Source: a virus
DNA: 63,823 nt
Virus record (IMG/VR): IMGVR_UViG_3300031720_000003
Span: 1 to 63,823 of that record
Direction: 5' to 3' (one strand)
Shown here: one piece after another, positions 1 through 63,823 of the stretch
Position numbering within the stretch: the stretch's first letter is position 1
Layout of the letters: each line of letters starts with the position of its first letter
Notes under the pieces: model-generated
What the model was told of the DNA's origin: nothing
The model's database searches: none
The model's input: only the letters and a program-made list of their open reading frames with translations
Program-made: the position numbers and the translations under genes

Positions 1-256
1 CCGTGCTGCTGTCGCAGGCCGTCACCGCGCTGCAGCCGGACGCCGTCACCGTGCAGCTGCCGTAGGCCGTCACCGTGCTGCTGTCGGAGGCCGTCACCGT
101 GCTGCTGTCGTAGGCCCTCACCGTGCTGCTGCCGGAGGCCGTCACCGTGCTGCTGCCGGAGGCCCTCACCGTGCTGCTGTCGAAGGCCGTCACCGTGCTG
201 CTGTCGGAGGCCGTCACCGTGCTGCTGTCGTAGGCCGTCACCGTGCTGCTGCCGGA
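1..256. repeat. 24-bp coding tandem repeat, left part
   Basis: About eleven imperfect copies of a 24-bp unit (plus strand GTCACCGTGCTGCTGTCGGA plus four variable bases). It is entirely inside the repeat-protein gene and in frame, and is continuous with the array at 63627-63823. There are no unique spacers, so it is not a CRISPR. Confidence 0.9.
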
Positions 257-349
257 GACTTCGAAGTACCCCTCGGTGAGGACGGGATAGTCGCCGGCCT
301 TGAGGGCAGCGTCGAGCTCCTTCTGGTTCTTGACGAGGACCTCTTTCAT
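1..349 (-). CDS. Repeat-rich DUF7666-type protein, N-terminal part (continues at the other window end)
   Basis: ATG at 349 overlaps the stop of the upstream HTH gene (ATGA). After about 31 ordinary residues (start MKEVLVKNQKELDAAL) the protein becomes a run of 8-residue units of the type SSTVTAYD / SSTVTASD / SSTVRASG, each coded by 24 bp, and runs off the left edge. The same repeat continues at 63823 on the same strand, so this is the N-terminal part of the gene at 63100-63823. Repeats of this kind probably form a regular beta-solenoid-like stack (inference). Copies nearest the edge are more diverged. Joining the two window ends directly leaves the frame wrong: about 7 bases of one repeat unit are missing. 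Confidence 0.8.
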   Translation of the reverse strand, partial: MKEVLVKNQKELDAALKAGDYPVLTEGYFEVSGSSTVTAYDSSTVTASDSSTVTAFDSSTVRASGSSTVTASGSSTVRAYDSSTVTASDSSTVTAYGSCTVTASGCSAVTACDSST

Positions 350-597
350 GCCGGGATCTCCAACTGCTCTGGGCTCGCGCTGAGCGAATAGCGAACTACA
401 GCCGCCTTGTGTGTGTGGAAACGACAGCGACGCACCACAATCGCATGGCCTTCATGCGACAACTCAGAGCAACGGTTGCGCAGTGTGTACGCAACTTCAC
501 GCGGAACATCAGCAACACAGATGCCCTCGGGATGCTCACGCAGCAAGCGCAGCACGACCTGCTTCTGGGTCAAGGGCCGCTCCGCTACCGCACTCAT
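346..597 (-). CDS. Small winged-helix-type protein
   Basis: 83 aa. The start ATG at 597 (MSAVAERPLTQKQ) overlaps the previous stop as ATGA; an upstream in-frame ATG at 636 would overlap the neighbour deeply and is less likely. The middle (VVLRLLREHPEGICVADV, then YTLRNRCSEL) looks like a winged-helix fold: a first helix, a short helix at the pathogen-like ICVADV step, a recognition helix, then basic strands (VVRRCRF). Function is unknown; a small transcription regulator or DNA-binding accessory protein is likely. It lies in a tightly overlapped leftward operon. Confidence 0.7.
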   Translation of the reverse strand: MSAVAERPLTQKQVVLRLLREHPEGICVADVPREVAYTLRNRCSELSHEGHAIVVRRCRFHTHKAAVVRYSLSASPEQLEIPA

Positions 598-863
598 GCT
601 TCTGTCTCCGGCAGCTTCTGCCCACACACCGGACATGTATTCGCAGCCCCCACTGGCCAGTAGGCACGCACGCTGCCCTCCTGTCCACGCTGCTCCAACA
701 AGCCCATATCCACGGCACGCTGGAGTCGCTGCTGCACGGTGCTCGATGAGCGCAAGCCCAGCCGACGAGCCACCTCGCGCACCGATGGCGGGCGACCACT
801 TTCACGCAGCAGTTCACGCACCGCGTTGGCGGTGATGTGCTCGGTGCGCGTCGCTGTCGCCAT
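594..863 (-). CDS. LexA-N-terminal-like winged-helix protein with zinc-ribbon tail
   Basis: 89 aa from ATG 863, chosen because it makes a TGATG overlap with the upstream stop; ATG 881 is the alternative. Residues about 12-70 resemble the LexA DNA-binding domain: PPSVREVARRLGLRSSSTVQ is the HTH, followed by a wing (LEQRGQEGSVRAYWP). The C-terminus holds one CPVCG knuckle. The LexA peptidase domain is absent, so it cannot self-cleave. It is probably a DNA-binding regulator of the early phage region. Confidence 0.7.
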   Translation of the reverse strand: MATATRTEHITANAVRELLRESGRPPSVREVARRLGLRSSSTVQQRLQRAVDMGLLEQRGQEGSVRAYWPVGAANTCPVCGQKLPETEA

Positions 864-2041
864 CACTGCTGCGCTGCCCATGCGGCTGCACGCATAACGC
901 TCCGCTCATGCGCTGAGGGAGGGATCGCGAACGGAATGTCGTTGGGATCAACGTCTCCGCCGCTGTCGTCGGTGGGATGCGCCAGCGGATAGAGCTGCTC
1001 GCGGAGCTTCAACAACGTCTCCGCATTGAGCGATTGCATCCAGCGCAACACGCTGCCGCTGCCCTTCTTTCGCCCCGCTTCACTGAGCACACCCCAGGCC
1101 AGCCGACCGAGGGTGTCGCCCTGCTTCTGGGCAGCATCGAAGAGGGCCAGCACCTCATCGACCACCTCGGTGCGGGGACGGTCACCGATCATCACCACCG
1201 GACCCGTTGGTGCCGTTGGTGCCCGCTCAACCGATGCCTGCGGCGGTGGTTCGGGTGGGGGAGCATCCTGGTCGTCGAGGTCTTGGGTGACCACGTCCGA
1301 CCAGCTCGTCGCCGCGATGGTCGCCGCGACCAGTGCCCGTTTCTCGGCCATCTTTAGGATGGTGTTCAGCTGATCGGCTATGTCTGGATTGAGCACGCGC
1401 CCGACGGTCTGCTCAGTGATGCGGGTGTCGTCGTCAGCGAACTTGGCGCCGCAACCGCCCTGCTTCTTGAAGCAGACCCAGCCGCCCCCGTATTCCTTCT
1501 TGCCCTGGATGATGGTCTCTGCCTTGCACGACGGACAGACGCGCTTGCTCTCGCGGTAGCGGTACTTGGTTTCCCATGAGTTGCACTCACCGGACAGTGA
1601 GGCCACGCGCATGCGGTCGCCTTCGCGCGGCCCGGTCTGCCGCCAGATGGTGCAGCGCCGACGGAACTGAATGAACGGTTCGCCGCCGTGGTCCGCACCC
1701 GTGAGATCGATGATGGGAAGGGTCTCATCCTCTCCCTCCGGGTGCAGCCCGTAGGCGGTGAGCAGACGTTCGGCACCAGGTTTGCCTAGTGCGGGCTTGC
1801 TGGAACCCGGGATGTTGATGATCCCGTCCTTAACCTTGGCCAGCACACGCTTCATGAACTCATCGCGCTCATCGATCATGGCCACGGCGTCGTCAACCGT
1901 GATCACCATGCGCGGCGTCCAACTCGCGGCCTCGGATGCATCGAGCACGGCCTGCGGCGTGCGCACCGGGCCCACCATCACCTCAGTGCGAGCGCCGTTG
2001 TCGTCCGCGTTGCGCTCGATGATCTCCGGCTCTGTGCTCAC
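863..2041 (-). CDS. Conserved phage DNA-metabolism protein with a central zinc ribbon
   Basis: 392 aa. GTG at 2041 is preferred over GTG 2053 because it forms a GTGA overlap with the stop of the 34-aa gene upstream. An N-terminal part with KPGAERLLTAYGL is followed by a four-Cys ribbon (CPSCKAE ... CFKKQGGCGAKF), then MAEKRALVAA and SDVVTQDLDD. The last two resemble signatures I associate with phage single-strand annealing and recombination proteins; the rest is Pro-rich and acidic. I do not know a firm family name. A role in phage recombination or ssDNA handling is inference. Confidence 0.6.
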   Translation of the reverse strand: MSTEPEIIERNADDNGARTEVMVGPVRTPQAVLDASEAASWTPRMVITVDDAVAMIDERDEFMKRVLAKVKDGIINIPGSSKPALGKPGAERLLTAYGLHPEGEDETLPIIDLTGADHGGEPFIQFRRRCTIWRQTGPREGDRMRVASLSGECNSWETKYRYRESKRVCPSCKAETIIQGKKEYGGGWVCFKKQGGCGAKFADDDTRITEQTVGRVLNPDIADQLNTILKMAEKRALVAATIAATSWSDVVTQDLDDQDAPPPEPPPQASVERAPTAPTGPVVMIGDRPRTEVVDEVLALFDAAQKQGDTLGRLAWGVLSEAGRKKGSGSVLRWMQSLNAETLLKLREQLYPLAHPTDDSGGDVDPNDIPFAIPPSAHERSVMRAAAWAAQQ

Positions 2042-2142
2042 AGTTCGACCCACCGACGCAGCACAAAGGCCAGCCCGCGATAGGCATACCAGCCACCAAT
2101 GAGAACAACGAGGATGACTCCGGCGTCGAGGAAGTCCGGCAT
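2038..2142 (-). CDS. 34-aa membrane micro-protein
   Basis: ATG 2142 overlaps the DUF7694 stop (TGATG), and its own TGA overlaps the next GTG start (GTGA), so it fills the only apparent gap in this operon exactly. It begins MPDFLDAGVILVVLIGGWYA, forming one hydrophobic helix, and ends with basic residues (RR) near the C-terminus. Function unknown; it could be a holin-like or membrane-anchoring small phage protein. Confidence 0.65.
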   Translation of the reverse strand: MPDFLDAGVILVVLIGGWYAYRGLAFVLRRWVEL

Positions 2143-2543
2143 CACCGCAGGCCCCATGTGGTCGGCGTCTGCCACAAGTGGAACGTGTATGGGTGCTCGT
2201 TTACGTAGTCAACTCGCTGCGGCAGCAGCATCATCACGTCGATGTCGTCGCCGAAGAACGCATCGCGTACCAGCGTCACCGTCTCCCAACTGGGAAGCCG
2301 ATTCGGATGCGACAGCGAAACGTGCAGCAGCGGACCATGCGGTGTCTGCTCGTCGCTACCGATGATCCCGAGACTGATCGGCTGGCAGCGCCAGAGCCTC
2401 TGGTATTGCATGACACCGGGAGCAACTTCAGCCCTGACCTCTCCCGGAATCCGCCTGCACACACGCCCGTCGCTGAGCCGCACATCGCCGAGAGGCAAGA
2501 TTTCGCGACGAGCCCGAGCACCCGGCGGGAGCAGAATGCCCAT
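2142..2543 (-). CDS. DUF7694-like phage protein
   Basis: 133 aa. ATG 2543 overlaps the preceding stop (TGATG), which rules out the longer 179-aa reading from 2681. The C-terminal half has the arrangement I associate with DUF7694: HVSLSHPNRLPSWE, then a charged helix, then YVNEHPYTFHLWQ. The family is common in actinobacteriophage early operons and has no established biochemistry. It is co-transcribed leftward. Confidence 0.65.
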   Translation of the reverse strand: MGILLPPGARARREILPLGDVRLSDGRVCRRIPGEVRAEVAPGVMQYQRLWRCQPISLGIIGSDEQTPHGPLLHVSLSHPNRLPSWETVTLVRDAFFGDDIDVMMLLPQRVDYVNEHPYTFHLWQTPTTWGLR

Positions 2544-3085
2544 CACGAACCGCCGTAATACGCGGTAGTCGCAGCTGCGTCGTCGCGCTCGCGGTCGAGC
2601 GCATCGGCCTCGCGTTTGTCGGCATCCAGCTCGGCGTGGTACACGCAGAGCAGTCCATCGCCGAGATAGAGCCGTCCGCACTCACGGTCGTCCTCAACGT
2701 CGGTGAGGGCTGCACAGCGCTTGGCACCCGAGGCCAGCAAGAGTTCACGCGCGGAGTCGGTGAACTCCAATCCCCGCGCGGCGGTATGGATGACCTCGGT
2801 GCGCCACTTGGTGAGGTGCGACTCGTACCCCACCAGGGCGTCGATGGCGCGTTGCACGTAGCGCTCTTCCCCGTTGAAGGCCCGCACCGTGCGCATCGCG
2901 GCCACCGCGTCGCTGTAGGCGCCGTGCAGAAACATGGCGGCGGAACCCACGTCGTTGCCCTGCCGATCCAGGGCCATCACCGCCTCGCGGTAGGCGTCTT
3001 CGAGGGCAGCGGGAACGGTCGGATGATCGAGCGAATCGGCACCCTGCACCTCGGTGCCGACTCCGGGGGCGGTAAACTGAGCCAC
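2543..3085 (-). CDS. First gene of the leftward operon, unknown function
   Basis: 180 aa. GTG 3085 is chosen because AGGAGG lies 7 bases upstream; a TTG at 3103 would place that ribosome site inside the gene. It is mostly helical, with a Cys/His-containing stretch near residues 125-160 (CAALTDVEDDRECG, then CVYHAELDADKR) that could bind a metal, and an acidic/basic coiled tail. It opens the leftward early operon, divergent from the Xre regulator. No family recognised. Confidence 0.65.
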   Translation of the reverse strand: MAQFTAPGVGTEVQGADSLDHPTVPAALEDAYREAVMALDRQGNDVGSAAMFLHGAYSDAVAAMRTVRAFNGEERYVQRAIDALVGYESHLTKWRTEVIHTAARGLEFTDSARELLLASGAKRCAALTDVEDDRECGRLYLGDGLLCVYHAELDADKREADALDRERDDAAATTAYYGGS

Positions 3086-3216
3086 TGGCTGGCCTCCTGT
3101 CAAGGCTGGCTATGAGGCTCGGGGCGGTTTACCGTTCTCGGGCCTTCTTCGTTGTTGGCACGAGCCTACCAAACGGATGTACCAGACCGCAAGCGGTCTA
3201 GAGGTGGAGAGCGCAG
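3086..3216. promoter_or_regulatory. Divergent control region between leftward and rightward early operons
   Basis: 131 bp separate the leftward AGGAGG/GTG start at 3085 from the rightward ATG at 3217. The region is AT-richer than its surroundings and contains a perfect palindrome at 3184-3199. On the plus strand TTGGCA (3155-3160) could be a -35 box, but I see no convincing -10. It is the natural place for the lysis-lysogeny switch. Confidence 0.55.
3184..3199. promoter_or_regulatory. Candidate repressor operator (16-bp palindrome)
   Basis: AGACCGCAAGCGGTCT: two perfect 7-bp arms around AA, 18 bp upstream of the Xre gene. A 15/16 match to its complement (AGACCGCTTGCGTTCT) lies at 14402-14417, over the -35 of the antisense promoter in the tail operon. 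Two such sites, both at promoters, point to a shared operator for the Xre protein. Confidence 0.55.
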
Positions 3217-3420
3217 ATGGGGCTCCGGGAGCTGCGGTTGGCGCGCCGGCTGTCGCAGCGCGACCTCGCCTACTGGGTGGGGGTGCGCGAAGCCACCCTC
3301 TCCGCCTGGGAGAACGGCAAGGCCATCCCCTACCCGCGACACCGCAAGGCGCTCGCCTACCGGCTGGGGGTCAGCGAGCAGGAGTTGGGCTTCGATGAGG
3401 GAGAGCGCGAACGCTCCTGA
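3217..3420 (+). CDS. Xre-family HTH regulator
   Basis: 67 aa, essentially one Xre/Cro helix-turn-helix: LRLARRLSQRDLAYWVGV, then EATLSAWENGK as the recognition helix, then YRLGVSEQELGF. GGTGGAG lies just upstream of the ATG. Size and position (start of the rightward operon, next to the palindrome, before the integrase) fit a repressor, Cro or integrase-control protein; I cannot tell which. Confidence 0.85.
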   Translation: MGLRELRLARRLSQRDLAYWVGVREATLSAWENGKAIPYPRHRKALAYRLGVSEQELGFDEGERERS

Positions 3421-3497
3421 GTTCAGAGCGCACCCTTCGTGGTTGACACGGTCGGTGCGTTAGCGCATCCTGACCTCCTTCGGAGGTACGGAGCGTT

Positions 3498-4634
3498 ATG
3501 CCGGGGAGGCGAGCCACCGGGGAGGGTTCCATCGTCCGCTACCGCGGGCGCTGGCGGGTCAGGGTGCGCTGGCGCGGCCGGGAGCAGACCTGGTTCCGGC
3601 CCACCCATGTCGAGGCGGCGGCCAAGCTGCGCAGCGTGCTTGAGCAGCGGGCCAAGGGCGTGAGCATCAACGGTGGGCGCCTGCCGCTCTCCCAGTGGTG
3701 CGAGGAGTGGCTGGCCCAGAGCACGCTCACTGCCCCCCGCTCGCAGGCGTTCTACGCGGCCAAGCTCGCCTACATCCTCCCCCAGCTAGGAGGCATCAGC
3801 CTCGACGAGCTGGAGCCCGCCGAGATCCGCCGCGCCCTCGCCGCGGTGGGCACACGCCACTCGCCGACCACCGTGCAGCACGTCTACCGCAGCCTCTCCA
3901 CCTGCCTCAACGCCGCGGTCAGGGAGCGACGGATCACCCGCAACCCGGCCGGTGACGTGCAAGCCCCGCAGCGCTCGGGATTCGTGGCCCAGACCCTCAC
4001 CGTGGAACAGGCCCAACGTTTGCTCGAGGTCAGCCGCGACTCGTGGATGGGGGCGCTGATCCATCTCGCCATCGCCACCGGGATGCGGCAGGGAGAACTC
4101 TTCGCGCTGACCTGGGACGACCTCGACCTCAGCGAGCGCCGTTTGAGCGTGACCAAGAGCCTCTCGCGCCAGAAGCACGCGGGCCCGACCAAGACCGCCG
4201 CCGGCCATCGCCAGCTCACCCTCGGTGCCTCGGTGGTCGCCAGCCTGCAGCACCAGCGCGCCCGGGTGGCGCAGATGCGGCTCGAGGCCCGCGACTGGAA
4301 GGACCGCAACCTCATCTTCCCCACCGTCACGGGTGGGTACCGGGCACCCTCGGGTTCCTTCTTTCGCGAGTTCCGGTCATTCCTGACCGAAGCTGAGTGC
4401 CCGCACATCCGCTTCCACGATCTGCGCCACACCGCGGGACTCTTTCTGACCCGCAGCGCGGGCTTGGTGGTGGCGTCGCGCATCCTCGGACACGCCTCAC
4501 CGACCATTACCGCGTCGTTGTACGGAGCTGCGCAACGCGATGACTTTTTGGCCGCGGCACGCTCCATGGACGAGTTGCTGATGACCCCTTCCCAGTCCCC
4601 CCCGGAGGTGCTACAGTCCCCCTCGCTCGGCTGA
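3498..4634 (+). CDS. int: Tyrosine integrase
   Basis: 378 aa. An N-terminal arm-binding region (RYRGRWRVRVRW) is followed by a SAM-like core-binding domain (about 60-150) and a catalytic domain with GMRQGELFALTWDD (box I Arg), HDLRHTAGLF (His-x-x-Arg), ILGHASPTIT (second His) and a Tyr in ASLYG. All catalytic residues are visible. It would insert phage DNA at a chromosomal attB; a tRNA-like attP core follows at once. ATG 3498 has GGAG just upstream. Function is well supported by motifs. Confidence 0.95.
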   Translation: MPGRRATGEGSIVRYRGRWRVRVRWRGREQTWFRPTHVEAAAKLRSVLEQRAKGVSINGGRLPLSQWCEEWLAQSTLTAPRSQAFYAAKLAYILPQLGGISLDELEPAEIRRALAAVGTRHSPTTVQHVYRSLSTCLNAAVRERRITRNPAGDVQAPQRSGFVAQTLTVEQAQRLLEVSRDSWMGALIHLAIATGMRQGELFALTWDDLDLSERRLSVTKSLSRQKHAGPTKTAAGHRQLTLGASVVASLQHQRARVAQMRLEARDWKDRNLIFPTVTGGYRAPSGSFFREFRSFLTEAECPHIRFHDLRHTAGLFLTRSAGLVVASRILGHASPTITASLYGAAQRDDFLAAARSMDELLMTPSQSPPEVLQSPSLG

Positions 4635-4965
4635 GGCCGGGCTCGGAACGGTCACCACAGGCCGTCGCCGAGGGACGCTGACGCAGCGCCGACCATCTGG
4701 GTGGAAGCGGAGCGGGAGACGGGGCTCGAACCCGTCGACAGCGCCGACCTCGCTCAGGAGCGGTAGCCGGAGTCTGAGCCCCCCGACGACGACCCCTCAC
4801 ACGGAGGTCGCGCGTCGTGGCAGGAGAGGCCGACCGGGCCAAGTCTGATCCCCGCCCTTCCCCCGGGCGGCAGCGCACACGACAGGCTGGCCCGTTCGAC
4901 CCTGAGCGGAGGCGTGGGTTCGCGATCAGCGTCCCGGACCCCCCTCCGTTCTCTCGGGCCGACGC
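4635..4965. other. Intergenic attachment region
   Basis: 331 bp without a convincing gene. It holds the tRNA-like attP core (4709-4739) and an inverted repeat with arms GCTCAG/CTGAGC at 4753-4778. The end of the integrase and the first bases here are rich in short inverted CTCGGC/GCCGAG elements, which may be integrase arm sites. No T-run terminator is visible. Confidence 0.5.
4709..4739 (-). other. Candidate attP core: 3' end of a tRNA-Gly
   Basis: On the minus strand this is the T-arm and acceptor 3' strand of a tRNA: a 5-bp T-stem ACGGG/CCCGT around the TTCGAGC loop, then CTCCCGCTCC. The acceptor end CTCCCGCTCC is typical of bacterial tRNA-Gly. No 5' half is present, so it is not a gene here. 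A tRNA 3' end directly downstream of a tyrosine integrase is the classic attP arrangement. Confidence 0.7.
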
Positions 4966-5169
4966 GTGACCCTCAGCACCGCCGACCTGCGGCAGCTCTT
5001 CGCACGGCTGGCTGGTGTGTGTCCGCAGTGCGGACGCTCCGTGCCACCCGCGGAGTGGTGGAGCGACTGGCTCTGCCCGGTGTGCAAAGGCACCAGCGTC
5101 GGCGAGCTGCAACGACGCTCTGAGGATCACCTGCGCCGGGCCGGCTACTACAGCGGGTGGCGCCCGTGA
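4966..5169 (+). CDS. Small zinc-ribbon protein
   Basis: 67 aa from GTG 4966. Two knuckles (CPQCGRS and CPVCKG) make a compact four-Cys zinc ribbon between flanking helices. It precedes the replication initiator by 34 bp. DNA or protein binding is likely; the exact role is unknown. Confidence 0.6.
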   Translation: MTLSTADLRQLFARLAGVCPQCGRSVPPAEWWSDWLCPVCKGTSVGELQRRSEDHLRRAGYYSGWRP

Positions 5170-5203
5170 ACGCAGCTATCGACTATTCGCTGGGGGCGAA
5201 CAG

Positions 5204-6130
5204 TTGAGTTGGGCGAGGCTCGATGACCAGATCCTCGACAACCCGAAGATTCTGCAAGCAGGGCCCATCGGATTTGCCCTGCACGTCGCAGCCATCACCT
5301 ACTGCTCGCGCAACCTGACCGACGGGTTCGTGACGTACGCAGTGGCCCGTCGACTGCTGATCACCTCATGGACCGAGGACGGCGATGACGGCAAGGTCCG
5401 CGTGCAATCGCTCGCCATGGTGTCGGGCATGTCGGGGTCAGATGGTCCAGAGGTCATCGACCACATCATCGAGTTGCTCTGCGAGGTCGGGCTGTGGGAG
5501 ATCGTCGAGCACGGCTATTTCCTGCACGACTACCTCGAATACAACCCCAGCCGGGAGATGGTGCTCGCCAAGCGCGAGGCCAGTCGCGACCGAGTGCAGG
5601 CGCACCGCCAGCGTGGCAAGGCACCTAGTAACGACGTTGGTAACGCAGCAAGTAACGGCGGCGGGAACGCCGAAGGTAACGGGGGTAGTACGCGTCCTCC
5701 CGTACCCCGTACCCGTAACCCGGTACCCGTACCAGAGTCCCGAGATAAGACCGCATCACCTAACGGTGATGCTCGTCATCTGGCTGAGGTCGGAGCGGTG
5801 TTCATGAGGGTGTGGAACGAGCACTGCGACCCTCTGCCACGGCTCCGAAAGCTCCCCCCGAGCAGAGACACGCAGCGGCTGATGCGGCAGGCACTGGAGC
5901 ACTTCGACGGCAAGGAGGTGAAGCTGGGAGAGGCGGTCGCGCGGTGTGCTCTGAACGACCACTACCGCGAACACCGCTACGGGGTCGAAGCGTTCTGCCG
6001 ACACGTCGCGAGGTGGGCAGAGCCGGGCATGCCGTACGTGGCGCCCACGAAGCCGCCTATCGAGAACCCAAAGGATCGCCAGATTCGGGAGTTCAGCGAG
6101 CGCTGGCTGGGACAGGAGGCGACGGCATGA
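5204..6130 (+). CDS. Replication initiator / replisome organiser (DnaD-like)
   Basis: 308 aa from TTG 5204 (LSWARLDDQILDNPK), where the coding character begins; the open frame extends upstream without plausible homology. The N-terminal half (about 1-130) is a helix-turn-helix domain of the phage replisome-organiser type. A repetitive linker (about 140-185, SND/GNA/SNG tetrapeptides, then PVPRTR-like) follows, and the C-terminal half (VFMRVWNEH ... HYREHRYGVEAFCRH) resembles DnaD-like helical domains. It is followed with an ATGA overlap by a probable helicase loader, as expected for an initiator/loader pair. The linker DNA itself carries iteron-like repeats. Confidence 0.7.
   Translation: MSWARLDDQILDNPKILQAGPIGFALHVAAITYCSRNLTDGFVTYAVARRLLITSWTEDGDDGKVRVQSLAMVSGMSGSDGPEVIDHIIELLCEVGLWEIVEHGYFLHDYLEYNPSREMVLAKREASRDRVQAHRQRGKAPSNDVGNAASNGGGNAEGNGGSTRPPVPRTRNPVPVPESRDKTASPNGDARHLAEVGAVFMRVWNEHCDPLPRLRKLPPSRDTQRLMRQALEHFDGKEVKLGEAVARCALNDHYREHRYGVEAFCRHVARWAEPGMPYVAPTKPPIENPKDRQIREFSERWLGQEATA
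5628..5734. repeat. Iteron-like repeats inside the initiator gene (candidate origin)
   Basis: GTAACG occurs at 5628, 5640, 5652 and 5676, with GGAACG at 5664 and GTACGC at 5688, so six sites are spaced exactly 12 bp apart. They are followed by a cluster of CCGTAC/CCCGTAACC units (5699-5734). In phage lambda the origin iterons also lie within the initiator gene O; by analogy this may be the replication origin. Confidence 0.55.
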
Positions 6131-6855
6131 ACGAGCTGCCGCAGCACGTCGCCGAGGCCTTCCTGTTCGCGCAAGCCTGCTGGCCGAAGAGCATTCCCGC
6201 CGGCACTGAAGCCACGATGGTCGCCTGGGCACCGAAGCTCGCACCGTTCGAACTCGATGAGCTGCGGTCTGCGCTGTTCACCATCGCCGAGACCGGCGAC
6301 TTTCCAACCCTCTCGGAATGGCTCGATGTGCTTGAGCAGCAGCGTCGCCACCGTGAGATCCAACAGCGTCAACAGCAGCCCAAGCTCGCCGCTCCCGCGA
6401 GTACCGTGCAGCGTCGGCTCGAGGAGTTCGACAGGTCAGCGGCGGAGAACCGCTCCCGGCAGCACGCGGAACTGGCGGCAGCGCAACGTCACGCCTACCG
6501 CATCAACGCTCCAACGCTGAGCCCGGAACAACTCGCTCTCGCGCATGCCGAGATCGACAAGGTCGGAGAGTGGGAGATGGCGGCACGCAAGGTGCTCGCT
6601 GAGGGCTACGAGCCCGGGCATGCAGCCCAGGTGTTCGTGCAGGTGGGCACCGAGCAGTTCCTTCGCGCCACCGTGCGACCGAAGCCGAAGCGTGACCCGT
6701 CCGCAGTGCTGCAGCAGACCGAGGCGCAGCGCATCGCCGCTGAGTATCACAGCGATCCCGCGAGTTGGCCGGAAGAGAACCGGGCTGCGCTGAGCCCAGG
6801 GCTGCGCAAGGCGGTGAGCGAAGAACTCGCCCGGTTGCAGACGGTGTCGTCATGA
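6127..6855 (+). CDS. Putative replicative-helicase loader (G39P-like N-terminus)
   Basis: 242 aa, ATGA overlap with the initiator. The N-terminal 65 residues (FLFAQACWPKSIPAGTEATM ... FPTLSEWLDVLEQQRR) match the helical pattern of the SPP1 G39P-type loader domain: a short helical domain counting a window of template, ending with a P-L-SEWL helix. A long Gln/Arg-rich helix and a mostly helical C-terminus follow. No Walker motifs are visible. Being directly downstream of the initiator supports loader; the assignment is inference from context and shape. Confidence 0.5.
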   Translation: MNELPQHVAEAFLFAQACWPKSIPAGTEATMVAWAPKLAPFELDELRSALFTIAETGDFPTLSEWLDVLEQQRRHREIQQRQQQPKLAAPASTVQRRLEEFDRSAAENRSRQHAELAAAQRHAYRINAPTLSPEQLALAHAEIDKVGEWEMAARKVLAEGYEPGHAAQVFVQVGTEQFLRATVRPKPKRDPSAVLQQTEAQRIAAEYHSDPASWPEENRAALSPGLRKAVSEELARLQTVSS

Positions 6856-7139
6856 ACTGGCTGCGCCGCAAGGGCGACGATCGGATGCGCGTCACCATGC
6901 AGTGCCATGTGTGTGGCAGCCGCCTAGAAGGTGCGCTCTTCGCGACGCCCGCTGAGCTGAACGAGTGGTCGAACAGTTGGGGGCTGCTGCACCAGCGCAT
7001 GCATGAGGGTGCCGACGATGGGATGGCGTGGGTCGAGACACCACCACGACGCGTCGGTCATGCAGCCATGGAAGCACTCGCCAGACAAGACACGAATCAA
7101 TTCACCAAACCATCGGGAGCCAAGGCAACAACAGCATGA
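6852..7139 (+). CDS. Small zinc-finger-like protein
   Basis: 95 aa, ATGA overlap with the loader. CHVCGSRLEG near the start and HQRMHEG about 30 residues later make a C2H2-like set, followed by a Pro/Arg- and Thr-rich tail. Role unknown; it belongs to the replication operon. Confidence 0.6.
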   Translation: MNWLRRKGDDRMRVTMQCHVCGSRLEGALFATPAELNEWSNSWGLLHQRMHEGADDGMAWVETPPRRVGHAAMEALARQDTNQFTKPSGAKATTA

Positions 7140-7738
7140 ACAGCGAAGCCACCGCCGAGCCTGTAGCCATAGTGGATCTGGCTGATGAACTCGGGACGCG
7201 GAAGCAAACGCTTTTCAAGATCGCGCGCCGCCTTGGCCTTGACACCACGAGGCGTCGGGAGTTTGGGCGCGGCAATCAACTGATCACTGTCGTTAGCGCT
7301 GCTGGAGCACAGGCACTCCGGGCGGAGTACGCGAATGCCCGACAGCGAGGTGAACCCTCCATAGCGGGCATGCCTCTCATACCAGATGAAGGGAGCTTCT
7401 ATGTGATCCAACTAGAGCCGCAACTTGATCCCGGTCGGTTCAAGCTCGGGTTCACCGCAGATTTGGATGGTCGCCTCCGGCATCACCGCTGCTCAGCGCC
7501 CTTCGCCATTTACCGTCGAACATGGCCATGCCGTCGGTCGTGGGAACGAACCGCGATTGATTGTTTGGCCGCTGGCCTTGAGCGCATACATACCGAGGTC
7601 TTCAGGACTGACGCACTCGGACAGCTTGTAGCGCGTGGCGATCAGTTCTTCGGGCTGATGCCTGAACTCGGAGGCGCAGTTGGCCAGGATGACAAGGTAG
7701 CAAGCCTCAAGCGACTGATCCTGACCGAATTGGCATGA
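7136..7738 (+). CDS. HTH plus GIY-YIG-like (T5orf172/MUG113-type) protein
   Basis: 200 aa, ATGA overlap. The N-terminal 60 residues look like a small HTH (VDLADELGTRKQTLFKIARR). Residues about 85-180 fit the GIY-YIG fold of the T5orf172/MUG113 group: FYVIQLEP in place of GIY, FKLGFTADLDGRL in place of YIG with its Arg helix, then LERIHTEVF. Such proteins are nucleases or DNA-binding proteins in phages. Catalysis here is uncertain because the first Tyr pair is altered. Confidence 0.6.
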   Translation: MNSEATAEPVAIVDLADELGTRKQTLFKIARRLGLDTTRRREFGRGNQLITVVSAAGAQALRAEYANARQRGEPSIAGMPLIPDEGSFYVIQLEPQLDPGRFKLGFTADLDGRLRHHRCSAPFAIYRRTWPCRRSWERTAIDCLAAGLERIHTEVFRTDALGQLVARGDQFFGLMPELGGAVGQDDKVASLKRLILTELA

Positions 7739-7755
7739 ACAACGGAGGAACACCG

Positions 7756-8016
7756 ATGACGACCAAGCGAATGAGCGCAGTGGCAGAACCCGAGACGGAG
7801 GGTGAGCCGAAAGAATCACCCCTGCTCGATGAACCCCGCTACCGGGTGATCATCGATCTCGGGGTGGCCACATCGGAAGCAGCGGCCGAGCAGTTGCTCA
7901 GCCACTTCTCGGGCATGCGCTTCTGGCACGGCGATGACAACAACGGCGAAGCAAAGCTCGGTGCGGGTGAGTTCGTGCTGCGCCGTGAGCAGCTGAGTGT
8001 GGAGCGCGCTGGGTGA
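7756..8016 (+). CDS. Conserved small protein, unknown
   Basis: 86 aa from ATG 7756, which has GGAGG 7 bases upstream; ATG 7735 would give 7 extra residues and an ATGA overlap. The centre (YRVIIDLGVATSEAAAEQLL, then SHFSGMRFW) reads as one beta-alpha-beta unit. No family recognised. Confidence 0.6.
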   Translation: MTTKRMSAVAEPETEGEPKESPLLDEPRYRVIIDLGVATSEAAAEQLLSHFSGMRFWHGDDNNGEAKLGAGEFVLRREQLSVERAG

Positions 8017-8180
8017 GCGTCGCGGAGACGCTGCAAGAACTCGCACATGTTGAGCTAGAGATTGAGCGCGTGCGTGATGCCGCCGAACGCGTGGAGACCG
8101 AGGCATCGCTACTTTTGCGGATGATCGACGGCGAGCGGGCGCGACTACTGGTGAGCAGCGCGGAGGAACCTGCCGCGTGA
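8013..8180 (+). CDS. 55-aa coiled-coil micro-protein
   Basis: GTG 8013 overlaps the previous stop (GTGA), and its TGA overlaps the start of the RusA-like gene (GTGA). It is almost entirely one charged amphipathic helix (LELEIERVRDAAERVETEA). The exact double overlap is the main evidence that it is a gene. Function unknown. Confidence 0.6.
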   Translation: MSVAETLQELAHVELEIERVRDAAERVETEASLLLRMIDGERARLLVSSAEEPAA

Positions 8181-8593
8181 GCGACCTCGCCAAGGTGCTG
8201 CCGTTGCAGCGCTCCTACGAGATCACCGTGCCGCTCAGTGAGTTGCCGCCCAGCATGAACGCTCGGCTGCACTTCCGGCGCCGCGCGTCGAAGGTGGCCA
8301 ATGCCCGCGCCATCACGGCGCTGTATGCGCGCGAAGCCCGGCAGAAAGCGCGGGTGCATCAACCGTTCCAGCGTGCGGACGTGGCGGTGACGGTGACCTG
8401 GCCCAGTTCGCGCAAGGGCCCGTTGCCGGACGCCGATAACACGGCATCCAGTGTCAAGCCGCTGCTCGATAGTTTGGTGGGGATCTGGCTCGTCGACGAT
8501 TCCCCGAAGTGCATCCGCACCATCTCATGGACATCGACCAAGCACGGGGATCGCCTGGAGGTGGTGTTCACCATCACTCCGGTGTCGAGCTGA
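8177..8593 (+). CDS. RusA-like Holliday-junction resolvase
   Basis: 138 aa. RusA-type features: LPPSMNARLHFR at the N-terminus, LPDADNTASSVKPLLDSL carrying the catalytic Asp pair, then WLVDDSPK with the third acidic site. It would cleave branched DNA made during phage replication and recombination. GTGA and TGATG overlaps tie it to both neighbours. Confidence 0.8.
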   Translation: MSDLAKVLPLQRSYEITVPLSELPPSMNARLHFRRRASKVANARAITALYAREARQKARVHQPFQRADVAVTVTWPSSRKGPLPDADNTASSVKPLLDSLVGIWLVDDSPKCIRTISWTSTKHGDRLEVVFTITPVSS

Positions 8594-8820
8594 TGGCGCA
8601 GTGCTACGTGTGCGGCAAGGAGATGGTGCGGGGCAGCCACGGAAGCATCGACGTGGACGAGCACGGCATCCCCCAGCCACGGCACCCGCACTGCCATCCC
8701 GGTACCGTGCTGCCCCGGGCGTCACCGTGGGAGCGCGACCTGCGCCGGATCATCCGTGAAGAGATGCGCGCAGCACTTGCCGAACTAACACTGGACGATC
8801 CAACAGGAGGGCCCGTATGA
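8593..8820 (+). CDS. Small zinc-binding protein
   Basis: 75 aa, TGATG overlap with the resolvase. CYVCGKEM, then a His cluster (PRHPHCHPG) gives a plausible zinc site; the C-terminus is an amphipathic helix. The last bases carry an AGGAGG that serves the next reading frame. Function unknown. Confidence 0.55.
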   Translation: MAQCYVCGKEMVRGSHGSIDVDEHGIPQPRHPHCHPGTVLPRASPWERDLRRIIREEMRAALAELTLDDPTGGPV

Positions 8821-8947
8821 GGTGACCCGATTCTTTCGGCGCCGACCCGACAACGACATCGACGACATCATCGACGACTTCTTTGACTGCGACGAGTGCC
8901 GTCGCTTTCACCGTAAGCATCATCACAAGCCTCAGAGGAGGATCACC

Positions 8948-9271
8948 GTGGCAGTAGCCCTCACCGACCAGCAGCAGGTGCAGCTCTCCGTCAGCGCGCT
9001 CGACGCCGATGGTCAGCCGGATCCCAACGCGACGATCACCTGGGCCGAGGATTCCAACGGCAGCATCATCACCCTGGACAACACCACGGGTGACACCGTG
9101 AATGCCATCGCGGTCACCGGGGCGAACGGCAGCGCCAACGTCACCGCGACGGCGAGCGACAGCGACGGGAATAGCGTGACCTCGCCGCCACTGCAGATCG
9201 CGGTAACCACCAGCACGGACGCTGTTCAGGTGTCGATCTCGGCCGGCACGCCGACGCCGAAGAACCCCTAA
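8948..9271 (+). CDS. Ig-like (Big-type) domain protein, two possible starts
   Basis: 107 aa from GTG 8948, behind AGAGGAGG. The same frame is open from GTG 8822, which would add 42 residues that are very acidic, then His-rich (CDECRRFHRKHHH). The main part is a single bacterial Ig-like domain (QVQLSVSALDADGQPDP, ITWAED, then GANGSANVTATASD). Such domains usually decorate virions or bind carbohydrates, so its place in the early rightward operon is odd. A terminator follows. Confidence 0.6.
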   Translation: MAVALTDQQQVQLSVSALDADGQPDPNATITWAEDSNGSIITLDNTTGDTVNAIAVTGANGSANVTATASDSDGNSVTSPPLQIAVTTSTDAVQVSISAGTPTPKNP

Positions 9272-9296
9272 CGCGCAACGCAGCGGTCAACCTCCC

Positions 9297-9327
9297 GGGC
9301 CGGGGTGGGCAACCGCCCCGGCCTTTT
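9297..9327 (+). terminator. Rho-independent terminator
   Basis: Stem GGCCGGGG (9298-9305) with CCCCGGCC (9316-9323), a 10-base loop and then TTTT. It sits 26 bp after the Ig-like gene and ends the main rightward operon. Confidence 0.85.
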
Positions 9328-9471
9328 CTATTCGCCCCTCCGCCAGCGGCGGAAGGGCGAGAGGCGCGGCTTGCCGTGCTTGCAGGCCCGGCAGAACAGG
9401 GCGAGGCTCCACAGGGGCAGGGGACGCCCACAGGCAGCGCAGGGGCGTGGTTTGATCTCCCCCTCCTTCAC
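9328..9471 (-). CDS. 47-aa zinc-ribbon micro-protein
   Basis: GTG 9471. CAACGRPLPLW and CRACKHGK form a four-Cys ribbon, with a very basic C-terminus (FRRWRRGE). It overlaps nothing and ends at the terminator. The start has only a weak ribosome site, so the gene is tentative. Confidence 0.4.
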   Translation of the reverse strand: MKEGEIKPRPCAACGRPLPLWSLALFCRACKHGKPRLSPFRRWRRGE

Positions 9472-9488
9472 AGCAGCCACAGGGCCTC

Positions 9489-9656
9489 TTAGGGGATGTG
9501 CGGACGGGGCGCGCCGAGCAGGAAGCTGGCGAAGCCCGTGGCGAGGCCCAGATCGACCAGGAAGGTCTGTAGCTGCCCGGTTGTGACCGCCACCAGCGAG
9601 AGGATGGCGGCAAGGGCGAAGCAGACCACCGCGACCAGGAGCAAGAGGAAGCTCAT
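9489..9656 (-). CDS. 55-aa two-helix membrane micro-protein
   Basis: ATG 9656. Begins MSFLLLLVAVVCFALAAILS (helix 1), with a second hydrophobic segment at about 33-50. Its start codon shares the tetramer CATG with the start of the plus gene at 9655, giving back-to-back starts. No clear ribosome site; kept because the hydrophobic pattern is strong. Confidence 0.45.
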   Translation of the reverse strand: MSFLLLLVAVVCFALAAILSLVAVTTGQLQTFLVDLGLATGFASFLLGAPRPHIP

Positions 9657-10212
9657 GGAGGGTCAGGATACCACCTCTGAACAGACGTTCCCGGCGAAAC
9701 CCCCAGCGTTCTATGATGCGGAGCGCATGCTGGCGGCGCAGGACGTGGAGCCGGACACCGAGCAGTCCGACCCGTGGCTGGAGCAGGCCCACCGTGACGC
9801 CGTGGCCCAGGTCTCAGCGTGGCTGCGCCGGCCCTCGGGCAGCCTTGAAGTGCTCTCTTTGACGAGCTGGGACAGCAACAGCAGCGGGACGCGCGAACCC
9901 AGCTCGGCCTTCAATGTGGTCATTCGGGAATTAGATCTCGAAGCCGCCATCGACCGCCTGCCACAGCTGGAGCAGGTTTGCTGTCTGGTCAGTAAGGCCA
10001 TCGACCGGGAGACCAAGGGCTGGTTTCGCACCCAGGTCATCCCCGCCATGGAGCGCCTCTGCGGGATGGAATGGATCGAGTGGACGTACTGGGTGGAGTC
10101 GCACCCCGAGCGTGACCATGAGGGACGCGAGAACAACAAGCCCTTCGAGCGGCTGCTCTCCCGAGCTGCGGAGCACATCGTCGACGACCTCGGCGACAGC
10201 TTCTTCCGCTAG
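9655..10212 (+). CDS. Unknown protein at the end of the rightward region
   Basis: 185 aa from ATG 9655 (AAGAGGAAG upstream); ATG 9727 is an alternative. An acidic, disordered N-terminus is followed by a helical core (IDRLPQLEQVCCLVSKAIDR, then MERLCGMEWIEWTYW) that recalls small regulatory helices, but I recognise no family. It lies beyond the 9297 terminator, so it needs its own promoter or read-through, and it runs convergent to the late operon. Confidence 0.6.
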   Translation: MEGQDTTSEQTFPAKPPAFYDAERMLAAQDVEPDTEQSDPWLEQAHRDAVAQVSAWLRRPSGSLEVLSLTSWDSNSSGTREPSSAFNVVIRELDLEAAIDRLPQLEQVCCLVSKAIDRETKGWFRTQVIPAMERLCGMEWIEWTYWVESHPERDHEGRENNKPFERLLSRAAEHIVDDLGDSFFR

Positions 10213-10216
10213 ACGC

Positions 10217-10253
10217 AAAAAGAAGCCCCCGAACCCTGTGAAGGGCCGGGGGC
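10217..10253 (-). terminator. Terminator of the leftward late operon
   Basis: On the minus strand, stem GCCCCCG (10253-10247) with CGGGGGC (10231-10225), then TTCTTTTT. It lies 25 bp after the last late gene and also faces the convergent plus gene, so both may use it. Confidence 0.8.
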
Positions 10254-10277
10254 AATGCGAAGAAGGGGTTCGGGGGG

Positions 10278-10607
10278 TTAGCGGCCAGACACACTCACAG
10301 AGCATGTGCCCGGTGCCGGTGGCTCAATGCCGTACTGCGCGGCAAAGGCACCGACCACACGACAGGTGTAGTTTGCCTCAGCCAGGTAGCTCTGGATGAA
10401 TCTCGCGCTGGCTTGAGCTTGCTCCGCCTGAATCTGTTGTAGCTGTTGGTTCTGCGCAATCAGTGCGTTGACGCGCTCGCTGTTGAAGCGCACGTTGACC
10501 ACGGTGAACACCAGTCCAATGAGCAGGAGCAACTGAAAGAAGTAGATCAGCCCGAACGTATAGCGGTGTTCGAAGAAGAACTCGAAGGGCGTCTCGCGCT
10601 GGGGCAT
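10278..10607 (-). CDS. Single-pass membrane protein with coiled coil (possible lysis accessory)
   Basis: 109 aa from ATG 10607, 4 bp after the upstream stop, with AGGAGG somewhat distant. One transmembrane helix (FGLIYFFQLLLLIGLVF), then a Gln/Ala coiled coil and a C-terminal domain with two Cys (NYTCRVV, PGTCSV). Topology resembles holin accessories or spanin-like proteins, but it is far from the holin/lysin pair; a virion or host-membrane role is equally possible. Confidence 0.6.
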   Translation of the reverse strand: MPQRETPFEFFFEHRYTFGLIYFFQLLLLIGLVFTVVNVRFNSERVNALIAQNQQLQQIQAEQAQASARFIQSYLAEANYTCRVVGAFAAQYGIEPPAPGTCSVSVSGR

Positions 10608-10611
10608 TTGC

Positions 10612-11010
10612 TCATCGGCCTCCTGGGAGGGTGGGCGCAACGGTGGGGGCGGACTGGTAGATGATCGTGGGAGCAGCGGGGCCGAGCACATGCAGCGCCA
10701 CGATGACGCCCACGATGGCCGCGATGGCTTGCAACAGGGCAAAGATGGTGCCCCCGATGGTCAGCCACCGACGCAGGCGTCTGCGCTCCTCTTTTTCACG
10801 CTTAGCTTGCTCAAGCTCTTCCTGATCGCGCTGCATCCCTCGCCGCACCAAGCGGGGAAAGCTGTTGCGCTCAAGGACGCTCAGCTCGTCGATATGGGTC
10901 TCGCTGAGGATCTTGATCCAGTCGCGGATCCGGCCCAAGGAGCCGTTGGGGGTGTGGCCCAACGGCGAGCGCAGAGCATCAGCATCCTCCTCTTCAGGTG
11001 GCACGCGCAC
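10612..11010 (-). CDS. Membrane protein with charged helix, unknown
   Basis: 132 aa from GTG 11010, behind AGAGGAGG. A soluble N-terminal half leads into a strongly charged helix (EELEQAKREKEERRRL) and then one long membrane segment (TIGGTIFALLQAIAAIVGVI). Paired with the next membrane gene at the 3' end of the late operon. A lysis or superinfection role is inference. Confidence 0.65.
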   Translation of the reverse strand: MRVPPEEEDADALRSPLGHTPNGSLGRIRDWIKILSETHIDELSVLERNSFPRLVRRGMQRDQEELEQAKREKEERRRLRRWLTIGGTIFALLQAIAAIVGVIVALHVLGPAAPTIIYQSAPTVAPTLPGGR

Positions 11011-11102
11011 AGTCCTCCTCTCAGGTCGTAACAGTGTGGTCAGTGACGTGCGCGGCTTAGGTGATCAGATCGAAGTTTGGGCAGAGATCCCAAGATCCCG
11101 AG

Positions 11103-11963
11103 CTATTCGTCCCGCTCGAACCAACTCCCGACAGTTATAGAGCCAGAGCCGTTCGTGTTAGGAGCCATCGCGTACACCCCGCCGGGGTCGCAATCGCTTA
11201 CGGCTTGGAAGTTGAGCGTGGTCGCTCCTGCGCCACTTCCCCACGAATTCACGCCTACCACGCCCCAGCGCACAAGATCCCCAGCGATGGTGCTCCATGG
11301 CTCAATCGTTGCTGCGTCGAAGTGGGCACTGACGAAGGCTGCGAACGTGAGCTTCGTGGAGCGTCGATTCGCGTCGTTCAAGTACGCCTGATAGATGCTG
11401 AGTCCAGTGATTAGGGTGCCGGTACCACCCGTGCAGCCCGTGAAGGTGGTGCTTGTGACCCCCGTGTATTGCACCGATGTCCAGCCCAATTGAGTGAGCA
11501 CCACTAGGTAGCCAGAACTGTCGAAGGCGGCTGTTGAAGCCACGTTAATCGTTGCAGTAGGCAGCGCCACGTTATTGCTGCCCGACGCCGTCGTCGTTCT
11601 GGCCGCTTTGCGCGACGCCTTCATGTCCCCACCCGAGGTATAGGGCTGCTGGCTGTCGTGCGTTCGGGGCTCGATCAAGGGCGACCAGTATGTAACGTTT
11701 GGGGTTTGTCCGTCGTTGGTGTCCACAAAGAGGATGTAGTAGGTGGACTGGTCGGGGGTCTCCCAGGTGGCGGAAACCGTGATGTTGCCGTAAGTGTTCG
11801 TCACCGCCGCCACATTGGTGATGCCGAAGTCTGGGCTTCCCGCTGGTGTGACATCCCCCTGTGCCGGTGGACTGCCGAACCGACTGGTTAGCCATGCACT
11901 CGTCTGCACCGTGCTCGACGGTGTATACGAAAACGGGTTCTGCCAGGCCAGGGTGTAGCTCAC
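11103..11963 (-). CDS. Virion/tail-fibre-like protein
   Basis: 286 aa from GTG 11963. Low Lys, high Thr/Ser/Gly, beta-rich sequence. An N-terminal region with WETPDQSTYYILFVD suggests an Ig or FN3-like fold, and the middle has repeated TATINVAST / TQLGWTSVQYTG strands typical of phage fibre domains. It lies at the distal end of the tail operon after the collar protein. Exact role unknown. Confidence 0.6.
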   Translation of the reverse strand: MSYTLAWQNPFSYTPSSTVQTSAWLTSRFGSPPAQGDVTPAGSPDFGITNVAAVTNTYGNITVSATWETPDQSTYYILFVDTNDGQTPNVTYWSPLIEPRTHDSQQPYTSGGDMKASRKAARTTTASGSNNVALPTATINVASTAAFDSSGYLVVLTQLGWTSVQYTGVTSTTFTGCTGGTGTLITGLSIYQAYLNDANRRSTKLTFAAFVSAHFDAATIEPWSTIAGDLVRWGVVGVNSWGSGAGATTLNFQAVSDCDPGGVYAMAPNTNGSGSITVGSWFERDE

Positions 11964-11967
11964 GGGG

Positions 11968-12195
11968 CTAGTTGTGCCCCACGGGTTGCAGTGACGGGAC
12001 GACTGTCAGCTCAAGGTTCGGTGGGCTGAGTAGGAATTCGCGCTGCTCACCGTCCTGGAACTCCAGCGTGACCGTGGGCGGATGGGAAGCGTCGGCGTGG
12101 TAGTGGATCAGTGCGAAGGCGACGCCAACGAGCGGCATGTCCCCGTCCAACACACGCAAGGTGCCATCGTCGCGGCACTCCAAACGCAGTCGCAT
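11968..12195 (-). CDS. Small beta-rich protein
   Basis: 75 aa from ATG 12195 (GGGAGG upstream), shorter than the 87-aa open frame. Alternating strands (MRLRLECRDDGTLRVLDGD ... PTVTLEFQDGE) suggest a small beta-barrel. It sits between the collar and fibre-like genes and is probably a minor virion or assembly protein. Confidence 0.6.
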   Translation of the reverse strand: MRLRLECRDDGTLRVLDGDMPLVGVAFALIHYHADASHPPTVTLEFQDGEQREFLLSPPNLELTVVPSLQPVGHN

Positions 12196-12209
12196 TATTT
12201 GCAGCCTCC

Positions 12210-13055
12210 CTATGCGCTTTTGATGTACCAAGCCACGCCGCGAGCCGGGTTGAGAACTGAGAAGGCAGAGCCCGAGCCCGCACTTCCTGTACTGGACGCA
12301 CTAGAGGCGCTGCTGTCAGTGGTAGGGGTAGTCGAGGCAGTAATCGTGCTGGTGCCATTCAGCGCGAACCCGCTGCCGCCTGTCGTGAACACGGCGCCGC
12401 CTGCGTTGTCGAGAACGAAATGGCTGCTGCCACCGCTCGCCGTTCCGTGGGTGTGACCACCGTGGTTGTGGCTGTGCGTGTGCGTCATGCTGTGCGTGTG
12501 GCTCGGCATGTTGCTGGTGCTGATAGTCGCCGTCGTCGCTCCGGTTGTTGCACCCAGCGCCACCGTGCTGCCCGCACCCATGGGAAACACGTTGCGCATA
12601 TCTGGCACAGTCGTGGAGTTGCCCAGATACGCGTACAGCGCCGGGTTGGTGGTCGCCAGGGAGGGATAGTTGGTGCCGTCGCAGAGGATGAACACGGGCG
12701 AGCTGAAGCTCTTTGGGAACAGCAGGATGGCGCCGATGGGCACTCCTGAACCGCCCGCGCCCGCCGATCCGGCGGCTGGCCCCATCACCATGCGCGAGGT
12801 GCGCCCACTGCCCTGACCGCGGGCGATCAGCACCGCGTCCCCGACGGCCGGGTAGTAGTAGCTCATGTACGGCAAGCCCGGAGTGATGCTCGCCCCCGCG
12901 CCAGTTGCGGAGTTGTCGAGGTACACGTCCACGGTGTAGTTGCCGGTCATGTCCACCGCCGCGATGGTGCCGGTCTGCCACCCCGAGTCCTGATCCCACG
13001 ATGGCTTCAGCGCCGTGGCCAGACTGCGCGCGATCGCAGTCGGGCTCAGTGCCAC
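12210..13055 (-). CDS. Tail collar-domain protein with His-rich trimer tip
   Basis: 281 aa from GTG 13055. An N-terminal OB-like segment (about 20-95) recalls baseplate hub proteins. It is followed by a phage tail collar domain (PIGAILLFPK ... FILCDGTNYPSL ... TTVPDMRNVFPMG). After this comes a metal-binding-type stretch, MPSHTHSMTHTHSHNHGG, seen in trimeric fibre tips where His-x-His motifs bind iron, then Gly/Ser-rich loops and a closing NPARGVAWYIK. Likely host-contacting fibre or collar. Confidence 0.8.
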   Translation of the reverse strand: MALSPTAIARSLATALKPSWDQDSGWQTGTIAAVDMTGNYTVDVYLDNSATGAGASITPGLPYMSYYYPAVGDAVLIARGQGSGRTSRMVMGPAAGSAGAGGSGVPIGAILLFPKSFSSPVFILCDGTNYPSLATTNPALYAYLGNSTTVPDMRNVFPMGAGSTVALGATTGATTATISTSNMPSHTHSMTHTHSHNHGGHTHGTASGGSSHFVLDNAGGAVFTTGGSGFALNGTSTITASTTPTTDSSASSASSTGSAGSGSAFSVLNPARGVAWYIKSA

Positions 13056-13057
13056 GC

Positions 13058-14302
13058 TCAGGCCCCCGGGGCGATCACGCGCCCGCTGAGCACTGTCTGG
13101 GTCGCGTATTCGACGCTGTAGTGGATGGTGTCGGTGATGGTCTTCTGCATGTTCAAACCCAGTCGTGGTTCGGTGGCGGTGAACACGTCATCAATGTCGA
13201 AGAGGGGGTTGTTGGGCGCGCTCACCGACAAGGTGTATGCAGAGGACAGCGACACGCCGAGGTTGAACTGCGCCTCCGACAATGCCTGTGCCGACGACGT
13301 GATCAGGCTGTCCATGATGAAGTTGGGCGCCCGCCCGATCCCCCCGCCCACAAACGTCGGTGAGGCGGAGTTGTTGTCGGCGGCTTCGGCCTGGATCGGG
13401 GTGTTGGTGCCGGTCAGGTTCTGCGCCCCGGTCGCGGCCACGAAGATGTCGTTCTTGACCCCGTCGCGGGTCATCGCCAAGGTCACCGCTGCGGGAGTGG
13501 TGAACGGTGTGCCCCCGATGGGATGCACGTAGGTGCCTTGCGCGGTCACCTCACCGGGATAGAAGTTCCACACCGGAGCCAGTGAGGAGAGTGATCCGCC
13601 CGCGGCTGAACCCGGAATGGGTTTGCCAGTGAGCACGCCGTTGACATCGAAGAAGAGCTGCTGACCGCCTGACTGGGCCATGTCCAAGCACGCCTGCCAG
13701 GGATCCTGTCCCTGGTTGTACGTGCCCGCCGGCACCACGTACGACGAGCCGCCCTGAAAGTTGGGATTGGTGATCCAGGGTGGCACGGGAATGCCCACCG
13801 AGCCCGGCCCGTTGTTGTTCCAGATGTAGCTCAACAAGGCCACGACCTCATCCTCGAGCACCCCACCCGCTGCGGGAACCGTGTAGTTCTGCAGCAGTTG
13901 CCACTGCGAGAAGGGCCAGCTGCGGTCGAACAACTGCAGCGTGCAGGTGAGGTTGTTGCCCGTTGAGGCGGTCGTGGTCGTTGCAATCGCGTACACACCC
14001 AGAGGTGCCCAGCCGTTGGCTCCGATCTGTCCCGTCTGGATGTCCGGGGCCAGCACGGTCATGGCCACCGACACCTCCGTACCGAAGGGGGCAAGGGGCG
14101 AGGTGGGATCCAGCGGCAAATACGGCACCTGCTGTCCCGACCACAACACCGTCTGCGGTGGGATGGAAGGGACGATCTCGACGGTCAGCTCGCCCTGCCG
14201 GCGCTGTGCGCTGTTGCGATCGACGGTGAAGTCAGCCTCAGAGACAGGCAGGTAGATGCTGGTGCTCTGTCCGCTGTTCATGACGTTCAACTGGCACGCC
14301 AT
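13058..14302 (-). CDS. Minor tail protein (DUF5047-like)
   Basis: 414 aa from ATG 14302. Begins with ACQLNVMNSG and SEADFTVDRNSAQRR, then LTVEIVPS, a start I associate with DUF5047-type siphovirus minor tail proteins, and ends two bases before the collar gene. Probably part of the distal tail. Its upstream neighbour is on the other strand, so the 10278-14302 block may need its own promoter; TTTATAGA near 14330 (minus) is a possible -10. Confidence 0.65.
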   Translation of the reverse strand: MACQLNVMNSGQSTSIYLPVSEADFTVDRNSAQRRQGELTVEIVPSIPPQTVLWSGQQVPYLPLDPTSPLAPFGTEVSVAMTVLAPDIQTGQIGANGWAPLGVYAIATTTTASTGNNLTCTLQLFDRSWPFSQWQLLQNYTVPAAGGVLEDEVVALLSYIWNNNGPGSVGIPVPPWITNPNFQGGSSYVVPAGTYNQGQDPWQACLDMAQSGGQQLFFDVNGVLTGKPIPGSAAGGSLSSLAPVWNFYPGEVTAQGTYVHPIGGTPFTTPAAVTLAMTRDGVKNDIFVAATGAQNLTGTNTPIQAEAADNNSASPTFVGGGIGRAPNFIMDSLITSSAQALSEAQFNLGVSLSSAYTLSVSAPNNPLFDIDDVFTATEPRLGLNMQKTITDTIHYSVEYATQTVLSGRVIAPGA

Positions 14303-14401
14303 GATCGCGCTGCCCCAGCGCAGCGCGTCTATAAATCCCGAGGCTGCCGACCAGATGGCGCAAATCCCTCCCGTTCGAGAGCGCTATCGGTCGCAATGTG
14401 T

Positions 14402-14437
14402 AGACCGCTTGCGTTCTGTTGTCCCGCTCTCTACAAT
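14402..14437 (+). promoter_or_regulatory. Promoter with overlapping operator
   Basis: TTGCGT (14409-14414), 17 bp, TACAAT (14432-14437). The palindrome-like AGACCGCTTGCGTTCT (14402-14417) covers the -35 and differs at one base from the complement of the operator at 3184-3199. Transcription would start near 14444 and be blocked when the operator is occupied. Confidence 0.65.
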
Positions 14438-14440
14438 GCG

Positions 14441-14473
14441 AAGCCCCTGGAGCGGTTGGGCTCCGAGGGGCTT
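14441..14473 (+). promoter_or_regulatory. 5' leader hairpin
   Basis: AAGCCCCT-GGAGC pairs with GCTCC-g-AGGGGCTT: 13 base pairs with one bulged G and a 6-base loop, right at the expected transcript start. No T-run follows, so it is not a terminator. It could protect the transcript or be bound by a protein. Confidence 0.6.
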
Positions 14474-14504
14474 CTAACCACCAACCTGTGTGGAGGTCAA
14501 TGGC

Positions 14505-15152
14505 GTGGCTATTAATGGTACGGCGACTGCTGTCAGGCCAACAGAAGAGCGCACTTTCGTGGAAGCAGCCCTCACGCTGGAGCCGCTACAGATCAGTTCC
14601 GTGGACATTCGCGTCGAGGGGCTGTCCCCGCTGAGCACACATCGCTGGTCGGAGAAGGCCAAACGGATGATGCTCGAGGCGCAGAGCGGCAAGGCACGCA
14701 AGCGCAAGGAGCCGAAGGATCCCGACGCGGACTACAACGACGCGCGCTACCGAATTGACGCTAAGCGCGACGGCATCCCCGCGATCTGTTTCAAGGCCGC
14801 GATCGTCGGCGCGGCTCGTCACTTCGAAGGCATCCCCATGACCGTTCTCAAGACCGCAATCTTCGTTGAGGGCATCGGCAAGGAGCAACTCATCCCAATC
14901 GAGGGCAAGCCCGAGAAGTGGGAGGCGACGGTGCGCATCGCCATGGGCACTGCCGACCTGCGCTATCGTCCACTGTACTGGCCATGGTCTGCGGTGCTGC
15001 CGGTGCGCTTCGTGGCGTCGACCATCTCGCTTGACGCTGTCTACGCTTTGGTCGATGCTGCCGGCTTGGGTGGCGTCGGTGAGTGGCGTCCCAGCGCACC
15101 AAAGTCGCTCACAGGCTCCTACGGTCGATTCAAGGTTTCAGTGGAGGCTTAG
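14505..15152 (+). CDS. Conserved phage protein of unknown function, gene 1 of the pentamer-array locus
   Basis: 215 aa from GTG 14505, with GGAGG 8 bases upstream; GTG 14490 would bury that site. Mixed alpha/beta with a Lys-rich middle (SEKAKRMMLEAQSGKARKRK), then GIPAICFKAAIVGAAR, IPIEGKPEKWEA, MGTADLRYRPLYW and GSYGRFKV near the end. I recall proteins of this general pattern paired with the next gene in other phages, but know no function. It is on the plus strand inside the minus-strand tail operon. Confidence 0.75.
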   Translation: MAINGTATAVRPTEERTFVEAALTLEPLQISSVDIRVEGLSPLSTHRWSEKAKRMMLEAQSGKARKRKEPKDPDADYNDARYRIDAKRDGIPAICFKAAIVGAARHFEGIPMTVLKTAIFVEGIGKEQLIPIEGKPEKWEATVRIAMGTADLRYRPLYWPWSAVLPVRFVASTISLDAVYALVDAAGLGGVGEWRPSAPKSLTGSYGRFKVSVEA

Positions 15153-15154
15153 CC

Positions 15155-15616
15155 ATGGCACTCGCCACCGCTCCGACGCTGGTTTACGAAGGACTGCCCG
15201 ACGCTGCGCTACGCGAGTTGGAGCAGCTCCATGAGCAGGATGGGGCGCTTCGACCTGAACGTGTTATCGAAGTCGCGGCTGATGCCGATAGCCCTCTGCA
15301 CAGCTACTTCGAGTGGGATGACACCGAGGCGGCTCGGCAGCACCGCATCGCACAGGCACGTCAGGTGATCCGGTCGGTCAAGGTCTATGTCAGCGATCGC
15401 CCTGCTGTGCAAGTGCGTGCCTACGTGTCCATGGGCGTTGAGCACGGACGGGCGTATCAGCGCACCAGCCAGGTCGTGAACAATGAGTTCACTCTGAACG
15501 AACTGCGGCGATCACTCGGTCGTGATCTCCAGCGGATCCAGCGGAAGCTACAGCTCATTGATGAATTCGCCGAAGCCGCAGCGGGACTCAACGGCGTTAT
15601 TGCCATGTTGTCCTAG
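15155..15616 (+). CDS. Conserved phage protein of unknown function, gene 2 of the pentamer-array locus
   Basis: 153 aa from ATG 15155, 2 bp after the previous stop, with GTGGAGG upstream. Key stretch SPLHSYFEWDDTEAARQHR, then QARQVIRSVKVYV, VRAYVSMG, and a C-terminal basic helix pair (LRRSLGRDLQRIQRKLQL). Predominantly helical and basic enough at the C-terminus to bind nucleic acid (inference). It ends 65 bp before the phased pentamer repeats. Confidence 0.75.
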   Translation: MALATAPTLVYEGLPDAALRELEQLHEQDGALRPERVIEVAADADSPLHSYFEWDDTEAARQHRIAQARQVIRSVKVYVSDRPAVQVRAYVSMGVEHGRAYQRTSQVVNNEFTLNELRRSLGRDLQRIQRKLQLIDEFAEAAAGLNGVIAMLS

Positions 15617-15681
15617 GGGCAGCAATGGCGCGCACAGGCGAGCACTGAAGGGGACAGCCCTGCGGTGGAATGGTCAGTCTT

Positions 15682-16015
15682 GGAACGGCACGGCAGCATT
15701 GGAATGGCAGTAACGGCTAGCTTGGCCCGGCACCGCACTGCAGCGCACCACTGCGCAACGACACGGAATGGCAGTAATGGCGTGGCGAGCAAGGCACCGG
15801 ATTGGCAGCATGGCAGCGGTGCGTCCTGCGTGGGTCGGTCAAGCAAGGCATGGCAGGGCACAGGTACGCATGGGATTGCAGTGGCAGTGGTGGATAGCCA
15901 CGCGAGGGACGGCAATGTTAAGCAAGGCATTGGCAGCAGTGGACAGGCGAGCCCTGGGCTGCCGGGCACAGGCAGGCTACGGTATGCAGCGCGACGGCAC
16001 GGTTTGGAATGGCAG
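15682..16015. repeat. Degenerate pentanucleotide-phased array
   Basis: Low-complexity DNA with strict 5-bp phasing and consensus G-(G/C)-N-N-N, often GGCAN. In block 15793-15887, 17 of 19 consecutive pentamers start with G. In block 15906-16015, 19 of 22 start with G and all 22 have G or C second. Earlier blocks (15730-15789, 15701-15720, 15682-15696) keep the pattern, with small insertions resetting the phase. Several frames are open across it, but 5-bp phasing argues against a conserved protein. Confidence 0.75.
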
Positions 16016-16094
16016 TAGAGGCTGGCGTCGGAGTGCGACGCACTGGCGGGCGTTGGACAGGCTCGCAATGTAGCGCAGAGGCAGGCTAACCGTG

Positions 16095-16127
16095 CTCAGG
16101 ACGGCGGCGATGTGTCGTCGTCCTGAG
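16095..16127. other. Perfect inverted repeat at the end of a tail gene
   Basis: CTCAGGACG (16095-16103) and CGTCCTGAG (16119-16127), 9-bp arms with a 15-base loop, overlapping the stop codon of the 48-aa minus gene and lying between it and the pentamer array. No T-run on either strand; it may be a processing or attenuation hairpin. Confidence 0.6.
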
Positions 16128-16242
16128 TCTCATCCTCGGGGTGCAGCAGTTCACGAGCGGCATCAAGCAACCACTGCGGTGTCCGATCCGATCGCAGAAT
16201 CGTCTCGCGACCGTGCAGAACAACGACCGGAGCGGGATCCAT
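16096..16242 (-). CDS. 48-aa tail-operon micro-protein
   Basis: ATG 16242, 8 bp after the long tail protein; GTGAGG upstream. Begins MDPAPVVVLHGRETILRSD, then WLLDAARELLH and an acidic tail. Coding logic is good: a compact hydrophobic core, and it fills the space exactly. Function unknown. Confidence 0.6.
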   Translation of the reverse strand: MDPAPVVVLHGRETILRSDRTPQWLLDAARELLHPEDETQDDDTSPPS

Positions 16243-16250
16243 GCTGTGCC

Positions 16251-18758
16251 TCACACCGCTGGACGCGGGGTGGCAATGCCACTCACTCGCATGACCCGAT
16301 GCGGACCCGACGACGTGCTCGGCTGCAACTGTGTGTTGTGTGCTGGGGCGCTGCCCATGCCACCGGGGGTTTGCGCGAGCCGATAGTAGGGTGAGAGGTT
16401 GACGCCGCCGAACGGATCAGACACGAACACACTTTGCTGCGACGTACAGAGCGCCACCATGCCGCTGTACTGCGCAGCCGTGAACAACTCCAGCGTTGCG
16501 GCCATGTCCGGCCGCTGCACGGCGTACGCCATGATCGCTGCGGTCTGTTGCCCGAGCACTTGATGCGCTTGCGCCTGCTCGCTGACCGAGGGGTTCCAAT
16601 CAACAGCGTTAGCGAGCGTCGCAGTAGTCGGGTTGGTCGGGTTGAACCACCACCACCCTTGTCCTGCCGCAATGGTTTGTGCTGACGACGTTGCCGTGGG
16701 GCTTGAGATGGTCGACGCGCCCACCACCGCGGAAATAGTCGCGGTGTACGAATACGCCACCGTGGGCACGCACTCCGGGTCGTACACCACGACCGACTGG
16801 GTGCCGACTGGAATGCTGGTCGGATTCGTCGTGCTGGCTAGGCGCACGTAGACGCCGTCACTGCGCAGGATGGACAGGGTTGTGCTGCCCACCAGTCCAC
16901 CGCGCGCCCATGTTGACACCGTGCCGGGGAACAGGCCCATCTCCACCACGAAATGGTTCTCACCAGCTGAGGACACGGTGAGCACGATGGCGGCGAAGGC
17001 AGCATTGGCCGGTGCCGCTGCAGTGATGGACGCTTGGGTCCACGCAGAGGACACATCGCTCACCGCCGAGGAGGTGGAGGTGGAGAGCAGCGTGCCCGAG
17101 CTGTTGTACCAAGCGATGCCCACCGTGGCGTTGCGCGCCGTCGACGCCGAGCGGAACGAGGCCAATCCGCTGTACGTCTGTCCCACCGTGACCGCGATGC
17201 CCGATGTTCCTGTCGGCGTGGTGGCTGAGAGCGTGCCCGAGCCCGCCATCTGCAGGCTGTACGTGCCTTCTGCGGTCGGTGGGGTGGGGCTCGTGGCTGC
17301 GGAGAGAGTCGTGCCCCCGCCCGCCGTCCAGCCTGTGGTGTTGCCGTTCACCAGCGCTGCTTGATTCGTGGTCAGGTAGTTGTCAAACGCGTTGACGGTG
17401 AGCACGACACAGGGCAGCGAGGTGCCCGGATACGTGCCCAATGAGGAGACGATGGTGGGGGTGTTCGGTGAGTCCAGCTGCACCGTGTAGCCGGTGGACA
17501 CCCACGCTGAGGTTTGACCACCCGGGCTCTGGGTGATCTGCACGTAGGAGGCCACGGTGGTGTTGTTGGGGAGCGTGTTGACCACCGTGTACGAGGACGC
17601 GAGCGGATCGCTGACCACGCCGGAGTCGTCCAGTGAGGGGCCCGAGCCGGGGGTGAAGCCGGGGGCGCCGTACTGCGCTGCCGAGTAGGTGACCACGCGA
17701 TACGCGCTCTGGGTAGCACCGGAGGCCAGCGAATCGGACCACGTCACTGACGGTGTCTGCGTGGTGGTGAGCGTGCCGGTGGGGCCGGTGACGGTGACCG
17801 AGGGGCCGACCTGTGCGGTGACCGTGAAGTCGGATGCGTACGGGCCCGTGCCGGAAGAGTCAACGGACGCGACCGACCAGTTGTAGACGTTGCCGTCCGT
17901 CCACACCCCGCCGGCGAAGGTGATGCTCTGGGCGGTCGAGGTGTTCGCGATGTCCGTGCCCTGAAAGGCCGACCCTCCCGCGTTCCAGTAGTTGTACGAA
18001 CCGCCCGAGATCTTCTGGCGGAAGTGGTAGCCGGTCTCTCCTCCGGTGGCGCTGCCTTTGTAAACCCAGGTGAAGGGGCCGCCGTTGGTTTGCAGATCGC
18101 TATAGACCGCGTTGCTGGGAGCCGTGAGTGAGGGTGCAGGCGGAGCAGGGGGGATGAGCGCAACGGTGAGTGACGACCACTCCACGAGCTGGCTTGAGGT
18201 GGCGCTGCCCGGTGCCGACGACCCCGGCGATCCGGGTCCGGTGTAGTCGCCAGCGACGATGCCGACTGCTGTGGAGGTGACGTTGGCTCGAGCCGTGACA
18301 CCACCTGGGGCGGTGAAGGTGACGCCGTTGAAATAGGTGCCGGCCCAGAACACCACCACCTTCTCGCTGGCCTGGGTGGTGGTCACCGAAGCGGCCGCGA
18401 AGCTAGTGGCTCCCGAGCCGTTCGCCGACTGCCGTTGCGCTTGCACGTCGATCTGCGCCCCGGTGTAGTCGAGGATCGCCGCAGCGAGGTTCTGGTTGCC
18501 GACGTTGGTGGTAAACGTGTACGAACTGGGTTCGCTCGAGCCCGCGCTCTTCTGATACAGCGCAGCCGCCCCGGCCGTGTTGCTCATCAGCGTGCCCAGC
18601 GCGCTCCACCCAGTCGGGGCTGAGTAGGTCGCGGGATCGTCGCCGCCGATAACCATGGCCAGCAGCAAATCGCCCGAGGCAGCTCCGGCAGGTTTGTTCA
18701 CGGTCACCGAACTGCCGAGGTTGTTCCCCGTGCTCGATGAGCGGAAGGTGACCGCCAT
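16251..18758 (-). CDS. Large minor tail protein (Ig/FN3-like domains)
   Basis: 835 aa, ATG 18758 directly after a TAG. The N-terminal about 200 residues (FRSSSTGNNLGSSVTVNKP) look like a lectin/Ig-like virion domain. Then come several FN3-like blocks (APSLTAPSNAVYSD, YNWSVASVDSSG, TGTLTTTQTPSVTWSD), and a C-terminal region that may bind the tail tip (QRPDMAATLELFTAAQYSG). Downstream of the tape measure, it is a typical siphovirus tail-tip or adhesion protein. Confidence 0.75.
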   Translation of the reverse strand: MAVTFRSSSTGNNLGSSVTVNKPAGAASGDLLLAMVIGGDDPATYSAPTGWSALGTLMSNTAGAAALYQKSAGSSEPSSYTFTTNVGNQNLAAAILDYTGAQIDVQAQRQSANGSGATSFAAASVTTTQASEKVVVFWAGTYFNGVTFTAPGGVTARANVTSTAVGIVAGDYTGPGSPGSSAPGSATSSQLVEWSSLTVALIPPAPPAPSLTAPSNAVYSDLQTNGGPFTWVYKGSATGGETGYHFRQKISGGSYNYWNAGGSAFQGTDIANTSTAQSITFAGGVWTDGNVYNWSVASVDSSGTGPYASDFTVTAQVGPSVTVTGPTGTLTTTQTPSVTWSDSLASGATQSAYRVVTYSAAQYGAPGFTPGSGPSLDDSGVVSDPLASSYTVVNTLPNNTTVASYVQITQSPGGQTSAWVSTGYTVQLDSPNTPTIVSSLGTYPGTSLPCVVLTVNAFDNYLTTNQAALVNGNTTGWTAGGGTTLSAATSPTPPTAEGTYSLQMAGSGTLSATTPTGTSGIAVTVGQTYSGLASFRSASTARNATVGIAWYNSSGTLLSTSTSSAVSDVSSAWTQASITAAAPANAAFAAIVLTVSSAGENHFVVEMGLFPGTVSTWARGGLVGSTTLSILRSDGVYVRLASTTNPTSIPVGTQSVVVYDPECVPTVAYSYTATISAVVGASTISSPTATSSAQTIAAGQGWWWFNPTNPTTATLANAVDWNPSVSEQAQAHQVLGQQTAAIMAYAVQRPDMAATLELFTAAQYSGMVALCTSQQSVFVSDPFGGVNLSPYYRLAQTPGGMGSAPAHNTQLQPSTSSGPHRVMRVSGIATPRPAV

Positions 18759-19127
18759 CTACTCGCGATCCTTGCGGGCGTTCTCGACGTGCTTCGCGAA
18801 CTCTTCGTGCAGGCTGAGGCTGCTCAGAAAGGTCAGGTGGTCGTCACTGAGCATTGGAAGATGCTCGTGCAGCGCTGAGGTGCCCCGGACTCTCGCGGCC
18901 TCGCGTTCGACCTCGACCTGCTCGGCGATCTGTCGTGCTTCCGCGGTGTGGCCCCGGTCGTGATGGCGCACCCGGTAGAGCTCACGGGCCAGCGGAGAAA
19001 GTTCGGCCGTCCAGAAACCACGATGACAGGGCCCGCACAGCCAAGGAGTCGCGTCCGGCGGACCCGCGAACGGCTGCAGCTCAGCACCGCAACTCGGGCA
19101 TGAGGTTAGGACGGTCGGCTGGGGCAC
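18759..19127 (-). CDS. Zinc-ribbon protein in the tail operon
   Basis: 122 aa from GTG 19127 (AAGGA 8 bases upstream). CPSCGAEL and CGPCHRGF form a zinc ribbon; the rest is a long helix (ARQIAEQVEVEREAARV) and a helical C-terminus. Adjacent to the antisense lipoprotein gene. Role unknown. Confidence 0.6.
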   Translation of the reverse strand: MPQPTVLTSCPSCGAELQPFAGPPDATPWLCGPCHRGFWTAELSPLARELYRVRHHDRGHTAEARQIAEQVEVEREAARVRGTSALHEHLPMLSDDHLTFLSSLSLHEEFAKHVENARKDRE

Positions 19128-19204
19128 ACAAATGTTCCTTATGAGCGTGGGGTAGGATGCGTAGTTATTAAGAGAGGCGCGGGGGACGTACGGAGGTGGC
19201 GGCA

Positions 19205-19651
19205 ATGAAGGGGATCGGTATTGCCCTAGCGGCGGGGATGCTCAGTGCGTGCGGGGCTGCCTCAGCGGGCAGTTCAGCGACGGACACACCCACTGATACC
19301 GCCGCGGTGGCGCCGGCCACCTTTGCGCCGAGCACCGATATGCCGACGGCGGTGGCCACCGTCCCGCCAGCACCTGTGGGGATAACCGCGTGTTACGTAG
19401 CGCCCAGCGACGGCAAGGACACCCGAGTCAGCATCACAGGTGTGGATGCAGCGACGACGTGCCCACAGGTGCAAGCCACCCTCGGCGCGAGCACATGGAC
19501 GGTGCTTGCCGACAACGCCCCCGTGCCCTCAGACGACGTGAAAACGCTGTGTCAGGGAACGGTGGGCCAGTCAACGTGGCGCGTACTCGATCACCGCTTC
19601 GTCAACTTCACCGGGCTGGCCGCCTGCGACACGCTGCAGCACGCGTACTAA
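19205..19651 (+). CDS. Secreted lipoprotein on the antisense strand (moron candidate)
   Basis: 148 aa from ATG 19205 with GGAGG 8 bases upstream. MKGIGIALAAGMLSACGAAS is a lipoprotein signal with lipobox LSAC, followed by a Thr/Ala/Pro linker and a small domain with four Cys (ITACYVA, ATTCPQV, TLCQGT, LAACDT), likely two disulphides. Plus strand inside the minus tail operon, with its stop overlapping the tape-measure stop, so it is probably expressed independently. Superinfection exclusion from the outer face of the membrane is the most likely role (inference). Confidence 0.75.
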   Translation: MKGIGIALAAGMLSACGAASAGSSATDTPTDTAAVAPATFAPSTDMPTAVATVPPAPVGITACYVAPSDGKDTRVSITGVDAATTCPQVQATLGASTWTVLADNAPVPSDDVKTLCQGTVGQSTWRVLDHRFVNFTGLAACDTLQHAY

Positions 19652-22600
19652 GCGGGTTGCAGAGAGTAGGCGCCACCACCGAGGCTGCGTAGCACTTTCG
19701 ACCAGGCCCGGTTCACCGCTTGTTCTGCGGCGTCGCCGATCTGATGTGGGCTGGCGTTGGTGTTGGGAACGTGGATGGTGATCGGAGCGCTGATTTGCAG
19801 CGTGTGCCCACCCACTGCTGCAACAGCTGAGCTAGACGCTGGGGTGGAGGCCAGCACTGTTGCGGGTCGCACCGCACGGCCTTGGATTGAGGCCACCGCC
19901 ATCTGCCAGAGCGCGGGATCGGTGCGATCCTTGGCGAGAATCGCCTCCACCCCATGCACCATGATCGGTGTGCCGGATCCGAAGTTGCCAACGATACCGT
20001 GCTGCGCTCCGAGCCCCACGCCTCCAGTGTACCCGGGAGGCAGCAGGTGGTTGTAGCGGTTCTCGGCGTTCTGGATGGCAGTGAGCAGTCCTTGGTTGGC
20101 CCCGGGGATCTGTCCCGCCGAGGGGATGCCTTTGGCGATGTCGCTGGCGATGGTGTTGGCGTTGGTGACGCCGTTCTGCACATCGGTCAGGAAAATCTGC
20201 ATCGCGGTCGCTGAGAGCGGGCCGGTGATCGCGGACACCTGCATCAGCGCGTTCATGTCCTTACTCAGGGTGGTGGCGTCGGTGACGCCGTTGCCCCAGA
20301 GCGTCTCGAACGCCTGCAAGCGCTGCCCAGTGATAGGTCCGACGTTCTGCTCAACAGCGGTCAGTGCTGCCACGCCCGCAGTGAGATTGCCCATGTCCTG
20401 ATTGCCCTTCTGCCACTGTTGCAGGAAGAACTGCTGCGCCTCCGAACTCTGGGGGCCAGCCACACCGAAGACCTGACGCTCCGCGAGGACGGCTTGGCTG
20501 ATCTGGGTGACATCGTGAACGCCGTTGTGCCACAGCTGCGCGAACAGGGTTTGCTCATTCTGGCTGAGTTGTCCGGTGACATCGGTGACCCGGCCGAGCG
20601 CACCCATGGCGAGGCTGATCTGGAACGCGGAATGCGTGCCGTTGTCCCAGAGGGTGTGGAACATGTCCTGCTGGACCTGGTTCCTCAAGAGACCGTTCTG
20701 CTGCAGCGCCGCGAACACCTGCTCGGAATTCGCCGCCGCAGCAGCAGCGCCGGTGAGCAGCCCGAGCTTGGCAAGGAAGGCGTCAAACTGCGGCTTGGTT
20801 TGCACCGCACCGCTCTGCACCGCGTTGGCGATCAGATGCAACTGATCGACGGAGATGGTGCTGATCCCGTACATGCTGTGCAGATCGCTGAGGAAGCCGC
20901 GCATGTCCGCGATGCCCTGACCACTGCTGTTGTTGAGCATGTCCTGCAAGTTGGCGAAGGCTCCACCACCGACTGCAGTGCCAGAACTCATGAAAGGCAC
21001 CGTGATGCCCAACCCACCCGGTGCAGCCCAGCTCGCAGTATCGCCTTGGCTGTGCATCAGTGCCATCGCTGAGTTCAACTGACCGAGCGCGCCTGCGAGA
21101 CCAACGATCACGGGGGCTAGGCCACCAGCAGCGGTGAGCGCACCGAGGGCCCCAATGAGCCCGCCGGCGCCGGTAGATGCGCCTGCTCCCGCGCCACCCA
21201 CCAGCGTCTCTGCACCAGCGAGCGCGTCCTCTTCGCCTGCTGCGGTCGCTGCGGCGGTGCCAGCCAGCGCTTCTGAGCCAGCCAACGCATCCTCTTCGCC
21301 AGCCGCAACGGCTGCAGCAGCCCCTAGGCCAACGGTGGCAGCCTTAGCAGCGTCAGCAGCAGGTCCAAAGCCGAGCAATGCTCTGACCGCGGCTCCGATA
21401 CCCGCCTCGCCGGCCATGGTCACGAAGGCCGCGCCCATCCTGATCAGTCCCGCGATCCACTCCGCGAACGTGAACAACTTCATACGGTTGGCGAGGATGG
21501 CGATGGCGATGCCCCACTCCAAGATCGGTCCCACCACGGGGATCTTGCTCAGCCAGCCGACGAATTGCGCGATGAGCGCCACGATCTCGGTGAGCGCGGG
21601 GGCGATGGTGAGGTAGATCTGGCCGAAGGAACTGAACAGCCCGGGCAGCAGCGCGAGGAGGTTTTTGATCTCATCGAGATGCGCCTGGAACAGGCTGTGC
21701 AGTTGCGTCTGCCCAGAGGTGCTCGCCAGCCAGACGTGCAGTCTCATGAGCATCTGGTCGAGTATTCCGACGATGCTGGTGCCGAGGCCGACGGATGGCT
21801 TGAAGAGCAGCACAAGATCCTGGGCAGCGATAACAATGAGCGCTTCCCAGGCGTGCCACACGTCGATCATGTGACTCATGACCGACTCCCATTTCGCGAA
21901 GCCTTCGGGAGAGTTGGCTTTGGCCAGCAGATCGCCGATCTTGGCGGTGATGCCCCCGGTGTGCAGCGAGAGTAGGTCGAGCGTCTTGAGCACGAACTCC
22001 ACGCCATTCGTGAAGGCGGCCATGGCATTGGGCAGGTTGGCCGCAAAGGCGTTCTCCAAATCCTTGAAGATGGCGATGCCCTGCGGCCCCTCAAGCCATG
22101 CAAACAACGGCTTGAGGCTGTCGTTGATGATGGTGAGGTTGCGCTCTGCAGCTGCAGCCACCAACGGCGTGTAGACGGTGCCGAGCGTCACCACCTGCTG
22201 CATGATGTTGGTGGCAGCAACCCGAGCGCCGGACGTTTGCTGGTCCCAGAAGGCGTTGAGCGCAGCAGCAGATTTGGTGAGCGCCATCTCGGCCTGCACC
22301 CCGGCGGTGTTGCCAAGCACCTGCATTTCTACGTTGAGGTTCTTCTGATCGGCCGCAGCCTGCGCAGAACCGGCGCCGTACTGGATCACGTCCTTCTGCA
22401 GCTGCGTATACAGTTTGCTCAGCGTTTGGGTGTCGGCGATGGTCGACTTCATCACCGCCATGTCCGAGCCACTGCCCACCGCCATGGTGCCCAGCGAGCC
22501 CGCGCCGAGCAGCGCACCGCCGCCCAGTGCTTCGGTGGCTGAACCACCGAGTCCCATCAGGGTGGTGATGATGTGCTCTGCACCGAACCCTGCCAGCGAT

Positions 22601-23046
22601 GCCGCGCTGCCCCAGCGAGCACCGGGTATGGGCCCGATACCACCACCACCGAAGCCGAGCGTGTTGCCGACTCCGCGACCGCCGCCACCGAGTAGCCCTG
22701 CGCCTAGGAGCCCGGCGAGGAATCCTCCGCCACCTCCGCTTGCGCTCCCGCCAGCACCGGCTCCGAGTGCGCCGCCTGCAGCACGGCTGGCAGCAATGGA
22801 TGCGAGGGCTGGTGCGGTATCGGCGGTGACGGTGAGCGTGACGGGATCGGCTTCCATCGCCGCGCGTGCAGCCTCGACTTCGCTGATTGCGGGCGATGTA
22901 TCAGCGGTGACCTTGACATCGGTGGGCGTCTTTTCGAGATCTTCGAGCGCAGCCTTGACTTCGGCAATCTTGCGAATGGCATCTTCGTCGTCCGCGATGA
23001 GCGAGGCCAAGACCGGCGGCAGATAGCCCCCAGCGCCACCAGGCAT
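19648..23046 (-). CDS. Tail tape measure protein
   Basis: 1132 aa, the longest gene. The N-terminus is helical; a Gly-rich stretch (about 90-150), several hydrophobic segments (about 470-560) and Ala/Gly-rich helices follow. The C-terminal half has repeated helical units with QVFAALQQNGLLR / TLWDNGTHSAFQISL / QLWHNGVHDVTQIS, a roughly 40-residue W-NG-H/D pattern repeated about six times. It sits directly after the tail chaperones and gp10-like gene, as expected. Length sets tail length. Confidence 0.9.
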   Translation of the reverse strand: MPGGAGGYLPPVLASLIADDEDAIRKIAEVKAALEDLEKTPTDVKVTADTSPAISEVEAARAAMEADPVTLTVTADTAPALASIAASRAAGGALGAGAGGSASGGGGGFLAGLLGAGLLGGGGRGVGNTLGFGGGGIGPIPGARWGSAASLAGFGAEHIITTLMGLGGSATEALGGGALLGAGSLGTMAVGSGSDMAVMKSTIADTQTLSKLYTQLQKDVIQYGAGSAQAAADQKNLNVEMQVLGNTAGVQAEMALTKSAAALNAFWDQQTSGARVAATNIMQQVVTLGTVYTPLVAAAAERNLTIINDSLKPLFAWLEGPQGIAIFKDLENAFAANLPNAMAAFTNGVEFVLKTLDLLSLHTGGITAKIGDLLAKANSPEGFAKWESVMSHMIDVWHAWEALIVIAAQDLVLLFKPSVGLGTSIVGILDQMLMRLHVWLASTSGQTQLHSLFQAHLDEIKNLLALLPGLFSSFGQIYLTIAPALTEIVALIAQFVGWLSKIPVVGPILEWGIAIAILANRMKLFTFAEWIAGLIRMGAAFVTMAGEAGIGAAVRALLGFGPAADAAKAATVGLGAAAAVAAGEEDALAGSEALAGTAAATAAGEEDALAGAETLVGGAGAGASTGAGGLIGALGALTAAGGLAPVIVGLAGALGQLNSAMALMHSQGDTASWAAPGGLGITVPFMSSGTAVGGGAFANLQDMLNNSSGQGIADMRGFLSDLHSMYGISTISVDQLHLIANAVQSGAVQTKPQFDAFLAKLGLLTGAAAAAANSEQVFAALQQNGLLRNQVQQDMFHTLWDNGTHSAFQISLAMGALGRVTDVTGQLSQNEQTLFAQLWHNGVHDVTQISQAVLAERQVFGVAGPQSSEAQQFFLQQWQKGNQDMGNLTAGVAALTAVEQNVGPITGQRLQAFETLWGNGVTDATTLSKDMNALMQVSAITGPLSATAMQIFLTDVQNGVTNANTIASDIAKGIPSAGQIPGANQGLLTAIQNAENRYNHLLPPGYTGGVGLGAQHGIVGNFGSGTPIMVHGVEAILAKDRTDPALWQMAVASIQGRAVRPATVLASTPASSSAVAAVGGHTLQISAPITIHVPNTNASPHQIGDAAEQAVNRAWSKVLRSLGGGAYSLQPA

Positions 23047-23049
23047 TGC

Positions 23050-23490
23050 TCACGCCCTCCTGATAGCTTCGGCCCAACGGCGCGCGCACATGTCACGGAA
23101 GCGCGGACGCACTTCTTCTACTGCGTGCAGCAGGTAGTGCGTGCCGTGTTGATGCACCTTGCGCTTGAACACCGGGCGTCCCTCCCAGTACCAGCGCAGA
23201 TAGGGGTGCGTCATCACCGTGCGGCGCCCCGGAATCGGACCACCCAGCTCCCGAATGCGCCCATAGACAACAGTAGGCCCCACTAACGCTGCGTACGACG
23301 CAACGCCAGTGGGGGTTGGCCCAGTGATCGTGATCGATCCGGCCAGTTCGCCAGAGAGGTGCGGAGCAAACGCGCGCGCGCCGTCCTGCACCGCTTTCGC
23401 ACCATCCTCGACGCCGTCGTGGGTGGCTTCGTGCAGTGACACCATCAGTCTGTCCAGCGCAGCGATGGCGCCTTCGGCTTCAACGGCCAC
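23050..23490 (-). CDS. HK97-gp10-like head-tail/tail-completion protein
   Basis: 146 aa from GTG 23490, overlapping the chaperone extension by 11 bp. DGAKAVQDGARAFAPHLSGE then YAALVGPTVVYGRI is the usual gp10-type start (a helix, then P-x-LSG-L with beta strands), and HPYLRWYWEGR lies near the middle. Normally encoded before the chaperones; here it is after them and before the tape measure. Confidence 0.6.
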   Translation of the reverse strand: MAVEAEGAIAALDRLMVSLHEATHDGVEDGAKAVQDGARAFAPHLSGELAGSITITGPTPTGVASYAALVGPTVVYGRIRELGGPIPGRRTVMTHPYLRWYWEGRPVFKRKVHQHGTHYLLHAVEEVRPRFRDMCARRWAEAIRRA

Positions 23491-23719
23491 GAGCAGCCTT
23501 CTTTGCCTTGGCCTCTTGCACATCTGCCTCCACACCGGCCATGGCAATCATCCAGTCAACCGTTTCAGCAGGCTCGTCGAGGTACTGCTCGTGGCTCAGG
23601 CCGCGGAGGACTCTCCGGTACGTGAACTCGCGCCAGTACGCGGCCGTTTCCGCGTCGACCGACTCCGGTTCGCCCCTGTCGAGGAGGACGTTGCGGAGTT
23701 GGCGGATGCGCCGAAAGGG
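23480..23719 (-). CDS. Tail assembly chaperone, frameshift extension (T-like)
   Basis: Open in the -1 frame relative to the gene at 23596-24159. Sequence after the slip has good coding character (RQLRNVLLDRGEPES, YWREFTYRRVLRGLSHEQYL, ETVDWMIAM), in contrast to the zero frame there. There is no start codon suited to independent translation. Slipping at C-CCT-TTC (23719-23713) would give a 226-aa fusion. This is the lambda G/GT arrangement. Confidence 0.7.
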   Translation of the reverse strand, partial: PFRRIRQLRNVLLDRGEPESVDAETAAYWREFTYRRVLRGLSHEQYLDEPAETVDWMIAMAGVEADVQEAKAKKAARGR

Positions 23720-24159
23720 GAGTCGCGATCCGGCGGCTGGGGCTCGAAGTTGGCAGGGTTGATGCGCTGCACCAGATCCATCTCTTGCCCACGGATGGCG
23801 CTGTTGAGCGCGTCGTAGAGCTCCGGAGTGAGATCCTGCACCGTGTCCACGTCCGGCAACGGTTGCGGCAGCGTCCACGATTGCAGCAGGGCGCAGATCA
23901 TGGCATCGCGCAGTTCGCTCATGGCCAAGCGCTCCTGACGAGTCATCAGGCCGGACATGATCAGCTCGGCTTGCGCACGAGCCTGCTCACCCTCGGGGCC
24001 TTGCTCGGCACCCTCGCGGATCAGGTCAGAGGGAATCTTGGCGTAGACCTTGGCCAGCGGCCCCACCGCAGCGAGAATCTGCCGCCGATGGCGTTCGCGC
24101 AGGTCGCTGACATCACGGAGGACTGCCGTACCACCAGGGATCTCCACAGAGCGAGCCAT
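23596..24159 (-). CDS. Tail assembly chaperone (G-like) with -1 slippery site
   Basis: 187 aa. Helical core (LRERHRRQILAAVGPLAKVY, SELRDAMICALLQSW, LTPELYDALNSAI) of tail-chaperone type, lying between the tail-tube and tape-measure genes. The X-XXY-YYZ heptamer CCCTTTC occurs at 23719-23713. Beyond it the zero frame reads as Ser/Arg-rich noise (SATSSSTGANRSRSTRKR), so the short form ends with a meaningless tail. Confidence 0.75.
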   Translation of the reverse strand: MARSVEIPGGTAVLRDVSDLRERHRRQILAAVGPLAKVYAKIPSDLIREGAEQGPEGEQARAQAELIMSGLMTRQERLAMSELRDAMICALLQSWTLPQPLPDVDTVQDLTPELYDALNSAIRGQEMDLVQRINPANFEPQPPDRDSPFGASANSATSSSTGANRSRSTRKRPRTGASSRTGESSAA

Positions 24160-24162
24160 TGG

Positions 24163-24459
24163 TCAGCCCCCCTGCGACAGGTAGCGCTCGCGCTCGGGGA
24201 ACGATCCCGTGCGCACCCCGCTCAGCAGGTTGTCGTGGACCTCATCCTCGGGCTTGCCGCCGGTCAGATCCGCCGGCCAGTGGATGATCTCCGCGCGCTT
24301 CAGCTGCTCACCGCTGCGCTTGAGCTGGCGCACCAACTCACGCGCCTTGCAGTCAGGACAGCTGCGCTGCTCGCAGCCGATGACGGTTTCGCCGTGACCT
24401 TTTTCACGGCTGCACCCGTGTGCCCCAACACCCTCCAAAACGAGTCGATAGAAACCCAT
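24163..24459 (-). CDS. Small Cys-containing protein after the tail tube gene
   Basis: 98 aa from ATG 24459 (GAGG upstream). Zinc-like residues HGCSREKGHG and CEQRSCPDCKA, then basic helices. It precedes the tail chaperones. Perhaps an assembly cofactor; unknown. Confidence 0.55.
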   Translation of the reverse strand: MGFYRLVLEGVGAHGCSREKGHGETVIGCEQRSCPDCKARELVRQLKRSGEQLKRAEIIHWPADLTGGKPEDEVHDNLLSGVRTGSFPERERYLSQGG

Positions 24460-24618
24460 GGTTGTTCCTCATATGTGTGATGTATGTGCGTTGATGATTT
24501 GGTGTTCGAGAGAGAAGAGCGCCGCCACTCGCTTGACGGGTGGAACCGACCGGGCGGCAGAGACCGTGACCGTAATTCCCGGCCTTGCTAGCTTCAGCCC
24601 CGTGGGCGACGCTCAGGC

Positions 24619-25791
24619 TCAGTAGGCCGTGGTGGTTCCGTTGCCTACGGACACGACTATCGGCGAGACGCCACCCGCTTGTGCGTCGGTGGCGGTGGGC
24701 AGGAGTTGCACATCGAGCGTGGCCTCCACCCATTCCTTGCCGCGCACCAGCTCGCCGGTCTTGAACGCCGATGAGGTGGTGTGGATGCGCATCCCGTAGC
24801 CGTTGTTCACGTCGTACAGCGAGATGTCCAGCGCGCTCTTGGTGCCCGCGAGATACTTGGTGAGCTCGGGCGCACCCGACTGCTCCACCACCGTGATCTT
24901 TGCGGTGGCAGTGAGCGGTCCCGCGAAGTACTGGTAGTACGCCTGGGTGCCGGTGAGTGCGGGGATGGGCTTGACGCCGCGTCCCAGATCGATCTCCCAG
25001 TCCTCGACGTAGGTGATCGCCGAGCCGCCGATGGAGATCAGCGTGGTCCATGCGGGCGGAGCCGACACCGATGAAAACGATGGGGTGGGCGATGACGGGG
25101 TGATGGACGGGTTGGCGAAGAACGACGCCGAGAAGTCCACGTAGCCCGCGTTGGTGCCCTTGATGGTGAGCTTGTCCAGCTGCGCTGCGGCGAGCTGCCG
25201 CCATTCCTCGCCGTCATAGTCGGTGATGGTCAGCGAGGGGGGCTGGTTGCCTGTGCCCGCGTTGTTGAGCAGCGAGAAGGAGTGTCCGGTGAGTCCGGTG
25301 ACCGTCGCACCATTGCTCTGCGCGTACTGCAGCGCGTACTGCAGTGTCACCGTGTACGGGCCTGAACCCGAGACGGCGGTGGTGTAGTGCGTCTCCTGGG
25401 TTGCGCCGGAGCCGATCTTGATCCACGAGTTGGCCGCGACGGTAGCCGCAGTGGAGATGGTGGTCGCTCCCGCTGCAGCGCTCGATGACAGCGTGGTGTT
25501 GGTGGGTGCAGTCGACACCGTGTCTGTCGATCCCAGCTCTGCGAGGAGATAGAGGGGGAAGATGTCGAGGTGGGGATAGCCGTCCCACCCGTGACTGTCG
25601 TAACGCATCCCCGGGGTCTGGTCATAGACGGAGACCATCGACCCCTGCAGGGTGTCGTCCTCAATGACGGTTAACGACGGCTTGAACTTCGGGGCTTTCA
25701 CCTTTGCCCAATAGGCCGGCGCTACCGGAGTTCCTCGAGTGACTTCCTTTGCCAGACCGATTTCAGTCTGGGCGACGGCGTATGCGGGCAA
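24619..25791 (-). CDS. Major tail tube protein
   Basis: 390 aa. Typical siphovirus tail-tube start: AQTEIGLAKEVTRGTPVAPA, then FKPSLTVIEDDTLQGSM. Beta-rich middle, TATAKITVVEQSGAPELTKY, and WVEATLDVQLLPT at the end. Longer than many, with an inserted Ig-like region (about 90-150). Position just before the chaperones fits. Confidence 0.8.
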   Translation of the reverse strand: MPAYAVAQTEIGLAKEVTRGTPVAPAYWAKVKAPKFKPSLTVIEDDTLQGSMVSVYDQTPGMRYDSHGWDGYPHLDIFPLYLLAELGSTDTVSTAPTNTTLSSSAAAGATTISTAATVAANSWIKIGSGATQETHYTTAVSGSGPYTVTLQYALQYAQSNGATVTGLTGHSFSLLNNAGTGNQPPSLTITDYDGEEWRQLAAAQLDKLTIKGTNAGYVDFSASFFANPSITPSSPTPSFSSVSAPPAWTTLISIGGSAITYVEDWEIDLGRGVKPIPALTGTQAYYQYFAGPLTATAKITVVEQSGAPELTKYLAGTKSALDISLYDVNNGYGMRIHTTSSAFKTGELVRGKEWVEATLDVQLLPTATDAQAGGVSPIVVSVGNGTTTAY

Positions 25792-25817
25792 GGCGGATGC
25801 CTCCTAGTGAACTCCGA

Positions 25818-25823
25818 TATAAT
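25818..25823 (+). promoter_or_regulatory. -10 box for the antisense HNH gene
   Basis: A perfect TATAAT lies 18 bp before ATG 25841, on the plus strand just outside the start of the tail-tube gene. No good -35 is visible. The leader would be only about 11 bases, so translation is close to leaderless. Confidence 0.45.
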
Positions 25824-25840
25824 TGATCCGCCTAAAAGCG

Positions 25841-26656
25841 ATGGCGGGTTGTCTAGTTATCGACTGCACACAGCCGCACTACGCGCGCGGGGTTTGTACG
25901 AGTCACTACCACCGGTGGCGTAATGGGGACGCCACGATTCCCACCGCACCGCTAAAGGTGTGGCTACCGCAGCCCGCCTGTTCCATCGAAGGATGCGACC
26001 GGCAGGCCAAGAGTCGCGGATGGTGTCAGTTGCACTACGCGCGGTGGCGACTAAACGGTCACCCGCTGAAGTTGGTTCGCCATGGGCCGCCTGAGGAGCG
26101 ATTCTGGCGTTGGGTCAATCAGAGTGGGCCCGTTTCGGAGATGCGGCCCGATCTCGGATCGTGCTGGCTGTGGACCGGCTCGCACGTTACGTGCGGATAT
26201 GGGCTGTTTCGCAAGGAGAAGGGTTCAACGCGCAGTTCGCTTGCCCACCGATTCGCCTACACCATGCTGGTGGGAGAGATCCCGGAGGACTATGAGATCG
26301 ACCACCTCTGCTGCGTGCGGGACTGCGTGAATCCTGAGCACTTAGAAGCCGTCACGCCTGCCGAGAACCGGCGGCGCAGGATCGCTGTGAAACCCCGGCG
26401 CCCATGGAAACGCCAAACACATTGCGTGAACGGCCATGAGTACACGCCTGAGAACACCTACGTGAACGCCAGGAGCGGGTGGCGCTTCTGCCGAATCTGC
26501 AAGCGCGCCGCCTTTATGAAGTGGTACGCGAGCAAGCGAGCGGCCGCTTCCGCTCAGTCCTCCTGCTTATCGGTGGGCGCAGGCGGTGTCGGCTCTGCGG
26601 CCTTGGCTGCGACGGGTGTCGGTGGTGTCACACGAGTAACGCGCGCGTCCTTGTAG
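25841..26656 (+). CDS. HNH homing-type endonuclease with zinc knuckles
   Basis: 271 aa from ATG 25841. Two N-terminal zinc repeats (CTQPHYARGVCTSHYHRW, then CDRQAKSRGWCQLHYARW) precede an HNH core (LAHRFAYTMLVGE, EDYEIDHLCCVRDCVNPEHL), and CVNGHEY / CRICKR form a C-terminal finger. It lies opposite to and between tail genes, as selfish HNH genes do. The last 34 residues (SVGAGGVGSAALAATG) are antisense to the minus gene at 26554 and are probably acquired read-through sequence. Confidence 0.85.
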   Translation: MAGCLVIDCTQPHYARGVCTSHYHRWRNGDATIPTAPLKVWLPQPACSIEGCDRQAKSRGWCQLHYARWRLNGHPLKLVRHGPPEERFWRWVNQSGPVSEMRPDLGSCWLWTGSHVTCGYGLFRKEKGSTRSSLAHRFAYTMLVGEIPEDYEIDHLCCVRDCVNPEHLEAVTPAENRRRRIAVKPRRPWKRQTHCVNGHEYTPENTYVNARSGWRFCRICKRAAFMKWYASKRAAASAQSSCLSVGAGGVGSAALAATGVGGVTRVTRASL

Positions 26657-26820
26657 GACTCGGTCACGTCGATGAGGTAGGGATCGCTGAAGTCGTCGGG
26701 GAGATCGAGCTGTGCGGTGCCCCCGGGCTCCAGTTCCAGGGTTTGTCCGTTGTCGGGCCGAATGATGCCCGGCCAGACACGCGTGTGAATATCTGAGTTA
26801 GCAAAGGTGCGCGCTGGCAA
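26554..26820 (-). CDS. Small virion-region protein
   Basis: 88 aa from TTG 26820, supported by AAGGAG 9 bases upstream; ATG 26883 would overlap the previous gene by 38 bp. Beta-type core (DIHTRVWPGIIRPDNGQT, LELEPGGTAQLDLP), with a Pro/Ala-rich tail. It resembles small head-tail proteins in position only. Its 3' end is overlapped by the antisense HNH gene. Confidence 0.55.
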   Translation of the reverse strand: MPARTFANSDIHTRVWPGIIRPDNGQTLELEPGGTAQLDLPDDFSDPYLIDVTESYKDARVTRVTPPTPVAAKAAEPTPPAPTDKQED

Positions 26821-26845
26821 TTGTGCGGACTCCTTGGTGTGCTGA

Positions 26846-27376
26846 TTACGTGCCGGCGGGACCGGAGATCCACTCAATGACATCGGTGCGAATTACCGCG
26901 AGGATGAACACGGTGGTGCCGTCGGCTCCAGTGAAGGGCATGGACTGCGTCACTTGGACTTGCGCACTGCCGGCGGGGAACACCCGACCACTCAGGCCAG
27001 TGCCTAGCAAGGGATCGGCGCGGATGCTGGCCACGATGGCGTCGCAGACGGTGTCGTGATCCTGCTGCGCCTCAACAGCCTCACCTGCGGTGTTGGCCAG
27101 CACCAGTTCGAGCACCAGCTCATGCGTGTCGGTGTCCTCGACGTGGCTGAGGCCGGTGAGGGTCTCGCGTTTGCGATCGCTGCTGGGGACGTTGACGATC
27201 AGGACTGCGGCGGAACCGCTCTGTGAGGTGACGTACTGCGATACCGCCCCGGAGAGGGAGCGCTCGTAGTCCTCTTCGTCGACGACCTCGGGGCGCGCCG
27301 CGAACACGGTGCCCACGAAGGGGAGGTTGGCGTTCTGCAGATACTCGACCGCTGCCTCGCGGACGTTGGCGCGCAC
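26846..27376 (-). CDS. Head-tail connector or tail terminator-like protein
   Basis: 176 aa from GTG 27376. LREAAVEYLQ-like start (NVREAAVEYLQNANLPFVG), a central helix (GEAVEAQQDHDTVCDAIVAS) and a closing strand (TTVFILAVIRTDVIEW). This helix-then-beta pattern and the position between connector and tail tube suit a tail terminator/completion protein. Confidence 0.55.
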   Translation of the reverse strand: MRANVREAAVEYLQNANLPFVGTVFAARPEVVDEEDYERSLSGAVSQYVTSQSGSAAVLIVNVPSSDRKRETLTGLSHVEDTDTHELVLELVLANTAGEAVEAQQDHDTVCDAIVASIRADPLLGTGLSGRVFPAGSAQVQVTQSMPFTGADGTTVFILAVIRTDVIEWISGPAGT

Positions 27377-27379
27377 TGG

Positions 27380-28381
27380 TCAGGCAGCGCGCAAGGTGGC
27401 CACGACGAAGGGCTTGAGCAGCTCAAGTGCCTGCTCATAGTCCTCGCTGGCCCCGGCCTGCCCCATCACCTGACGGTTGGGTGTGCCTCCGGGCGTTCCG
27501 GGCATCACCAACGCGCGCGAGCCACGCGTCTTGATGAGGCAGGAGGTGAGCAAGATCACCGCCTGCTCCACCGCCCGGGGCAGCGCAGAGACGCGGGTCA
27601 CATCGGGTGGCTGGGGGATGGTGTGCGCGAACTGCGTCGGCGCGGCCAGGGTGATGTTCAGCCCGGTCGGCGCCGATGCGGCCACCACGATCTCGGTGTT
27701 GTCCCCATCATTGATCGTCAGCTGCGTGCCCGCGTACACGCCGGCCACCGTGGATCCTCCCGGAGAGGACGGGTACACTGTGATCGACGTGGCTGCCGCG
27801 TTACAGTTCGCTGAGAGCGCGGTGTGCGGGTAGCCGTTGATGTACGTCCAGACCGCGAAGAGCTGCCCGAACACGCCGAGCGGACGGGGCAGCGGAACCA
27901 GTCCCCCACCGGGGGCGGGGTAGTTCCACCAGCCGGGCACCCAGATGACCTTGCCGTCGATGAAGATGTCGCCCGCAGTGCTCGGACTCACGTTGCCGAG
28001 CTGCGAGGGCGTGGAGCCCAGTCCGAGCCCGACCACCTCGAGCACCGGGCGGTAGTTGCAGATCAAGGCCAGCGCTCCGCCACTCTTGGCGGTGACCCAG
28101 GCGGATTCCGTGCTCGGTGAGGCGGCTAGTGTGCCGTCGGCGCGGTGGAAGCAGATCAGATCCGCCCACGAGGAGGCGCGTTCGATCACCCGAGCCAGTG
28201 CAGAGGTGGAGTCGCCGGGATTGGTGGATCCCGACACCAGCGCCGTCGTGGAGACTGCAGTCGGTGCGTTGCGGTAATCGGTGACCGAGATGTACGGTCG
28301 CGCACGATTGGCGCTGAGCACTCCCGGCGCGACCACGCTGGTCGAGAACGGGGCCGGCGAGAAGGGTGTGCCTGTGGTCAT
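27380..28381 (-). CDS. Head-tail junction protein
   Basis: 333 aa from ATG 28381. A first part with ARPYISVTDYRNAPTAV and ARVIERASSWADLICF, a helical pattern seen in head-tail connector proteins, is joined to an Ig-like or fibre-like middle (ITVYPSSPGGSTVAGVYAG) and a C-terminal helix (EDYEQALELLKPFVVATL). Larger than usual connectors, probably because of the inserted beta domain. Confidence 0.6.
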   Translation of the reverse strand: MTTGTPFSPAPFSTSVVAPGVLSANRARPYISVTDYRNAPTAVSTTALVSGSTNPGDSTSALARVIERASSWADLICFHRADGTLAASPSTESAWVTAKSGGALALICNYRPVLEVVGLGLGSTPSQLGNVSPSTAGDIFIDGKVIWVPGWWNYPAPGGGLVPLPRPLGVFGQLFAVWTYINGYPHTALSANCNAAATSITVYPSSPGGSTVAGVYAGTQLTINDGDNTEIVVAASAPTGLNITLAAPTQFAHTIPQPPDVTRVSALPRAVEQAVILLTSCLIKTRGSRALVMPGTPGGTPNRQVMGQAGASEDYEQALELLKPFVVATLRAA

Positions 28382-28476
28382 CGATCCACCACGATGTGAG
28401 CCTCGCCGTCAGCATCGAAGTACACGGTGAGTCCCGACGACTTGGCGATCTCACAGGCAACGCGCCACAGATCCAC
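28378..28476 (-). CDS. 32-aa micro-protein
   Basis: GTG 28476 with GAGGAG 9 bases upstream, and a TGA that overlaps the next ATG (ATGA). Sequence begins VDLWRVACEIAKSSGLTVYF and ends with an acidic/hydrophobic strand (GEAHIVVDR). The strong ribosome site and exact overlap support it. Function unknown. Confidence 0.6.
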   Translation of the reverse strand: MDLWRVACEIAKSSGLTVYFDADGEAHIVVDR

Positions 28477-28499
28477 GAAGCGTTCTCCTCAAGCGAAGC

Positions 28500-28528
28500 G
28501 ACCGGGTCCGGTTTCCCGAAACCCGGTC
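28500..28528. other. Hairpin at the left edge of the sugar cassette
   Basis: GACCGGGT (28500-28507) pairs with ACCCGGTC (28521-28528); an alternative inner stem GGTTTC/GAAACC overlaps it. No T-run. It separates the glycosyltransferase cassette from the head-tail genes and may attenuate or process the late transcript. Confidence 0.5.
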
Positions 28529-28552
28529 CTTCGTGCTGCAGGCGGGCACGGA

Positions 28553-29038
28553 TCAACTTGCGCAGCCGTGAGACGGGAGCAACGACGCCTTGGCGTGATC
28601 CAGCACGGTGTCGTGCAGATGGCGCGGCTCGTGACGGAGCACGATCTGCATCCAGCCATCGAGCCTGCACCAGTGTCCGGGCGGATGCGTGGCGTCTGAC
28701 ATCCGACTGACGGTGCGCATGGCTTCCGGGTTGCGAGCGAGCAGTGAGCCGGCGAACTTCACACAGCCCAGCCCGGCGTAGATACCAACGAAGTAGGGCG
28801 ACGCGAAGCAACACCATTCGCCTGAGCAGGCTTCGAGCTCGTCGAGCGTGTCGGGGCGGATGACGATGTCCTGCTCGACAATCGCGAAGGTCTCTGCGCG
28901 CTCCCAGAGCCCGCTCAGCAGGGCACAGTAGTCGGTGTCGCTAGCTGAGACATCGACGGCTTCCCAGTCATGGCCGCTGGCCTCGAGCGCTGCTCGCGTC
29001 TCGTCACGCAGCTCAACGAAGGGACAGATGACCCTCAC
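28553..29038 (-). CDS. GT-A-like glycosyltransferase-type protein 1
   Basis: 161 aa. Begins MRVICPFVELRDETR. The VEQDIVI motif after a helix takes the place of a DxD nucleotide-sugar site, followed by SPYFVGIYAGLGCVKF and a DGWMQIVLRHEPRHLHD segment. Same architecture as the gene at 31563-32051 (LIEHDIEI, GSLGCTRF), so the two are paralogues. Small for a glycosyltransferase; likely adds or orients sugars on virion or host glycan. Confidence 0.55.
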   Translation of the reverse strand: MRVICPFVELRDETRAALEASGHDWEAVDVSASDTDYCALLSGLWERAETFAIVEQDIVIRPDTLDELEACSGEWCCFASPYFVGIYAGLGCVKFAGSLLARNPEAMRTVSRMSDATHPPGHWCRLDGWMQIVLRHEPRHLHDTVLDHAKASLLPSHGCAS

Positions 29039-30000
29039 GCGAGGAGTTGGTCAGCCAGCTCCATCGAGGCGGCCACCACGCCATCGAGGTTCAGATACTT
29101 GTGCGAGCCGGTGCGCCCGTGGCGGATCTGCCAGGAGGGTTCGAGATCCACATCCAGGGGCAGGGGATAGGCGTGCGGTGAGACGTGCGCATCGAGCAAC
29201 AGGGGATCGCGGTGACCGAGACGCTCGAACAGTTCCAGCGCCGACTGACAGTAGGCGTCGGGGCTGAAGGCGAGTTCCCCGGGACAGGTGGCCTCCGCCT
29301 GCAGGCTGTAGAGCCCGATGGGTGCATTGGCCGACGCGAAGTTGCTCGGCACGCTGACCCGGTGAAACACCGTCTCATCACCGGGGATGTAGAGCGCGGT
29401 GAAGTCAGGGTCGATGCCCGTGAATCCGGCGCTGACCGTGATCAGGCTGTTGTAGGGCAGCTGCGCAACCGGGATGGTGGAGACCACTCGGTCGAAGCCG
29501 GAGAGATCCGGATCGGAGGCTCCGCAGATCAGCGCGGTGTCCACCCGGCGCGCCCACGCCTCGGTGATGGCACCATAGCCACCCTGCGAGGGGTAGGCGT
29601 ACTCGCTCACCCCGCCCGGTTTACGCCCGGCCTGCGCACCCAAGCGCACCCGGGAGAGTGAACTGGGGTCGCGTTTCCAGAGCTTGCGGCTGTAGCGGGT
29701 GACCTGGGCGGGATCCTCGAAGGGATGCTGTGCGAACGCTCCGTTGATCCACGCGCGGTTGCGGGTACGACCTGTCTCCCAGGTCAGTCCGGTGGAGACG
29801 CGGATCCACTCCACCGCCTCGGGGATGCCACCTAAGACGTGGGGGCCTTGATCGAAGGTGAAGTCCATGATGCACCGCGAGCGGCAGAGCCCACCGGGCG
29901 TACGCTCACGCTCGAACACGGTGACCGATTCACCACGCTCGCGCAGCAGCACAGCGAGGGAGAGGCCAGCGGCGCCAGCACCGAGGATGGCGGTGGGCAC
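29035..30000 (-). CDS. UDP-galactopyranose-mutase-like / FAD-dependent amine-oxidase-fold protein
   Basis: 321 aa. The N-terminal Rossmann loop AILGAGAAGLSLAVLLRERG with the GESVTVFERERTPGGL continuation binds FAD. The middle (FDQGPHVLGG, GGYGAITEAWARRV) and C-terminus (LEPSWQIRHGRTGSHKYLNL) follow the pattern of UGM and protoporphyrinogen-oxidase-like enzymes. ATGA-type overlap with the GT-A-like gene suggests the product feeds a transferase, for example with a furanose sugar. Confidence 0.7.
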   Translation of the reverse strand: MPTAILGAGAAGLSLAVLLRERGESVTVFERERTPGGLCRSRCIMDFTFDQGPHVLGGIPEAVEWIRVSTGLTWETGRTRNRAWINGAFAQHPFEDPAQVTRYSRKLWKRDPSSLSRVRLGAQAGRKPGGVSEYAYPSQGGYGAITEAWARRVDTALICGASDPDLSGFDRVVSTIPVAQLPYNSLITVSAGFTGIDPDFTALYIPGDETVFHRVSVPSNFASANAPIGLYSLQAEATCPGELAFSPDAYCQSALELFERLGHRDPLLLDAHVSPHAYPLPLDVDLEPSWQIRHGRTGSHKYLNLDGVVAASMELADQLLA

Positions 30001-30001
30001 A

Positions 30002-30595
30002 TCAGGCGACCCTGCGCAGCCAGCCGCGCGGGTTCAGCGTGGTGGGCCAGCGATCCTCAAGCTCCTGGTCATCGACGAAGTCGGTGTGGGTGGCGAGGTA
30101 GTACGCGGTCGCCTCCAGTGGTGAGCCGCGATTCCAGTCGTTCTCCCAGTAGTCGAACATGCCGTCCTCGACCACCATGTAGCTCCCCGGACTCACCAGG
30201 CTGCGGTAGAGCAGCATCTCCTCGAGCACGGTCAGGGTGTCGTGCTCGGAATCGAGGGTGACCATGACCGGACCCGGGAGTGCTTCGACGATGTCGCGCA
30301 CCGTGTCAAGCATCTGCTGCGAGCGTCCCGCCACGATGGTGACGTTGTCTGGCATGCGCGATGCTTGGGCAGCGATGTAGTCCGGATTCATCTCCACCGA
30401 GACCACCTGAGGGACGCGTGCCGCAAACCAGCGCGCACTCTCGCCGTAGGCGAAGCCGGTCTCGACCAGCACACCGGGCTTGACGCGCTCGATGAGCACC
30501 TCGTAGCGGGCGAGGTCGAAGGGGGTCTTGAGCAATCCCTCATGGCGAACCACCATGGCCTCGAACTCGCGCAGCGAACCATCGAGGTCGATCAT
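30002..30595 (-). CDS. Cephalosporin-hydroxylase-like (CmcI-type) SAM methyltransferase fold
   Basis: 197 aa. LVETGFAYGESARWFA is the SAM-binding loop region, VVSVEMNPDYIAAQ the acidic end of strand 2, and VMVTLDSEHDTLTVLEEML with SPGSYMVVEDGMFDYW is the CmcI / rhamnosyl-O-methyltransferase signature. It could O-methylate the sugar made by its neighbours. 1-bp spacing from the mutase gene. Confidence 0.7.
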   Translation of the reverse strand: MIDLDGSLREFEAMVVRHEGLLKTPFDLARYEVLIERVKPGVLVETGFAYGESARWFAARVPQVVSVEMNPDYIAAQASRMPDNVTIVAGRSQQMLDTVRDIVEALPGPVMVTLDSEHDTLTVLEEMLLYRSLVSPGSYMVVEDGMFDYWENDWNRGSPLEATAYYLATHTDFVDDQELEDRWPTTLNPRGWLRRVA

Positions 30596-31566
30596 CGGCG
30601 CCCGTGGAGCTCGTCCATCACCGCACAGATCTCAGCAATCTCCTGAGCGCGAGAGTACGTGCGTTGATGCCACTCGGCCCAGATCGCGGTGTTCGTCGCC
30701 CACGGCTGCCAGTCGGCCTCGATGCTGCGCGCGGTGCTGTCCAGCGCGTCGCGCAGAGCGTTGACATCGTCCTGCGCCACGATCACCGCGCGGCCCTCGA
30801 GGTATTCCATGGGGCCTCCGCCTTGTTGCTGCCACGCCCAGGTCGGGCAGGGATGGTGTGCAAAGTGCGAAGGCCCCCCGGGCCAGGCGACGATGGCGCA
30901 GCCCGAGAGCATGGCCTCTTGCGTAGGCGCACAAAGTCCTTCGATGGCGTTGGGTGCGCAGAAGATGGCCCCGGTGCGCAGGCTCTCGGCGACCTGTGCA
31001 TCGGTGCCACCGAGCTGCTCAACGCTCCATCCCAGCGGCAAGCGTACGTCCTCGAAGATGGCTGCGTTCTGCGCGGAGTGCTTGTAGCCGAAGAACATCA
31101 CCGCCGGCCGCCGGGGCCAGGCACCGTACGTGAAACCCGCGTCCCGACCCATGCGTCCGTTGCCGCTGCTGTGCAGATGGATCACCGGCAGCTGCAGCGT
31201 GGGGAAGCGGAGACGTAACAGTGCCGCGGAGTGCTCGCTCTCGACGAAGATGGCGATGAGGTCGGGCGTGTCGAGGTACGGGTGCGGACGATCCGCATCC
31301 ATGCCGAAGCTGTCGAGCAGGTAGGCGTTCTGGATAAAGCTCACCCGCGGCACCCCGCGCGGGATCAGCGTGTCGAGGCCGTGCCCGTAGATCTCAGGGA
31401 CCACGACCAGGTCGTTGTCGGCCCAGTCGATGCCAGCAAGATCCTGAGTAAGCACGACGCGGCTGCTGAAGCCGTGCTCACTGAGGATGCAACTGAGATC
31501 GCCGAGCTTGCGCGTGCCCCCGCTGGTCGATTCACTGGGGGGGACCGGCGAGAGAAAGTAGATCAA
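30592..31566 (-). CDS. Glycosyltransferase family 4-like
   Basis: 324 aa from TTG 31566, which overlaps the upstream TGA (TTGA); the open frame upstream is antisense noise. GT-B C-terminal signature: GAIFCAPNAIEGLCAPTQEA with the E-x7-E pattern, then LSGCAIVAWPGGP. N-terminal LIYFLSPVPPSESTSGGTRK is the usual first strand plus sugar-acceptor loop. It transfers a sugar from an activated donor; the acceptor is unknown. Confidence 0.75.
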   Translation of the reverse strand: MIYFLSPVPPSESTSGGTRKLGDLSCILSEHGFSSRVVLTQDLAGIDWADNDLVVVPEIYGHGLDTLIPRGVPRVSFIQNAYLLDSFGMDADRPHPYLDTPDLIAIFVESEHSAALLRLRFPTLQLPVIHLHSSGNGRMGRDAGFTYGAWPRRPAVMFFGYKHSAQNAAIFEDVRLPLGWSVEQLGGTDAQVAESLRTGAIFCAPNAIEGLCAPTQEAMLSGCAIVAWPGGPSHFAHHPCPTWAWQQQGGGPMEYLEGRAVIVAQDDVNALRDALDSTARSIEADWQPWATNTAIWAEWHQRTYSRAQEIAEICAVMDELHGRR

Positions 31567-32051
31567 TGCGACTGGCGACAGTCGCAGCGGCCGTCTCGTA
31601 CATGGTGCGAGAGCACGGCCGGCCAGTGGATGTGCTGCGTGTAGCCGAGCTGTTGCAGCCGGGGCAGCATCTCGCAGTCCAAGCGCCGCCAGTCGCGCAC
31701 CGGCAGGTTGGTCATGAACATGGGATGCGCTTGTAGAAGTTCCGAGCCGAAGCGCGTGCAACCGAGGCTGCCGTAGAGGTGGCGATCACCGTCGTCATCT
31801 CCCGCTGCCTCATAGGGGAGCACGCACCACGGCTCGCCGCATTGCTCAAGCTGCGGGATCACGTCAGCGTGGATCTCGATGTCGTGCTCGATGAGCAGGA
31901 AGGACTCGCCGTCACGCCACAGGCTGTCGAGCAGCACCCAGTACGCGTCCGTCTGCAAGCCGAGCTCGTAGCGCTCAGCGGCCGGGGCGAAGCGTGTCAG
32001 TGCAGCGTCGGCGAGTGGGTGCAGCGCCGTGTAGGCGCAGCAGACCCGCAT
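31563..32051 (-). CDS. GT-A-like glycosyltransferase-type protein 2
   Basis: 162 aa. LLIEHDIEIHADVIP occupies the nucleotide-sugar site, followed by LYGSLGCTRFG and RRLDCEMLPRLQQLGYTQH. Paralogue of 28553-29038, which lies at the other end of the same five-gene block. Starts 3 bp after the next upstream gene. Confidence 0.55.
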   Translation of the reverse strand: MRVCCAYTALHPLADAALTRFAPAAERYELGLQTDAYWVLLDSLWRDGESFLLIEHDIEIHADVIPQLEQCGEPWCVLPYEAAGDDDGDRHLYGSLGCTRFGSELLQAHPMFMTNLPVRDWRRLDCEMLPRLQQLGYTQHIHWPAVLSHHVRDGRCDCRQSH

Positions 32052-32054
32052 GCA

Positions 32055-32336
32055 CTATGCGGTGCGGCGCACCTTGGGCCGCGAATCCGCCGCATCCTTC
32101 TCGGCAAATGGACTTTCGCCCTCATGCCAGCCCGGCATGCGCAGCATGAACGCGGCCACGTCGTCGGGCACTTCGAAGGTGCCGTTGCGGGCTTCGTAGG
32201 TGGCCCCGCTGTGGATGATGCGGTCAGCTCCGGAGGGTTGCGCGGCTTCGCGTCGCACCAGGCGTGCGCCTTCGTGCGCGTCGAAGTCCCACTCTTCCTT
32301 GACGCTGTTGATCACATGGTGAATGCGTCGAGCCAT
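32055..32336 (-). CDS. Small virion-region protein after the capsid gene
   Basis: 93 aa from ATG 32336 (AAGGA upstream). Begins MARRIHHVINSVKEEWDF; the middle ATYEARNGTFEVPDDVAAFM reads as a mini strand-helix unit of the type found in small head proteins. It could be a head decoration or completion protein; unproven. Confidence 0.6.
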   Translation of the reverse strand: MARRIHHVINSVKEEWDFDAHEGARLVRREAAQPSGADRIIHSGATYEARNGTFEVPDDVAAFMLRMPGWHEGESPFAEKDAADSRPKVRRTA

Positions 32337-32377
32337 GTATTGTCCTTTTCTGGTGTGTTGTGTTCCCCTCGCCCGCA

Positions 32378-32409
32378 CGGGTGCCCGCAGGGGGACTGCG
32401 GGACACCCG
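32378..32409. other. Strong hairpin after the capsid gene
   Basis: CGGGTGCCCGCAG (32378-32390) pairs with CTGCGGG-a-CACCCG (32396-32409): 13 base pairs, one bulge, 5-base loop. No T-run. It lies between the capsid gene and the cargo side of the operon and may reduce read-through or stabilise capsid mRNA. Confidence 0.6.
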
Positions 32410-32459
32410 CTAGGCGGAGGGAAGGCCGATGTGTTGGACGACCTATTGGCTAACTACGC

Positions 32460-33938
32460 TCACGCCACATTGCAGGCAACGGCCTGGGCCGACGGTGCGA
32501 AGTTGACCAGCGTTTCAAGAGACCTGATCTCAAAGTCGTACCGGGGGCCACCACCGAGCACGCCGGTGGAGAGGTTGGCCGCGTAGTCGAACCTGCGCGT
32601 GTCGTAGAGGCAGCGCACCTCAAAGCTCGAGCCGATGTTGGAGCCCGGGAAGGGCACGCGGTCGCTGCGAGCGATGATGGTGCCGGGGGCAACCCGGGGA
32701 TGCACCTCGATCTGCACGGGCACGCCACCCGCCGCGCGGTTGACGTAGCGCCCGATGAAGCCACCGCCAGCCAGATTGGTGCGGGCGTCCGCATCGGTCG
32801 GAGGCAGGAAGGTGGTCGCGGAGTTCGAGCCGAGGATGAGCTTGGAGATCTCATCGCCTTGCTGCGAGTTGACCATGTACGCGGTCGGAGACAGCTGCAC
32901 CGTGTTCCAGAGCTGGTCGTTGATCTTGTCGAGGATGTCGACGCCACCACCCGACAGGGCCGGCGCACTGCCACCGTTGTCGATGAAGATGGCGCCCGAC
33001 GCAGTTCCGGATCCCGGGGTCACCGGACCCGTGGTGCCGTAGTCGCCGAGACTGGAGGCGACCACACCGTTGTACCAGTTGGCCGAGTACGAGGTGTCTG
33101 CGGTGGGCGGAGTGGTCGGAGCCGTGCTGGAGAGCAGCGGCAGGGTCGAGGAACCCGGCAGCGCCTGCGGTGCAGTGGGCACCGAGGTGATGACCACTGA
33201 GGCCGTGGTCGTGGTCGTGTAGTACTGCTGGTTGCTGGACGAAGAGCCCACGAACCAGTCGTACGCAGCCGCGCCTTTGACCGCAGCGATGGAGGCGGTC
33301 ACCGAGTTGGTGGAGGTGGTGGTGCCAGCGGTGGATGCCGCGTTGGCTGAGGCCACCGAGGAGCCGCCGAGGAAGTAGTTAGCTCCCGAGCGCGCGGCCA
33401 CCTTGACGTTCACCGAGACGCCGGTGTTGCCGATCGAGCCGCCCGTGGTGGAGGCGACCAGCGTGGGAGTCGCCGGGGTGCCCAGCGACCACGCCTGCGA
33501 GTTGATGATGTGGAGATCCTGGGCGATGAACAGCTGCATCAGGGTGAGCAGTTCAGCGTCGGCGAGCGCGTCGTAGAAACCGCGCCCGATGGCGACCGAA
33601 TCCAGGGTGACGCGGCCCGACTTGGCCAGCGGCTTGTAGGGCGCGAACACGTCCTGCTCCTGGAAGTTGACCAGCGAGCCGGCGTAGTCCATACCCACCG
33701 CAGCGTCGGACTGCGAGGAGTTGATGTTGATCCAGGCGCGCCAGGTGGCCGTGTTCGACCCCACTGACGGCGTGGTGCGCGGGAAGGCGAGGGTGTTGTT
33801 GCGAGCGGGGACGTTGGCCGGAACCAGCGAGACGCGCCGGACCAGGTCGACTCCCTGCATCCCAGTCGAGGCAAAGATGCCAGCGGTCGACTTGATCGCT
33901 TGCAGCGTCTCCTCGGTGATCTGCTCAGCGGGGTTCAC
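32460..33938 (-). CDS. Major capsid protein with inserted Ig-like domain
   Basis: 492 aa. Position after protease/scaffold and before head completion; N-terminal helix (ITEETLQAIKSTAGIFAS), VPARNNTLAFPRTTPSVGS, and a C-terminal part with LPPTDADARTNLAGGGF, VEVHP-like IEVHPRVAPGTIIARSDRVP and FDYAANLSTG, matching HK97-fold capsid logic. Residues about 155-310 are Thr/Ser/Ala-rich beta repeats with no place in a minimal capsid and are likely an Ig-like insertion on the capsomer surface. Confidence 0.85.
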   Translation of the reverse strand: MNPAEQITEETLQAIKSTAGIFASTGMQGVDLVRRVSLVPANVPARNNTLAFPRTTPSVGSNTATWRAWININSSQSDAAVGMDYAGSLVNFQEQDVFAPYKPLAKSGRVTLDSVAIGRGFYDALADAELLTLMQLFIAQDLHIINSQAWSLGTPATPTLVASTTGGSIGNTGVSVNVKVAARSGANYFLGGSSVASANAASTAGTTTSTNSVTASIAAVKGAAAYDWFVGSSSSNQQYYTTTTTASVVITSVPTAPQALPGSSTLPLLSSTAPTTPPTADTSYSANWYNGVVASSLGDYGTTGPVTPGSGTASGAIFIDNGGSAPALSGGGVDILDKINDQLWNTVQLSPTAYMVNSQQGDEISKLILGSNSATTFLPPTDADARTNLAGGGFIGRYVNRAAGGVPVQIEVHPRVAPGTIIARSDRVPFPGSNIGSSFEVRCLYDTRRFDYAANLSTGVLGGGPRYDFEIRSLETLVNFAPSAQAVACNVA

Positions 33939-34005
33939 GTAGACGTGCTCCTTTCAATGGACATGCGGAAGCAGAACGCTTCCGAGTGGCGAGACCGGAG
34001 TGAGC

Positions 34006-34539
34006 TCAGATCTCGTTGCGGCGGTGACCCTGGAGGAGCTTCCTCCGGGTCAGGTCGTAGGAGATGGTCGAGGCGCGCTGCACGGCCTCGGGCCCCTTCT
34101 GGCTGAGCGCTTCCTCGAGACTCTTCTCGAGACGCTCGATCTCCGCGTCCTCGGCGCTCTTGGCCACGTCCTCGCTCTGGCGTCCCTCGCTGGCCGGGTA
34201 GGCCCCACGAGCGATGCCGTCCAGAACTGGTCCGCCGGCACGCGGCTTGGCTGCCATCTTCTCCAGCAGTGCCTTGACATCACCGAGTTCCTTGCGGAGA
34301 TCGGCCACGTCTTCGGTCGCTGCTTCTTTGGCGGTGAAACGCGAGTCGACCGGCGCACCCACGACGGCCACGTCGTTGGCTGCGGATTCGCCCGTGACCT
34401 TGGCTTCGAGGTCGGCCTGGGTCACGTCGCCGCCGTTGTTGGCGTTCTTCTCGGCCAGCGCCTTCACAGCCGCGGCTGCCGCCGCGCCCGAGGCACCAGC
34501 GATAAGGTCGCTCAGCTCTTCCTTGGTGAGCTGCGTCAT
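34006..34539 (-). CDS. Nested scaffold protein, internal in-frame start
   Basis: 177 aa from ATG 34539, in frame within the 556-aa gene. AGGAGG (34553-34548) stands 8 bases upstream of the ATG, one of the best ribosome sites in the window and useless unless it starts a protein here. The product (MTQLTKEELSDLIAGASGAA, then coiled coil) is exactly the scaffold part. This parallels lambda Nu3 inside gene C. Confidence 0.7.
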   Translation of the reverse strand: MTQLTKEELSDLIAGASGAAAAAAVKALAEKNANNGGDVTQADLEAKVTGESAANDVAVVGAPVDSRFTAKEAATEDVADLRKELGDVKALLEKMAAKPRAGGPVLDGIARGAYPASEGRQSEDVAKSAEDAEIERLEKSLEEALSQKGPEAVQRASTISYDLTRRKLLQGHRRNEI

Positions 34540-35676
34540 GATCTTGTCCTCCTCGGACGTGGAGCCGGTGTCCCCGGCGGGTTGGTGTTCACCGAGGACA
34601 TCGGTGAGGTGAGCGTGGGCGGCGCGCAGTGCCGAGACGGTGCGTGCAGAGAGCCGACGGCCGGCCTTCATGGCGTCGGAAGCAGCCCCCTCATGGAAGG
34701 CGAGCCGGGCCACGATGCCCAGCGCGCACTCGAGGGCTGAAGCGGCGTCAGCGAGATCCCAGGCGTCCTCTTGGTCGCCAGCATCCCCAGCTGCGGCCTC
34801 GATCTGTTCGCGCTTCTGGATGGCGTCGATGGCCATCCCGCACGAGGCGAGGGACTGCGCAACCTGCGCGAGCGTCGCGGAGTCGACGGATTCCCACGGC
34901 GCCGAACCGATGCCGGTGGCAGTGCTCCAGGGGGCGTCCTTCTCCAGCGTCTCGACCACGCCGATAAGCACCTCACTGGCTTTGCCGAGCGCCTGATCCA
35001 TCGACTCGCCAGCCGGCGGATGGAAGGCTTGGGCTTCGATGGGGATGACGTAGGTGCTCTGGCCGCCACCCTGCTCTTCAGGAGAGCGGGTGATGGTGCC
35101 TGCGGTCATCGGTGCAATGCGCTGACCCGAGGTGCCAGTGTCAGTCGTGTGCGGCAGCGACTCCGGGTCGGGGATCTGCAGGGAAGCGTCGGGCACGCCC
35201 GGCGACTTCTCAGCGTCGCCCTCATCCTCCTGGTCGATGTTGGGGAACTTGCGTCGTACCGCAGCCTTCACGCGCTTCTGCTCATCGGGCGTGCCGTGCT
35301 GCGCGACACGCGACAGCGCGGAACGCGCGTGAGCCTCATCGGGCAACGGATAGCTACCCGAGCCAGGGGCCTTTTCTGGAATCGCGAATGAACTCTTGGG
35401 CAACGCCTTACGCTGTGCAGCCTTGAGCTTGCCCTTGGCGATCAGCGGTGCGCAGACTTCGCAGTCAGCTACACCGCACGCCTTCACTGCGGGCTCGTCC
35501 TCATCATCATCGGGCTCGGGCTCACCGGCCTTCGCGGCCAGCTCATCGGCGGTCGCAGCGACCTCTTCAGCGGCGGCCTTGGCGACCAGCGCGGGGAAGC
35601 CGTTGGCTCCGTCCTTCACAAGATGCAGTTCGTCAACGTCGAGATCGACGAACTCGGTCAGCGCAACGTCAGCCAT
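34006..35676 (-). CDS. Scaffold-containing head protein (DUF6582-type segment plus scaffold)
   Basis: 556 aa, starting 8 bp inside the end of the protease gene. N-terminal part: DLDVDELHLVKDGANGFPAL, an acidic linker, CGVADCEVC, then the FAIPEKAPGSGSYPLPDEAH / ARSALSRVAQHGTPDEQKRV motif typical of DUF6582-like phage segments. C-terminal 177 residues are a coiled-coil scaffold (VADLRKELGDVKALLEKMAA) that also has its own start (34539). Confidence 0.7.
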   Translation of the reverse strand: MADVALTEFVDLDVDELHLVKDGANGFPALVAKAAAEEVAATADELAAKAGEPEPDDDEDEPAVKACGVADCEVCAPLIAKGKLKAAQRKALPKSSFAIPEKAPGSGSYPLPDEAHARSALSRVAQHGTPDEQKRVKAAVRRKFPNIDQEDEGDAEKSPGVPDASLQIPDPESLPHTTDTGTSGQRIAPMTAGTITRSPEEQGGGQSTYVIPIEAQAFHPPAGESMDQALGKASEVLIGVVETLEKDAPWSTATGIGSAPWESVDSATLAQVAQSLASCGMAIDAIQKREQIEAAAGDAGDQEDAWDLADAASALECALGIVARLAFHEGAASDAMKAGRRLSARTVSALRAAHAHLTDVLGEHQPAGDTGSTSEEDKIMTQLTKEELSDLIAGASGAAAAAAVKALAEKNANNGGDVTQADLEAKVTGESAANDVAVVGAPVDSRFTAKEAATEDVADLRKELGDVKALLEKMAAKPRAGGPVLDGIARGAYPASEGRQSEDVAKSAEDAEIERLEKSLEEALSQKGPEAVQRASTISYDLTRRKLLQGHRRNEI

Positions 35677-36295
35677 GCGATCGACTCCTTACTCGCTCGA
35701 GAGTGTCGGGTGTGGGCACACGGCGTTTCGCGCCACCTTGCACGCTCACTCCTCCGATGACCTGGGCTTTGTAGAGCGCCCACGTCGGTTCTGAGAGCAC
35801 CATGCCCACCAGCCAGTCACCGGGCATGACCACTTGTTCGGTGCCGTCGGCCGCTTTGATGGCCCACGGTTCACCGCGCCAGATGTAGTTCTCCACGACC
35901 TGCGCGGCCTTGTCGAAGCCACGCTTGTGCCACATGCCGACCCGGGCTCCCTTGCGCATAAAGTTCCATGCGGCACGTTCCACAACTTCCTCGGACGCGG
36001 CATCACGGAACCCGTCGGCACCGACTGCAGCATCTTTGTAGGCGGGATAGGCGACGGTGAGCAGGTACCGCTTGGCGTCGTCCGCTTTGAGCACCGCGCC
36101 AGGAACGATGTCGCGTTTTTCTTTGCTCATCGGATCGTGCGTGTGCGCTCCTAGGGTGTGAACGATGTTGGCGACAACGGTGGCCACGTCGGGGCAACCG
36201 CACTGATCTGCCTGTGCCTGCAGGTCGAGCGTGACGATGCTGCGCGCATCACCATGATCGTCCTCGGGCATCAAGCACCCGCATCCCCAGCACAC
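35669..36295 (-). CDS. XkdF-like prohead protease (Peptidase_S78_2 type)
   Basis: 208 aa from GTG 36295; ATG 36271 is an alternative. Signature: KRDIVPGAVLKADDAKRYL near the start, VERAAWNFM then GMWHKRGFD with the His-containing segment, VVENYIWRGEPWAI, GDWLVGMVLSEPTWALY and VIGGVSVQGGAKR at the end. Family members process scaffold and capsid precursors. Upstream, CWGCGCL and CGC may bind metal if the GTG start is used. Confidence 0.75.
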   Translation of the reverse strand: MCWGCGCLMPEDDHGDARSIVTLDLQAQADQCGCPDVATVVANIVHTLGAHTHDPMSKEKRDIVPGAVLKADDAKRYLLTVAYPAYKDAAVGADGFRDAASEEVVERAAWNFMRKGARVGMWHKRGFDKAAQVVENYIWRGEPWAIKAADGTEQVVMPGDWLVGMVLSEPTWALYKAQVIGGVSVQGGAKRRVPTPDTLERVRSRSHG

Positions 36296-36300
36296 GCTAG

Positions 36301-36609
36301 CTATACGTCCTTTGTGCCGCTGTGGGGATTGAGTTGCGGCACGCTCTCGTCCTGATGATTGGCCACGCACGCGTTGGCGCTCATCATCGCGTCCTGCAGC
36401 TTGCGCATCGCCAGCGTGCGATCGGGGCTACTGGGCAGGAGCTTGAGCAGATCGATAGCGAGACTGCGGAAGCCGACGCGGATGGCATCGTGGATCGGCC
36501 CGGTGATCGGTGTGGCCGGATGGAAGCGGAACCAGTTGACCACGTCGTCATCACTGGGACCGAAGGTGCCGATCTGCGCTGCGTAGTTCTCGATGCCGTG
36601 CTCTGCCAT
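36301..36609 (-). CDS. Acb2/Tad1-like cyclic-nucleotide sponge (anti-CBASS/anti-Thoeris)
   Basis: 102 aa. The pattern F-x-FHPATPITGPIHDAIRVG (start of the hook domain), SLAIDLLKLLPSSPDRTLAM and LQDAMMSANACVANH matches the Acb2/Tad1 hook family as I know it: YHPP...I...R, LA..I....P.S.....AL.KLEEAVMWANA.IAR. Those proteins sequester cyclic nucleotide signals and block CBASS or Thoeris. Its place between the MuF-like and protease genes is a common one for Acb2-type genes. Confidence 0.7.
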   Translation of the reverse strand: MAEHGIENYAAQIGTFGPSDDDVVNWFRFHPATPITGPIHDAIRVGFRSLAIDLLKLLPSSPDRTLAMRKLQDAMMSANACVANHQDESVPQLNPHSGTKDV

Positions 36610-36622
36610 CGCTCTCCCTTCG

Positions 36623-37165
36623 CTACGCCGGGATCGTCCAGCAGTGGCAGCCCGGATGCACAGGTGGCGATCCGTCGGGCCAGTGGTCGTTCATACCGAT
36701 CGGTGACGCTGCGGCATTGGCCTGACAGCGTTTGCACTGTCCGCCCACCCAGTGCAGACGTTGCACATGGTTGGCGCGGTACACCTCCATGGCAGCGAGG
36801 TGTGCAGCCTTGGCCTGCTCGGTCTGTGCAAGCAGTTTCGCGCGGCGCTGGATAGCCGATGAGACCGCGCGCTCAGTGGTGCCCGCGTCGCTCGGTGTAG
36901 TGACGCTGCTGGCGATGCGATCGGCGACCTCGAAGAGCAGCGCGTGGGCTACTCCGTCTGCGATGGGCAGTTCGGCCAGACGCTCAACCACATGCGTGTG
37001 ATCGGGTACGGGAACCCCGAGTGCATCCGCCGCACGTTTGGCCCCTGCTAAGGCGCCGAGATTCCACAGCGCTCGCAGCGCGGTGACGACGGCGTCGAGG
37101 ACGACGCCGAGGTTGAGCAGGACGGCGAGCGCCGCATCACGGGCCCGGGCGCGGGGGTCGCTCAT
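36623..37165 (-). CDS. MuF-like minor head protein
   Basis: 180 aa. Long helical N-terminus; the C-terminus is the MuF/SPP1-gp7 signature: QRLHWVGGQCKRCQANA, then PIGMNDHWPDGSPPVHPGCH with paired Cys and HPxCHC. Located right after the portal gene, where MuF-type proteins are found. Involved in head assembly or DNA-ejection cargo. Confidence 0.75.
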   Translation of the reverse strand: MSDPRARARDAALAVLLNLGVVLDAVVTALRALWNLGALAGAKRAADALGVPVPDHTHVVERLAELPIADGVAHALLFEVADRIASSVTTPSDAGTTERAVSSAIQRRAKLLAQTEQAKAAHLAAMEVYRANHVQRLHWVGGQCKRCQANAAASPIGMNDHWPDGSPPVHPGCHCWTIPA

Positions 37166-37292
37166 GCCAAGCCAGCTCGTAGGCGATCAGCAGGATGAGC
37201 ACGATCACGGCAGCTCCCCACAGCCAATGCAGCGAGATGCCCCCGCCCAGCAGGGCAAGGATGAGCAGGATGGCAACGAAGAGCAGCAGCAT
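37137..37292 (-). CDS. 51-aa membrane micro-protein next to the portal
   Basis: ATG 37292 overlaps the portal stop (TGATG). Two hydrophobic helices: MLLLFVAILLILALLGGGIS and a second at about 28-41, then a Pro/Arg tail. It overlaps the MuF gene start by 29 bp. Hydrophobic pattern and overlap support it; function unknown. Confidence 0.6.
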   Translation of the reverse strand: MLLLFVAILLILALLGGGISLHWLWGAAVIVLILLIAYELAWHERPPRPGP

Positions 37293-39517
37293 CAGGCTGT
37301 CGCGTTCTGCGCAGCTGCAATGGCCTGCTGACGGGTCGCCTCGGGAATGAGCGCGGACAAGGCTGCATGCAGATCCGCGTCGTCGGCGTGGCGCAGGAAG
37401 GCACGATCCACCTCCTCACGGGTGGTGGCTTTGCCCAACTCCGCCCAAATCTTCTCGCTCAGCGCATCGGGCAGTGCTGCATCGGTGAATCGGCGCGGGC
37501 TGAGTCCCTTGCGCAGCCGGTTGCGGGCGTTCTCCCGCCAACGGCGCAGGATGCTCGCGATCTCATCCGTGTCGGGCTCGACCATGTCCACACCAGTCAT
37601 GCCCGTGCTCGCGGTGATCCCTGCGGTGGCTTCGGCTTTGTCGAGCCGCGCGAGCAGGCGATCCACGGTCGTCAGGGCTGCCTTGAGCGCCTCCTGGTCG
37701 TCGTCCAGCGAGCCCACCGCAGTGTCGGCTGGGAAGGGGGCGGGTTGTCCGCTGGTGATCGCATTCATGTTGCGCGACATCTCAGCGGTGGCTTGATCGG
37801 CGAGCTGGTTGTCCTTGGAGCCGATGGGTGGCATCACCCCGGGCATGGGCACGAAGGGATGCGGCACCAAGGGCGCTCCTTTGGCTGGCCCGAAGGTCTC
37901 GGGATCGATGTCTCCCGCCATCGACTCCAGTGCGATCAGCGGGATGGGACCGCTTCTGGTGTTGTCGATGAAGCGCGGGGTGGGCCGGTTCAATGACACC
38001 GGATAGCCGAGACGCGCGCGGGGTTCATCCGGTGAGATGACCCCAGTGCGGATATAGACCGCTTCTGCATTGGCGGTGCTGAGCCGGTCCTCGATCTCGC
38101 GGCCGGTGTCCATGCGCAGCCGCACCCGGAGCTTGAGGTGCTCCGAGAGGAACAGGTTGATGACATCTTCGACGTGCTTGATGAGCGGCAGCGTGCCAAC
38201 CCTGAACTGCACATCGACCTGCACTTCGCTGGTCGCTTTGTTCACCGTCTCGGTGAAACCGAGGTCAGCAGGCGTGACGCCGTGTGCTGCGCAGGTTCGC
38301 CGCATGAGATAGAGCGGGAACTCGGAGTCGAACTCGTCCGATCCCGGGCCCACCGGCTGATACTTCGAGCCCGCTGGCACCCAGCGGATCTGGCGCAGCT
38401 TGGACTGGTCGCCGATCATCAGCGCGTCCCAGGTGTTCTGCCACTCTGCGATCTGCGCGGGGTCGGAGAGATCCGGTGGCGCTTCCATGAATCCTGCTGG
38501 GATCGAGCCCTGCGCGAAGTAGTTGAGGAAGTGCCACTGGAAGCGCAGATCCGTGTTTGCGGTGAGCATCACCGCCTCGAGCGGCGCGCGACCGTACTGC
38601 GAATCCGGCTCGGGATTGAGCGGCTGGTAGACGAGATCGTCAGCTGCCAGCCAGTCCCAGGGCATGCCTTCGATGACCTGCACGTAGGCTGGCGCTACCT
38701 CACCGTGGAAGGTGCCTGCGGGTGAGACGTTCGGGTCAGCATCGTCCTCATCAGTGACGACGCGTCCGTAGTAATCGAGTTGCGGCACGATGCTGGTTCC
38801 CGACACCACCTCGAGTGCGATGGGATCGCCCGCGCGATTGCGGCGGATGTAGAGCGCGCCCGCATCGAAGCGGATGACATCGGTGAGGTACTCGGCCAAC
38901 CAGGCGCGGAAGGGCTGCCGCTTGTCCGGCGAATCGAAGAACTGCCGCGCTTTGATGATGTCGTCGGACACATCCTCGCGAATGCCGATCGCCGCCTCGA
39001 AGTGATAATCGAGCGAGCGCACATCGTTGATGAGGTGGCGCGTGGCAATTTGCGCGATGTCATAGGCTTCCCAGAGCGCCTTGATGGTGGCGAAGGAGAT
39101 GCGCCCCGCGCGCGGCGAGACCTGGGTGTTGACCCCTATCTGGTAGTCGAAGGTGCGCGCCGGCTGGCGATAGCCGAAGAAGGGATCCAGCGGCCGACCC
39201 GGGGAGAAGGGCGGTGCCATGGAGAGGCCCTGCCGCTGCAGCGCGAGTTCGACCTGCTCCGGGGTGCGCTTGAAGGTGCTGGCCAGGTTGGAAGTGACCC
39301 GGTTAAGCAGGGATTGGCTGGCTGCACCCAGCGGCGTGCCCCATGAGGAGGTGCCGTTCATGTCCCCCCCGTAGGGGATCACCCCCACCCCGGCCTTGCG
39401 CACCGTCTGATCAGCGAGGAGGGCGCCCACGGTAGCGTCGATGGCCTTGCTGAAGGCGAGAGCGTCAGCTGATTTCTGGGCGTCTCGGGAGCGACGAAAG
39501 GGAAGCGAGAACGCCAT
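37292..39517 (-). CDS. Portal protein
   Basis: 741 aa. Portal-type signatures: ISFATIKALWEAYDIAQIAT near 140, RQFFDSPDKRQPFRAWLAEY, VIRFDAGALYIRRNRAGDP, APLEAVMLTANTDLRFQWHF and HGVTPADLGFTE near 430. Longer than typical, with a Pro/Gly-rich region after about 550. It follows terminase and a small gene and forms the DNA-entry ring of the capsid. Confidence 0.9.
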   Translation of the reverse strand: MAFSLPFRRSRDAQKSADALAFSKAIDATVGALLADQTVRKAGVGVIPYGGDMNGTSSWGTPLGAASQSLLNRVTSNLASTFKRTPEQVELALQRQGLSMAPPFSPGRPLDPFFGYRQPARTFDYQIGVNTQVSPRAGRISFATIKALWEAYDIAQIATRHLINDVRSLDYHFEAAIGIREDVSDDIIKARQFFDSPDKRQPFRAWLAEYLTDVIRFDAGALYIRRNRAGDPIALEVVSGTSIVPQLDYYGRVVTDEDDADPNVSPAGTFHGEVAPAYVQVIEGMPWDWLAADDLVYQPLNPEPDSQYGRAPLEAVMLTANTDLRFQWHFLNYFAQGSIPAGFMEAPPDLSDPAQIAEWQNTWDALMIGDQSKLRQIRWVPAGSKYQPVGPGSDEFDSEFPLYLMRRTCAAHGVTPADLGFTETVNKATSEVQVDVQFRVGTLPLIKHVEDVINLFLSEHLKLRVRLRMDTGREIEDRLSTANAEAVYIRTGVISPDEPRARLGYPVSLNRPTPRFIDNTRSGPIPLIALESMAGDIDPETFGPAKGAPLVPHPFVPMPGVMPPIGSKDNQLADQATAEMSRNMNAITSGQPAPFPADTAVGSLDDDQEALKAALTTVDRLLARLDKAEATAGITASTGMTGVDMVEPDTDEIASILRRWRENARNRLRKGLSPRRFTDAALPDALSEKIWAELGKATTREEVDRAFLRHADDADLHAALSALIPEATRQQAIAAAQNATA

Positions 39518-39846
39518 TACGGGCTCGCGGTCTCGGCGTCATGTCGTAGCTTCGCACCGAGACAAAACAGCAGCCCGTGCATGATGAGGCGGTACACGTA
39601 TTCCGCCTCCTGCTCGGTAAGCGTCGACGCCGGATCAGCGAGTTCGCGAGCACCAATCCGAATGCCAACGCGACTAGCGCCCTCGCGTGGATCCTCTGGA
39701 TTAGTGCTGTGAACGAACCACAGCGTCACGTCCTGACGCACGACTTCATCGGGAAGATGTGCGGTGCCGATGTCAGCGGGAAGCGGCTCCAGCGATGGCA
39801 AATGCGCCATCGCCTCATCCCAGAGTGCGTCGCCGTACCACGTCAT
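39517..39846 (-). CDS. Unknown small protein between terminase and portal
   Basis: 109 aa; its TAA shares a base with the portal ATG (TAATG) and it overlaps terL by 4 bp. Contains DVTLWFVHSTNPEDP and EQEAEYVYRLIMHGLLFCLG. Helical C-terminus. No family recognised; the tight overlap implies a function coupled to packaging or portal assembly. Confidence 0.65.
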   Translation of the reverse strand: MTWYGDALWDEAMAHLPSLEPLPADIGTAHLPDEVVRQDVTLWFVHSTNPEDPREGASRVGIRIGARELADPASTLTEQEAEYVYRLIMHGLLFCLGAKLRHDAETASP

Positions 39847-41669
39847 TGCCCGTCGCTCCTCTGTGCGCCGCAGTACACGCAGTGCCCATCACCAAACCAG
39901 CGGTGCTGGCAGGTCGCTGAGGGTTTGGGGATCTCCGGGGCGTCGGGGCCGAGCAGGTAGTCGCGCGGTGAGGCAGCGGGGAGCGCCGCAACCGCCGGCC
40001 CCGGTGGCCCGCTGTTGCCGTTCGCGACTGCGGTCTGCTCCCCTTGCTTGCCGAGTTCCTGTTTGAGGTAGCTGAGCCACCCGGCGCCCATGCTCGGTCT
40101 CGATGCTGCGCGGTCGTGAGCCATCACCGCAGCGATGGCAAGGTCGATCTTGCGCGGTGACCATTTGTTCTGCTTGCGCAGCCGGCGTCCCCGGTAGTCG
40201 TCGTTGACCACCGCGTTGCCGAGATGGCGGGTCAAACGCTCATCGCCAGAATGAGTGAGCGTGCCGTTGACCACAGCGGTCTGAAACCGCGCGGTAGCCG
40301 GGCACATACGTTCGGGAGTTTGAGGATACTCCACCACCGGGAGGCCCTCTTTGGCGAGGGCCTGCATGGTGCGAGCCCAGCGATAGGGGTCGAAGAGCAG
40401 CTCCCGCACACGCCAGCGCTTGCAGGCGGTACGGATCACGCCCTCGACTTCCTCGATGGGCACCGTCCACTCGCCCTCGCCGGCCTCAGGACGCTCCCAC
40501 ACCCCGACCACGTCGAGATGCGGCCGATCCCCACAGGCGGCCACCATGATCCCGGTGCTGTCGTCGTTGTACGACCCGTCCACGGCCAGCATCACGTCAA
40601 CGCCATCGGGCACCGGCCCGGGCACCGCACGGTCTGGCCAGGGGCGGGTGACCTCAGCCCAGGATTCCGCCGTTCCCGACCAGACCTGGTTGAAATAGAA
40701 GCGCCGGGAGATGGACTCCGAGGTGGTGGGGTCGCGCATCTCGGCGAGCACGCGGGTGAGATCCACCCACACCGAATCACCCCGCGCCGCTCGCAGCCCC
40801 TCCATGACCACGGGGTCGGGGAGGTTGTTCAGAGCGATGGGTTTGCCGTCGTCGCCGAGGATCAGCGGGGCCTCAACCGAGTCGTAGTAGACGCCCTCGA
40901 GCTGGCCGTCGGACTGCCGCCACGCCTCATAGGTGGCTTCTGCCACCGAGCCCTCCTCGACCAGGTGGGCGTTGGTGATCTCCATCACCCGCGCAGCGCC
41001 GTCTCGAGACTTGCCGAGGTTCCGGCGGATCGCCGACATCATGGCGGCACCGTCGTTGGCAGCCAGCCAGTGCGCGGTCTCATCGGCCACCACCAGCGAG
41101 GGCCGGCCGCCTTCCAGCGCTCTCGGGGAACTCGTCACCGCCTCGATTCGGGCGGCTCCCTTGCGGCTGTAGATGATCAGCTTGCCGATGTCGACGTCGT
41201 ACTCATCGAGCGCGGCGCGTGAGAAGAGTCCCGGGAACACCGTCATGGTGTTGCGGGTCTGGTCCTGGTTGACCGCAGCGATCTGCACCCAGGGGGCCGG
41301 ATGGGGAATGGCCACCGGACGCTTGCGCGCGTCCCAGCCGCCGAATCGGCAGGGACCACAGAGCTCGACAGCTGCGAGCGCCGCGAGAAAAGGTGACTTG
41401 CCCTAACCCCACCCCTTCATTCGACGCAAGACGCCGCGCCGATGGACGAACCGGCCCTCGTCGTTCACTTCGTACCAGCGCAGGATGATCTTGGCCTGCT
41501 CGGTGGTGAACTCCCAGGGCTGGCCGGCATTGGGGCCGTCAGGCTGCGTTAGGTTGTCAGCCGTCCATTCCAAGACCGCCCAGCCGAGCGTGCGATCCTC
41601 GGGTGGCACCACGTCGGGCCAGGAGCGGATCGATGGGGGTAGCGTCAGAGAAGGGGTGGAAATTTGCAA
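39843..41669 (-). CDS. terL: Terminase large subunit, interrupted by an in-frame amber codon at the P-loop
   Basis: Full frame from TTG 41669 (AGGAGGTGA just upstream) to 39843: 607 aa plus one internal TAG at 41405-41403. ATPase: KGWG, then TAG, then GKSPFLAALA at the P-loop; Walker B LVVADETAHW. Nuclease: VMLAVDGSYNDDSTG, ELLFDPYRW and KIDLAIAAVMAHD carry the acidic triad. Removing two codons (GGT TAG) gives KGWGKSP, the usual motif of related terminases, so a 6-bp insertion is likely. The stretch after the stop could also be initiated internally but would lack the P-loop. Confidence 0.85.
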
Positions 41670-41683
41670 CTCACCTCCTTCCC

Positions 41684-41707
41684 TGTTACGTATCGTGTTA
41701 CGTATCA
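41684..41707. repeat. Tandem 12-bp repeat between divergent genes
   Basis: TGTTACGTATCG then TGTTACGTATCA, 11/12 identical, between the terL ribosome site and the divergent zinc-finger gene. Each contains the palindrome TACGTA. Likely operator pair or promoter element. Confidence 0.55.
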
Positions 41708-41714
41708 TGGCCGC

Positions 41715-41927
41715 GTGACCTGTCCTGAGTGCGGCATGTCTGAGTGGCGCGGCATCGCGCAGCACCGTCCAACCTGCTCACGCAGCACCCGGTCGACGCC
41801 GGCCGACGACAAGCGCCGGGTGTGTGCTGGCTGCGGTAAGACGTATCAGCCAGCGCCCACCGGGCGACCCTCGCGTTTCTGCACGGCCGCCTGCCGAGTT
41901 ACGACGTGGCGAGCGCAGCGATCCTAG
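41715..41927 (+). CDS. Two-finger zinc protein, antisense between terL and terS
   Basis: 70 aa from GTG 41715. First finger CPECGMSEWRGIAQHRPTC, second CAGCGKTYQP ... RFCTAACR. Its TAG shares the palindrome CTAG with the TAG of terS on the other strand. Being a plus-strand gene within a packaging operon with repeats in front suggests a small regulator. Function unknown. Confidence 0.6.
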   Translation: MTCPECGMSEWRGIAQHRPTCSRSTRSTPADDKRRVCAGCGKTYQPAPTGRPSRFCTAACRVTTWRAQRS

Positions 41928-42346
41928 CCAGCGACCGCCTTCCGGTAACGATGCAGCTGCACGACCGAGTTCGGCACGGGTGGAGCACCCTTCTCCAGCT
42001 CGATCCGAGCCCGGCGTCGAGCCCCCTCAGTGGTCAGCAATTCAGTCATGGCCGCCATCACCGAGGCGAACAACTGGGCCGAGAACCGGCTCTGCTCGAG
42101 GTTGCGCGACATCGCCTCAGCCACATAGCGCGCGGTCAGCCAGTCCGACTCCTCATAGAAGCGCGACTGCCCCGACTGCCCGAGGGAACGAAACCACTCC
42201 TGGGCCATCGGTGCCCACGACGGATCCGGCTCGGGTGCTGGACGATCCGCCGCCCCCGAGGGAGCGGTGATCACCGGTACCTCGGGCTTGTTGCGCCGGC
42301 GTCGCTCCTCAGATCGCTTCGGCAACGGGCCGTCACCAGGCATCAA
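41924..42346 (-). CDS. terS: Terminase small subunit
   Basis: 140 aa. GPLPKRSEERRRRNKPE is the usual basic start in actinophage small terminases, then SGQSRFYEESDWLTARYVAE, RFSAQLFASVMAAMTELLTT and GARRRARIELEK. It recognises the packaging site and recruits TerL. Located between HNH and terL, as in HK97-like packaging modules. Confidence 0.85.
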   Translation of the reverse strand: MMPGDGPLPKRSEERRRRNKPEVPVITAPSGAADRPAPEPDPSWAPMAQEWFRSLGQSGQSRFYEESDWLTARYVAEAMSRNLEQSRFSAQLFASVMAAMTELLTTEGARRRARIELEKGAPPVPNSVVQLHRYRKAVAG

Positions 42347-42442
42347 ATCGCTCCAAATCGTTCGTCGGCGATGGGACCCGTACGCAATCGGAGACGACCC
42401 GGCCCATGTGAGCGTGGTGGGTTGAGGTAATTTTTGGGTTCA

Positions 42443-42787
42443 CTAGAATTTGGTGGAGGGGAGGATGGTGATAGCCGCGGTGGGACGGTCACGCTTGGCG
42501 GAGTTGCAGGACTGACAGAGCACGGATACGCCCGTGTGTGCGGTGCCTCCGAGGGCTACGGGGAAGGTGTGATCGAGGCTCAGCTTGTGGGTGGACATGC
42601 ACGGCCCTGTGTGGCGGACACAACCTGCGCAGGTGCAGTGCTTGACCTTGGCGCGTTCGCGTCTGCTGAGGGCCTGCCACTGGGGGCCATAAGCTGCGTT
42701 GTGATACAGGGCGGCACAGGGTGCGCATCTACCGTCCATGGCTCGGGTGAGCTCGCCGCAGTGCAGGCAGGGACGGGGCAACCTCAC
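42443..42787 (-). CDS. HNH endonuclease of the packaging module
   Basis: 114 aa from GTG 42787 (GTGA overlap). Zinc ribbon CLHCGEL / CAPCAALYH, then the HNH core HTGPCMSTHKLSLDHTFPVA and LCQSCNSAKRD. HNH proteins directly before small terminase, as in phage HK97 (gp74), assist cos cleavage and packaging; this one is in the operon and on the same strand, unlike the selfish HNH genes elsewhere here. Confidence 0.85.
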   Translation of the reverse strand: MRLPRPCLHCGELTRAMDGRCAPCAALYHNAAYGPQWQALSRRERAKVKHCTCAGCVRHTGPCMSTHKLSLDHTFPVALGGTAHTGVSVLCQSCNSAKRDRPTAAITILPSTKF

Positions 42788-43011
42788 AGCGGCCAGCCTG
42801 ACCTCAGCGCGCCAGCATTGAGGCGAATGTAGCGGGTCAGCTCAGCAACACAGAGGGGACAGACCACGTCGAGGTCATCTCCCAGCCAGTAGAGCAGGTC
42901 GCAGCGTGGGCATTGCGCAGCTCCCGTGGGGATCGATTCCGGCTCGAGCGGTTCGTCCAGATAGGTCGGCTGAACTGGAACGCCTAGCCGCTCTGCACCC
43001 AGGCGCCCCAT
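42784..43011 (-). CDS. Small zinc-ribbon protein
   Basis: 75 aa from ATG 43011 (43020 also possible), overlapping the previous gene. CPRCDLLYWLGDDLDVVCPL makes a zinc ribbon, with a short C-terminal helix. GTGA overlap with the HNH gene. Probably a packaging or regulatory accessory. Confidence 0.55.
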   Translation of the reverse strand: MGRLGAERLGVPVQPTYLDEPLEPESIPTGAAQCPRCDLLYWLGDDLDVVCPLCVAELTRYIRLNAGALRSGWPL

Positions 43012-43784
43012 CCGGTCCATGCCTTGTAATTGCCAGCCTTCTCGTACACGTGCATGCCGCCGTCGCTGGTCTTCACCAGTGCGCGACAGGCGATGAAGGT
43101 CGTTGGAATGCCGGTGTAGAGGCCGGTCACTCCGACAACCTGGCCGCCCGAAACTGGAACGCCGAGATCCTCGGTTGCCTTGTGGACAGCGCCGACCTCG
43201 TAGTGATGCCAGACGTGGCCTGAGCACGCGTCGAAGACGAAAATATCGCCGTCATCCTGACCGGGGCGCTTGGCGTTCCAGCCGGGGGCGAAGTTGCCCA
43301 CGTCATCGTCCTCCGTAAACGGGATCGGGGCGGGCTGCAGTGAGGGGATCGGGGCCTGGAATTGCACGTACTCGTGCTGGCTCGCCGCCAGATAGGCGGG
43401 GAATGTCGCCGGGGGCAGCACGCCACCCCAGGCCGGGTTCATCAGCCAGCCGGGCGGCGGGTCGCCCGGAAGTTGGGGCGTGGGTTGGAGGCCGAACTGG
43501 GCCGCCACCCGGATCAGCCCGTTCCAGCCCGTGCCGTAGCTGGGATTGGTGCCGGCGTCCTGCTCGAGCGTGTGCGCCGGCGGAACTGGAAGCCCGCGAT
43601 CCTCGAGGGCGGAGATGAGCACGCCTTCAGCACAGTCGAAGTCGGGATACCAGCCGCCGATGTGCAGCTGGTTGACCGGGTGCGTGGTGGCGAAGCTCGA
43701 GCAGCGCACGAAGTGGCCATCCGGCCCGCCCGCCTGGGGCTGACCCTGCGGCGTCGCCCTGATCAAGAGAACGCTGTCGTTCAC
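42984..43784 (-). CDS. Putative endolysin (cysteine-peptidase-like)
   Basis: 266 aa. DCAEGVLISALEDRG places a Cys at the start of a helix, and GDIFVFDACSGHVWHHYEVG puts a His after a strand, the order seen in papain-like cell-wall peptidases (NlpC/P60, CHAP, C39). The Pro-rich middle may be a linker, and the C-terminal part (GGMHVYEKAGNYKAWTGWGA) may bind the wall. Only an EndoVII gene separates it from a holin-like gene. Lysin is inferred mainly from the Cys/His pattern and that neighbour. Confidence 0.45.
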   Translation of the reverse strand: MNDSVLLIRATPQGQPQAGGPDGHFVRCSSFATTHPVNQLHIGGWYPDFDCAEGVLISALEDRGLPVPPAHTLEQDAGTNPSYGTGWNGLIRVAAQFGLQPTPQLPGDPPPGWLMNPAWGGVLPPATFPAYLAASQHEYVQFQAPIPSLQPAPIPFTEDDDVGNFAPGWNAKRPGQDDGDIFVFDACSGHVWHHYEVGAVHKATEDLGVPVSGGQVVGVTGLYTGIPTTFIACRALVKTSDGGMHVYEKAGNYKAWTGWGAWVQSG

Positions 43785-44281
43785 GACGGCTTACGGCGGT
43801 GCTCTTGAATGTAGGCTTCGGCGCGATCCCTCCACCCTTGGTCTTCGAACCGCCCAAGCAACCCGTTGCATCCAGCGCACAGGAGCCCTCGAATGCAGTT
43901 CCCACATGTCCGCTTGGGGGACTTGACATTGCAGCAGGCGTGGTCGTGATCGACGTGGTATTTCTCAAGGGGTCGCTCACAAATCGCGCACTTCATGCCT
44001 TGAGCCATCAGCATTTGGTCGAGCTGCTCGAGCGTTAGCCCATAGGTCCGCACCATGAACAGCTCTCGCAACTGTGTGCGATTCGCCTGTCTATAAGCGA
44101 CCTGCTTGGCTTGAATCCGCTCTTTGTTGGCTGCGTAGTGCTTCTGATAGACCTGCTTTCGACGAGCCTTGCGCTCCTCAGGCGAAAGCTTGACCTTCAC
44201 AGGAACGCCCAACTTGCGCCGCCGCCTCTCCTTCGACGCACGAGAACACGCTCGCGCCTTTTCAGGATCGGCATACGGCAT
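43781..44281 (-). CDS. Recombination endonuclease VII-like protein
   Basis: 166 aa. EndoVII signature: CAICERPLEKYHVDHDH, then CGNCIRGLLCAGCNGLLGRF, after a basic N-terminus (RKARRKQVYQKHY). EndoVII cuts branched DNA and is also found as a free-standing homing-type nuclease. Overlaps the lysin by 4 bp and splits the holin-lysin pair, which suggests insertion. Confidence 0.8.
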   Translation of the reverse strand: MPYADPEKARACSRASKERRRRKLGVPVKVKLSPEERKARRKQVYQKHYAANKERIQAKQVAYRQANRTQLRELFMVRTYGLTLEQLDQMLMAQGMKCAICERPLEKYHVDHDHACCNVKSPKRTCGNCIRGLLCAGCNGLLGRFEDQGWRDRAEAYIQEHRRKPS

Positions 44282-44314
44282 GGCCTAGCTACGAGCCAGA
44301 CAGCATCGAACACG

Positions 44315-44503
44315 TCACCCAGCGGGTGCTGACTTGTTCGGCACGAAGTAGACGGCCAGCGTGGTGACGATCGCCGCAGCGATGGTCAGCAGCAGCTGGC
44401 GCAGGTCGAAGTTCGGCCCGAGGTTGGTGACCGCCGTGATGATGGCGGCCAAGCCAGTGATGAGGCCGGCGATCACCGCCTTGGCGACGGGGGAACTGGG
44501 CAC
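44315..44503 (-). CDS. Holin-like two-helix membrane protein
   Basis: 62 aa from GTG 44503 with AGAGGAG 5 bases upstream. Two hydrophobic helices (AVIAGLITGLAAIITAVTNL; QLLLTIAAAIVTTLAVYF) joined by a short polar turn and a basic end, as in small actinophage holins. First gene of the leftward lysis-packaging operon. Confidence 0.7.
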   Translation of the reverse strand: MPSSPVAKAVIAGLITGLAAIITAVTNLGPNFDLRQLLLTIAAAIVTTLAVYFVPNKSAPAG

Positions 44504-44590
44504 GGGCACTCCTCTATATATGCGGGCGAACTGGGCGGACGGCATGCGCAACCGTCACAGGATCGTTACACATAAACCGCCTCACGACAC

Positions 44591-44619
44591 TGGACATACG
44601 TACCGCGCGATGGTACAGT
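44591..44619 (+). promoter_or_regulatory. Sigma-70-type promoter of the plus-strand small-gene operon
   Basis: TGGACA (44591-44596), 17 bp, TACAGT (44614-44619). The expected start of transcription (about 44626) coincides with an ATG, so the first codon may be leaderless. Faces away from the holin operon. Confidence 0.65.
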
Positions 44620-44625
44620 CGTCAT

Positions 44626-44718
44626 ATGGAACAGCACCCCATGGAGGACAGGCCCATGGACGACGACGCGATCGACAGATGGCTAGATGACGGCGGGGCC
44701 GTGGGATCAGATCAATGA
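44626..44718 (+). CDS. Short leader peptide or micro-protein
   Basis: 30 aa from ATG 44626 at the predicted transcript start; ATG 44656, behind GGAGGACAGGCCC, would give 20 aa. Ends DDGGAVGSDQ. Its 3' end runs into the end of the minus-strand HNH gene, so it may be the stub of a gene cut by that insertion. Confidence 0.4.
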   Translation: MEQHPMEDRPMDDDAIDRWLDDGGAVGSDQ

Positions 44719-45212
44719 CCGGCCAGACGCTTCAGCGACCGGGCTGGCCAACGCCGACGATCCCGCTCCCGCCGACAGATTCGGCACTTGCGCGAACCGT
44801 TGTAGACCTCAACCTTCGTGTTCTCGGGGCTGTACGGATGCCCACGGGGACAGTGCGTCTTGCGGAGGTTGGCACCCGGCCGAGTGTGGCCGCTTCGGAT
44901 GTTCTCGCGATGGGTGGCCAGTCGGAGGTGTCCGAGGCGAACGCAGGCCCGGTGGATGCACTTCCCTTCGCAGGTTGCCTTGTTGTGACAGACATGGTCA
45001 ACCTCGAAGCCCTCAACACCGCCCACCATGATCGAGTACACGACGCGGTGGGCGTCGCGGACTTTGCCGTCCCAGTAGATGTGTCCATAGCCCGTCGCGC
45101 CACGGGCACCGACCCACAAGTAACAGGCTTCACCCTCACCGAAGGCGATCTTCGCGACCATGCGCGGTGGCAAGAGTTCACGGTAAGCGCTGGGTGCGAG
45201 ATCCACTATCAC
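44712..45212 (-). CDS. HNH homing-type endonuclease
   Basis: 166 aa from GTG 45212. HNH core: AHRVVYSIMVGGVEGFEVDH then CVRLGHLRLATHRENIR, followed by the C-terminal finger CPRGHPYSPENT / CRICRRERDRR. Minus strand, placed across the plus-strand small-gene operon, so it interrupts its leader. TAAAAT just upstream (minus) may be its own -10. Confidence 0.85.
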   Translation of the reverse strand: MIVDLAPSAYRELLPPRMVAKIAFGEGEACYLWVGARGATGYGHIYWDGKVRDAHRVVYSIMVGGVEGFEVDHVCHNKATCEGKCIHRACVRLGHLRLATHRENIRSGHTRPGANLRKTHCPRGHPYSPENTKVEVYNGSRKCRICRRERDRRRWPARSLKRLAGH

Positions 45213-45250
45213 CGCTCATTTTACGAGCGCAACGAAGGCGGGGCGGCTCG

Positions 45251-45460
45251 ATGAATCACCTGCTCGCGCTCGCCTGGTCGTTCGGGCTCTTGGGTTCGGG
45301 CGGCTACGTCGACGACGACTCGCCGATGCTCTACCTGCCCCAGATTCAGCAGACGGTGAGCATCGATCAGTCCGACTGCTTCGGGTTCACGCTCGGCGTC
45401 ATGAGCGGGGAACTCGCCATCGAAGTGCTGGCAGGACCGCCCTGCCAACCGGAGAGCTGA
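45251..45460 (+). CDS. Small protein with hydrophobic N-terminus
   Basis: 69 aa. Starts MNHLLALAWSFGLLGSGG, signal-like but short, then DDDSPMLYLPQIQQTVSID and DCFGFTLGV with two Cys. Start has a poor ribosome site. Function unknown. Confidence 0.5.
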   Translation: MNHLLALAWSFGLLGSGGYVDDDSPMLYLPQIQQTVSIDQSDCFGFTLGVMSGELAIEVLAGPPCQPES

Positions 45461-45462
45461 AG

Positions 45463-45918
45463 ATGAGCGCTTTCATGGTTAGCAAGGGTCACATCGACCG
45501 ACTCGTCGCCCTCGCGATCTACGGACCGAGTGATGGCGGCGTCTGGTGGGGCAAGGATGACAACGTCGCGGACACACTGGGCGCAATGCTCACCGCTGAA
45601 AACCTGCGCAGCATCCACGCTCGCTACCCCGACACCATCAACGATCCCGACGCTGTGCCGGGTTCGGGTGACTGGGAGACTCCGTACGTTTTTCCGGTGA
45701 CCACCGAGCGCATCTCGGCCATCGAAGGGCTCAACGCGCTGGCCTGCTACGAGTATCAGGCGTGTGAGACCGACGACTGGCTGACCACTGAGGCGCACGA
45801 GTTCTGCGAGGGCCTCCGCGATCGGCTCTGCAGCGTGCTCTCCAGCCGTGCGACCCGGGGCTGGGACGATTGGGATCGGCACCCGGTGCCGCTTGACCGT
45901 TTCGCGGAGGCACGTTGA
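45463..45918 (+). CDS. Conserved phage/plasmid protein of unknown function
   Basis: 151 aa. MSAFMVSKGHIDRLVALAI at the start and YEYQACETDDWLTTEAHEFC near residue 105 are hallmarks of a small conserved protein found in many phages and plasmids, unnamed as far as I know. Mostly helical. Followed by a TGATG overlap. Confidence 0.65.
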   Translation: MSAFMVSKGHIDRLVALAIYGPSDGGVWWGKDDNVADTLGAMLTAENLRSIHARYPDTINDPDAVPGSGDWETPYVFPVTTERISAIEGLNALACYEYQACETDDWLTTEAHEFCEGLRDRLCSVLSSRATRGWDDWDRHPVPLDRFAEAR

Positions 45919-46112
45919 TGGCCCCACTCACCCACACCGTCACCTACCACGACCCGGACGGCTCGCGGCACAGTTTCGAACTGCCGGACATCGTCTTTGC
46001 GGCCCGCTCACTGTTCAGCGAGCGTCCGTCGGAGGTGGTCGCCTACTACATCGAGCAGGATCGGATGGGGCGTCAGTGTGAGGCCGAGCACGCGCTGCGG
46101 ACAGCAGCATGA
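45918..46112 (+). CDS. Small protein of the plus operon
   Basis: 64 aa from ATG 45918 (GGAGG 7 bases upstream; TGATG overlap). THTVTYHDPDGSRHSFELPD is a beta hairpin, then a helix with PSEVVAYYIEQD. Unknown. Confidence 0.6.
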   Translation: MAPLTHTVTYHDPDGSRHSFELPDIVFAARSLFSERPSEVVAYYIEQDRMGRQCEAEHALRTAA

Positions 46113-46339
46113 CCCGGATCGATCTCAGTCTCGACGACACCCGCCGACTCACCGCCGCGGTGGCCGAGCATGGCTCGGTCGATGCTCTGCTTGAGGCAGC
46201 GGCAAAGCGCCGCGCCAACGCCAAGCCGACGCTGTCGGCCCGCGACGTGCTCGACGCCTACAACCTCAAGCTACTCAGCCGTGATGAGGCCCGGCGCCTG
46301 CTCGGCATCCGCAGCGCGCGCCGGAGGACAACGGCATGA
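46109..46339 (+). CDS. Small helical protein of the plus operon
   Basis: 76 aa, ATGA overlap. LSLDDTRRLTAAVAEHGSVD, LSARDVLDAYNLKLLSRDEA, then a basic end (IRSARRRTT). The second helix pair looks HTH-like. Unknown. Confidence 0.6.
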   Translation: MTRIDLSLDDTRRLTAAVAEHGSVDALLEAAAKRRANAKPTLSARDVLDAYNLKLLSRDEARRLLGIRSARRRTTA

Positions 46340-46473
46340 CCGCCCTCTGGCTCGGGCTCATCCTCGCAGGCATCGTCACTTGGGGGCGGCTGGTGCTGCT
46401 CCCCACTGACGCCGAGCGAGTGGACGTTCACGGTCTCGAGCGGATCGCCCGCTGCTTGATGGAGGATCTCTGA
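46336..46473 (+). CDS. 45-aa membrane micro-protein
   Basis: ATG 46336 overlaps the previous TGA. Begins MTALWLGLILAGIVTWGRLV, one membrane helix, then an acidic amphipathic helix. The last codons carry the GGAGG used by the next gene. Function unknown. Confidence 0.65.
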   Translation: MTALWLGLILAGIVTWGRLVLLPTDAERVDVHGLERIARCLMEDL

Positions 46474-46475
46474 AC

Positions 46476-46682
46476 ATGCCAGACGTGCCCTGCGATCCCG
46501 TCGGTGAGCGAGAGATCGCCGATCGACTGGGGCTCGCACGGGGAACGATCCACAAGTGGCGGCAACGGGGACAGCTCCCCGCGCCCGAATTTACGATCAG
46601 CGGTCAGCCGGCCTGGAACTGGGCGACGGTTGTCGATGCCCGACTCCGGCACAACCGGCGACCGCGCAAGGAGCCATCATGA
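46476..46682 (+). CDS. MerR/excisionase-like HTH protein
   Basis: 68 aa. REIADRLGLARGTIHKWRQR is an HTH of the MerR/AlpA type, followed by GQLPAPEFTISGQPAWNW, the usual wing of that group. May be an excisionase or a late regulator. GGAGG 10 bases before the ATG. Confidence 0.75.
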   Translation: MPDVPCDPVGEREIADRLGLARGTIHKWRQRGQLPAPEFTISGQPAWNWATVVDARLRHNRRPRKEPS

Positions 46683-47023
46683 GTCGCACCACATCCGTCA
46701 CCACGGACGGCGCCGGCAACGTCATCGCCACCACGCGAAGCAAAACGAGCTTTTGCGGTTGCGGTGGCCTGCTGACGCTCTTGGTCGCCGTGTTTTGCGT
46801 ATATGCGCCCGGCTATTACGCCGCACACGACAATTGGCCGCTCGGATGGGCCGGCGCGGTGCTCGCCTACGTTGTCATGGCGGGCATCATCATTGCCGCG
46901 GTGGCAGCAGCCATGAAGCGACAGCGCCCGGTCAATGTGACGCCACAAGCGCCACCGCCGCCGATGCATGTGCCATCGGTGCGTCGGCCGATCATCCCGC
47001 CACCACCCCCACCCGTGCGATGA
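46679..47023 (+). CDS. Two-helix membrane protein with proline-rich tail
   Basis: 114 aa, ATGA overlap, AGGAG upstream. Helices at about 28-50 (LLTLLVAVFCVYAPGYY) and 56-80 (GAVLAYVVMAGIIIAAVAAA), then KRQRP and a Pro-rich cytoplasmic tail (PPPPMHVPS). Possibly acts at the host membrane; unknown. Confidence 0.65.
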   Translation: MSRTTSVTTDGAGNVIATTRSKTSFCGCGGLLTLLVAVFCVYAPGYYAAHDNWPLGWAGAVLAYVVMAGIIIAAVAAAMKRQRPVNVTPQAPPPPMHVPSVRRPIIPPPPPPVR

Positions 47024-47253
47024 GCGAGCAGCCCTCCGCGTTTCAAACCGCCCGCACTCTTGAGGTTGCCAAGATCGTCTACAAGACTCTGCTCGAAGAT
47101 ACCGAGAAGGCCATCGAGGCGAGCCGACTGGTCGCGCAGAATGAGAATGGCGAGCTACTGGCAGTGCTGCTCTTGACCATGCAGCTCGGGGCGTGTGCAG
47201 CCCGGGCGGCGCAGGATCTGCAGCGCTTCGGGGTGCAAGCGCCGACGGGTTAG
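47020..47253 (+). CDS. Small helical protein, last of the plus operon
   Basis: 77 aa, ATGA overlap. Long amphipathic helices (VAKIVYKTLLEDTEKAIEAS; LAVLLLTMQLGACAARAAQD). Its stop overlaps the stop of the convergent tail gene at 47250. Unknown. Confidence 0.6.
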   Translation: MSEQPSAFQTARTLEVAKIVYKTLLEDTEKAIEASRLVAQNENGELLAVLLLTMQLGACAARAAQDLQRFGVQAPTG

Positions 47254-47576
47254 GAGACCGTCAACGTACCTGCGGCGAGCACTGGCTGCTCAGGAGTTGA
47301 ACTAATTTTCAACCAGATGAAGTAGGCGGTGTTCGCGCTGGGAACAAAGCTACCCGAGGGTCCGACCAACACCTTTGCGATATGCACCGTCTCACCGGAG
47401 ATGGTGTCCGTCTCCCAAACGCCGTTCACCCATGAGCCCGGTACGGTGCTTGGTGATCCTGCTGAGGTCGCCACAAACCCGAACTGCACCACGTCGCCGC
47501 TCGGGTCAAAGTCAGCGCCGTTGACGACAGCTTTGACACGAACGCGCAGATATTGCAACGTCGCGGAGGACCACAC
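47250..47576 (-). CDS. Small beta-rich virion-like protein
   Basis: 108 aa from GTG 47576 (TAGTG overlap). Strand pattern ATLQYLRVRVKAVVNGADFD, GDVVQFGFVATSAGSPS, TISGETVHIAKVLVGPSG is typical of a phage Ig-like or adaptor protein. It ends the leftward fibre operon. Confidence 0.6.
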   Translation of the reverse strand: MWSSATLQYLRVRVKAVVNGADFDPSGDVVQFGFVATSAGSPSTVPGSWVNGVWETDTISGETVHIAKVLVGPSGSFVPSANTAYFIWLKISSTPEQPVLAAGTLTVS

Positions 47577-47701
47577 TAGGGCTGTTTCCGCTCCCGGGCC
47601 AGCCGGCGCAGCTCGCGGATCTCGATGACCTCAGCTGCGCCCATCATGAGCAGGCAGCCGACCAGCACACCCCCGAGGCCGACGACGATGTAGCCGAGCA
47701 C
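47576..47701 (-). CDS. 41-aa membrane micro-protein
   Basis: GTG 47701, 3 bp after the repeat-protein stop; TAG overlaps the next GTG. LGYIVVGLGGVLVGCLLMMG is a membrane helix, then a basic amphipathic helix (IRELRRLARERKQ). The hydrophobic/charged order is that of a membrane-anchored small phage protein. Unknown. Confidence 0.6.
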   Translation of the reverse strand: MLGYIVVGLGGVLVGCLLMMGAAEVIEIRELRRLARERKQP

Positions 47702-47704
47702 GGG

Positions 47705-48628
47705 TCACGCCTCCTCTGCACTCCAATTCGCGGGGGCGAGACCAGTGGACCACCCCGAACTGAGCACGCCAGCCGTCCAGGTGGGCGGCATGACAGCGAG
47801 GACGAGCTGCAGATCGATGCTCAGCCCAGGGGTAGCGTTGACGGTGTCGACGGCCGGCCCCACTGACTCGCTGAGGCTGCGGCGCAGCGCGACCTGACGC
47901 GAGATGAGATCGACCGCGACCCCGCCGCTCTCGGCCACCAGACGAACGACCGCGACCGGACCCCGGCTCACCGTGTCCGAGGCGGCAGGGATTACCTCGA
48001 GAATGAGGCGGAGACTGGTCAGCGTTCGTGACGGGGTGTCGGTGGCAGGCCCGACGCTCTCGCTCAGGCTGCGGCTCAGCACCACGATCCGGGTCACCGA
48101 ATCGCTGGCCGAGACCGACTCGGACACCGAGCGGACGATGGCCACGGTGCGGGAGACGCTGTCGCTCGCTATGGTCGATTCCGTGACCGTGCGACTGGCC
48201 GCGAACAAGCGGGTGACCGCGTCGGCGGCGGCGCTCAGGGCCTCGGAGAGGCTGCGGGCGAAGCCAGCGATGCGAGAGACCGTGTCCGAGGCGCTGACGC
48301 TCTCTGCGACGCTCCGGGAGGCAGCATAGAGGCGCGAGACGGTGTCACTGGCCGCGCCCACGCTCTCCGAGAGGCTGCGGGTGCTCGCGACGGTACGGCT
48401 GACCGTGTCCGACGCTGAGACGCTCTCAGAGGCCGTCCGCGCGCCTGCGTAGGCCCGGGTGACGGTGTCTGAGGCGCTGACCGATTCCGAGGCCGTGCGA
48501 GCTCCGGCGAACACCCGAGAGGGGCTGTCCGTGGCGGCACCGACCGATTCGCTGACCGAGGCGGTGAAGGTGCCCGGGCCCTCCCCCCCGTAGCGGGCGG
48601 TTCCGAACGGGCTACCCCCAAAAGGCAC
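47705..48628 (-). CDS. Tail protein with about ten 18-20-residue SESVSASDTVSR repeats
   Basis: 307 aa from GTG 48628. After PFGGSPFGTARYGG, a common tail-protein start, come about ten imperfect repeats of R-SLSESV-SASDTVSR-xxAxx with helix-strand alternation, then a short C-terminal globular part (TWTAGVLSSGWSTGLAPANW). It probably forms a fibrous stalk linking tip and host-binding proteins. Confidence 0.75.
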   Translation of the reverse strand: MPFGGSPFGTARYGGEGPGTFTASVSESVGAATDSPSRVFAGARTASESVSASDTVTRAYAGARTASESVSASDTVSRTVASTRSLSESVGAASDTVSRLYAASRSVAESVSASDTVSRIAGFARSLSEALSAAADAVTRLFAASRTVTESTIASDSVSRTVAIVRSVSESVSASDSVTRIVVLSRSLSESVGPATDTPSRTLTSLRLILEVIPAASDTVSRGPVAVVRLVAESGGVAVDLISRQVALRRSLSESVGPAVDTVNATPGLSIDLQLVLAVMPPTWTAGVLSSGWSTGLAPANWSAEEA

Positions 48629-48647
48629 GGCGCGTTACCTCCGGGGC

Positions 48648-48728
48648 TCAGCCCTTGATGCGCGGCACCGCGAAGCCCGCACCGCCGAGCAGCAGGATCA
48701 GCAGCAGGACGACGACTAGCAGCGTCAC
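48648..48728 (-). CDS. 26-aa hydrophobic micro-protein
   Basis: GTG 48728 overlaps the previous TGA (GTGA). MTLLVVVLLLILLLGGAGF then a short basic end: a bare membrane helix. Its hydrophobicity and overlap are the evidence. Confidence 0.55.
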   Translation of the reverse strand: MTLLVVVLLLILLLGGAGFAVPRIKG

Positions 48729-48868
48729 TGGGCGTTGTTGACCACGAAACGGATGAGACGTGCGAGCACCGCCTGCACCTGCGCCGGCGTCGCGGTCCCG
48801 GCGTCGAGCGCAGCCAGCACGGCCTTCAGTTGCTTGCGGTTGGGCGCGCCATAGTCAGGGTCGTCCAA
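48725..48868 (-). pseudogene. C-terminal remnant of a gene paralogous to 49487-49825
   Basis: The frame from about 48868 reads LDDPDYGAPNRKQLKAVLAA then TPAQVQAVLARLIRFV, which aligns with YDPLYGQPHTRALQAALNAA and NAQIQTILGHLIRRV of the gene at 49487. Upstream of 48868 the frame is antisense HNH sequence, so the N-terminal half is missing. It is either a remnant or a 47-aa domain started at TTG 48868 without a ribosome site. Confidence 0.6.
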
Positions 48869-48886
48869 GATGCTACAATTGGAGTC

Positions 48887-49552
48887 GTGGACGATCTCGT
48901 GCTCTGGCGCCGCTTTTGGAGCCGGGTGCGAATCGGTGATGGGTGCTGGGAGTGGACGGGCTATGTCATGCCATCCGGATACGGCAGCATCACGATTGGC
49001 CCGAGAGGTGCCACCCAGCGTTGGGTAGTGCATCGGCTCGCCTATGAATGGCTGGTCGGCCCGATTCCTGACGGCCTCGATATCGACCATGAGTGTCACA
49101 ACCTAGACCCCAACTGCCACGGCGGCCCTTGCCCCCATCGCCGGTGTGTGAACCCGAGTCACTTGGCTCCCAAGACGCGACGACAGAATCTCAGGGCCAG
49201 CCCTCATTGGGAAGGCAAGCGAACGCACTGCCCGCTCGGCCACCCCTACGATGAAGCCAACACGCGCGTGGCAGCGGAGAGGCCGCGACACGGCACCAGC
49301 CGCAACTGTCGAACCTGTGACCGCGAGGCGCATCGCATCCTCCGTCAAGACCCAGCCTACGAGGCTCGCGCGCGTGAACTGGCGCGGCAGTGGCGACTCA
49401 AGCACGCGGATGACCCCGAGTGGATCGCGAAGGAACGAGAGCGCAGCCAACGACGCAGCGCAGAGGCGAAGGCACGTCGTAGGGCTTCACGAGCTACCCA
49501 GAACACGACGAATCAGATGCCCCAGGATCGTCTGGATCTGAGCGTTCGTTAG
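48887..49552 (+). CDS. HNH homing-type endonuclease (leaderless)
   Basis: 221 aa from GTG 48887. TGCTACAAT (extended -10, 48871-48879) is 7 bases upstream, so transcription would start at or next to the start codon. N-terminal LWRRFWSRVRIGDGCWEWTG is an NUMOD-like or AP2-like entry, the HNH core has VVHRLAYEWLVG and DGLDIDHECHNLDPNCHG, followed by CPLGHPYDEANT / CRTCDREAH, then a long basic helix. Its 3' end overlaps the gene at 49487. Confidence 0.85.
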   Translation: MDDLVLWRRFWSRVRIGDGCWEWTGYVMPSGYGSITIGPRGATQRWVVHRLAYEWLVGPIPDGLDIDHECHNLDPNCHGGPCPHRRCVNPSHLAPKTRRQNLRASPHWEGKRTHCPLGHPYDEANTRVAAERPRHGTSRNCRTCDREAHRILRQDPAYEARARELARQWRLKHADDPEWIAKERERSQRRSAEAKARRRASRATQNTTNQMPQDRLDLSVR

Positions 49553-49825
49553 CGTCCCGGCCTCAGCGGCATTCAGTGCCGCTTGCAGCGCCCTGGTGTG
49601 AGGCTGCCCATACAGAGGGTCGTATTGCGCTACCGCTGTCGCCACCGCAGTGTCGAACTGGGCCTGGGTGACGGCGGGGTCGAGCGCGGTGATGGTCACC
49701 GGCGAGGCTGCGCTCGCTTGGCTCGGGTCGCCCGAGGAACGGCAATCCGGCTGCCTTCCCGCCGCCGTCAGCAGCGCGCACACCTGCGGGAGCTGTATCG
49801 GCGAGGTGATGACGCTGCTCGCCAT
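49487..49825 (-). CDS. Small tail-region protein (intact paralogue)
   Basis: 112 aa from ATG 49825. N-terminal half ITALDPAVTQAQFDTAVATA; C-terminal half DPLYGQPHTRALQAALNAAE with a Leu/Arg end. Related to the remnant at 48725. Its last 66 bp lie under the antisense HNH gene. Unknown role, probably virion assembly. Confidence 0.6.
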   Translation of the reverse strand: MASSVITSPIQLPQVCALLTAAGRQPDCRSSGDPSQASAASPVTITALDPAVTQAQFDTAVATAVAQYDPLYGQPHTRALQAALNAAEAGTLTNAQIQTILGHLIRRVLGSS

Positions 49826-50635
49826 CTAGTTGATCCGCCGCACCGTCAGCGCTCGGTCAGCCCAGGTGATCGTGCCCGCAGTGGTGAGGGTCGAGTACAT
49901 CATCTTGAAGGTATCCGATCCCGCCGTCAGCGTTGTGAACAAGATGGTGGCGCCAATGTGGTGCGGCCAGTCGTAGCTGTTCTGCTTACCAGGACCGGTG
50001 TCCGGACTGGCGGCGATGCTGTTGGTGCCGCTGATGTTTACTGCTGTCCATGAATAGCGGTCCGGGTTGTTCACACTGGCCGTGATGTAGTAGCTAAGCT
50101 CGACCGCAACCTTCGTTCCGTGAATCATTGTAATCGACGGACCGACGGTAGTCAGATCAACGAAGGTGCTTGTCGTCGCTGTCTCTGCGGTAGCGATGTA
50201 GGCGACAGCCTCGACTACCGCGGGCACATAGCTCGCGTACCAGGTCACGCCGTCGAGGCAGGTGAGCTGCACGCCCTCGACCGTGCTCGCCGTGTTGCAG
50301 CCGATCGGGTTCTGCCACTGCGACAGCCAGGTCAGCGTGCCGCCCGTGGGTGCGTTCAGCGTGAGCGTGCGTCCCCCGGTGGCGTCCTGCTTGACAAGCA
50401 GGGTGCATTGGCCGCGGAAGACGTTGGCGGGCAGCGTGAACGTGGTCGAGGCCTGGTCGAGCAGGATGGCGATCACGCTGTTGGCGAACAGGTTATTGAC
50501 CGCGTTCTGCCCCAGCGAGCTGATCACCGTGGCCGACAGGAAGGACGGCGCCAGTCCGGCGATCCGCGCCCCGCCCTGCGCCGTGGAATCAGCGACTAGC
50601 ACCCCGCCGTCGCTGCCCACCGCTCCCGGCCCCAT
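49826..50635 (-). CDS. Tail fibre protein, N-terminus possibly lost
   Basis: 269 aa from ATG 50635, with no ribosome site. GPGAVGSDGGVLVADSTAQG is a fibre motif that normally sits after a short leader. The frame is open 66 bp further upstream (reading WPETNRGIRRGLGPDTFFPP), without a start codon, and then meets TAA and the antisense HNH region. Beta-rich body (LLVKQDATGGRTLTLNAPTG, TKVAVELSYYITASVNNPD). I suspect the true start was removed by the HNH insertion. Confidence 0.6.
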   Translation of the reverse strand: MGPGAVGSDGGVLVADSTAQGGARIAGLAPSFLSATVISSLGQNAVNNLFANSVIAILLDQASTTFTLPANVFRGQCTLLVKQDATGGRTLTLNAPTGGTLTWLSQWQNPIGCNTASTVEGVQLTCLDGVTWYASYVPAVVEAVAYIATAETATTSTFVDLTTVGPSITMIHGTKVAVELSYYITASVNNPDRYSWTAVNISGTNSIAASPDTGPGKQNSYDWPHHIGATILFTTLTAGSDTFKMMYSTLTTAGTITWADRALTVRRIN

Positions 50636-50771
50636 GAAGGGCGGGAAGAAGGTGTCAGGGCCTAAGCCCCTACGAATCCCGCGATTCGTCTCAGGCCACC
50701 TTTACAATAAGAAGGTCGGCGACTGCGTTACCAGCCCCGACCCATGGCCGAACCTGTCTAGGAGGCCCGAC

Positions 50772-51407
50772 GTGGCCAAGAGTACCTGTTCGATCCCCGA
50801 TTGCGGCAGAAGTGTCTTCGGTCGCGGTTGGTGCTCGATGCACTGGCAACGCTGGAAGGCGCACGGTGATCCTACGATCCTCCTCATACGACGGGTCGTG
50901 CGCGGACACAAGGTGAACCGCACGGCGCCTACTGACGAACGGTTCCGCGCGTTATCGGATCAGCAAGGCCCCATGTCCGTTCTTGGCACCCACTGCATTC
51001 CTTGGCTTGGGCGCGTCACCGACGATGGCTACGGTCAGTTCGTCGTCGGCCAGAAGAAGGGTGAGATGCGCCGCGTTTGGGTCGCCCATCACTTCGCTTG
51101 GCATTTAGCCGGTCGCACCATTGCGCCCGGGCATCACTTCGACCATCTCTGCCACACCCTGGATCCGAACTGCTTCGCAGGCATTGGTTGCCTTCACCGA
51201 CGCTGCGTCAATGCGGATCACTTAGAGGTAGTGGATCCGGTTGAGAACATCCAGCGCCGACATGTACGAATTCCTAGCGTCTGCCGTAACCGACTGCACG
51301 CAATGACGGACGACAATGTGTATGTAAGCCCGCGAGGCCGGCGCATCTGCCGTGCGTGTTTGCGGCTCAAGGATGCGAGACGCCGACCACGGCGCAGGTC
51401 GACTTGA
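50772..51407 (+). CDS. HNH homing-type endonuclease
   Basis: 211 aa from GTG 50772 with AGGAGG 6 bases upstream. N-terminal zinc unit CSIPDCGRSVFGRGWCSMHW, then the HNH core WVAHHFAWHLAGRTIAPGHH and FDHLCHTLDPNC / CLHRRCVNADHLEVV, and a basic C-terminal finger (CRNRLHAM ... CRACLRLKD). TACAAT at 50703-50708 may be its -10. Inserted on the plus strand between two fibre genes. Confidence 0.85.
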   Translation: MAKSTCSIPDCGRSVFGRGWCSMHWQRWKAHGDPTILLIRRVVRGHKVNRTAPTDERFRALSDQQGPMSVLGTHCIPWLGRVTDDGYGQFVVGQKKGEMRRVWVAHHFAWHLAGRTIAPGHHFDHLCHTLDPNCFAGIGCLHRRCVNADHLEVVDPVENIQRRHVRIPSVCRNRLHAMTDDNVYVSPRGRRICRACLRLKDARRRPRRRST

Positions 51408-51419
51408 CCGCCCCGCGGT

Positions 51420-52019
51420 TCAGAGGTTCTCTCCGAGCGCCACACAGTTGATCAGCTGCGAGGCCACCGTGGACGCCGCCACCAGCTTCCAGCCAGGCGG
51501 GATCCAGAGGTTGCTATACGTGTTCCTCGCGAAGTACGGGAGCACCGTTGTGGACGGCGTGACCACCGTCACCAGCACCGAGTCGAAGTAATCGTAGGTC
51601 GTGCCATCGAACAGGAAAATCGGCGACACCCCTGCTACGGTGGTGCCCGTGCCGAGCCAGCGCACCTCCGGCACAATGGTTCCCACCCCACCTCCAAGCG
51701 TGAGCGTCACTCCCGTGGCCGTGGCCGTGGCCGGCGCTGAGATGGTCACCGAGGTTGCCGACGCGAACGCGGTAATGATGGCGCCCACCGGGATGCCAGT
51801 GCCCGAGATGCCCCGGCCGATGTCACCCGAGTTGAACGATGCAGTCGCTGAGGTGACGGTGGTGTTGGAGTTGGTCGCGCCATCGGTGACCTGACGCGGG
51901 GATTGCCCACCCAACAGCGTGACAGCATGTGTCGGTGCGGTGTAGGTGTTGTCCGCGCTGGCCGAGAGCACTGACGAACCCACAACCGGCGTGGCGCCGT
52001 AGGATGGCTCGCTCGCCAC
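51420..52019 (-). CDS. Tail fibre-region protein
   Basis: 199 aa from GTG 52019 (TAGTG overlap). NTTVTSATASFNSGDIGRGI and IPVGAIITAFASATSVTISA are the short beta repeats found in phage fibre domains, then VRWLGTGTTVAGVSPIFLFD and SNLWIPPGWKLVAASTVA. Likely a receptor-region virion protein. Confidence 0.65.
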   Translation of the reverse strand: MASEPSYGATPVVGSSVLSASADNTYTAPTHAVTLLGGQSPRQVTDGATNSNTTVTSATASFNSGDIGRGISGTGIPVGAIITAFASATSVTISAPATATATGVTLTLGGGVGTIVPEVRWLGTGTTVAGVSPIFLFDGTTYDYFDSVLVTVVTPSTTVLPYFARNTYSNLWIPPGWKLVAASTVASQLINCVALGENL

Positions 52020-52366
52020 TAGCGAAACCTCGCGGCTTGCAAGGCACGCCTGCCAGCGGGGAAGTCCTTCACGGTCGGGTCATTGCCCACGGGGAAGGGG
52101 CCGGTGTGTGCCACTGCTGACGTACCCTCCCTGCCCCGTCGTATCAGCCCCGTGGTGCCACCCGATGTGTAACCGAACAGCTCCACGATCTCGAAGGTGG
52201 AGAGCCTCGCGTCCAAGCACAATGCGACGTGATCCGTCATCGCTATGGACGGCAGGTTCACCCCGCCTGCATAGGTCAGCGCTGCTGAGAAGGTGATGGT
52301 GTCGGCAGTAGCGCTGAGGTTCGCGCTGCCGGTACCGAACAGGTTATTGAATATGAGCCGCGCCAC
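52019..52366 (-). CDS. Small tail-region protein
   Basis: 115 aa. MARLIFNNLFGTGSANLSAT, then DHVALCLDARLSTFEIVELF and GGTTGLIRRGREGTSAVAH. The last block resembles fibre-head segments that follow DPTVKDFPAG. Virion location inferred from neighbours. Confidence 0.6.
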   Translation of the reverse strand: MARLIFNNLFGTGSANLSATADTITFSAALTYAGGVNLPSIAMTDHVALCLDARLSTFEIVELFGYTSGGTTGLIRRGREGTSAVAHTGPFPVGNDPTVKDFPAGRRALQAARFR

Positions 52367-52367
52367 A

Positions 52368-53111
52368 TCACATGGACACTTGCACGGATTGCGACAACGT
52401 GTCGCCGCTGATCAGCGGCGGCGGTGAGGGTTCGGCGGATTCAAAGGTCATGATGCCACCGTTCTGCGCGTTGAAGATGGCTTCTTTGTTGATCGTGTTG
52501 CTGCCGCCGGTCGAGGTGAAGAGGTTGTTCAGGGTGGCTGACGTAGTTCCGTTGGTGTGCGTCCAGCCACCTAGGGCGCGGCCGAGTCCGTTGGTGGTTA
52601 GTTCGCTTGCCAGGGTGTGATCCGAGGCTGACGGCGAAGTGGCGTCTGTGGACAGCGCCATCCACCAGCTCGGGAAGGCTGCGGTGAAGATCGCGTAGTT
52701 GCACGTCGCGGACGGAGTCGACGCTGCCGCACCACCTGGGCTCGCCGGGTTGTTCCAGCGGTCGATGGTCAGCGCCGTCGAGGTGTTGCTGAGAATGACG
52801 CCATACGCACCACCGGAGACCAACGCCACCACAATCTTGCCCGCCAGCGGAGATGAGGCCGTGTTGCCGTAGCCGCCGGAGGTGGGAAATGTCGCGCCGC
52901 TGTTGGTCAGCGAGGTTGCGCCGGTTGCGGTCGCCGTGCCGGTGAGCTGCGCGCTCGATTCCGATGGACCGCCAAGCAGCGCACTCTGCCAATCCCCACC
53001 GTCCGTCGTGCGCAGGTTGGGCCTGTACGCGCCATCGTGGATGGTGACGTACTCGTCACCGACACGGCGGTAGATCTCGGTGCGAAACGTGGCCAGCCAG
53101 GTGCGGCTCAC
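52368..53111 (-). CDS. Tail fibre-region protein
   Basis: 247 aa from GTG 53111. Beta-rich Thr/Ser/Gly sequence: QLTGTATATGATSLTNSGAT, GKIVVALVSGGAYGVILSN, then DHTLASELTTNGLGRALGG and TTSATLNNLFTSTGGSNTIN, the latter motif being common in phage baseplate/fibre proteins. Probably a virion component. Confidence 0.65.
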   Translation of the reverse strand: MSRTWLATFRTEIYRRVGDEYVTIHDGAYRPNLRTTDGGDWQSALLGGPSESSAQLTGTATATGATSLTNSGATFPTSGGYGNTASSPLAGKIVVALVSGGAYGVILSNTSTALTIDRWNNPASPGGAAASTPSATCNYAIFTAAFPSWWMALSTDATSPSASDHTLASELTTNGLGRALGGWTHTNGTTSATLNNLFTSTGGSNTINKEAIFNAQNGGIMTFESAEPSPPPLISGDTLSQSVQVSM

Positions 53112-53614
53112 GACACGGCCTCCTGTCCGGTGCTGGTCTCGGCCTCGATGGGCGGGGTGTCGCCGGTACTCGGCTGCACCATCGCGGCGGAGAATTCGGG
53201 CACGCCGCCCTGTTGTGCGCGGGGATCCGGCGCACCGCCATCGGGTGCGGGCTCACCGCTGCACTCGAACACAGTGTTGAGATACGCGGCCAAATCGGGC
53301 TCCTCCGCACACTCGATGTGGTCCAGATGTCCGAGGGGGACGTGGTCGCGAAGCCCGATCTTGCGCAGATACTCAGCCACCAGTGCGTTGCGGGTGATGG
53401 GCTGGCCGATCTCTTCGCGCGCTGCCATCTCACGCTCGATGAGCGCCTCGGGAACCTCGGCGAGCGTGAAGTTGCCAGGCCACTCCACCAGCGTGCGGCG
53501 CAGCACCTCATCGTTCTTGGCAGCTGCGGTGAACACCTCACCGGGCGCGATGGAATCCTTGGGCACGATCGCCCACTCAAAGTGCTTGCCATGGGAACAC
53601 CGAAGGGTGGGCAT
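53108..53614 (-). CDS. Unknown protein of the fibre operon
   Basis: 168 aa. MPTLRCSHGKHFEWAIVPKD, a compact N-terminal domain, then helices (LIEREMAAREEIGQPITRNA, YLRKIGLRDHVPLGHLDH) and a disordered Pro-rich end. ATGA-type overlap with the next gene. No family recognised. Confidence 0.6.
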   Translation of the reverse strand: MPTLRCSHGKHFEWAIVPKDSIAPGEVFTAAAKNDEVLRRTLVEWPGNFTLAEVPEALIEREMAAREEIGQPITRNALVAEYLRKIGLRDHVPLGHLDHIECAEEPDLAAYLNTVFECSGEPAPDGGAPDPRAQQGGVPEFSAAMVQPSTGDTPPIEAETSTGQEAVS

Positions 53615-53622
53615 CGCTCTCC

Positions 53623-53829
53623 TCAGTCGTCGTCGCGCGCCCCGAGGCGGCGGAGTTCTTCTTCCAGACGGCGCATGGCCTCACTGCGCTTGCTCGCGTC
53701 ACGTTCAGCTTCGGCGATCCAGCGCAGACGGTTCAGCCGCACCAGTGCAGCCTCAGCATCCGCTTGTGCTTCACGGTCGGCTTGTTCCTGCGCGCGTCGT
53801 TGGTCGGCTTCCCAATCGCCCGGAGCCAT
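53623..53829 (-). CDS. Small coiled-coil protein
   Basis: 68 aa from ATG 53829. Entirely charged helix (DQRRAQEQADREAQADAEAA, MRRLEEELRRLGARDDD). Function unknown. Confidence 0.55.
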   Translation of the reverse strand: MAPGDWEADQRRAQEQADREAQADAEAALVRLNRLRWIAEAERDASKRSEAMRRLEEELRRLGARDDD

Positions 53830-53852
53830 AACGACCCCCACCCCTGCGCAGC

Positions 53853-54710
53853 TCAGTTGTTGTGAAGGATGTCCAAGTACGTGCCCATCCCGGATGGGCT
53901 CTGCCATTCAGCTGCACACTCGACTGAGTGTCCCTCTCCCCATTCGTTCATGCTGCAAACGAGTTGCCACGGGGCTTTGCTCGCCACCATCGCGTTCACC
54001 GCCGTCTGAAACTGCGCAGGATCACGCACCAGACGCGGGGATGTTTCATTGAACTTCCAAAATCCCGGCGACACCTCAAACGAATGTCCCACGATCACGT
54101 TCTGTGAGGATGCAGGGCCATACTGGTGGACCTGTGCTGGCGGATTCGCACACGTCTGCCAGCCCTTGAACACCTTGAGATTCGTGTAGAACGCGTTCCC
54201 TACCGCTACGTTGGCTTGGTGCCAGCGGCTGAACATGTCGCAGGTGTCAGCGCCATCACCGTACGCGAAGATGACGGGTGCGCCGCTGATGTGGAGGTAC
54301 GCCGGGTGGCTCGCGTACTTGCTCTTGATGTAGTTCAGATCACTGGTGAGTTGCGCGACGGTGGGATTCGGCGACCCGGTCACGCCTGAGACGGCGTTGC
54401 CCTCCGCCTCATAGTAGGGGCAGATCGAAAAGCCGACTGCGGCCGCAGCATCGAGCAGCAGCGGGAAGTGCTGATCCTCGAAGGACCCCTGTCCCCACCA
54501 ACTCGCGATCGCAGCCTGGATCTTGCCGTACTGCATCATCGCGACGTGCGCCGCGAGGATGGTGGCGTTGCCGGTGTCGTAGAAGCCGAGCGCGGGATGG
54601 TAGTGCGTGGCCAGGTTGTAGCCACTCTGCGACCAACCGTGCCAGCCGGGTGCCTGACTAAACCACGGATAGTAAAAGGCGGCGCGAACCGGCAGCGTCA
54701 GATTCGCCAT
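53853..54710 (-). CDS. GH99-like endo-glycosidase (candidate depolymerase)
   Basis: 285 aa. VRAAFYYPWFSQAPGWHGW, then YDTGNATILAAHVAMMQYGK and IASWWGQGSFEDQHFPLLLD, with the Asp/Glu loops of GH99/GH71-type barrels; CSMNEWGEGHSVECAAEW carries the NEW-EG signature, and APVIFAYGDGADTC lies between. Members cleave alpha-mannosides or related glycans. No signal peptide; as a fibre-operon gene it is likely carried on the virion to cut host surface polysaccharide. Confidence 0.7.
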   Translation of the reverse strand: MANLTLPVRAAFYYPWFSQAPGWHGWSQSGYNLATHYHPALGFYDTGNATILAAHVAMMQYGKIQAAIASWWGQGSFEDQHFPLLLDAAAAVGFSICPYYEAEGNAVSGVTGSPNPTVAQLTSDLNYIKSKYASHPAYLHISGAPVIFAYGDGADTCDMFSRWHQANVAVGNAFYTNLKVFKGWQTCANPPAQVHQYGPASSQNVIVGHSFEVSPGFWKFNETSPRLVRDPAQFQTAVNAMVASKAPWQLVCSMNEWGEGHSVECAAEWQSPSGMGTYLDILHNN

Positions 54711-56167
54711 CAGTGGAATGTGACCGTCAGCGTCGGGGCATGCGCACTCTCACGACTAGCAACGCGTTGTATCCATCCGGCCACGCTGAACGACAGGCCG
54801 AAGTCTGCTTCACTGCCCGACGAGCAGGGCACGTCCACGCTCACTGTCGCGTTCAGGCTAGGTGTCGAGGTGGTAGCGAGCACGGTGCTGTTCCAGGCCG
54901 GCTGCGAGCTCCACGTCGTGCTCTCTGTCCATCCGGTCGCTTCGGGATGCACTTGGATGCCGCCTGAGCTGGGCGCCACCGTGGAGTAGAGATGCAGCGT
55001 GCATGTGTCCACCGTGCCTGCGGGCAACGGGAAGCGCAGCAGTGATCGGTACTGCGAAGCGCTCGCGTCCAGTTCTGCGCTGCCACCGTACGACGGGCCC
55101 GGAGCGCCGCCGTACACGTAGGTGTCCACGCTGGCCGTCTCGGTCACCGTTTGCTCACCGCTTGGCGTCGGTGTCGCCGTGGCCGTTGGTGTGCTCGTCG
55201 GTGTTGCGGTGGGCGTCGCCGTTGCTGTCGCGGTGACTGTCGGTGTCGGTGTGGGACTCGTCGAGGGGAACGCCCCGCTCAGATCCCCGTTCGCTGCATT
55301 GCTGGCTGCGCCCGTGAGTGGGAGGCCGAAGGCTTCCTCGATGGCGCGCAGAGTGCCGTAGTGGTTCAGCCCAGAGGTGAACTGCCCAGCCGACTTCGAG
55401 GAAATCACAATGGTGGCGATGTGGCCACCGCTCGAGCCGTTGAAGCCAGCGTTGCTTGAGCCCTCATCGAAGGTGAGGATCACGACGCCGTTGGTGGCGA
55501 ACCAGGGCGACGATAGGACCGCGGGGAGGCGGTTCTTCAGCCAGGTATCGCCCTGCGAGATCGAACCGTCGTGCATGTCGTCGTTGAGATTGGGGGTCAC
55601 CCAAGCGAACGACGGGCCCCCGCTCGCGTTGAGCGCACCCGAGAGGTCACTGGGCAGCGGCACGTCGTGCGACGCGCAGGTTGCACCCAGTACATCGCTC
55701 AGGTAGACAAAGGGGTTGTGTTTTTTCGCGTACGCACCAGACGATGCCCCCGTGTAACACGCGGACGGCATGGTCTCCATGTACGCTTTCCAGGGGATCC
55801 CCGCTGCGCTCAGCTCACCGGGAAGATCCGGGCCTGCGAACGGTCCGCACGATGTGCAGTCGTCGGTGACACCGTGCGTTGAACCCGTCGTCAACGCGAG
55901 GTAGTTGGGCAAACTGGGGTGCGTCGTCGCGTACGACTGCGTTGCGAGATTGTGCTGCTGCGCCAGTGAGTTGATGTACGGCGCGCTGCTGCTGCCGATA
56001 ATCGACGTTATTTCGTGATTCTCTTCGACGACCACAAGGATGTGCGGAGCCGCGCTACTCGCTGTGCTCTGCCCCACCAGCCCGATGCCGAGCACCGTGC
56101 CAGTGAGCAGCAGTGCCGCCGCGCCAGCCCCGAGGACAGCGCGCGGATAGGTGGTGCGCAGCCTCAC
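54710..56167 (-). CDS. Secreted phosphoesterase with C-terminal DNRLRE (CBM96-like) domain
   Basis: 485 aa from GTG 56167, chosen because it makes a GTGA overlap. A signal peptide or anchor (VLGAGAAALLLTGTVLGIG) leads to a phosphoesterase/acid-phosphatase domain of the PLC-like alkaline-phosphatase superfamily: HILVVVEENHEITSIIG, YATTHPSLPNYLALTTGSTH with the nucleophile-type Ser/Thr, WLKNRLPAVLSSPWF, VVILTFDEGSSNAGF and GGHIATIVIS. A Thr/Pro linker (PTPTPTVTATATATPT) joins a DNRLRE domain (VDTYVYGG ... RSLLRFPLPAGTVDTC). A cargo-like gene for a phage. Confidence 0.75.
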   Translation of the reverse strand: MRLRTTYPRAVLGAGAAALLLTGTVLGIGLVGQSTASSAAPHILVVVEENHEITSIIGSSSAPYINSLAQQHNLATQSYATTHPSLPNYLALTTGSTHGVTDDCTSCGPFAGPDLPGELSAAGIPWKAYMETMPSACYTGASSGAYAKKHNPFVYLSDVLGATCASHDVPLPSDLSGALNASGGPSFAWVTPNLNDDMHDGSISQGDTWLKNRLPAVLSSPWFATNGVVILTFDEGSSNAGFNGSSGGHIATIVISSKSAGQFTSGLNHYGTLRAIEEAFGLPLTGAASNAANGDLSGAFPSTSPTPTPTVTATATATPTATPTSTPTATATPTPSGEQTVTETASVDTYVYGGAPGPSYGGSAELDASASQYRSLLRFPLPAGTVDTCTLHLYSTVAPSSGGIQVHPEATGWTESTTWSSQPAWNSTVLATTSTPSLNATVSVDVPCSSGSEADFGLSFSVAGWIQRVASRESAHAPTLTVTFH

Positions 56168-56346
56168 CGTCGCGCCGCCTGCTCCAACCGCCATCTCCCG
56201 TACACGAAGCGGTGCAGCTCCCCGCAGCTGCCACAGCGCCAGAGCTGGCCGAACATGGCCCGGGGACTCGGTGGGCTGCATTCATGCGCCGGCTGAGGCC
56301 GGATGAGCGCGGCCACCTGGGCACGCAGATCGAGAGCGGTGGGCAT
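56164..56346 (-). CDS. 60-aa zinc protein
   Basis: ATG 56346 with AGGAGG 7 bases upstream; its TGA overlaps the next GTG (GTGA). MPTALDLRAQVAALIRPQ, then HECSPPSP and WRCGSCGELHRF, forming a zinc site. First gene of the fibre/host-recognition operon. Unknown. Confidence 0.65.
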   Translation of the reverse strand: MPTALDLRAQVAALIRPQPAHECSPPSPRAMFGQLWRCGSCGELHRFVYGRWRLEQAARR

Positions 56347-56571
56347 CGCAGCCCTCCTAAAGTTGACGCGTGGGCGCGTGCCGACACCGTGGGGAGATGC
56401 GGGCCGCAAAGCCGACGATCAGGGGGAGGTTCGCAAGCCCTCTGCCGATCAGAGGGCGCGCGCTACCGGCCCGGAGGGTCATTGTAAGCGGTCGCACGGG
56501 CGTTCGCAAGAGGCTCCCCGAATACAAATCGAGCCCCTCAGCCGGTCAGCCGGAGCCGGATAGTCCTCCTA
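56347..56571. other. Intergenic region before the fibre operon
   Basis: 225 bp with no gene. Contains a perfect hairpin CCCTCTG (56438-56444)/CAGAGGG (56450-56456), a direct repeat GTTCGCAAG (about 56430 and 56502) and related GCCGA-GATCAG repeats. A promoter for the 56346-47250 operon is expected here; no clear -10 seen. Confidence 0.45.
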
Positions 56572-57126
56572 TCACACTTTCGTCCTCCCGAGCGCTCGGA
56601 GAGCTTCGCGCAGAGCTGGGGTGCCTGGGATCGAGGCACGAATTCGCGCCCCTTCGCCCGCCGTCACATCGACGTAGTCGGGAACGTTCTGGGCCGCGGT
56701 CACCAGCGTCAGCAGCGACGCGATGGTGTCCTCCAGTTCGTCGAGGATGCCGTCCTTCGGGGGCGGTCTGAACGTCTCCAGCAGCATGAACGGCCAGTCG
56801 CCAATCCGCTCGGTGGCGTCGTCGTCGATCTGCAGCGCAGGGCGCTGGCCGACACGTTCCAGCACCGACGCCTTCGTCATCGGATAGTCGGGCTTGCTCA
56901 GAAAGCGATGGATGGAGCCGTGCAAACCGCAGCGTTCCACAGCCTTCAACGCGTGCTCCGCGCCACCGGACGACCAAGCCACAACCTCAAAGCCCAACAA
57001 GGTCAACGTGTCGCAGAGCAGCACCATCCCCGGTCGCGAATGCTTCGGACCACTCTCGATCACGCCGTCAATGTCAAGGAGCACAACTCCACCGGCTCGT
57101 GCCTCGGCACGCTTCAACTTCTTCAC
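56572..57126 (-). CDS. HAD-superfamily phosphatase-like protein
   Basis: 184 aa from GTG 57126 (GTGA overlap; GGAGG upstream). GGVVLLDIDGVIESGPK is the HAD nucleophile motif (DxDG), LLGFEVVAWSSGGAEHALKA is motif II, and QIDDDATERIGDWPFML is the acidic motif. May be a nucleotide or polynucleotide 3'-phosphatase (PseT-like) involved in nucleic-acid repair; substrate unknown. Confidence 0.75.
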   Translation of the reverse strand: MKKLKRAEARAGGVVLLDIDGVIESGPKHSRPGMVLLCDTLTLLGFEVVAWSSGGAEHALKAVERCGLHGSIHRFLSKPDYPMTKASVLERVGQRPALQIDDDATERIGDWPFMLLETFRPPPKDGILDELEDTIASLLTLVTAAQNVPDYVDVTAGEGARIRASIPGTPALREALRALGRTKV

Positions 57127-57323
57127 GCACCCCTCCACGAACGGTTGCCTTCCCACGCGATCGAACTTCTGACCTTGCGACAGGTGAAGCACACCTGGGT
57201 CAGCGTGTCCATGAACGTGCTGAGGATGGCCTGCTGCACATGCTTGCCTTCACAGTCGCGGATGCGGTCGTGGACTTGGTCAGGCGTCAACAGTTCGTAC
57301 TCGAACGTGATCGGCTCGCTCAT
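57123..57323 (-). CDS. Small Cys-pair protein
   Basis: 66 aa from ATG 57323 (ATGA overlap). LTPDQVHDRIRDCEGKHVQQ, then VCFTCRKV, a single CxxC, and a basic end. Unknown; in the compact modification operon. Confidence 0.6.
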   Translation of the reverse strand: MSEPITFEYELLTPDQVHDRIRDCEGKHVQQAILSTFMDTLTQVCFTCRKVRSSIAWEGNRSWRGA

Positions 57324-57514
57324 GGGGCTGGCTGGGAGAGCACCGGGTTGCCGGTGATTCGCTCTAACTCGTGGCAGGGATGGCGGCACGGCGCGTCACA
57401 GAACTTGCACGTCTTGCGACACTCCGAACAGCGAAGGTGAATGCAGGCCGTGGACACGTAGTGCTCACCGCACACCATCTCCAGGGCATCGCGAGAGATC
57501 AACTCCTTGCTCAC
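57320..57514 (-). CDS. Cys-rich small protein
   Basis: 64 aa from GTG 57514 (GTGA overlap). CGEHYVSTACIHLRCSECRK and CKFCDAPCRHPCHELE supply eight or more Cys/His, enough for two zinc ions. Possibly a B-box/RING-like fold. Ends SQPAP, a sequence shared with the next gene (LLSQPAP). Confidence 0.6.
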   Translation of the reverse strand: MSKELISRDALEMVCGEHYVSTACIHLRCSECRKTCKFCDAPCRHPCHELERITGNPVLSQPAP

Positions 57515-57798
57515 GGATGCTCCTTGGGGGCTGGCTGGGAGAGCAGAGCGTCGATTCGCTTCACCAGATCGTAGTAGCCCGTGTTGTAGGCGGACGAGAA
57601 GTGCGGACGCGCCTCCGCCAACGCGGCCTCCAGTTCGCCCACACGCTTGTCACCACTAAGGATGGCTTTGCTGAACGCATCACAGGTGCGCTCTAGTTCG
57701 CGCACTCGAGCCCGAAGCCGGTCGAGTTCGTCGAGGCGCGCGAGGGTGCCGCTGCCGGGCGCAATTGCCGTACCCAGTGGACGCTCCCTCTCAGTCAT
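57511..57798 (-). CDS. Small coiled-coil protein
   Basis: 95 aa from ATG 57798 (57810 is an alternative). LARLDELDRLRARVRELERT is a heptad coiled coil, then VGELEAALAEARPHFSSAY and a C-terminal LLSQPAPKEHP. The shared SQPAP ends of this and the next gene suggest a short duplicated 3' end. Unknown. Confidence 0.55.
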   Translation of the reverse strand: MTERERPLGTAIAPGSGTLARLDELDRLRARVRELERTCDAFSKAILSGDKRVGELEAALAEARPHFSSAYNTGYYDLVKRIDALLSQPAPKEHP

Positions 57799-58060
57799 TG
57801 AAGCAGTCATGGCACAAGATGGTGGGCTTGGCTGTCGCTGCGTCAACCACCTCGAAGTCCCAATCGGCGTATGAACAGTCGAGCCGGGTGCATTTCGGGT
57901 AAACCCACCACGTCGGGTCTTCCTCCGTGATGTGTTGCACCACGCCCACGACATGAACCTGCCTCTCCGCGCGGGTGAGCCGCCGCCAGTCTGTGAAGTG
58001 CCCAGCGATGAGGAGGACGGATTGGCCAACGCGAATCGTCGGCTCCCTGGGCTCAGTCAC
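57791..58060 (-). CDS. Small beta-barrel-like protein
   Basis: 89 aa from GTG 58060 (GTGA overlap). VGQSVLLIAGHFTDWRRLTR, VHVVGVVQHI and EEDPTWWVYPKC give a strand-rich OB/SH3-like pattern, with CHDCF at the end. Unknown. Confidence 0.55.
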   Translation of the reverse strand: MTEPREPTIRVGQSVLLIAGHFTDWRRLTRAERQVHVVGVVQHITEEDPTWWVYPKCTRLDCSYADWDFEVVDAATAKPTILCHDCFND

Positions 58061-58545
58061 CGTTGAGCACCCCGCTGCCGCTGCGGCACGAAGCGGTCGG
58101 CCTCGTCGATTAGCAGGTGCAGCGGATCGTTGTGGCCGGCGTGGCCCTTCAGGCGGTAGAGGCGCTCGATGAAGTCGGTGGCGAACTGTCGCTCCGCCTC
58201 AGCCGACTCGAACAGCGAGAAGTCGACGACGTAGTAGCCGGGGTGCTCGACGACTATCTCGGCCAGCACGCGGCCTCCTGTGCGCTCGAGCGGCAGATCA
58301 CCGTGCTGACCACCAACAATGACGACTGGTAGGCCTGGTCGTACGCCATCCGCTGCGGCTCGCAGTCCCCACCATGCCCCCGTTGGGTCTAGCACCACGA
58401 AGGGCTGATGCGCAGCGACCAGTTCCTCCGCGATGACGGAGGCGGTGTAGGTCTTGCCGACCCGCCGCTGCGCGAGGATGCCGCACGTCTTCGTGACGAA
58501 GCCGAGATCGAGCGTGAGCGAGTCGGAGATGCGTAGATCGCTCAT
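58057..58545 (-). CDS. Truncated HerA/FtsK-like ATPase
   Basis: 162 aa from ATG 58545 (GGAGGAG upstream). GILAQRRVGKTYTASVIAEE is a P-loop and HLLIDEADRFVPQR a Walker B, both typical of HerA-type (DUF87) ATPases. The family normally runs hundreds of residues further, with the second half of the RecA core and the Arg finger. Here it stops 8 codons after Walker B, at an exact GTGA overlap, so the truncation is stable, not a fresh break. Confidence 0.7.
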   Translation of the reverse strand: MSDLRISDSLTLDLGFVTKTCGILAQRRVGKTYTASVIAEELVAAHQPFVVLDPTGAWWGLRAAADGVRPGLPVVIVGGQHGDLPLERTGGRVLAEIVVEHPGYYVVDFSLFESAEAERQFATDFIERLYRLKGHAGHNDPLHLLIDEADRFVPQRQRGAQR

Positions 58546-58934
58546 GCGCTTCTCCTCCACGCCGCCGGCATGGCAGGAGCTGCGACGTCACGACCACAAG
58601 GCCAGCCCTGCTGCTGCCACTTCCACACCTTCCCTTCGCAGGCCGCACATACGTCGGTGGCGCAGATGAACTCAGGGTCGTCGGTGAGGTGAGCGTAGTT
58701 GGAGCTGTTGCCGCAGGCGTAGTCGACGGCAAAGCCGGGACCGCCATGCGCAGCGCGGCCGTTGTGACGGATGACCACCTGCACGGTTCGGTGCCGCATC
58801 CAGCCTCGCTGTGCGACCGCAAAGGGCGGGAACCGCGACGCCAGAATTCCCCACGGAGGGCGCGGCGTCGAGAAGTGGCCTACGGCGAAGGGATCACGCC
58901 GCGGGGGAAACTCAGAGGCGGAGATCTTCAGCAT
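58542..58934 (-). CDS. Unknown protein with Cys motifs
   Basis: 130 aa from ATG 58934 (TGATG overlap). FPPRRDPFAVGHFSTPRPPW, TVQVVIRHNGRAAHGGPGFA, then CATDVCAACEGKVWKW. May be a small metal-binding enzyme or adaptor. No family recognised. Confidence 0.55.
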   Translation of the reverse strand: MLKISASEFPPRRDPFAVGHFSTPRPPWGILASRFPPFAVAQRGWMRHRTVQVVIRHNGRAAHGGPGFAVDYACGNSSNYAHLTDDPEFICATDVCAACEGKVWKWQQQGWPCGRDVAAPAMPAAWRRSA

Positions 58935-59455
58935 CACCGCACCGCCGTCGCCCTGATCCAAGGCCGTAGCGACGTCTGTGACGAGACAAACAGTGGATGC
59001 CGGGGCCAGCCCAATTGCGTCGTGCCGAGGCATTGCAGCGGCTTTCGGTGGAGGCTATTGAGCAGCCTACATACCAAAACGGCACGGTTCCACTGCAGGC
59101 GTCTCAGAGCGCCGAACGCCACGACAATCGAATCCGCGACAGCGGCGGCGGAGGCTATGGCAGCATCGTTTTCGTCACCGATGGGATTCGGTTCGGTCAG
59201 AAGCAGGGCCGGGCTTGGACTGCGCAGCGCAAAGAGATTGACTACCTCTAGCCGCTCAAAGCCCCACCGCTGCGAGAACCAGACGCAGCGTCGGATGGTC
59301 GGATCATCAATGTACGCAGATGCTGTTGACGGATTCAGCATCACCCACAGCACTGAGCCCATGCCGTCATCCCAGCTGCGGACAAGGCTGTACCGATACC
59401 GACCACATTCGGACAGGTGCGCTGCACGGTCCACGTATCCAGCCGCGACGCTCAC
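58934..59455 (-). CDS. DUF1643 protein
   Basis: 173 aa from GTG 59455 (GTGA overlap). Signature of DUF1643: SVLWVMLNPSTASAYIDDPT with RRCVWFSQRWGFERLEVVNL, FALRSPSPALL, SIVVAFGALRRLQWNR and LQCLGTTQLGWPRHPLFV. Found widely in phages and restriction/defence regions; biochemical role unknown to me. Confidence 0.8.
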   Translation of the reverse strand: MSVAAGYVDRAAHLSECGRYRYSLVRSWDDGMGSVLWVMLNPSTASAYIDDPTIRRCVWFSQRWGFERLEVVNLFALRSPSPALLLTEPNPIGDENDAAIASAAAVADSIVVAFGALRRLQWNRAVLVCRLLNSLHRKPLQCLGTTQLGWPRHPLFVSSQTSLRPWIRATAVR

Positions 59456-59892
59456 AGCCCAGCCTCCTCGACGAGCCTCTGCCACTCGTCGCCGTCCTTC
59501 AGCAGGCGTTCGAGCTCGCGGATCTGATCGACCGGCTCACCCGGTGTGAGGCGGATGTGTGGCCACTTCTGTTGTGCCCACTCGATGGCGCGACGCTGCA
59601 GGAATTGGCGCAGCTCGCCGTTCGGCTCAACGCCAGCCTGGTCGTGATGGGCGCGGCAGAGCGCCGCGATCTGCGAGCTGTGGCTGAGCAGTGGTTCACT
59701 GATGCGCGACCTGCTGCCCCAGACGTGATCGCCGTCCCGCGATGCAGTGCGGCACCGCACCCCATCCAACACGGCCTCGCAGCGGAAGCCAGCCCGCAGA
59801 TTTACCCTGGCCGCTTGGTCGCGGCGCCAGCGGTCGAAGCGGGCCGACACCTTGCCGCGCATGCTCATCGGCTTGGGGAGCGCGGGGCTCAC
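59452..59892 (-). CDS. HNH-type nuclease of the operon
   Basis: 146 aa from GTG 59892 (GTGA overlap). FRCEAVLDGVRCRTASRDGD then HVWGSRSRISEPLLSHSSQI and LCRAHHDQA give an HNH core with GDH and HxxxxC. Basic N-terminus. Same strand and tight overlaps show it belongs to the operon and is not an intruder. Confidence 0.7.
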   Translation of the reverse strand: MSPALPKPMSMRGKVSARFDRWRRDQAARVNLRAGFRCEAVLDGVRCRTASRDGDHVWGSRSRISEPLLSHSSQIAALCRAHHDQAGVEPNGELRQFLQRRAIEWAQQKWPHIRLTPGEPVDQIRELERLLKDGDEWQRLVEEAGL

Positions 59893-60761
59893 ACGAGCAC
59901 CCCCTGTGACTGCGCTGGCATCTCATCCCACGTGCGGCCGTCGAGAACACGTCCTGCGGCGTGCTTGCCGTAGCGACGGACAAAGCCTCCGCCGTTTGGA
60001 TCGTCCGCTCCGCTCCAAGCCAGAAGTCGATCACGTGAGCTGTCCCACTCGAGCGGATCGACTGGACCCCACTCTCCCCATTGCTTGAGGAAATAGGGCA
60101 CTCCCGCGCGCTGACACTGGTCGCGGATGTCTCGCGCCCACGATGGATGCATGGGCCTCGCTCCCGGCCCACTCTCGCCACCGACGATTACCCAACCGAT
60201 GCCGTCGAGAGAGAGGTCCTCGAGCGGTGCCAGTAACGGCTCGCAGCTGAGGAACCGCACGGCTGCGGGCGTGCGCTGCAGATGTCGGATGCGCGAGTAA
60301 TAGGCCGGCGACTCCACACTGACGCCGAGCCAGACGTTCGGCAGATCGTACGTGAGGCCCGGCACCAGTCCCAGTTCGCATCCGGCGTCCACCTCTGCCG
60401 GGGTCGCCTGTCGCTCGCGACAGAGTCGCTCCATCCGCTCAGCGCGCTTCGTTAGCACCTGATATGTGTGCCGAGGCGTGCGTCGCATGACGGCAAACAC
60501 ATCGCGAAGGAAGGGCGCCGGCACCTTGGCGTGGAAGAGGTCGCTCATGGAGTTCACGAAGACCATTCGCGGCTTTCGCCAGCGCAGCGGAGCATCCAGC
60601 CGTTCAGGGTGCAGCACCACATGCTCGAAGCTCCCGCGACCGTGGAACCGCTCCGTGATGCGCTCGGCGTAGCAGTGGTCACAGCCCGGACTGACCTTCG
60701 TGCAGCCCGTGATCGGATTCCACGTCGCATCCGTCCATTCGATTGCGCTCGGGCCGCTCAT
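59889..60761 (-). CDS. Phage Gp37/Gp68-like (DUF5131) protein
   Basis: 290 aa. Signature IEWTDATWNPITGCTKVSPG then CDHCYAERITERFHG with the Cys trio, FVNSMSDLFHAKVP and FAVMRRTPRHTYQVLTKRAE, and SCEPLLAPLEDLSLDGIGWV. DUF5131/Gp37-68 proteins resemble radical-SAM enzymes; substrate unknown. Tight GTGA overlaps on both sides. Confidence 0.85.
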   Translation of the reverse strand: MSGPSAIEWTDATWNPITGCTKVSPGCDHCYAERITERFHGRGSFEHVVLHPERLDAPLRWRKPRMVFVNSMSDLFHAKVPAPFLRDVFAVMRRTPRHTYQVLTKRAERMERLCRERQATPAEVDAGCELGLVPGLTYDLPNVWLGVSVESPAYYSRIRHLQRTPAAVRFLSCEPLLAPLEDLSLDGIGWVIVGGESGPGARPMHPSWARDIRDQCQRAGVPYFLKQWGEWGPVDPLEWDSSRDRLLAWSGADDPNGGGFVRRYGKHAAGRVLDGRTWDEMPAQSQGVLV

Positions 60762-61330
60762 GCCGCTGCCTCCGGCAGTGCAGCGATCAGCGCGGCGTAG
60801 TGGCGGAACTCCGTGAGATGCAGGCGAGCGTCGGCGAGTGCGCGGTGCGGCTTGCTGCCGTCCAGCTCGGGCACCAAGTCCTTACGCTGCGCGTAGTCAC
60901 GAATCAGCCGGCGCACCGGTCCGACATCCATGCTGGGGTAGTCGAACATCGCCTCGACACGCGGCATGTGGGCCTTGAGCCAGCGCCGGTCGAAGTGCGC
61001 CACTCCGCTGCCGGCGAGACGTAGTGGCGGCTCGAACTGATCCAGGAAGGCGAACAGCTGCGTCTCGGCAACGCGGAGCGGGCAATGGCAGGCGTCGACG
61101 GCGATCGCCAGCCCGTTGGCCGCATGCATGGCCGTGACGGTGTCGTCCATCAGCGATCGCCAGTCCTGCCTGTAGAGCCGGATGATCCGCGTGAACTCGC
61201 CGAGCTCCACGAAGGGCGCGGCGGGATCCGTCACGACGACAGCGACCTCGAGGATCTCGCCGGTGCGCTCGTCGGCGCCGGTCGTTTCGAGATCCAAGAA
61301 AGCTAGGGGTGGTTCGCGGCGCTTGCTCAC
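60758..61330 (-). CDS. DnaQ/oligoribonuclease-like DEDDh exonuclease
   Basis: 190 aa. LAFLDLETTGADERTGEILE is Exo I; GSGVAHFDRRWLKAHMP carries the second Asp; KPHRALADARLHL is the Exo III His/Asp. The catalytic set is complete. A 3'-5' exonuclease, proofreading or nucleic-acid turnover, lying between the Gp37-like and methyltransferase genes. Confidence 0.85.
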   Translation of the reverse strand: MSKRREPPLAFLDLETTGADERTGEILEVAVVVTDPAAPFVELGEFTRIIRLYRQDWRSLMDDTVTAMHAANGLAIAVDACHCPLRVAETQLFAFLDQFEPPLRLAGSGVAHFDRRWLKAHMPRVEAMFDYPSMDVGPVRRLIRDYAQRKDLVPELDGSKPHRALADARLHLTEFRHYAALIAALPEAAA

Positions 61331-62661
61331 AGCACTGCTGCCATCTGACGTCCTGTCTGTGCGAGGCGGCGCTCAGCGAGCCTGACGTACGCCGGGTTCA
61401 GCTCGATGCCGATGTAGTCGCGGTCCAACCCCTTCGCCACGGCGAGGGTCGTACCGCTGCCAGCGAAGGGATCGAGCACCGTGCAGGGCACTGGCGAGCA
61501 GCTCGTGTGGGCGCATGTCGGCTCCCAGCCGGAGGTTGTCGCAGCGCGGTTGACGCGCGGCATCGCTGCGCCGTCCCAGCCATTACTGCCCGTGGCGTAA
61601 TGGCGCCCGACCACTGAGCTATCGCCGTGAACTGGACTCTTGACGTACTCGACACTCACCATCCGGCGCCATGGCGCTCCACAGTCAGCGCACGCCCCGC
61701 GCTCTGATGTGCCGGCGAGGATGCAGGGCTCTACCAACGCCTCCGGGAACGTCGCGAAGTGCGCGCCCGGATAGGGCTGCGTGGCGATCGTCCAGACACT
61801 GCGCTTGTTGCGCGTTAGCGGCGCGGTGCCGTTAGCCTCTGAGGCGTCCCAGTTCTGGTTCAGGTCATGCAGGCGGTCACCCGGCTTGGTGTCGGGCCGC
61901 GTGACGTTCTTGTGGTTGGCGTACCGGCCGATCCGGTCGCCGTTGTCACCGCCGGGTCCGGTGTTCCAGCCAGACGGCAGTCGCTCTTCAGAGCGGCGCG
62001 TGAAGCCCTGGCCATAGGGCGAGTGCTGAGGACCGTTGGGCCCCACGTACTGCGCCGGCTCACGAATAGCCTCCGCATCGTAGAAATAGCGCTCACTGCG
62101 GCTGAGCAGGAACACATACTCATGTGCCTTGGTGGGCCGGTCCGTGACGCTCTCGGGCATCGGATTGGGCTTCGACCACACGATGTCACTGCGCAGCCAC
62201 CACCCATCCGCGCGCAGCGCGAAGGCCAGCAACCACGGCAGCCCGACCAGATCCTTGGGCTTGAGTCCCGCGACGATGGTGTTGAACGGCTTGTCCCGGA
62301 AGGTGCGGTCGTCCTCATCGTGCGGATGCGCATAGGTCTTGGCGCTGCCTATTCGCCGGCGCGCCTGTCCTCCATCATGCAATCCAGTGTTGCCAACGTT
62401 GCCGTTGGGCTGCGTGGCATAGCAGTCGCCCATGTTGAGCCAGAGCGTCCCGTCCTTCCGGAGGACGCGCCGGATCTCGCTGAAGATCTCAACGATCTTC
62501 TCGACATACGCTTCCGGTGTCGGCTCGAGGCCCAGCTGACCGGGTGTGCCGTAATCGCGCAATCCCCAGTACGGTGGGGACGTCACGCAACACTGCACGC
62601 TCTGATCCGTGAGCGTTCGAAGGACGTCGAGGGCGTCACCGCAGTGGAGTTCGCTACTCAC
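61327..62661 (-). CDS. Beta-class DNA methyltransferase
   Basis: 444 aa from GTG 62661 (GTGA overlap with the end of the Mom-like gene). Motif IV CCVTSPPYWGLRDYGTPGQL comes first, and motif I CTVLDPFAGSGTTLAVAKGL near the C-terminus, so it is beta-class, of N4-cytosine or N6-adenine type; the SPPYW form favours N4C. LVGLPWLLAFALRADGWWLR and VWSKPNPMPESVTDRPTKAH are further family motifs. Likely shields the genome from host restriction. Confidence 0.9.
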   Translation of the reverse strand: MSSELHCGDALDVLRTLTDQSVQCCVTSPPYWGLRDYGTPGQLGLEPTPEAYVEKIVEIFSEIRRVLRKDGTLWLNMGDCYATQPNGNVGNTGLHDGGQARRRIGSAKTYAHPHDEDDRTFRDKPFNTIVAGLKPKDLVGLPWLLAFALRADGWWLRSDIVWSKPNPMPESVTDRPTKAHEYVFLLSRSERYFYDAEAIREPAQYVGPNGPQHSPYGQGFTRRSEERLPSGWNTGPGGDNGDRIGRYANHKNVTRPDTKPGDRLHDLNQNWDASEANGTAPLTRNKRSVWTIATQPYPGAHFATFPEALVEPCILAGTSERGACADCGAPWRRMVSVEYVKSPVHGDSSVVGRHYATGSNGWDGAAMPRVNRAATTSGWEPTCAHTSCSPVPCTVLDPFAGSGTTLAVAKGLDRDYIGIELNPAYVRLAERRLAQTGRQMAAVL

Positions 62662-63099
62662 GTAGCAACTGCCTTGATGAGCAAGTGGTAGCCGCGCTGG
62701 CTGACGCCGGCAAATCGGTAGCCAGCCACCTTGAAGCAGTAGCCGGGGTTCGGGCTCTGCACGCGTCGCGGATCGACGTACGTGTAGAACTGTGAGACCC
62801 CCCCCCCAACGCTCTAGCGCATGCTGCTCGGCCTCGAGGATGATGTCCGAGCTGAGCCGCTCACTCTCGTTGCGGAAGATGGTGCAACTGACGCCGGGCA
62901 CCGCGTGGTGCTGCGGATAGAGCCAGCCAAACACCACTGATCCGGCGAGATCGCGCAACACCAGCGTCCGACCGTTGCCCATGAACTCCCGTGCGCCGGG
63001 CGTCTGCCTGCTGTAGTGGCGATCGGCGAGCAGGCGCGATTCAGCGTCCGTCCGCTTCACAGCGACGAGGTTGTCTGGCGCGCTCAGCGGTAGCAGCAT
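62658..63099 (-). CDS. Mom-like DNA-modification protein, frameshifted at a poly-G tract
   Basis: 146 aa if one G is removed. GNAT-like/Mom-type pattern: RLLADRHYSRQTPGAREFMG, TLVLRDLAGSVVFGWLY, CTIFRNESERLSSDIILEAE in one frame, then SQFYTYVDPRRVQSPNPGYC and FKVAGYRFAGVSQRGYHLLI in the next. The two halves join at a run of ten G (62807-62798, minus strand). As sequenced the first half is fused in frame to the methyltransferase. Nine or six Gs would restore the normal ending, whose TGA overlaps the methyltransferase GTG. Confidence 0.7.
62798..62807 (-). repeat. Homopolymeric poly-G tract
   Basis: Ten Cs on the plus strand in the Mom-like gene, the longest homopolymer I see here. One base out of frame for a continuous gene, so a slippage, phase-variation or sequencing site. 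Confidence 0.8.
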
Positions 63100-63823
63100 C
63101 TACGCCGCGGCCTTCTTCGCCGTGCGCTTCGGCTTAGCTGGCTCGATACGGTTGCCTTCGATGTCGACTTCGTAGCAGGGCGCACAGACGCGCGGCGCCT
63201 TGACCTTGTCGGGGAACTGGGCGTCCCATCCGTGTGCGGCGATCTCGCTCACCTTCACCGGGCAGGCCACGATGTGCTTGAAGTCCGGGTTCCAGCGGTG
63301 CGCCATCCAGGGCTGCGGGAAGAAGTGCAGCCCGCCACCGCACTCCGCCTTCCCGCCATCCCAATCGGCAGCACTCGGTGTGGTGCCGGGCTTGTACGAC
63401 ATGCCATACGCGCTCTTCCACTGCGCGTCGACTGCCTTGTACAGGACCGCCACGCCACGCTTCACCTCGACGCCCTGCGCGTCGCACCAGGCCTTACCGG
63501 TGTTGATGTCGGGCGGCCGGATCTCGATGCCGCCCGTCACGGACACCTTGGCCCCGAGGATCGTCACCGCGACATACGCGGTGGCGATCACCTTGACGGC
63601 GTGCCGCGCAATGACTTGCGCGGCGCCGGAGGCCGTCACCGTGCTGCTGCCGGAGGCCGTCACCGTGCTGCTGCCGGAGGCCCTCACCGTGCTGCTGCCG
63701 GAGGCCGTCACCGTGCTGCTGTCGTAGGCCGTCACCGTGCTGCTGCCGGAGGCCCTCACCGTGCTGCTGCCGGAGGCCGTCACCGTGCTGCTGTCGTAGG
63801 CCGTCACCGTGCTGCTGTCGAAG
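63100..63823 (-). CDS. Repeat-rich DUF7666-type protein, C-terminal part
   Basis: Continues the gene from 349-1. A series of SSTVTAYD/SSTVRASG octapeptides ends about residue 65 from the right edge; then comes VKVIATAYVAVTILGAKVSV, IRPPDINTGKAWCDAQGVE and a C-terminal domain with VAVLYKAVDAQWKSAYGMSY, AECGGGLHFFPQPWMAHRWN and KIVACPV-type HIVACPVKVSEI, then Lys/Ala-rich KRTAKKAAA. The Y-KAV...CG-GLHF arrangement fits DUF7666-type phage domains. Conservation and function unknown; no start is seen at this end because it runs over the edge. Confidence 0.75.
   Translation of the reverse strand, partial: FDSSTVTAYDSSTVTASGSSTVRASGSSTVTAYDSSTVTASGSSTVRASGSSTVTASGSSTVTASGAAQVIARHAVKVIATAYVAVTILGAKVSVTGGIEIRPPDINTGKAWCDAQGVEVKRGVAVLYKAVDAQWKSAYGMSYKPGTTPSAADWDGGKAECGGGLHFFPQPWMAHRWNPDFKHIVACPVKVSEIAAHGWDAQFPDKVKAPRVCAPCYEVDIEGNRIEPAKPKRTAKKAAA
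63627..63823. repeat. 24-bp coding tandem repeat, right part
   Basis: About eight near-identical 24-bp units in frame with the repeat protein, continuing at position 1. Copies here are more uniform than those at the left edge, as if recently expanded. Confidence 0.9.

What the first reader, a model, noticed from the sequence alone, without database searches (positions are those of the whole stretch)
3184..14417. One palindromic operator at two distant promoters
AGACCGCAAGCGGTCT at 3184-3199 (in front of the Xre gene) and AGACCGCTTGCGTTCT at 14402-14417 (over the -35 of the pentamer-array promoter): the second differs from the complement of the first at one base. This ties the array locus to the lysogeny regulator, so it may be switched on only when repression lifts.
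Basis: partly seen in the sequence, partly recalled or inferred. Interest (0 to 1): 0.75.

Follow-up and report, generated by a model that had tools for sequence, protein, structure and literature searches.

The report
Repressor operator repeated at VIPR promoter
In a temperate phage, the DNA mark at its lysogeny-control promoter is copied onto the promoter of a distant inserted cassette that encodes a VIPR-type RNA-guided anti-phage system, so the phage's own regulator probably keeps that system off until repression lifts.

Summary
A perfect 7-2-7 palindrome lies 17 bp before xre, and a one-mismatch copy lies at 14402-14417. No other site in the 63.8-kb phage matches within two mismatches.

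The pair alone is not decisive: three of the 49 perfect palindromes have such a copy. The promoter geometry is stronger evidence. In both places the operator supplies the -35 (TTGCGG/TTGCGT) in the same register, followed by a TANNNT -10. Only 7 of 1,401 TTGs in the genome have that.

The "pentamer array" locus is an inserted cassette. A sister phage has its flanking tail genes adjacent. Its first gene folds like Cas7/Csm3, and relatives carry GGC-NN arrays. It matches VIPR, an RNA-guided inter-phage system (PMC13142463).

In other phages this gene tends to sit directly behind the repressor/Cro switch: four of four annotated lineages, and 12 of 24 records with an HTH_3 gene versus 1.6 expected. 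Here the cassette lies 11 kb away but carries its own operator copy.

Best reading: Xre represses both the leftward early promoter and the VIPR promoter. Binding, and whether Xre acts as CI or Cro, are unproven.

The parts
3184..3199 (.). Operator O1, AGACCGC-AA-GCGGTCT, perfect 7-2-7 palindrome 17 bp upstream of xre
3187..3192 (-). -35 (TTGCGG) of the predicted leftward promoter P_L, lying inside O1
3163..3168 (-). -10 (TAGGCT, 18-bp spacer) of predicted P_L
3217..3420 (+). xre, 67-aa HTH_3/HTH_31 regulator; the only HTH_3 hit in the genome
3498..4634 (+). tyrosine integrase, same strand as xre
2543..3085 (-). first gene of the leftward unit under predicted P_L; family unknown
14402..14417 (.). 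Operator O2, AGACCGC-TT-GCGTTCT, one arm mismatch to O1
14409..14414 (+). -35 (TTGCGT) of predicted P_VIPR, inside O2, same register as at P_L
14432..14437 (+). -10 (TACAAT, 17-bp spacer) of predicted P_VIPR
14378..14393 (.). possible weak second operator (AGAGCGCTATCGGTCG, 11 of 14 arm bases) 24 bp upstream of O2; fourth-best site in the genome; tentative
14440..14474 (+). stable hairpin at the predicted 5' end of the P_VIPR transcript
   Evidence: z -2.8
14505..15152 (+). vipr-like gene (phrog_4652); Cas7/Csm3-like fold
15155..15616 (+). second gene of the cassette (phrog_15946), vap-like position
15617..16092 (+). 5-nt-periodic array (imperfect GGC-NN type), presumed vrRNA region
16094..16128 (+). 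15-bp-stem hairpin between the array and the convergent tail gene, terminator-like without a U tract
   Evidence: z -4.1
14303..16250 (.). inserted cassette between two tail genes that are adjacent in the sister phage

Best explanation
The two 16-mers are operators of one dimeric Xre repressor. At 3184-3199 Xre covers the -35 of the leftward early promoter P_L and the start region of its own gene. At 14402-14417 it covers the -35 of P_VIPR, the promoter of an inserted VIPR cassette (vipr, vap, vrRNA array). When Xre is bound, RNA polymerase cannot use either promoter; when repression lifts (infection of a non-lysogen, or induction) the early genes and the VIPR system come on together. Shown: sequences, copy number, promoter register, insertion of the cassette, and the usual place of such genes behind a repressor switch. 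Inferred: binding, repression, and the lysogenic role of Xre.
For: Only two sites in the genome within 2 mismatches, and 17 of 18 identical in promoter orientation. Both form the -35 of the only promoter-like motifs nearby; 7 of 1,401 TTGs genome-wide have such a -10. A local test found no equally good shared palindrome in 150 random regions. Xre is the only HTH_3 gene and is next to the integrase. The cassette is a separate transcription unit inserted between tail genes that are adjacent in a sister phage. The sister lacks xre, the vipr-like gene and the operator together. The vipr-like gene lies in the early operon just behind the repressor in Mycobacterium, two Gordonia and a cyanobacterial phage lineage. 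In metagenomic records 12 of 24 have a divergent HTH pair within 3 kb upstream, against 1.6 expected and at most 8 in 5,000 random placements.
Against: No binding data. Three of 49 palindromes in this genome have near-copies by chance. No close relative carrying the same Xre was found, so the operator pair cannot be tested for conservation. Four other phages with an HTH gene away from vipr showed no shared palindrome. Xre is only 67 aa and co-oriented with int and the replication genes, so its role is open. TTGCGG/TTGCGT and TAGGCT are weak consensus matches; the standard promoter scan listed neither.
Confidence: 0.62

Rival explanations
1. Same operators and same Xre, but Xre is a Cro-like early repressor that shuts P_L and P_VIPR down later in lytic growth; another, unrecognised protein keeps the prophage silent.
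For: Xre is Cro-sized (67 aa, HTH only). In many relatives the small HTH gene on the same strand as vipr is the Cro-like partner of a divergent repressor.
Against: No second HTH_3 gene in the genome. xre is followed by the integrase on the same strand, as expected of a lysogeny module.
Confidence: 0.2
2. The palindrome is a site for a different protein (host regulator or an unrecognised phage protein) that controls both promoters; Xre is not involved.
For: The gene upstream of O1 on the other strand (2543-3085) has no family; host regulators were not examined.
Against: O1 lies 17 bp before xre, the usual place of an autoregulatory operator. The sites are absent from the sister phage that lacks xre.
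Confidence: 0.12
3. Chance: two similar GC-rich words at unrelated places.
For: About 180 16-mer pairs with at most 1 mismatch occur in shuffled sequence of this size; 3 of 49 palindromes have near-copies.
Against: Both copies are intergenic, in the same orientation, and both complete a rare -35/-10 arrangement; about 2.5e-5 by chance once TTG is given.
Confidence: 0.06

Closest known systems
Dispersed prophage-repressor operators (own knowledge: phage P1 C1 operators spread over the genome; mycobacteriophage L5-type repressor sites, see abstracts of PMC9283540 and PMC1934351)
   Same: One repressor site near the regulator is repeated at a distant promoter, extending the immunity regulon to an unlinked gene set.
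   Different: Only two symmetric sites here, both over -35 elements; the L5-type sites are asymmetric and numerous (PMC9283540, PMC1934351). The distant target is a VIPR cassette.
VIPR systems (PMC13142463)
   Same: RAMP/Cas7-like protein, second small gene, adjacent intergenic array of 5-nt units, phage-borne.
   Different: The array of the window is imperfect compared with the YNNGG repeats described and with those of its own relatives. A word search of the main text found no mention of operators, and promoters only in another context; control of VIPR by the phage's repressor is the new element.
Lambda-type divergent repressor/Cro switch
   Same: Small HTH gene, divergent transcription, operator overlapping promoters, integrase close by.
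   Different: One operator at the switch instead of three; regulator without a cleavable C-terminal domain; second operator 11 kb away.

Membership tests
Phage repressor regulon with a distant operator | dyad operator at the regulator's own promoter | tested here: met
   perfect 7-2-7 palindrome 17 bp before xre
Phage repressor regulon with a distant operator | same operator at a second promoter and not scattered at random | tested here: met
   two sites only within 2 mismatches, both over a -35
Phage repressor regulon with a distant operator | the regulator binds both sites and represses | not testable with these tools
   needs gel shift, footprint or reporter
Phage repressor regulon with a distant operator | pairing conserved in close relatives | tested here: inconclusive
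   no relative with the same Xre found; four distant cases negative
L5-type stoperators | many asymmetric sites spread through the genome | tested here: not met
   two symmetric sites only
VIPR system | RAMP-fold Vipr protein | tested here: met
   AF2 pLDDT 83; Csm3/Cas7 chains best, Z about 10, about 150 residues
VIPR system | accessory gene beside vipr | tested here: met
   phrog_15946 gene follows here and in phage Saal; its vap type was not determined
VIPR system | array of GGY/NN pentamers | tested here: inconclusive
   clear arrays in nearly all relatives. In the window it has the strongest 5-nt period of the genome, but only 4 tandem YNNGG pairs, against a mean of 0.94 and a maximum of 6 in other stretches
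VIPR system | vrRNA expression and DNA targeting | not testable with these tools
   needs small-RNA sequencing and targeting assay

The most novel reading that the evidence does not exclude
VIPR systems are generally part of the immunity regulon of temperate phages: usually placed directly behind the repressor/Cro switch, and, when transplanted elsewhere as here, kept there by acquiring a copy of the resident repressor's operator, so that this anti-competitor weapon is fired only on lytic entry.
Probability: 0.45. Interest if true: 0.75.

Novelty: new variant of a known kind. Interest (0 to 1): 0.6.

Why it matters
VIPR was described in 2026 as an RNA-guided weapon between phages; when a temperate phage deploys it is not addressed in the text searched. 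This locus gives a direct, testable answer: the resident repressor's operator sits on the VIPR promoter, and in other phages the gene sits behind the repressor switch. It also means that a phage changing its repressor specificity must change the VIPR promoter too, and that a superinfecting phage with the same immunity would have its VIPR kept silent.

Tried and rejected
1. Relatives of Xre in viral and genome collections: only short or weak matches, so the operator could not be followed across relatives.
2. Divergent gene 2543-3085 and integrase: no relatives in viral contigs. Portal in genome contigs: none.
3. Operator in 46 loci with the vipr-like gene: absent, as expected for unrelated repressors. 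In four records related by terminase, matches are at the level of the reversed-pattern control.
4. Displaced vipr genes in four other phages tested for a palindrome shared with their HTH gene: none convincing.
5. Cassette-end inverted repeat as an alternative meaning of O2: rejected, because there is no further copy at the other end of the insert and O2 lies 100 bp inside it.
6. A plain YNNGG count did not single out the window's array (other stretches reach 6 tandem pairs); Fourier power at period 5 did.
7. Strict sigma-70 scan found nothing in either region; the relaxed TTGNNN/TANNNT search was used instead.

Full report
Observation. The window is a complete virus record of 63,823 bases. AGACCGCAAGCGGTCT at 3184-3199 and AGACCGCTTGCGTTCT at 14402-14417 are present as described. 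The second differs from the reverse complement of the first at one base. No further site with at most two mismatches exists in the record. In promoter orientation the shared block is 18 bp with 17 identities.

Is it chance? A specific copy with at most one mismatch in the 14 arm bases is expected 0.02 times per genome. But the genome holds 49 perfect 7-arm palindromes and three of them have such a copy, and shuffled sequence gives about 180 overlapping 16-mer pairs. So the match alone would not convince. The promoter geometry does more. At 14409 the operator contains TTGCGT, followed after 17 bp by TACAAT. On the minus strand at 3192 it contains TTGCGG, followed after 18 bp by TAGGCT. TTGNNN-N16-18-TANNNT occurs seven times on both strands of the whole genome, and only 0.5% of the 1,401 TTGs have it. 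That both operator copies have it by chance is about 2.5e-5 (my product of the two frequencies). A standard strict promoter scan lists neither site. A position-weight scan also ranks 14378-14393, 24 bp from O2, fourth in the genome; it may be a weak second site, but this is tentative.

Surroundings of the first site. xre (3217-3420) encodes a 67-aa HTH_3/HTH_31 protein, the only HTH_3 match in the genome. It is followed on the same strand by a tyrosine integrase, a replication initiator and a RusA-like resolvase. Leftward runs a unit beginning with an unassigned gene (2543-3085). So O1 lies in a divergent region and covers the -35 of the predicted leftward promoter as well as the region just before xre.

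Surroundings of the second site. In a sister phage (terminase 62% identical) the homologues of tail genes 16251-18758 and 13058-14302 are separated by about 60 bp. In the window 1.95 kb lie between them, on the opposite strand: promoter with O2, a 5' hairpin, two genes, a 5-nt-periodic region and a closing hairpin. The sister lacks the vipr-like gene, Xre and the operator. The locus is thus an inserted, self-contained transcription unit, and the operator lies inside the insert.

What the second locus is. The first gene (phrog_4652) has 42 aligned members. Its predicted structure (pLDDT 83, pTM 0.75) matches Cas7/Csm3 backbone proteins of type III and VII CRISPR complexes best (Foldseek E about 5e-5; Z about 10 over about 150 residues). 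Pentamer-periodic arrays flank the gene in nearly all relatives and are very regular in mycobacteriophages Saal and Brocalys, Gordonia phages Ecliptus and UmaThurman and cyanophage Cy-LDV1. This is the anatomy of VIPR systems: a RAMP protein, an accessory gene and vrRNAs of alternating GGY/NN units that repress other phages (PMC13142463). The window's own array is imperfect. It has the strongest 5-nt period of the genome but few tandem YNNGG units, and other stretches reach more.

Comparative test of the regulatory link. In Mycobacterium phages Saal and Brocalys the vipr-like gene pair lies in the rightward early operon after the immunity repressor and antirepressor. In Gordonia phage Ecliptus it is the second gene behind a divergent HTH pair that is itself inserted in the tail module. 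In Gordonia phage UmaThurman it is the third gene behind the immunity repressor. In cyanophage Cy-LDV1 it is in the operon facing cI. Among 24 metagenomic viral records with both a vipr-like gene and an HTH_3 gene, 12 have a divergent HTH pair within 3 kb upstream; random placement gives 1.6 on average and at most 8 in 5,000 trials. Records from the same sample may be related, so the effective number is smaller. The gene family therefore normally belongs to the repressor-controlled early region. In the window the cassette is 11 kb from the switch, and a copy of the switch's operator lies over its promoter.

Mechanism proposed. Xre dimers bind O1 and O2. At both sites they occlude the -35, keeping P_L and P_VIPR silent in a lysogen; O1 also allows xre to regulate itself. 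On infection of a non-immune cell, or on induction, both promoters open, so the early genes and the VIPR complex are made together, at the moment when competing phages or prophages matter. Binding and repression are inferred, not shown. Xre has no cleavable C-terminal domain, so induction by RecA-type self-cleavage is not expected. A Cro-like role is a real alternative.

Novelty. Scattered phage operators are known (phage P1 and L5-type phages; own knowledge and the abstracts found). VIPR is known since 2026. Control of a VIPR cassette by the resident lysogeny regulator, through a copied operator, was not found in the VIPR paper's main text (word search); its supplement was not readable here. 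I rate it a new variant of a known kind.

Noticed in passing
14505-16092: VIPR-like cassette: Cas7/Csm3-fold protein, second small gene and an imperfect 5-nt-periodic array. The array is less regular than in relatives, so it may be a divergent or decaying type.
   Followed up: partly
1-257 and 63625-63817: The same 24-bp coding repeat runs at both ends of the record, so the contig is probably circular or permuted and was broken inside the repeat.
   Followed up: no
4705-4760: Stretch after the integrase that reads on the minus strand like a tRNA T-arm/3' end (GGTTCGAGCCCC); a likely attP in a tRNA gene. No full tRNA found.
   Followed up: no
56481-56509: Another rare TTG-N17-TACAAT promoter-like motif on the minus strand, in the gap before gene 54710-56281; it lacks the operator.
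   Followed up: no
59889-60761: DUF5131 protein with a very strong match, next to a DNA methyltransferase gene, in the leftward unit.
   Followed up: no
L147 (Gordonia phage Ecliptus) 4741-7592: A divergent HTH pair with the vipr-like gene and array sits between the tail assembly chaperone and tape measure genes: a whole switch plus VIPR inserted in the structural module.
   Followed up: no

What the first reader, a model, noticed from the sequence alone, without database searches (positions are those of the whole stretch)
14402..16015. Operator-controlled antisense locus: two unknown genes followed by a 5-bp-phased degenerate array
Seen: promoter TTGCGT-17-TACAAT, a 5'-terminal hairpin (14441-14473), genes 14505-15152 and 15155-15616 with strong ribosome sites, then 334 bp in which pentamers G-S-N-N-N repeat in fixed phase (36 of 41 pentamers start with G across 15793-15887 and 15906-16015). 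All of it is on the plus strand inside the minus tail operon. Translation of such DNA gives meaningless repeats in several frames, so it is more likely a nucleic-acid element (a decoy, RNA scaffold, variable array or recombination substrate) served by the two proteins. I have a vague memory of similar low-complexity tracts beside similar gene pairs in other phages, but no citation.
Basis: partly seen in the sequence, partly recalled or inferred. Interest (0 to 1): 0.92.

Follow-up and report, generated by a model that had tools for sequence, protein, structure and literature searches.

The report
Phage VIPR locus with GGCA-punctuated guides
This phage carries a VIPR system, a recently described relative of CRISPR in which a CRISPR-like protein reads five-base RNA repeats as guides, and two of its eight guide segments spell conserved motifs of genes that rival temperate phages use to control lysogeny.

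Summary
The 5-bp phasing is real and the strongest in the window. It is longer and more ordered than described: 15618-16083 parses as 86 G-S-M-N-N pentamers in eight segments (14,2,12,6,15,9,15,13), each bounded by a GGCA tetramer. Gene 1 is a Cas7-like RAMP protein: its fold matches type III/VII CRISPR subunits, and its family profile matches the solved SUSP1 Vipr protein (E=1.9e-12). In a scan for the array alone, 37 of 38 fully flanked arrays have a gene-1 homologue within 2.5 kb, always on the same strand. This is the VIPR system (2026 preprint, PMC13142463), whose NN pairs read DNA with a 1-nt skip. That rule is reproduced here: 26 matches at skip 1 against 1, 5 and 6 at skips 0, 2 and 3. 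Matches stop at GGCA, so GGCA marks guide ends. Guide 1 spells the ImmA/IrrE motif AHELGHLVMH (44 viral contigs match 20/20; two controls 0). Guide 7 spells an integrase motif (best 27/30; own integrase 13/30). Most likely function: silencing lysogeny genes of competing temperate phages. No full-length perfect target was found. New member of a known kind; the tail-less GGCA-punctuated array may be a subtype.

The parts
14409..14437 (+). candidate promoter TTGCGT-17-TACAAT (weak)
   Evidence: pattern found once in the record; not recovered by the sigma-70 consensus scan
14440..14474 (+). 5' leader hairpin
   Evidence: folding z = -3.55 against dinucleotide shuffles
14505..15152 (+). vipr gene: Cas7-like RAMP protein (phrog_4652)
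   Evidence: phrog_4652 E 4.5e-35; AF2 pLDDT 86; all 50 listed PDB fold matches are type III/VII RAMP subunits; family profile hits SUSP1 Vipr 36pp_D E 1.9e-12
15155..15616 (+). accessory gene (vap-like), phrog_15946, function unknown, perhaps DNA-binding
   Evidence: phrog_15946 E 8e-24; present in 42 of 46 loci with gene 1; only insignificant fold matches, several winged-helix
15618..16083 (+). vrRNA guide array: 86 G-S-M-N-N pentamers in eight segments with nine GGCA tetramers
   Evidence: autocorrelation and HMM parse
15622..15691 (+). guide 1, 14 pentamers; decodes to the ImmA/IrrE motif [IM]A[HQ][DE]LG[HQ]LV[IM][HQ]
   Evidence: 10 NN pairs match 44 viral contigs exactly, 41 of them in frame as AHELGHLVMH; controls 0
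15696..15705 (+). segment 2, 2 pentamers (too short for a guide)
15710..15769 (+). guide 3, 12 pentamers, target unknown
15774..15803 (+). segment 4, 6 pentamers, target unknown
15808..15882 (+). guide 5, 15 pentamers, target unknown
15887..15931 (+). guide 6, 9 pentamers, target unknown
15936..16010 (+). guide 7, 15 pentamers; decodes to a tyrosine-integrase motif V[HQ][DE]LLG[HQ][RS]T[IM]ATT
   Evidence: 24/30 to the L119 integrase, 27/30 to the L233 integrase; own integrase 13/30
16015..16079 (+). guide 8, 13 pentamers, target unknown
16094..16128 (+). strong hairpin just after the array; possible 3' end or terminator
   Evidence: folding z = -4.84

Best explanation
The locus is a VIPR (Viral Interference Programmable Repeat) system carried on the plus strand between minus-strand genes. 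The array is transcribed with the two genes; Vipr (gene 1) proteins line up along the RNA, one per pentamer, holding the G-S-M triplet and displaying the NN pair. The NN pairs base-pair with double-stranded DNA and leave every third base unread, so changes at codon wobble positions do not matter. Each GGCA-bounded segment of about 9-15 pentamers is one guide. Two guides spell conserved motifs of an ImmA/IrrE-type regulator-peptidase and of a tyrosine integrase, so the phage most likely silences lysogeny genes of competing temperate phages while its own integrase is spared. Shown here by computation: fold, family, array grammar, strand and gene linkage, the skip rule, the guide boundary, the decoded motifs. 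Taken from the preprint or inferred: transcription, protein-RNA assembly, silencing, and gene 2 as a DNA-binding helper.
For: Fold and family of gene 1; array grammar; gene-array linkage from both directions and same strand; 1-nt-skip matches 26 against 1, 5 and 6 for the other skips; match 309/348 inside segments against 39/138 just beyond GGCA; decoded ImmA/IrrE motif with 44 exact matches and two empty controls; decoded integrase motif; own integrase spared; VIPR described in PMC13142463.
Against: No perfect full-length target was found for any guide of eight or more pentamers; five of eight segments have no identified target and one has only two pentamers; the triplet here (G-S-M) differs from the published GGY; gene 2 is not homologous to the SUSP1 accessory gene; no RNA or protein data for this phage.
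Confidence: 0.9

Rival explanations
1. The array is a structural or sequestering RNA: a Cas7-like (or TRAP-like) protein coats 5-nt repeats, and the NN pairs carry no information.
For: Strict G and GGCA positions with near-uniform NN would fit a coat or scaffold.
Against: Decoded NN pairs match real genes far more often at skip 1 than at other skips, and guide 1 matches 44 contigs against 0 in both controls.
Confidence: 0.04
2. The window's array is a decayed VIPR array with no remaining guide function.
For: The triplet has drifted from the GGC of relatives to G-S-M; one segment has only two pentamers.
Against: All nine tetramers are GGCA and 88 of 90 pentamers start with G; both genes are open; two guides decode to recognisable motifs.
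Confidence: 0.04
3. It is a DNA element (recombination substrate or protein-binding decoy) used as double-stranded DNA.
For: Long intergenic repeat tract next to two genes.
Against: 6044 repeat units on the gene strand against 65 on the other over 67 loci plus the window; arrays often lie between the two genes of the operon; Vipr homologues bind RNA (PMC13142463).
Confidence: 0.02

Closest known systems
VIPR system of Escherichia phage SUSP1 (type II VIPR; PMC13142463, PDB 36pp)
   Same: Homologous Vipr protein (profile E 1.9e-12 against the PDB chain; hhalign probability 98), 5-nt repeats with fixed triplet and variable NN, two-gene locus in a phage, 1-nt-skip code.
   Different: SUSP1 vrRNAs are separate units, each with a structured 3' tail; here guides are head to tail with only GGCA between them. 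The second gene is not homologous to SUSP1 vap1. The triplet in the window is G-S-M rather than GGY.
CRISPR-Cas type III and type VII Cas7 (Csm3 and relatives)
   Same: RAMP fold of gene 1; guide RNA held by repeated protein subunits.
   Different: No CRISPR repeats or cas genes in the cassette; 5-nt unit rather than 6; the guide is non-contiguous.
TRAP (trp RNA-binding attenuation protein), from own knowledge
   Same: Recognises triplets spaced about 5 nt apart in RNA.
   Different: Unrelated fold, spacers carry no information, regulates its own transcript.

Membership tests
VIPR | Vipr protein: ancestral RAMP fold with glycine-rich loop | tested here: met
   the conserved GxGEWRP..G..G block is in the alignment
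VIPR | vrRNA made of tandem GGY/NN (YNNGG) pentamers or a related consensus | tested here: met
   family G-G/T-C/T/A-N-N; in the window the related consensus G-S-M-N-N
VIPR | 9-16 repeats per vrRNA | tested here: inconclusive
   six of eight window segments have 9-15 pentamers, two have 2 and 6; the actual RNA ends are unknown
VIPR | accessory vap gene beside vipr | tested here: inconclusive
   a conserved second gene is present but is not homologous to SUSP1 vap1; vap2-6 could not be compared
VIPR | target recognition by NN pairs with a 1-nt skip | tested here: met
   in silico only:
VIPR | vrRNA expressed and bound to Vipr; repression of the target | not testable with these tools
   needs RNA sequencing, pull-down and a reporter
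VIPR type II (SUSP1 clade) | structured invariable 3' tail on each vrRNA | tested here: not met
   adjacent guides are separated by GGCA only; one hairpin follows the whole array
CRISPR-Cas type III/VII | Cas7 fold | tested here: met
CRISPR-Cas type III/VII | CRISPR repeat-spacer array with cas genes | tested here: not met
   no other gene in the cassette; the array has pentamers, not CRISPR repeats
TRAP | TRAP fold | tested here: not met
   all 50 listed PDB matches of gene 1 are RAMP subunits of type III or VII complexes

The most novel reading that the evidence does not exclude
A VIPR subtype in which tail-less guides are stored head to tail and separated only by GGCA, which marks where each guide ends (perhaps a processing site), and whose guides aim at the DNA of catalytic or conserved motifs in lysogeny genes, where protein conservation together with the wobble skip makes escape hard.
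Probability: 0.5. Interest if true: 0.78.

Novelty: new member of a known kind. Interest (0 to 1): 0.72.

Why it matters
In the library searched, VIPR is reported in a single 2026 preprint. This locus and its relatives give an independent computational reproduction of the 1-nt-skip code in a branch with another array layout and another second gene, indicate that GGCA marks guide ends, and let guides be read almost as peptides: two window guides point at an integrase and an ImmA/IrrE-type regulator. The same system sits, annotated as hypothetical proteins, in cultured Mycobacterium (Cheoctovirus) and Gordonia phages, where function can be tested directly.

Tried and rejected
Pfam and NCBIfam have no family for gene 1. 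TRAP-like ring and pure-scaffold readings were considered and dropped after the fold and target results. Array RNA shows no consistent extra folding (window z +1.3; others mixed), so a role through RNA structure of the repeats is not supported. Rfam: no match. Exact-match scans for guide 8 and for two cores of guide 7 found nothing in viral contigs; a search of 396 actinobacterial genomes for all of guide 1 with up to 3 mismatches found nothing. Recurrence of guide words between loci exceeds shuffles, but many of the listed pairs are near relatives, so it is not used as evidence. L130, the one fully flanked array locus without a gene-1 hit, was not pursued. Supplementary files of the preprint could not be read, so no VIPR type was assigned. 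First literature searches by repeat sequence found nothing relevant.

Full report
Observation. The plus strand between two minus-strand genes (13058-14302 and 16251-18758) holds two open genes, 14505-15152 and 15155-15616, then a 5-bp-periodic stretch. Autocorrelation at lags 5 to 25 (multiples of five) is 5.4-6.4 standard deviations above dinucleotide shuffles, and it is the strongest 5-bp signal of the 63.8-kb window. Of 90 pentamers called, four of them beyond the array proper, 88 start with G, and all nine tetramers are GGCA.

Linkage of array and gene. The gene-1 protein (phrog_4652) brought in 46 viral loci at 29-54% identity. All but L047, which is cut off inside gene 1, carry a 5-bp array close by, and 42 of the 46 also carry gene 2, phrog_15946. 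In the other direction, a scan of viral contigs for the array pattern alone found 120 stretches; of 38 with at least 2.5 kb on both sides, 37 have a gene-1 homologue within 2.5 kb, and all 184 hits to gene 1 and gene 2 are on the array's strand. Over 67 gene-oriented loci plus the window, 6044 repeat units lie on the gene strand and 65 on the other. The family consensus is G-G/T-C/T/A-N-N, with almost no G at position 3 and GGCA tetramers typically every 9-12 pentamers. Named carriers include Mycobacterium phages Saal and Brocalys, Gordonia phages Ecliptus and UmaThurman and cyanophage Cy-LDV1, where the genes are annotated as hypothetical proteins.

What gene 1 is. AlphaFold2 gave a confident model (pLDDT 86). 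All 50 listed PDB matches are RAMP subunits of type III or type VII CRISPR complexes (best E 2e-5, TM about 0.35-0.5). A profile of the family matched PDB 36pp_D, 'SUSP1 Vipr protein', at E = 1.9e-12, and the SUSP1 genome confirms homology in the C-terminal block. That name led to the preprint PMC13142463, which describes VIPR: a Vipr RAMP protein, an accessory gene, and vrRNAs of GGY/NN repeats whose NN pairs recognise double-stranded DNA with one base skipped between pairs, repressing competing mobile elements. The identification rests on this match; the experimental mechanism is theirs.

Tests of the code in this branch. Matches with E below 0.1 numbered 26 for a skip of 1, and 1, 5 and 6 for skips of 0, 2 and 3. 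Several of the best hits lie in vipr genes of other loci, at the EDMVR-G-M and GxGEWRP blocks, in line with the preprint's remark that some guides target other VIPR systems. For 16 of the best hits the match inside the segment is 309 of 348 bases; in the units just beyond the GGCA it is 39 of 138, which is chance level. Segments were defined by GGCA, so what this shows is that matches do not continue past it, which supports GGCA as the guide end.

What the window's guides say. Read as the first two bases of codons, guide 1 (15622-15691) gives [IM]A[HQ][DE]LG[HQ]LV[IM][HQ][FL]TT, which is the zinc-binding motif of ImmA/IrrE peptidases. Ten consecutive NN pairs match 44 viral contigs exactly; 41 of these carry AHELGHLVMH in frame, and the two proteins tested are helix-turn-helix plus Peptidase_M78 proteins. 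The same bases with the pair order reversed, or with a 2-nt skip, match nothing. The ten pairs were picked after the motif had been seen; the two controls use the same bases. Guide 7 (15936-16010) gives V[HQ][DE]LLG[HQ][RS]T[IM]ATT[FL][IM], a tyrosine-integrase motif: 24 of 30 bases match in the integrase of L119, and 27 of 30 in an integrase of one of 396 actinobacterial genomes, where the backward control matched none. The window's own integrase (3498-4634) matches at that motif in 13 of 30. The remaining segments have no identified target, and no perfect full-length target was found for any guide of eight or more pentamers. Matches to conserved motifs show what kind of gene a guide resembles; they do not show which phage is the target.

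Mechanism: shown and inferred. Shown by computation: fold, family, grammar, linkage and strand, skip rule, guide ends, decoded motifs. Taken from the preprint or inferred: transcription of the array, one Vipr per pentamer, repression of the target gene. Integrase and an ImmA-type regulator as targets suggest interference with entry into or exit from lysogeny of a rival temperate phage. Gene 2 has a confident model (pLDDT 92.7) but only insignificant fold matches, several to winged-helix DNA-binding proteins, so calling it a DNA-binding helper is a guess.

Comparison and novelty. The preprint sorts VIPR into seven types. In SUSP1 each guide has its own structured tail (compare its sequence); here guides are head to tail with GGCA between them, the second gene is unrelated to that of SUSP1, and in the window the triplet has drifted to G-S-M. 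The preprint mentions staggered arrays and related consensus motifs in supplementary figures that could not be read here, so this may already be covered. I therefore file it as a new member of a known kind, and state a GGCA-punctuated, tail-less subtype as the more novel reading that the evidence does not exclude.

Noticed in passing
window 1-257 and 63625-63817: The same 24-bp tandem repeat (in rotation) fills both ends of the record, so the contig probably broke inside a repeat and the genome may be circular or circularly permuted.
   Followed up: no
L003 guides at 5651 and 7732; L009 guide at 8589: Guides with partial 1-nt-skip matches (24/30, 21/24, 18/20) to the locus that carries them: perhaps guides against a close relative that the carrier escapes, or self-regulation.
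   Followed up: partly
L048 5667, L052 2697, L105 2781: Mycobacterium phages share one guide that differs only at single NN positions (AG/TG, GA/TA), while GGC stays fixed: NN drift between near relatives.
   Followed up: no
L027 5614-6120 and L029 5770-5860: Arrays that happen to lack stop codons read in frame into gene 2 as repeats such as RQGKARHGEAGHGR, which would be annotated as spurious low-complexity proteins.
   Followed up: no
L187 4576-5180: A vipr fragment with an array lies in a Methanothrix (archaeal) metagenome bin.
   Followed up: no
L130 5836-5882: The one array-pattern locus with full flanks but no hit to gene 1 or gene 2.
   Followed up: no
window 54713-56281, minus strand: Phage-borne protein with a phosphoesterase domain and a CBM96 carbohydrate-binding module, beside a Glyco_hydro_99-like protein at 53856-54710.
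   Followed up: no

Follow-up and report, generated by a model that had tools for sequence, protein, structure and literature searches.

A GGCA-punctuated pentamer array beside a RAMP-family gene in a virus record: very probably a guide-RNA bank of the VIPR type

Genes and array of the locus

The window, by which we mean the whole stretch of 63,823 nucleotides analysed here, is a 63.8-kb virus record carrying an integrase gene (3498-4634), a portal and a terminase; the terminase was closest to that of a Streptomyces phage and the portal to that of an Arthrobacter phage. Tandem repeats of 24 bp (CCGTGCTGCTGCCGGAGGCCGTCA and its rotation) were seen at both ends of the record (1-257 and 63625-63817), pointing to an end repeat or to a circular map that was opened within an array. 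A DNA methyltransferase gene (phrog_67) is present near the right end at 61327-63099. Two adjacent genes and a long array of short units make up the locus described here (Table 1); both reading frames are intact, and the array starts directly 3′ of the stop codon of the second gene. No match was obtained when the region 13058-20500 was searched against phages by blastn, and neither gene was named by Pfam, NCBIfam or PADLOC, which gave only weak matches below their cut-offs.

Table 1. Features of the locus in window coordinates
Feature	Positions	Strand	Basis
Strong hairpin just upstream of vipr	14440-14474	+	-28.7 kcal/mol for 14436-14482, z -4.25
vipr, RAMP-family guide-RNA-binding protein (by homology and fold), 220 aa, GTG start	14490-15152	+	phrog_4652, BLASTP, model
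Accessory gene, vap candidate, phrog_15946, 153 aa from ATG at 15155	15155-15616	+	phrog_15946, E 1.2e-23
Array of vrRNA type, G[G/C][A/C]NN with GGCA punctuation	15617-16084	+	HMM, shuffles, period 4.92
GGCA 4-nt unit 1	15692-15695	+	HMM units
GGCA 4-nt unit 2	15706-15709	+	HMM units
GGCA 4-nt unit 3	15770-15773	+	HMM units
GGCA 4-nt unit 4	15804-15807	+	HMM units
GGCA 4-nt unit 5	15883-15886	+	HMM units
GGCA 4-nt unit 6	15932-15935	+	HMM units
Putative guide block B6, 15 pentamers + GGCA, read with 1-nt skip as the presumed tyrosine-integrase box II motif	15936-16014	+	Decoding, scans
GGCA 4-nt unit 7	16011-16014	+	HMM units
Hairpin of 15 bp immediately following the array, possible 3′ terminus of an array transcript	16094-16128	+	Folding

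The protein of the first gene matched phrog_4652 (E 4.7e-35), and the same family was matched by the Vipr protein of Escherichia phage SUSP1 (1.4e-96). VIPR was first described in a 2026 preprint as a system of RNA-guided DNA recognition, in which a RAMP protein is combined with vrRNAs 9-16 pentamers long whose NN letters are free, and is thought by its authors to predate CRISPR (PMC13142463); a literature search from 2024 on for the Vipr protein or vrRNA returned this preprint alone. The SUSP1 vipr gene (28474-29061) was picked by its place in the locus described there, two genes set among long intergenic stretches (PMC13142463), and BLASTP aligned its product with the window protein at E 1e-9 across the glycine-rich (G-loop) region. 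The single-sequence fold of the window Vipr was useless (pLDDT 35), and an alignment-based AlphaFold model built from 29 aligned sequences (pLDDT 86) was used instead. This model matched the CRISPR subunits Csm3/Cas7, both in Foldseek (E 4.4e-5, with 36 matches at E 0.001 or better) and in VIA-align (Z 10.7, rmsd 3.4 over 150 residues), and G192, G195, G197, R200, P201, G209 and G212 were found to be conserved in the alignment. Judged from its sequence and this model, the protein is a small RAMP protein with an RRM core and a glycine-rich loop, as Vipr is described to be. The R-E-D motif that is common among the related proteins is missing from it, KWEATVR standing where most of them have MREDxVR, and two related loci (L013 and L208) deviate here as well. 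A link between this missing motif and the loose scaffold of the array (see below) was considered and rejected, since L013 is also without the motif and has a strict GGC scaffold.

The product of the second gene could not be aligned to SUSP1 vap1, which belongs to phrog_5926; the gene may act as the vap of the locus. The minimal layout of a VIPR locus, vipr and vap with a flanking long noncoding stretch, is found here in the two genes and the array. The right-hand neighbour (16251-18758) is probably not part of the system, since searching with it as a seed brought up one locus, L042, that has no array. Neither Rfam nor tRNA scanning of the window gave a match, and no promoter or terminator was called at the array locus. 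The region 16086-16140, 3′ of the array, is predicted to fold at -28.9 kcal/mol (z -4.1); its hairpin is without a T-run and was not called as an intrinsic terminator.

A cyclic 5-state HMM resolved the array into a continuous series of 95 units, 88 pentamers and seven 4-nt units, closed by an irregular last stretch of 9 nt. The pentamer consensus was G[G/C][A/C]NN, with three constrained and two free positions; in the best register (n = 88 pentamers) the entropies at positions 1-5 were 0.09, 1.50, 1.70, 1.98 and 1.97 bits, G occupied position 1 in 87 of the 88, and positions 4-5 were flat. All seven 4-nt units read GGCA. It is these interruptions that bring the true mean period to 4.92 nt, the value at which the Fourier peak was observed instead of 5, with an autocorrelation coherent to lag 128; a reading of the non-integer period in terms of DNA geometry was dropped once the 4-nt units had accounted for it. 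The Fourier power reached 16.7, compared with no more than 3.65 among 500 dinucleotide shuffles, the log-likelihood gain of the HMM was 118 as against at most 24 in 25 shuffles, and no stronger signal of period 4.4-5.6 was present in the 63.8-kb window (16.07 vs 3.98 for the next non-overlapping place). A tandem-repeat scan revealed no repeat of the CRISPR type (identical, tens of bases long, with unique spacers) in the array, the units of which are 4-5 nt long.

The preliminary description of this DNA had placed the repeat at 15682-16015, a stretch that does lie inside the array but falls short of its true extent. The pentamer periodicity with phase shifts described there proved strong and far above the shuffles, and the entropies are unequal among the positions, equal entropy having been named there as the outcome that would speak against selection. 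At its own register, position 2 of the block from 15906 is indeed G (15) or C (7) in all 22 pentamers, and 19 of the 22 have G at position 1. The phase had been said to be reset by +3 insertions; what we found instead were 4-nt units, each one base short and all GGCA, and the apparent +3 shifts are the sum of these single-base steps and a one-base misregister of two block starts, 15793 and 15906, where units start at 15794 and 15907. The block from 15793 had also been taken to be in perfect register, which it is not, because it contains a GGCA itself. The core idea, selection at fixed spacing with free variation elsewhere and not a decaying repeat, was supported.

Such decay would be expected of a pentanucleotide microsatellite with random indels, to which the short units and the many copies bear a resemblance. 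The indels, however, are all of one type (GGCA, one base short), the phase is coherent over 128 nt, the entropy differs among positions, and this architecture recurs next to members of one protein family in hosts that are not related, so that this explanation is refuted in practice and retains only a very slight probability. Three ORFs of 101-151 aa lie open across the array and might be taken for a coding repeat specifying a low-complexity protein; the five-nt units and the GGCA steps shift the frame, though, and the frames are probably open because the scaffold leaves few stop codons, which leaves a coding repeat with next to no probability.

Related loci and turnover of blocks

When the second gene (phrog_15946) was used as the seed, 40 viral loci were obtained, and 37 of them carried an array of period 4.84-4.93 beside the gene. 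With the window Vipr as the seed, 46 viral loci were obtained, of which 44 had arrays and the other two (L176 and L212) are truncated. In genome contigs all 18 Vipr loci had arrays, with hosts from Streptomyces and Sphingomonas to Clostridia and a Methanothrix bin, and in the phage collection 33 records matched the window Vipr (27 of Mycobacterium, five of Gordonia and one cyanophage).

The comparison with related arrays that the preliminary description had proposed showed GGCNN with free NN letters and not exact GGCAA repeats. Across lineages the scaffolds form a series, GGC, GG[C/T], G[G/T][C/T], G[T/C]C and the G[G/C][A/C] of the window, in which G1 is constant, and the G[T/C]C lineages keep a strict punctuation. 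Almost everywhere the 4-nt unit reads GGCA; it reads GCCA where the scaffold is G[T/C]C, and mostly GGCG in L208. Over 182 distinct arrays, GGCA made up 861 of at least 919 four-nt steps, 120 of the loci in this count having been found via a pattern that contains GGCAGGC. The gap between 4-nt units averaged 9.3 units with a CV of 0.29, as against 0.93 for random placement (16 arrays), and the mode was 10 (788 gaps, 182 distinct arrays). A GGCT separator was observed in two loci from Selenomonadales/Selenomonadaceae bins (L226, 4661-5640, and L227, 4601-4750). In L230 (4651-5740), GTCNN or GTTNN tends to follow the separator instead of GGCNN, and the context of the separator differs by lineage. 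We also observed that the annotated gene 40 of Gordonia phage UmaThurman (L043, 3644-3967) overlies the guide array (3720-3950) and is probably a false gene call.

Turnover of the arrays was followed in nine loci with 96-100% identical flanks (54 nt on the left and 45 nt on the right; a tenth locus, L036, was left out for want of the anchor). In 34 of the 36 array pairs, the longest stretch in common was at most four NN units. Two of these loci, L017 and L024, have one nearly whole GGCA-bounded block in common (12 of 13 pentamers identical) and nothing else of any length. A guide block duplicated in L017 is partly deleted in L018, a partial collapse which is as expected from recombination between blocks. 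The GGCA-bounded blocks thus act as the units of gain and loss. The templated diversification suggested in the preliminary description is in this respect only indirectly right: the free letters resemble guide content matching foreign genes, and the blocks between GGCA units are gained and lost whole.

Reading of the free letters

VIPR guides are described as directed against competing elements, successive NN pairs matching the DNA with one base left out, most often a wobble position (PMC13142463). The code was tested here by sequence only, the NN pairs being read on DNA with one target base skipped between pairs. Block B6 decoded in this way to V[HQ][DE]LLG[HQ][RS]T[IM]ATT[FL][IM], which fits what we take to be the box II motif of tyrosine integrases. 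In the collected loci, the best skip-1 score of B6 was 24 of 30, compared with 20-22 in ten shuffles, and skips 0 and 2 gave 20; skip 3 scores perfectly only because it is the register of the array itself. The top three skip-1 matches were all integrases by sequence, one of them inside the annotated integrase of UmaThurman. When viral contigs were scanned with units 1-8 of B6, 54 matches were obtained, 29 of which were in-frame integrases by context, this split into 29 integrase and 25 other cases being our own reading of the rows; at the unused units 9-15, a mean of 8.3 of 14 letters matched in the 29 integrase cases vs 3.4 in the other 25. Among 880 distinct guides from the relatives and the window, only B6 fits the integrase motif in the sense direction, and shuffles average 0.03. 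The integrase of the phage itself reads ILGHASPTITASLYG at the position of this motif, and B6 thus points at another element.

No exact match to 11 units of B6 or to its last 9 units was found in viral contigs, no match within 3 mismatches was obtained in 246 class-level genomes, and a 9-unit core of block B7 gave no match; a complete target of a window guide was found neither in the viral contigs nor in the 246 class-level genomes searched. Decoding gave no reading for the window guides other than B6, and skip 1 was not enriched when all guides were pooled in a search of 1.5 Mb of loci. Among the relatives, a 12-unit guide from a Sphingopyxis indica prophage (L218) was searched in 298 genomes with the 1-nt-skip pattern and up to 3 mismatches. 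It gave one match of 23/24 letters, the reversed-pattern control gave none, and we estimate the chance expectation at about 5e-4 matches. The match is codon-aligned, in frame YNNLGHVKPGN, and the mismatched codon is synonymous; by its position just after a tape-measure-like ORF and by its content, we read the target as a phage tail gene. Two further sphingomonad guides had no match in 249 genomes each, so that one of three relatives' guides was matched. At the level of sequence, the 1-nt-skip reading is fitted by B6 and one guide of a relative, with two of three relatives' guides unmatched and no complete target for a window guide in the sequences searched.

These in-frame matches to foreign genes would be left unexplained if the array were a DNA element, such as a replication origin, an iteron array or an R-loop region, needing clusters of G every five bases. 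A G-rich strand and a period near 5 are what such an element would show, and the array of one lineage precedes a Sak4-like annealing gene; but the free NN pairs, replaced between near-identical flanks, and the constant link to a RAMP protein would likewise go unaccounted for, and we consider this explanation highly improbable. The array might instead be a non-functional relic, a former VIPR array with a GGC scaffold that is now drifting with traces of its code left. Drift, however, would loosen G1 in the same way as positions 2-3, yet G1 is kept in 87 of 88 pentamers and GGCA in seven of seven 4-nt units. Positions 2 and 3 are indeed loose compared with the relatives, the window Vipr is without the R-E-D motif, and the searches returned no complete target of a window guide. 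On the other side, both ORFs are intact, B6 still spells the integrase motif, and graded scaffolds such as G[T/C]C occur with strict punctuation in other lineages. We regard a relic as unlikely.

Proposed guide bank and comparison with known systems

Judged from these sequence features, the array is very probably a guide-RNA (vrRNA) bank of a VIPR-type system in a temperate actinobacteriophage-like virus, and by analogy its guides probably find and silence genes of rival phages. The interpretation builds on the observed array and its punctuation, the RAMP fold and homology, the conserved neighbourhood and the integrase decoding of B6; the RAMP gene adjoining the array, which had been overlooked in the preliminary description, supplies the explanation. 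Only 19 of the 88 window pentamers start with GGC or GGT, which is not the strict GGY/NN form of the vrRNA, and the locus was therefore filed as a VIPR variant and not as a plain member, although it is held to work like VIPR. It is VIPR-like, with a relaxed scaffold and GGCA punctuation.

In the proposed mechanism, the array stretch would be transcribed, and each pentamer would be bound at its scaffold by one subunit of the adjacent RAMP protein, anchored through the invariant G and with the two free letters exposed. The NN letters would then pair with DNA two at a time, one target base being skipped, usually the codon wobble, as reported for other VIPRs (PMC13142463) and as suggested here by the sequence matches. 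The fixed sequence of the GGCA units, their regular spacing and the block-wise turnover point to a role as separators of successive guides, mostly of about 9-15 units. Once bound, the complex would shut down genes that belong to rival mobile elements, as described for other VIPRs (PMC13142463), and guide B6 would be aimed at an integrase gene unlike that of the phage itself.

The guide blocks of the window include ones of 2 and 6 units, shorter than the published vrRNAs, and when a vrRNA-like 3′ tail structure was sought, block B6 inside the array folded no better than shuffles (z +0.7). We tentatively propose, at somewhat short of an even chance, that in this lineage the RNA scaffold has shrunk to one invariant G per pentamer together with a fixed GGCA separator, that these and not GGY are the minimal grammar of a VIPR guide bank, and that the array, continuous and tail-less, has its GGCA-bounded blocks swapped in the manner of CRISPR spacers and might be cut or counted at GGCA. 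From this locus and the related ones it can be seen that evolution is able to relax positions 2-3 of the scaffold and hardly ever relaxes position 1 and GGCA. Together they provide an extensive natural collection of continuous guide banks that turn over block by block, along with 33 phage records of a related protein, most of them from cultured actinophages, and thereby allow direct tests of how the scaffold is recognised, where guides begin and end and how they are acquired.

In the main text of PMC13142463, the vrRNA is described as alternating GGY/NN motifs "or a related consensus", and "staggered arrays with overlapping vrRNAs" are named. Set against that main text, the G[G/C][A/C]NN of the window may be compared with such a related consensus, and G[T/C]C and G[G/T][C/T] are found as intermediates in the relatives. 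The VIPR of SUSP1, assigned to type II in PMC13142463, shares with the window a Vipr of phrog_4652, the gene order of vipr, vap and downstream repeats, and a pentamer scaffold with free NN letters. SUSP1 has separate vrRNAs of ~100 nt with a GGY scaffold and 3′ tails and a different vap, of phrog_5926, and the window is set apart from it by one continuous array, GGCA punctuation, the G[G/C][A/C] scaffold and a second gene of phrog_15946. VIPR-type loci are also carried by the mycobacteriophages Saal, Brocalys and Donkeykong, with a Vipr 53% identical to that of the window, and by the Gordonia phages UmaThurman and ODay (36-41% identical). GGCA-punctuated arrays like that of the window are found in UmaThurman, ODay, Brocalys and the IMG/VR contig L091; the arrays of the myco- and Gordonia phages differ in that their scaffold is mostly GGC/GGT and that they lie before or between the genes and not after them. 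With the RAMP effectors of class 1 CRISPR-Cas (Csm3, Cas7), the modelled window protein shares the fold of the RNA-binding subunit (Z 10.7), and both have guide banks separated by constant elements, but the units of the window are 4-5 nt long whereas CRISPR repeats measure tens of bases, and pairing is contiguous in CRISPR and gapped in VIPR (PMC13142463).
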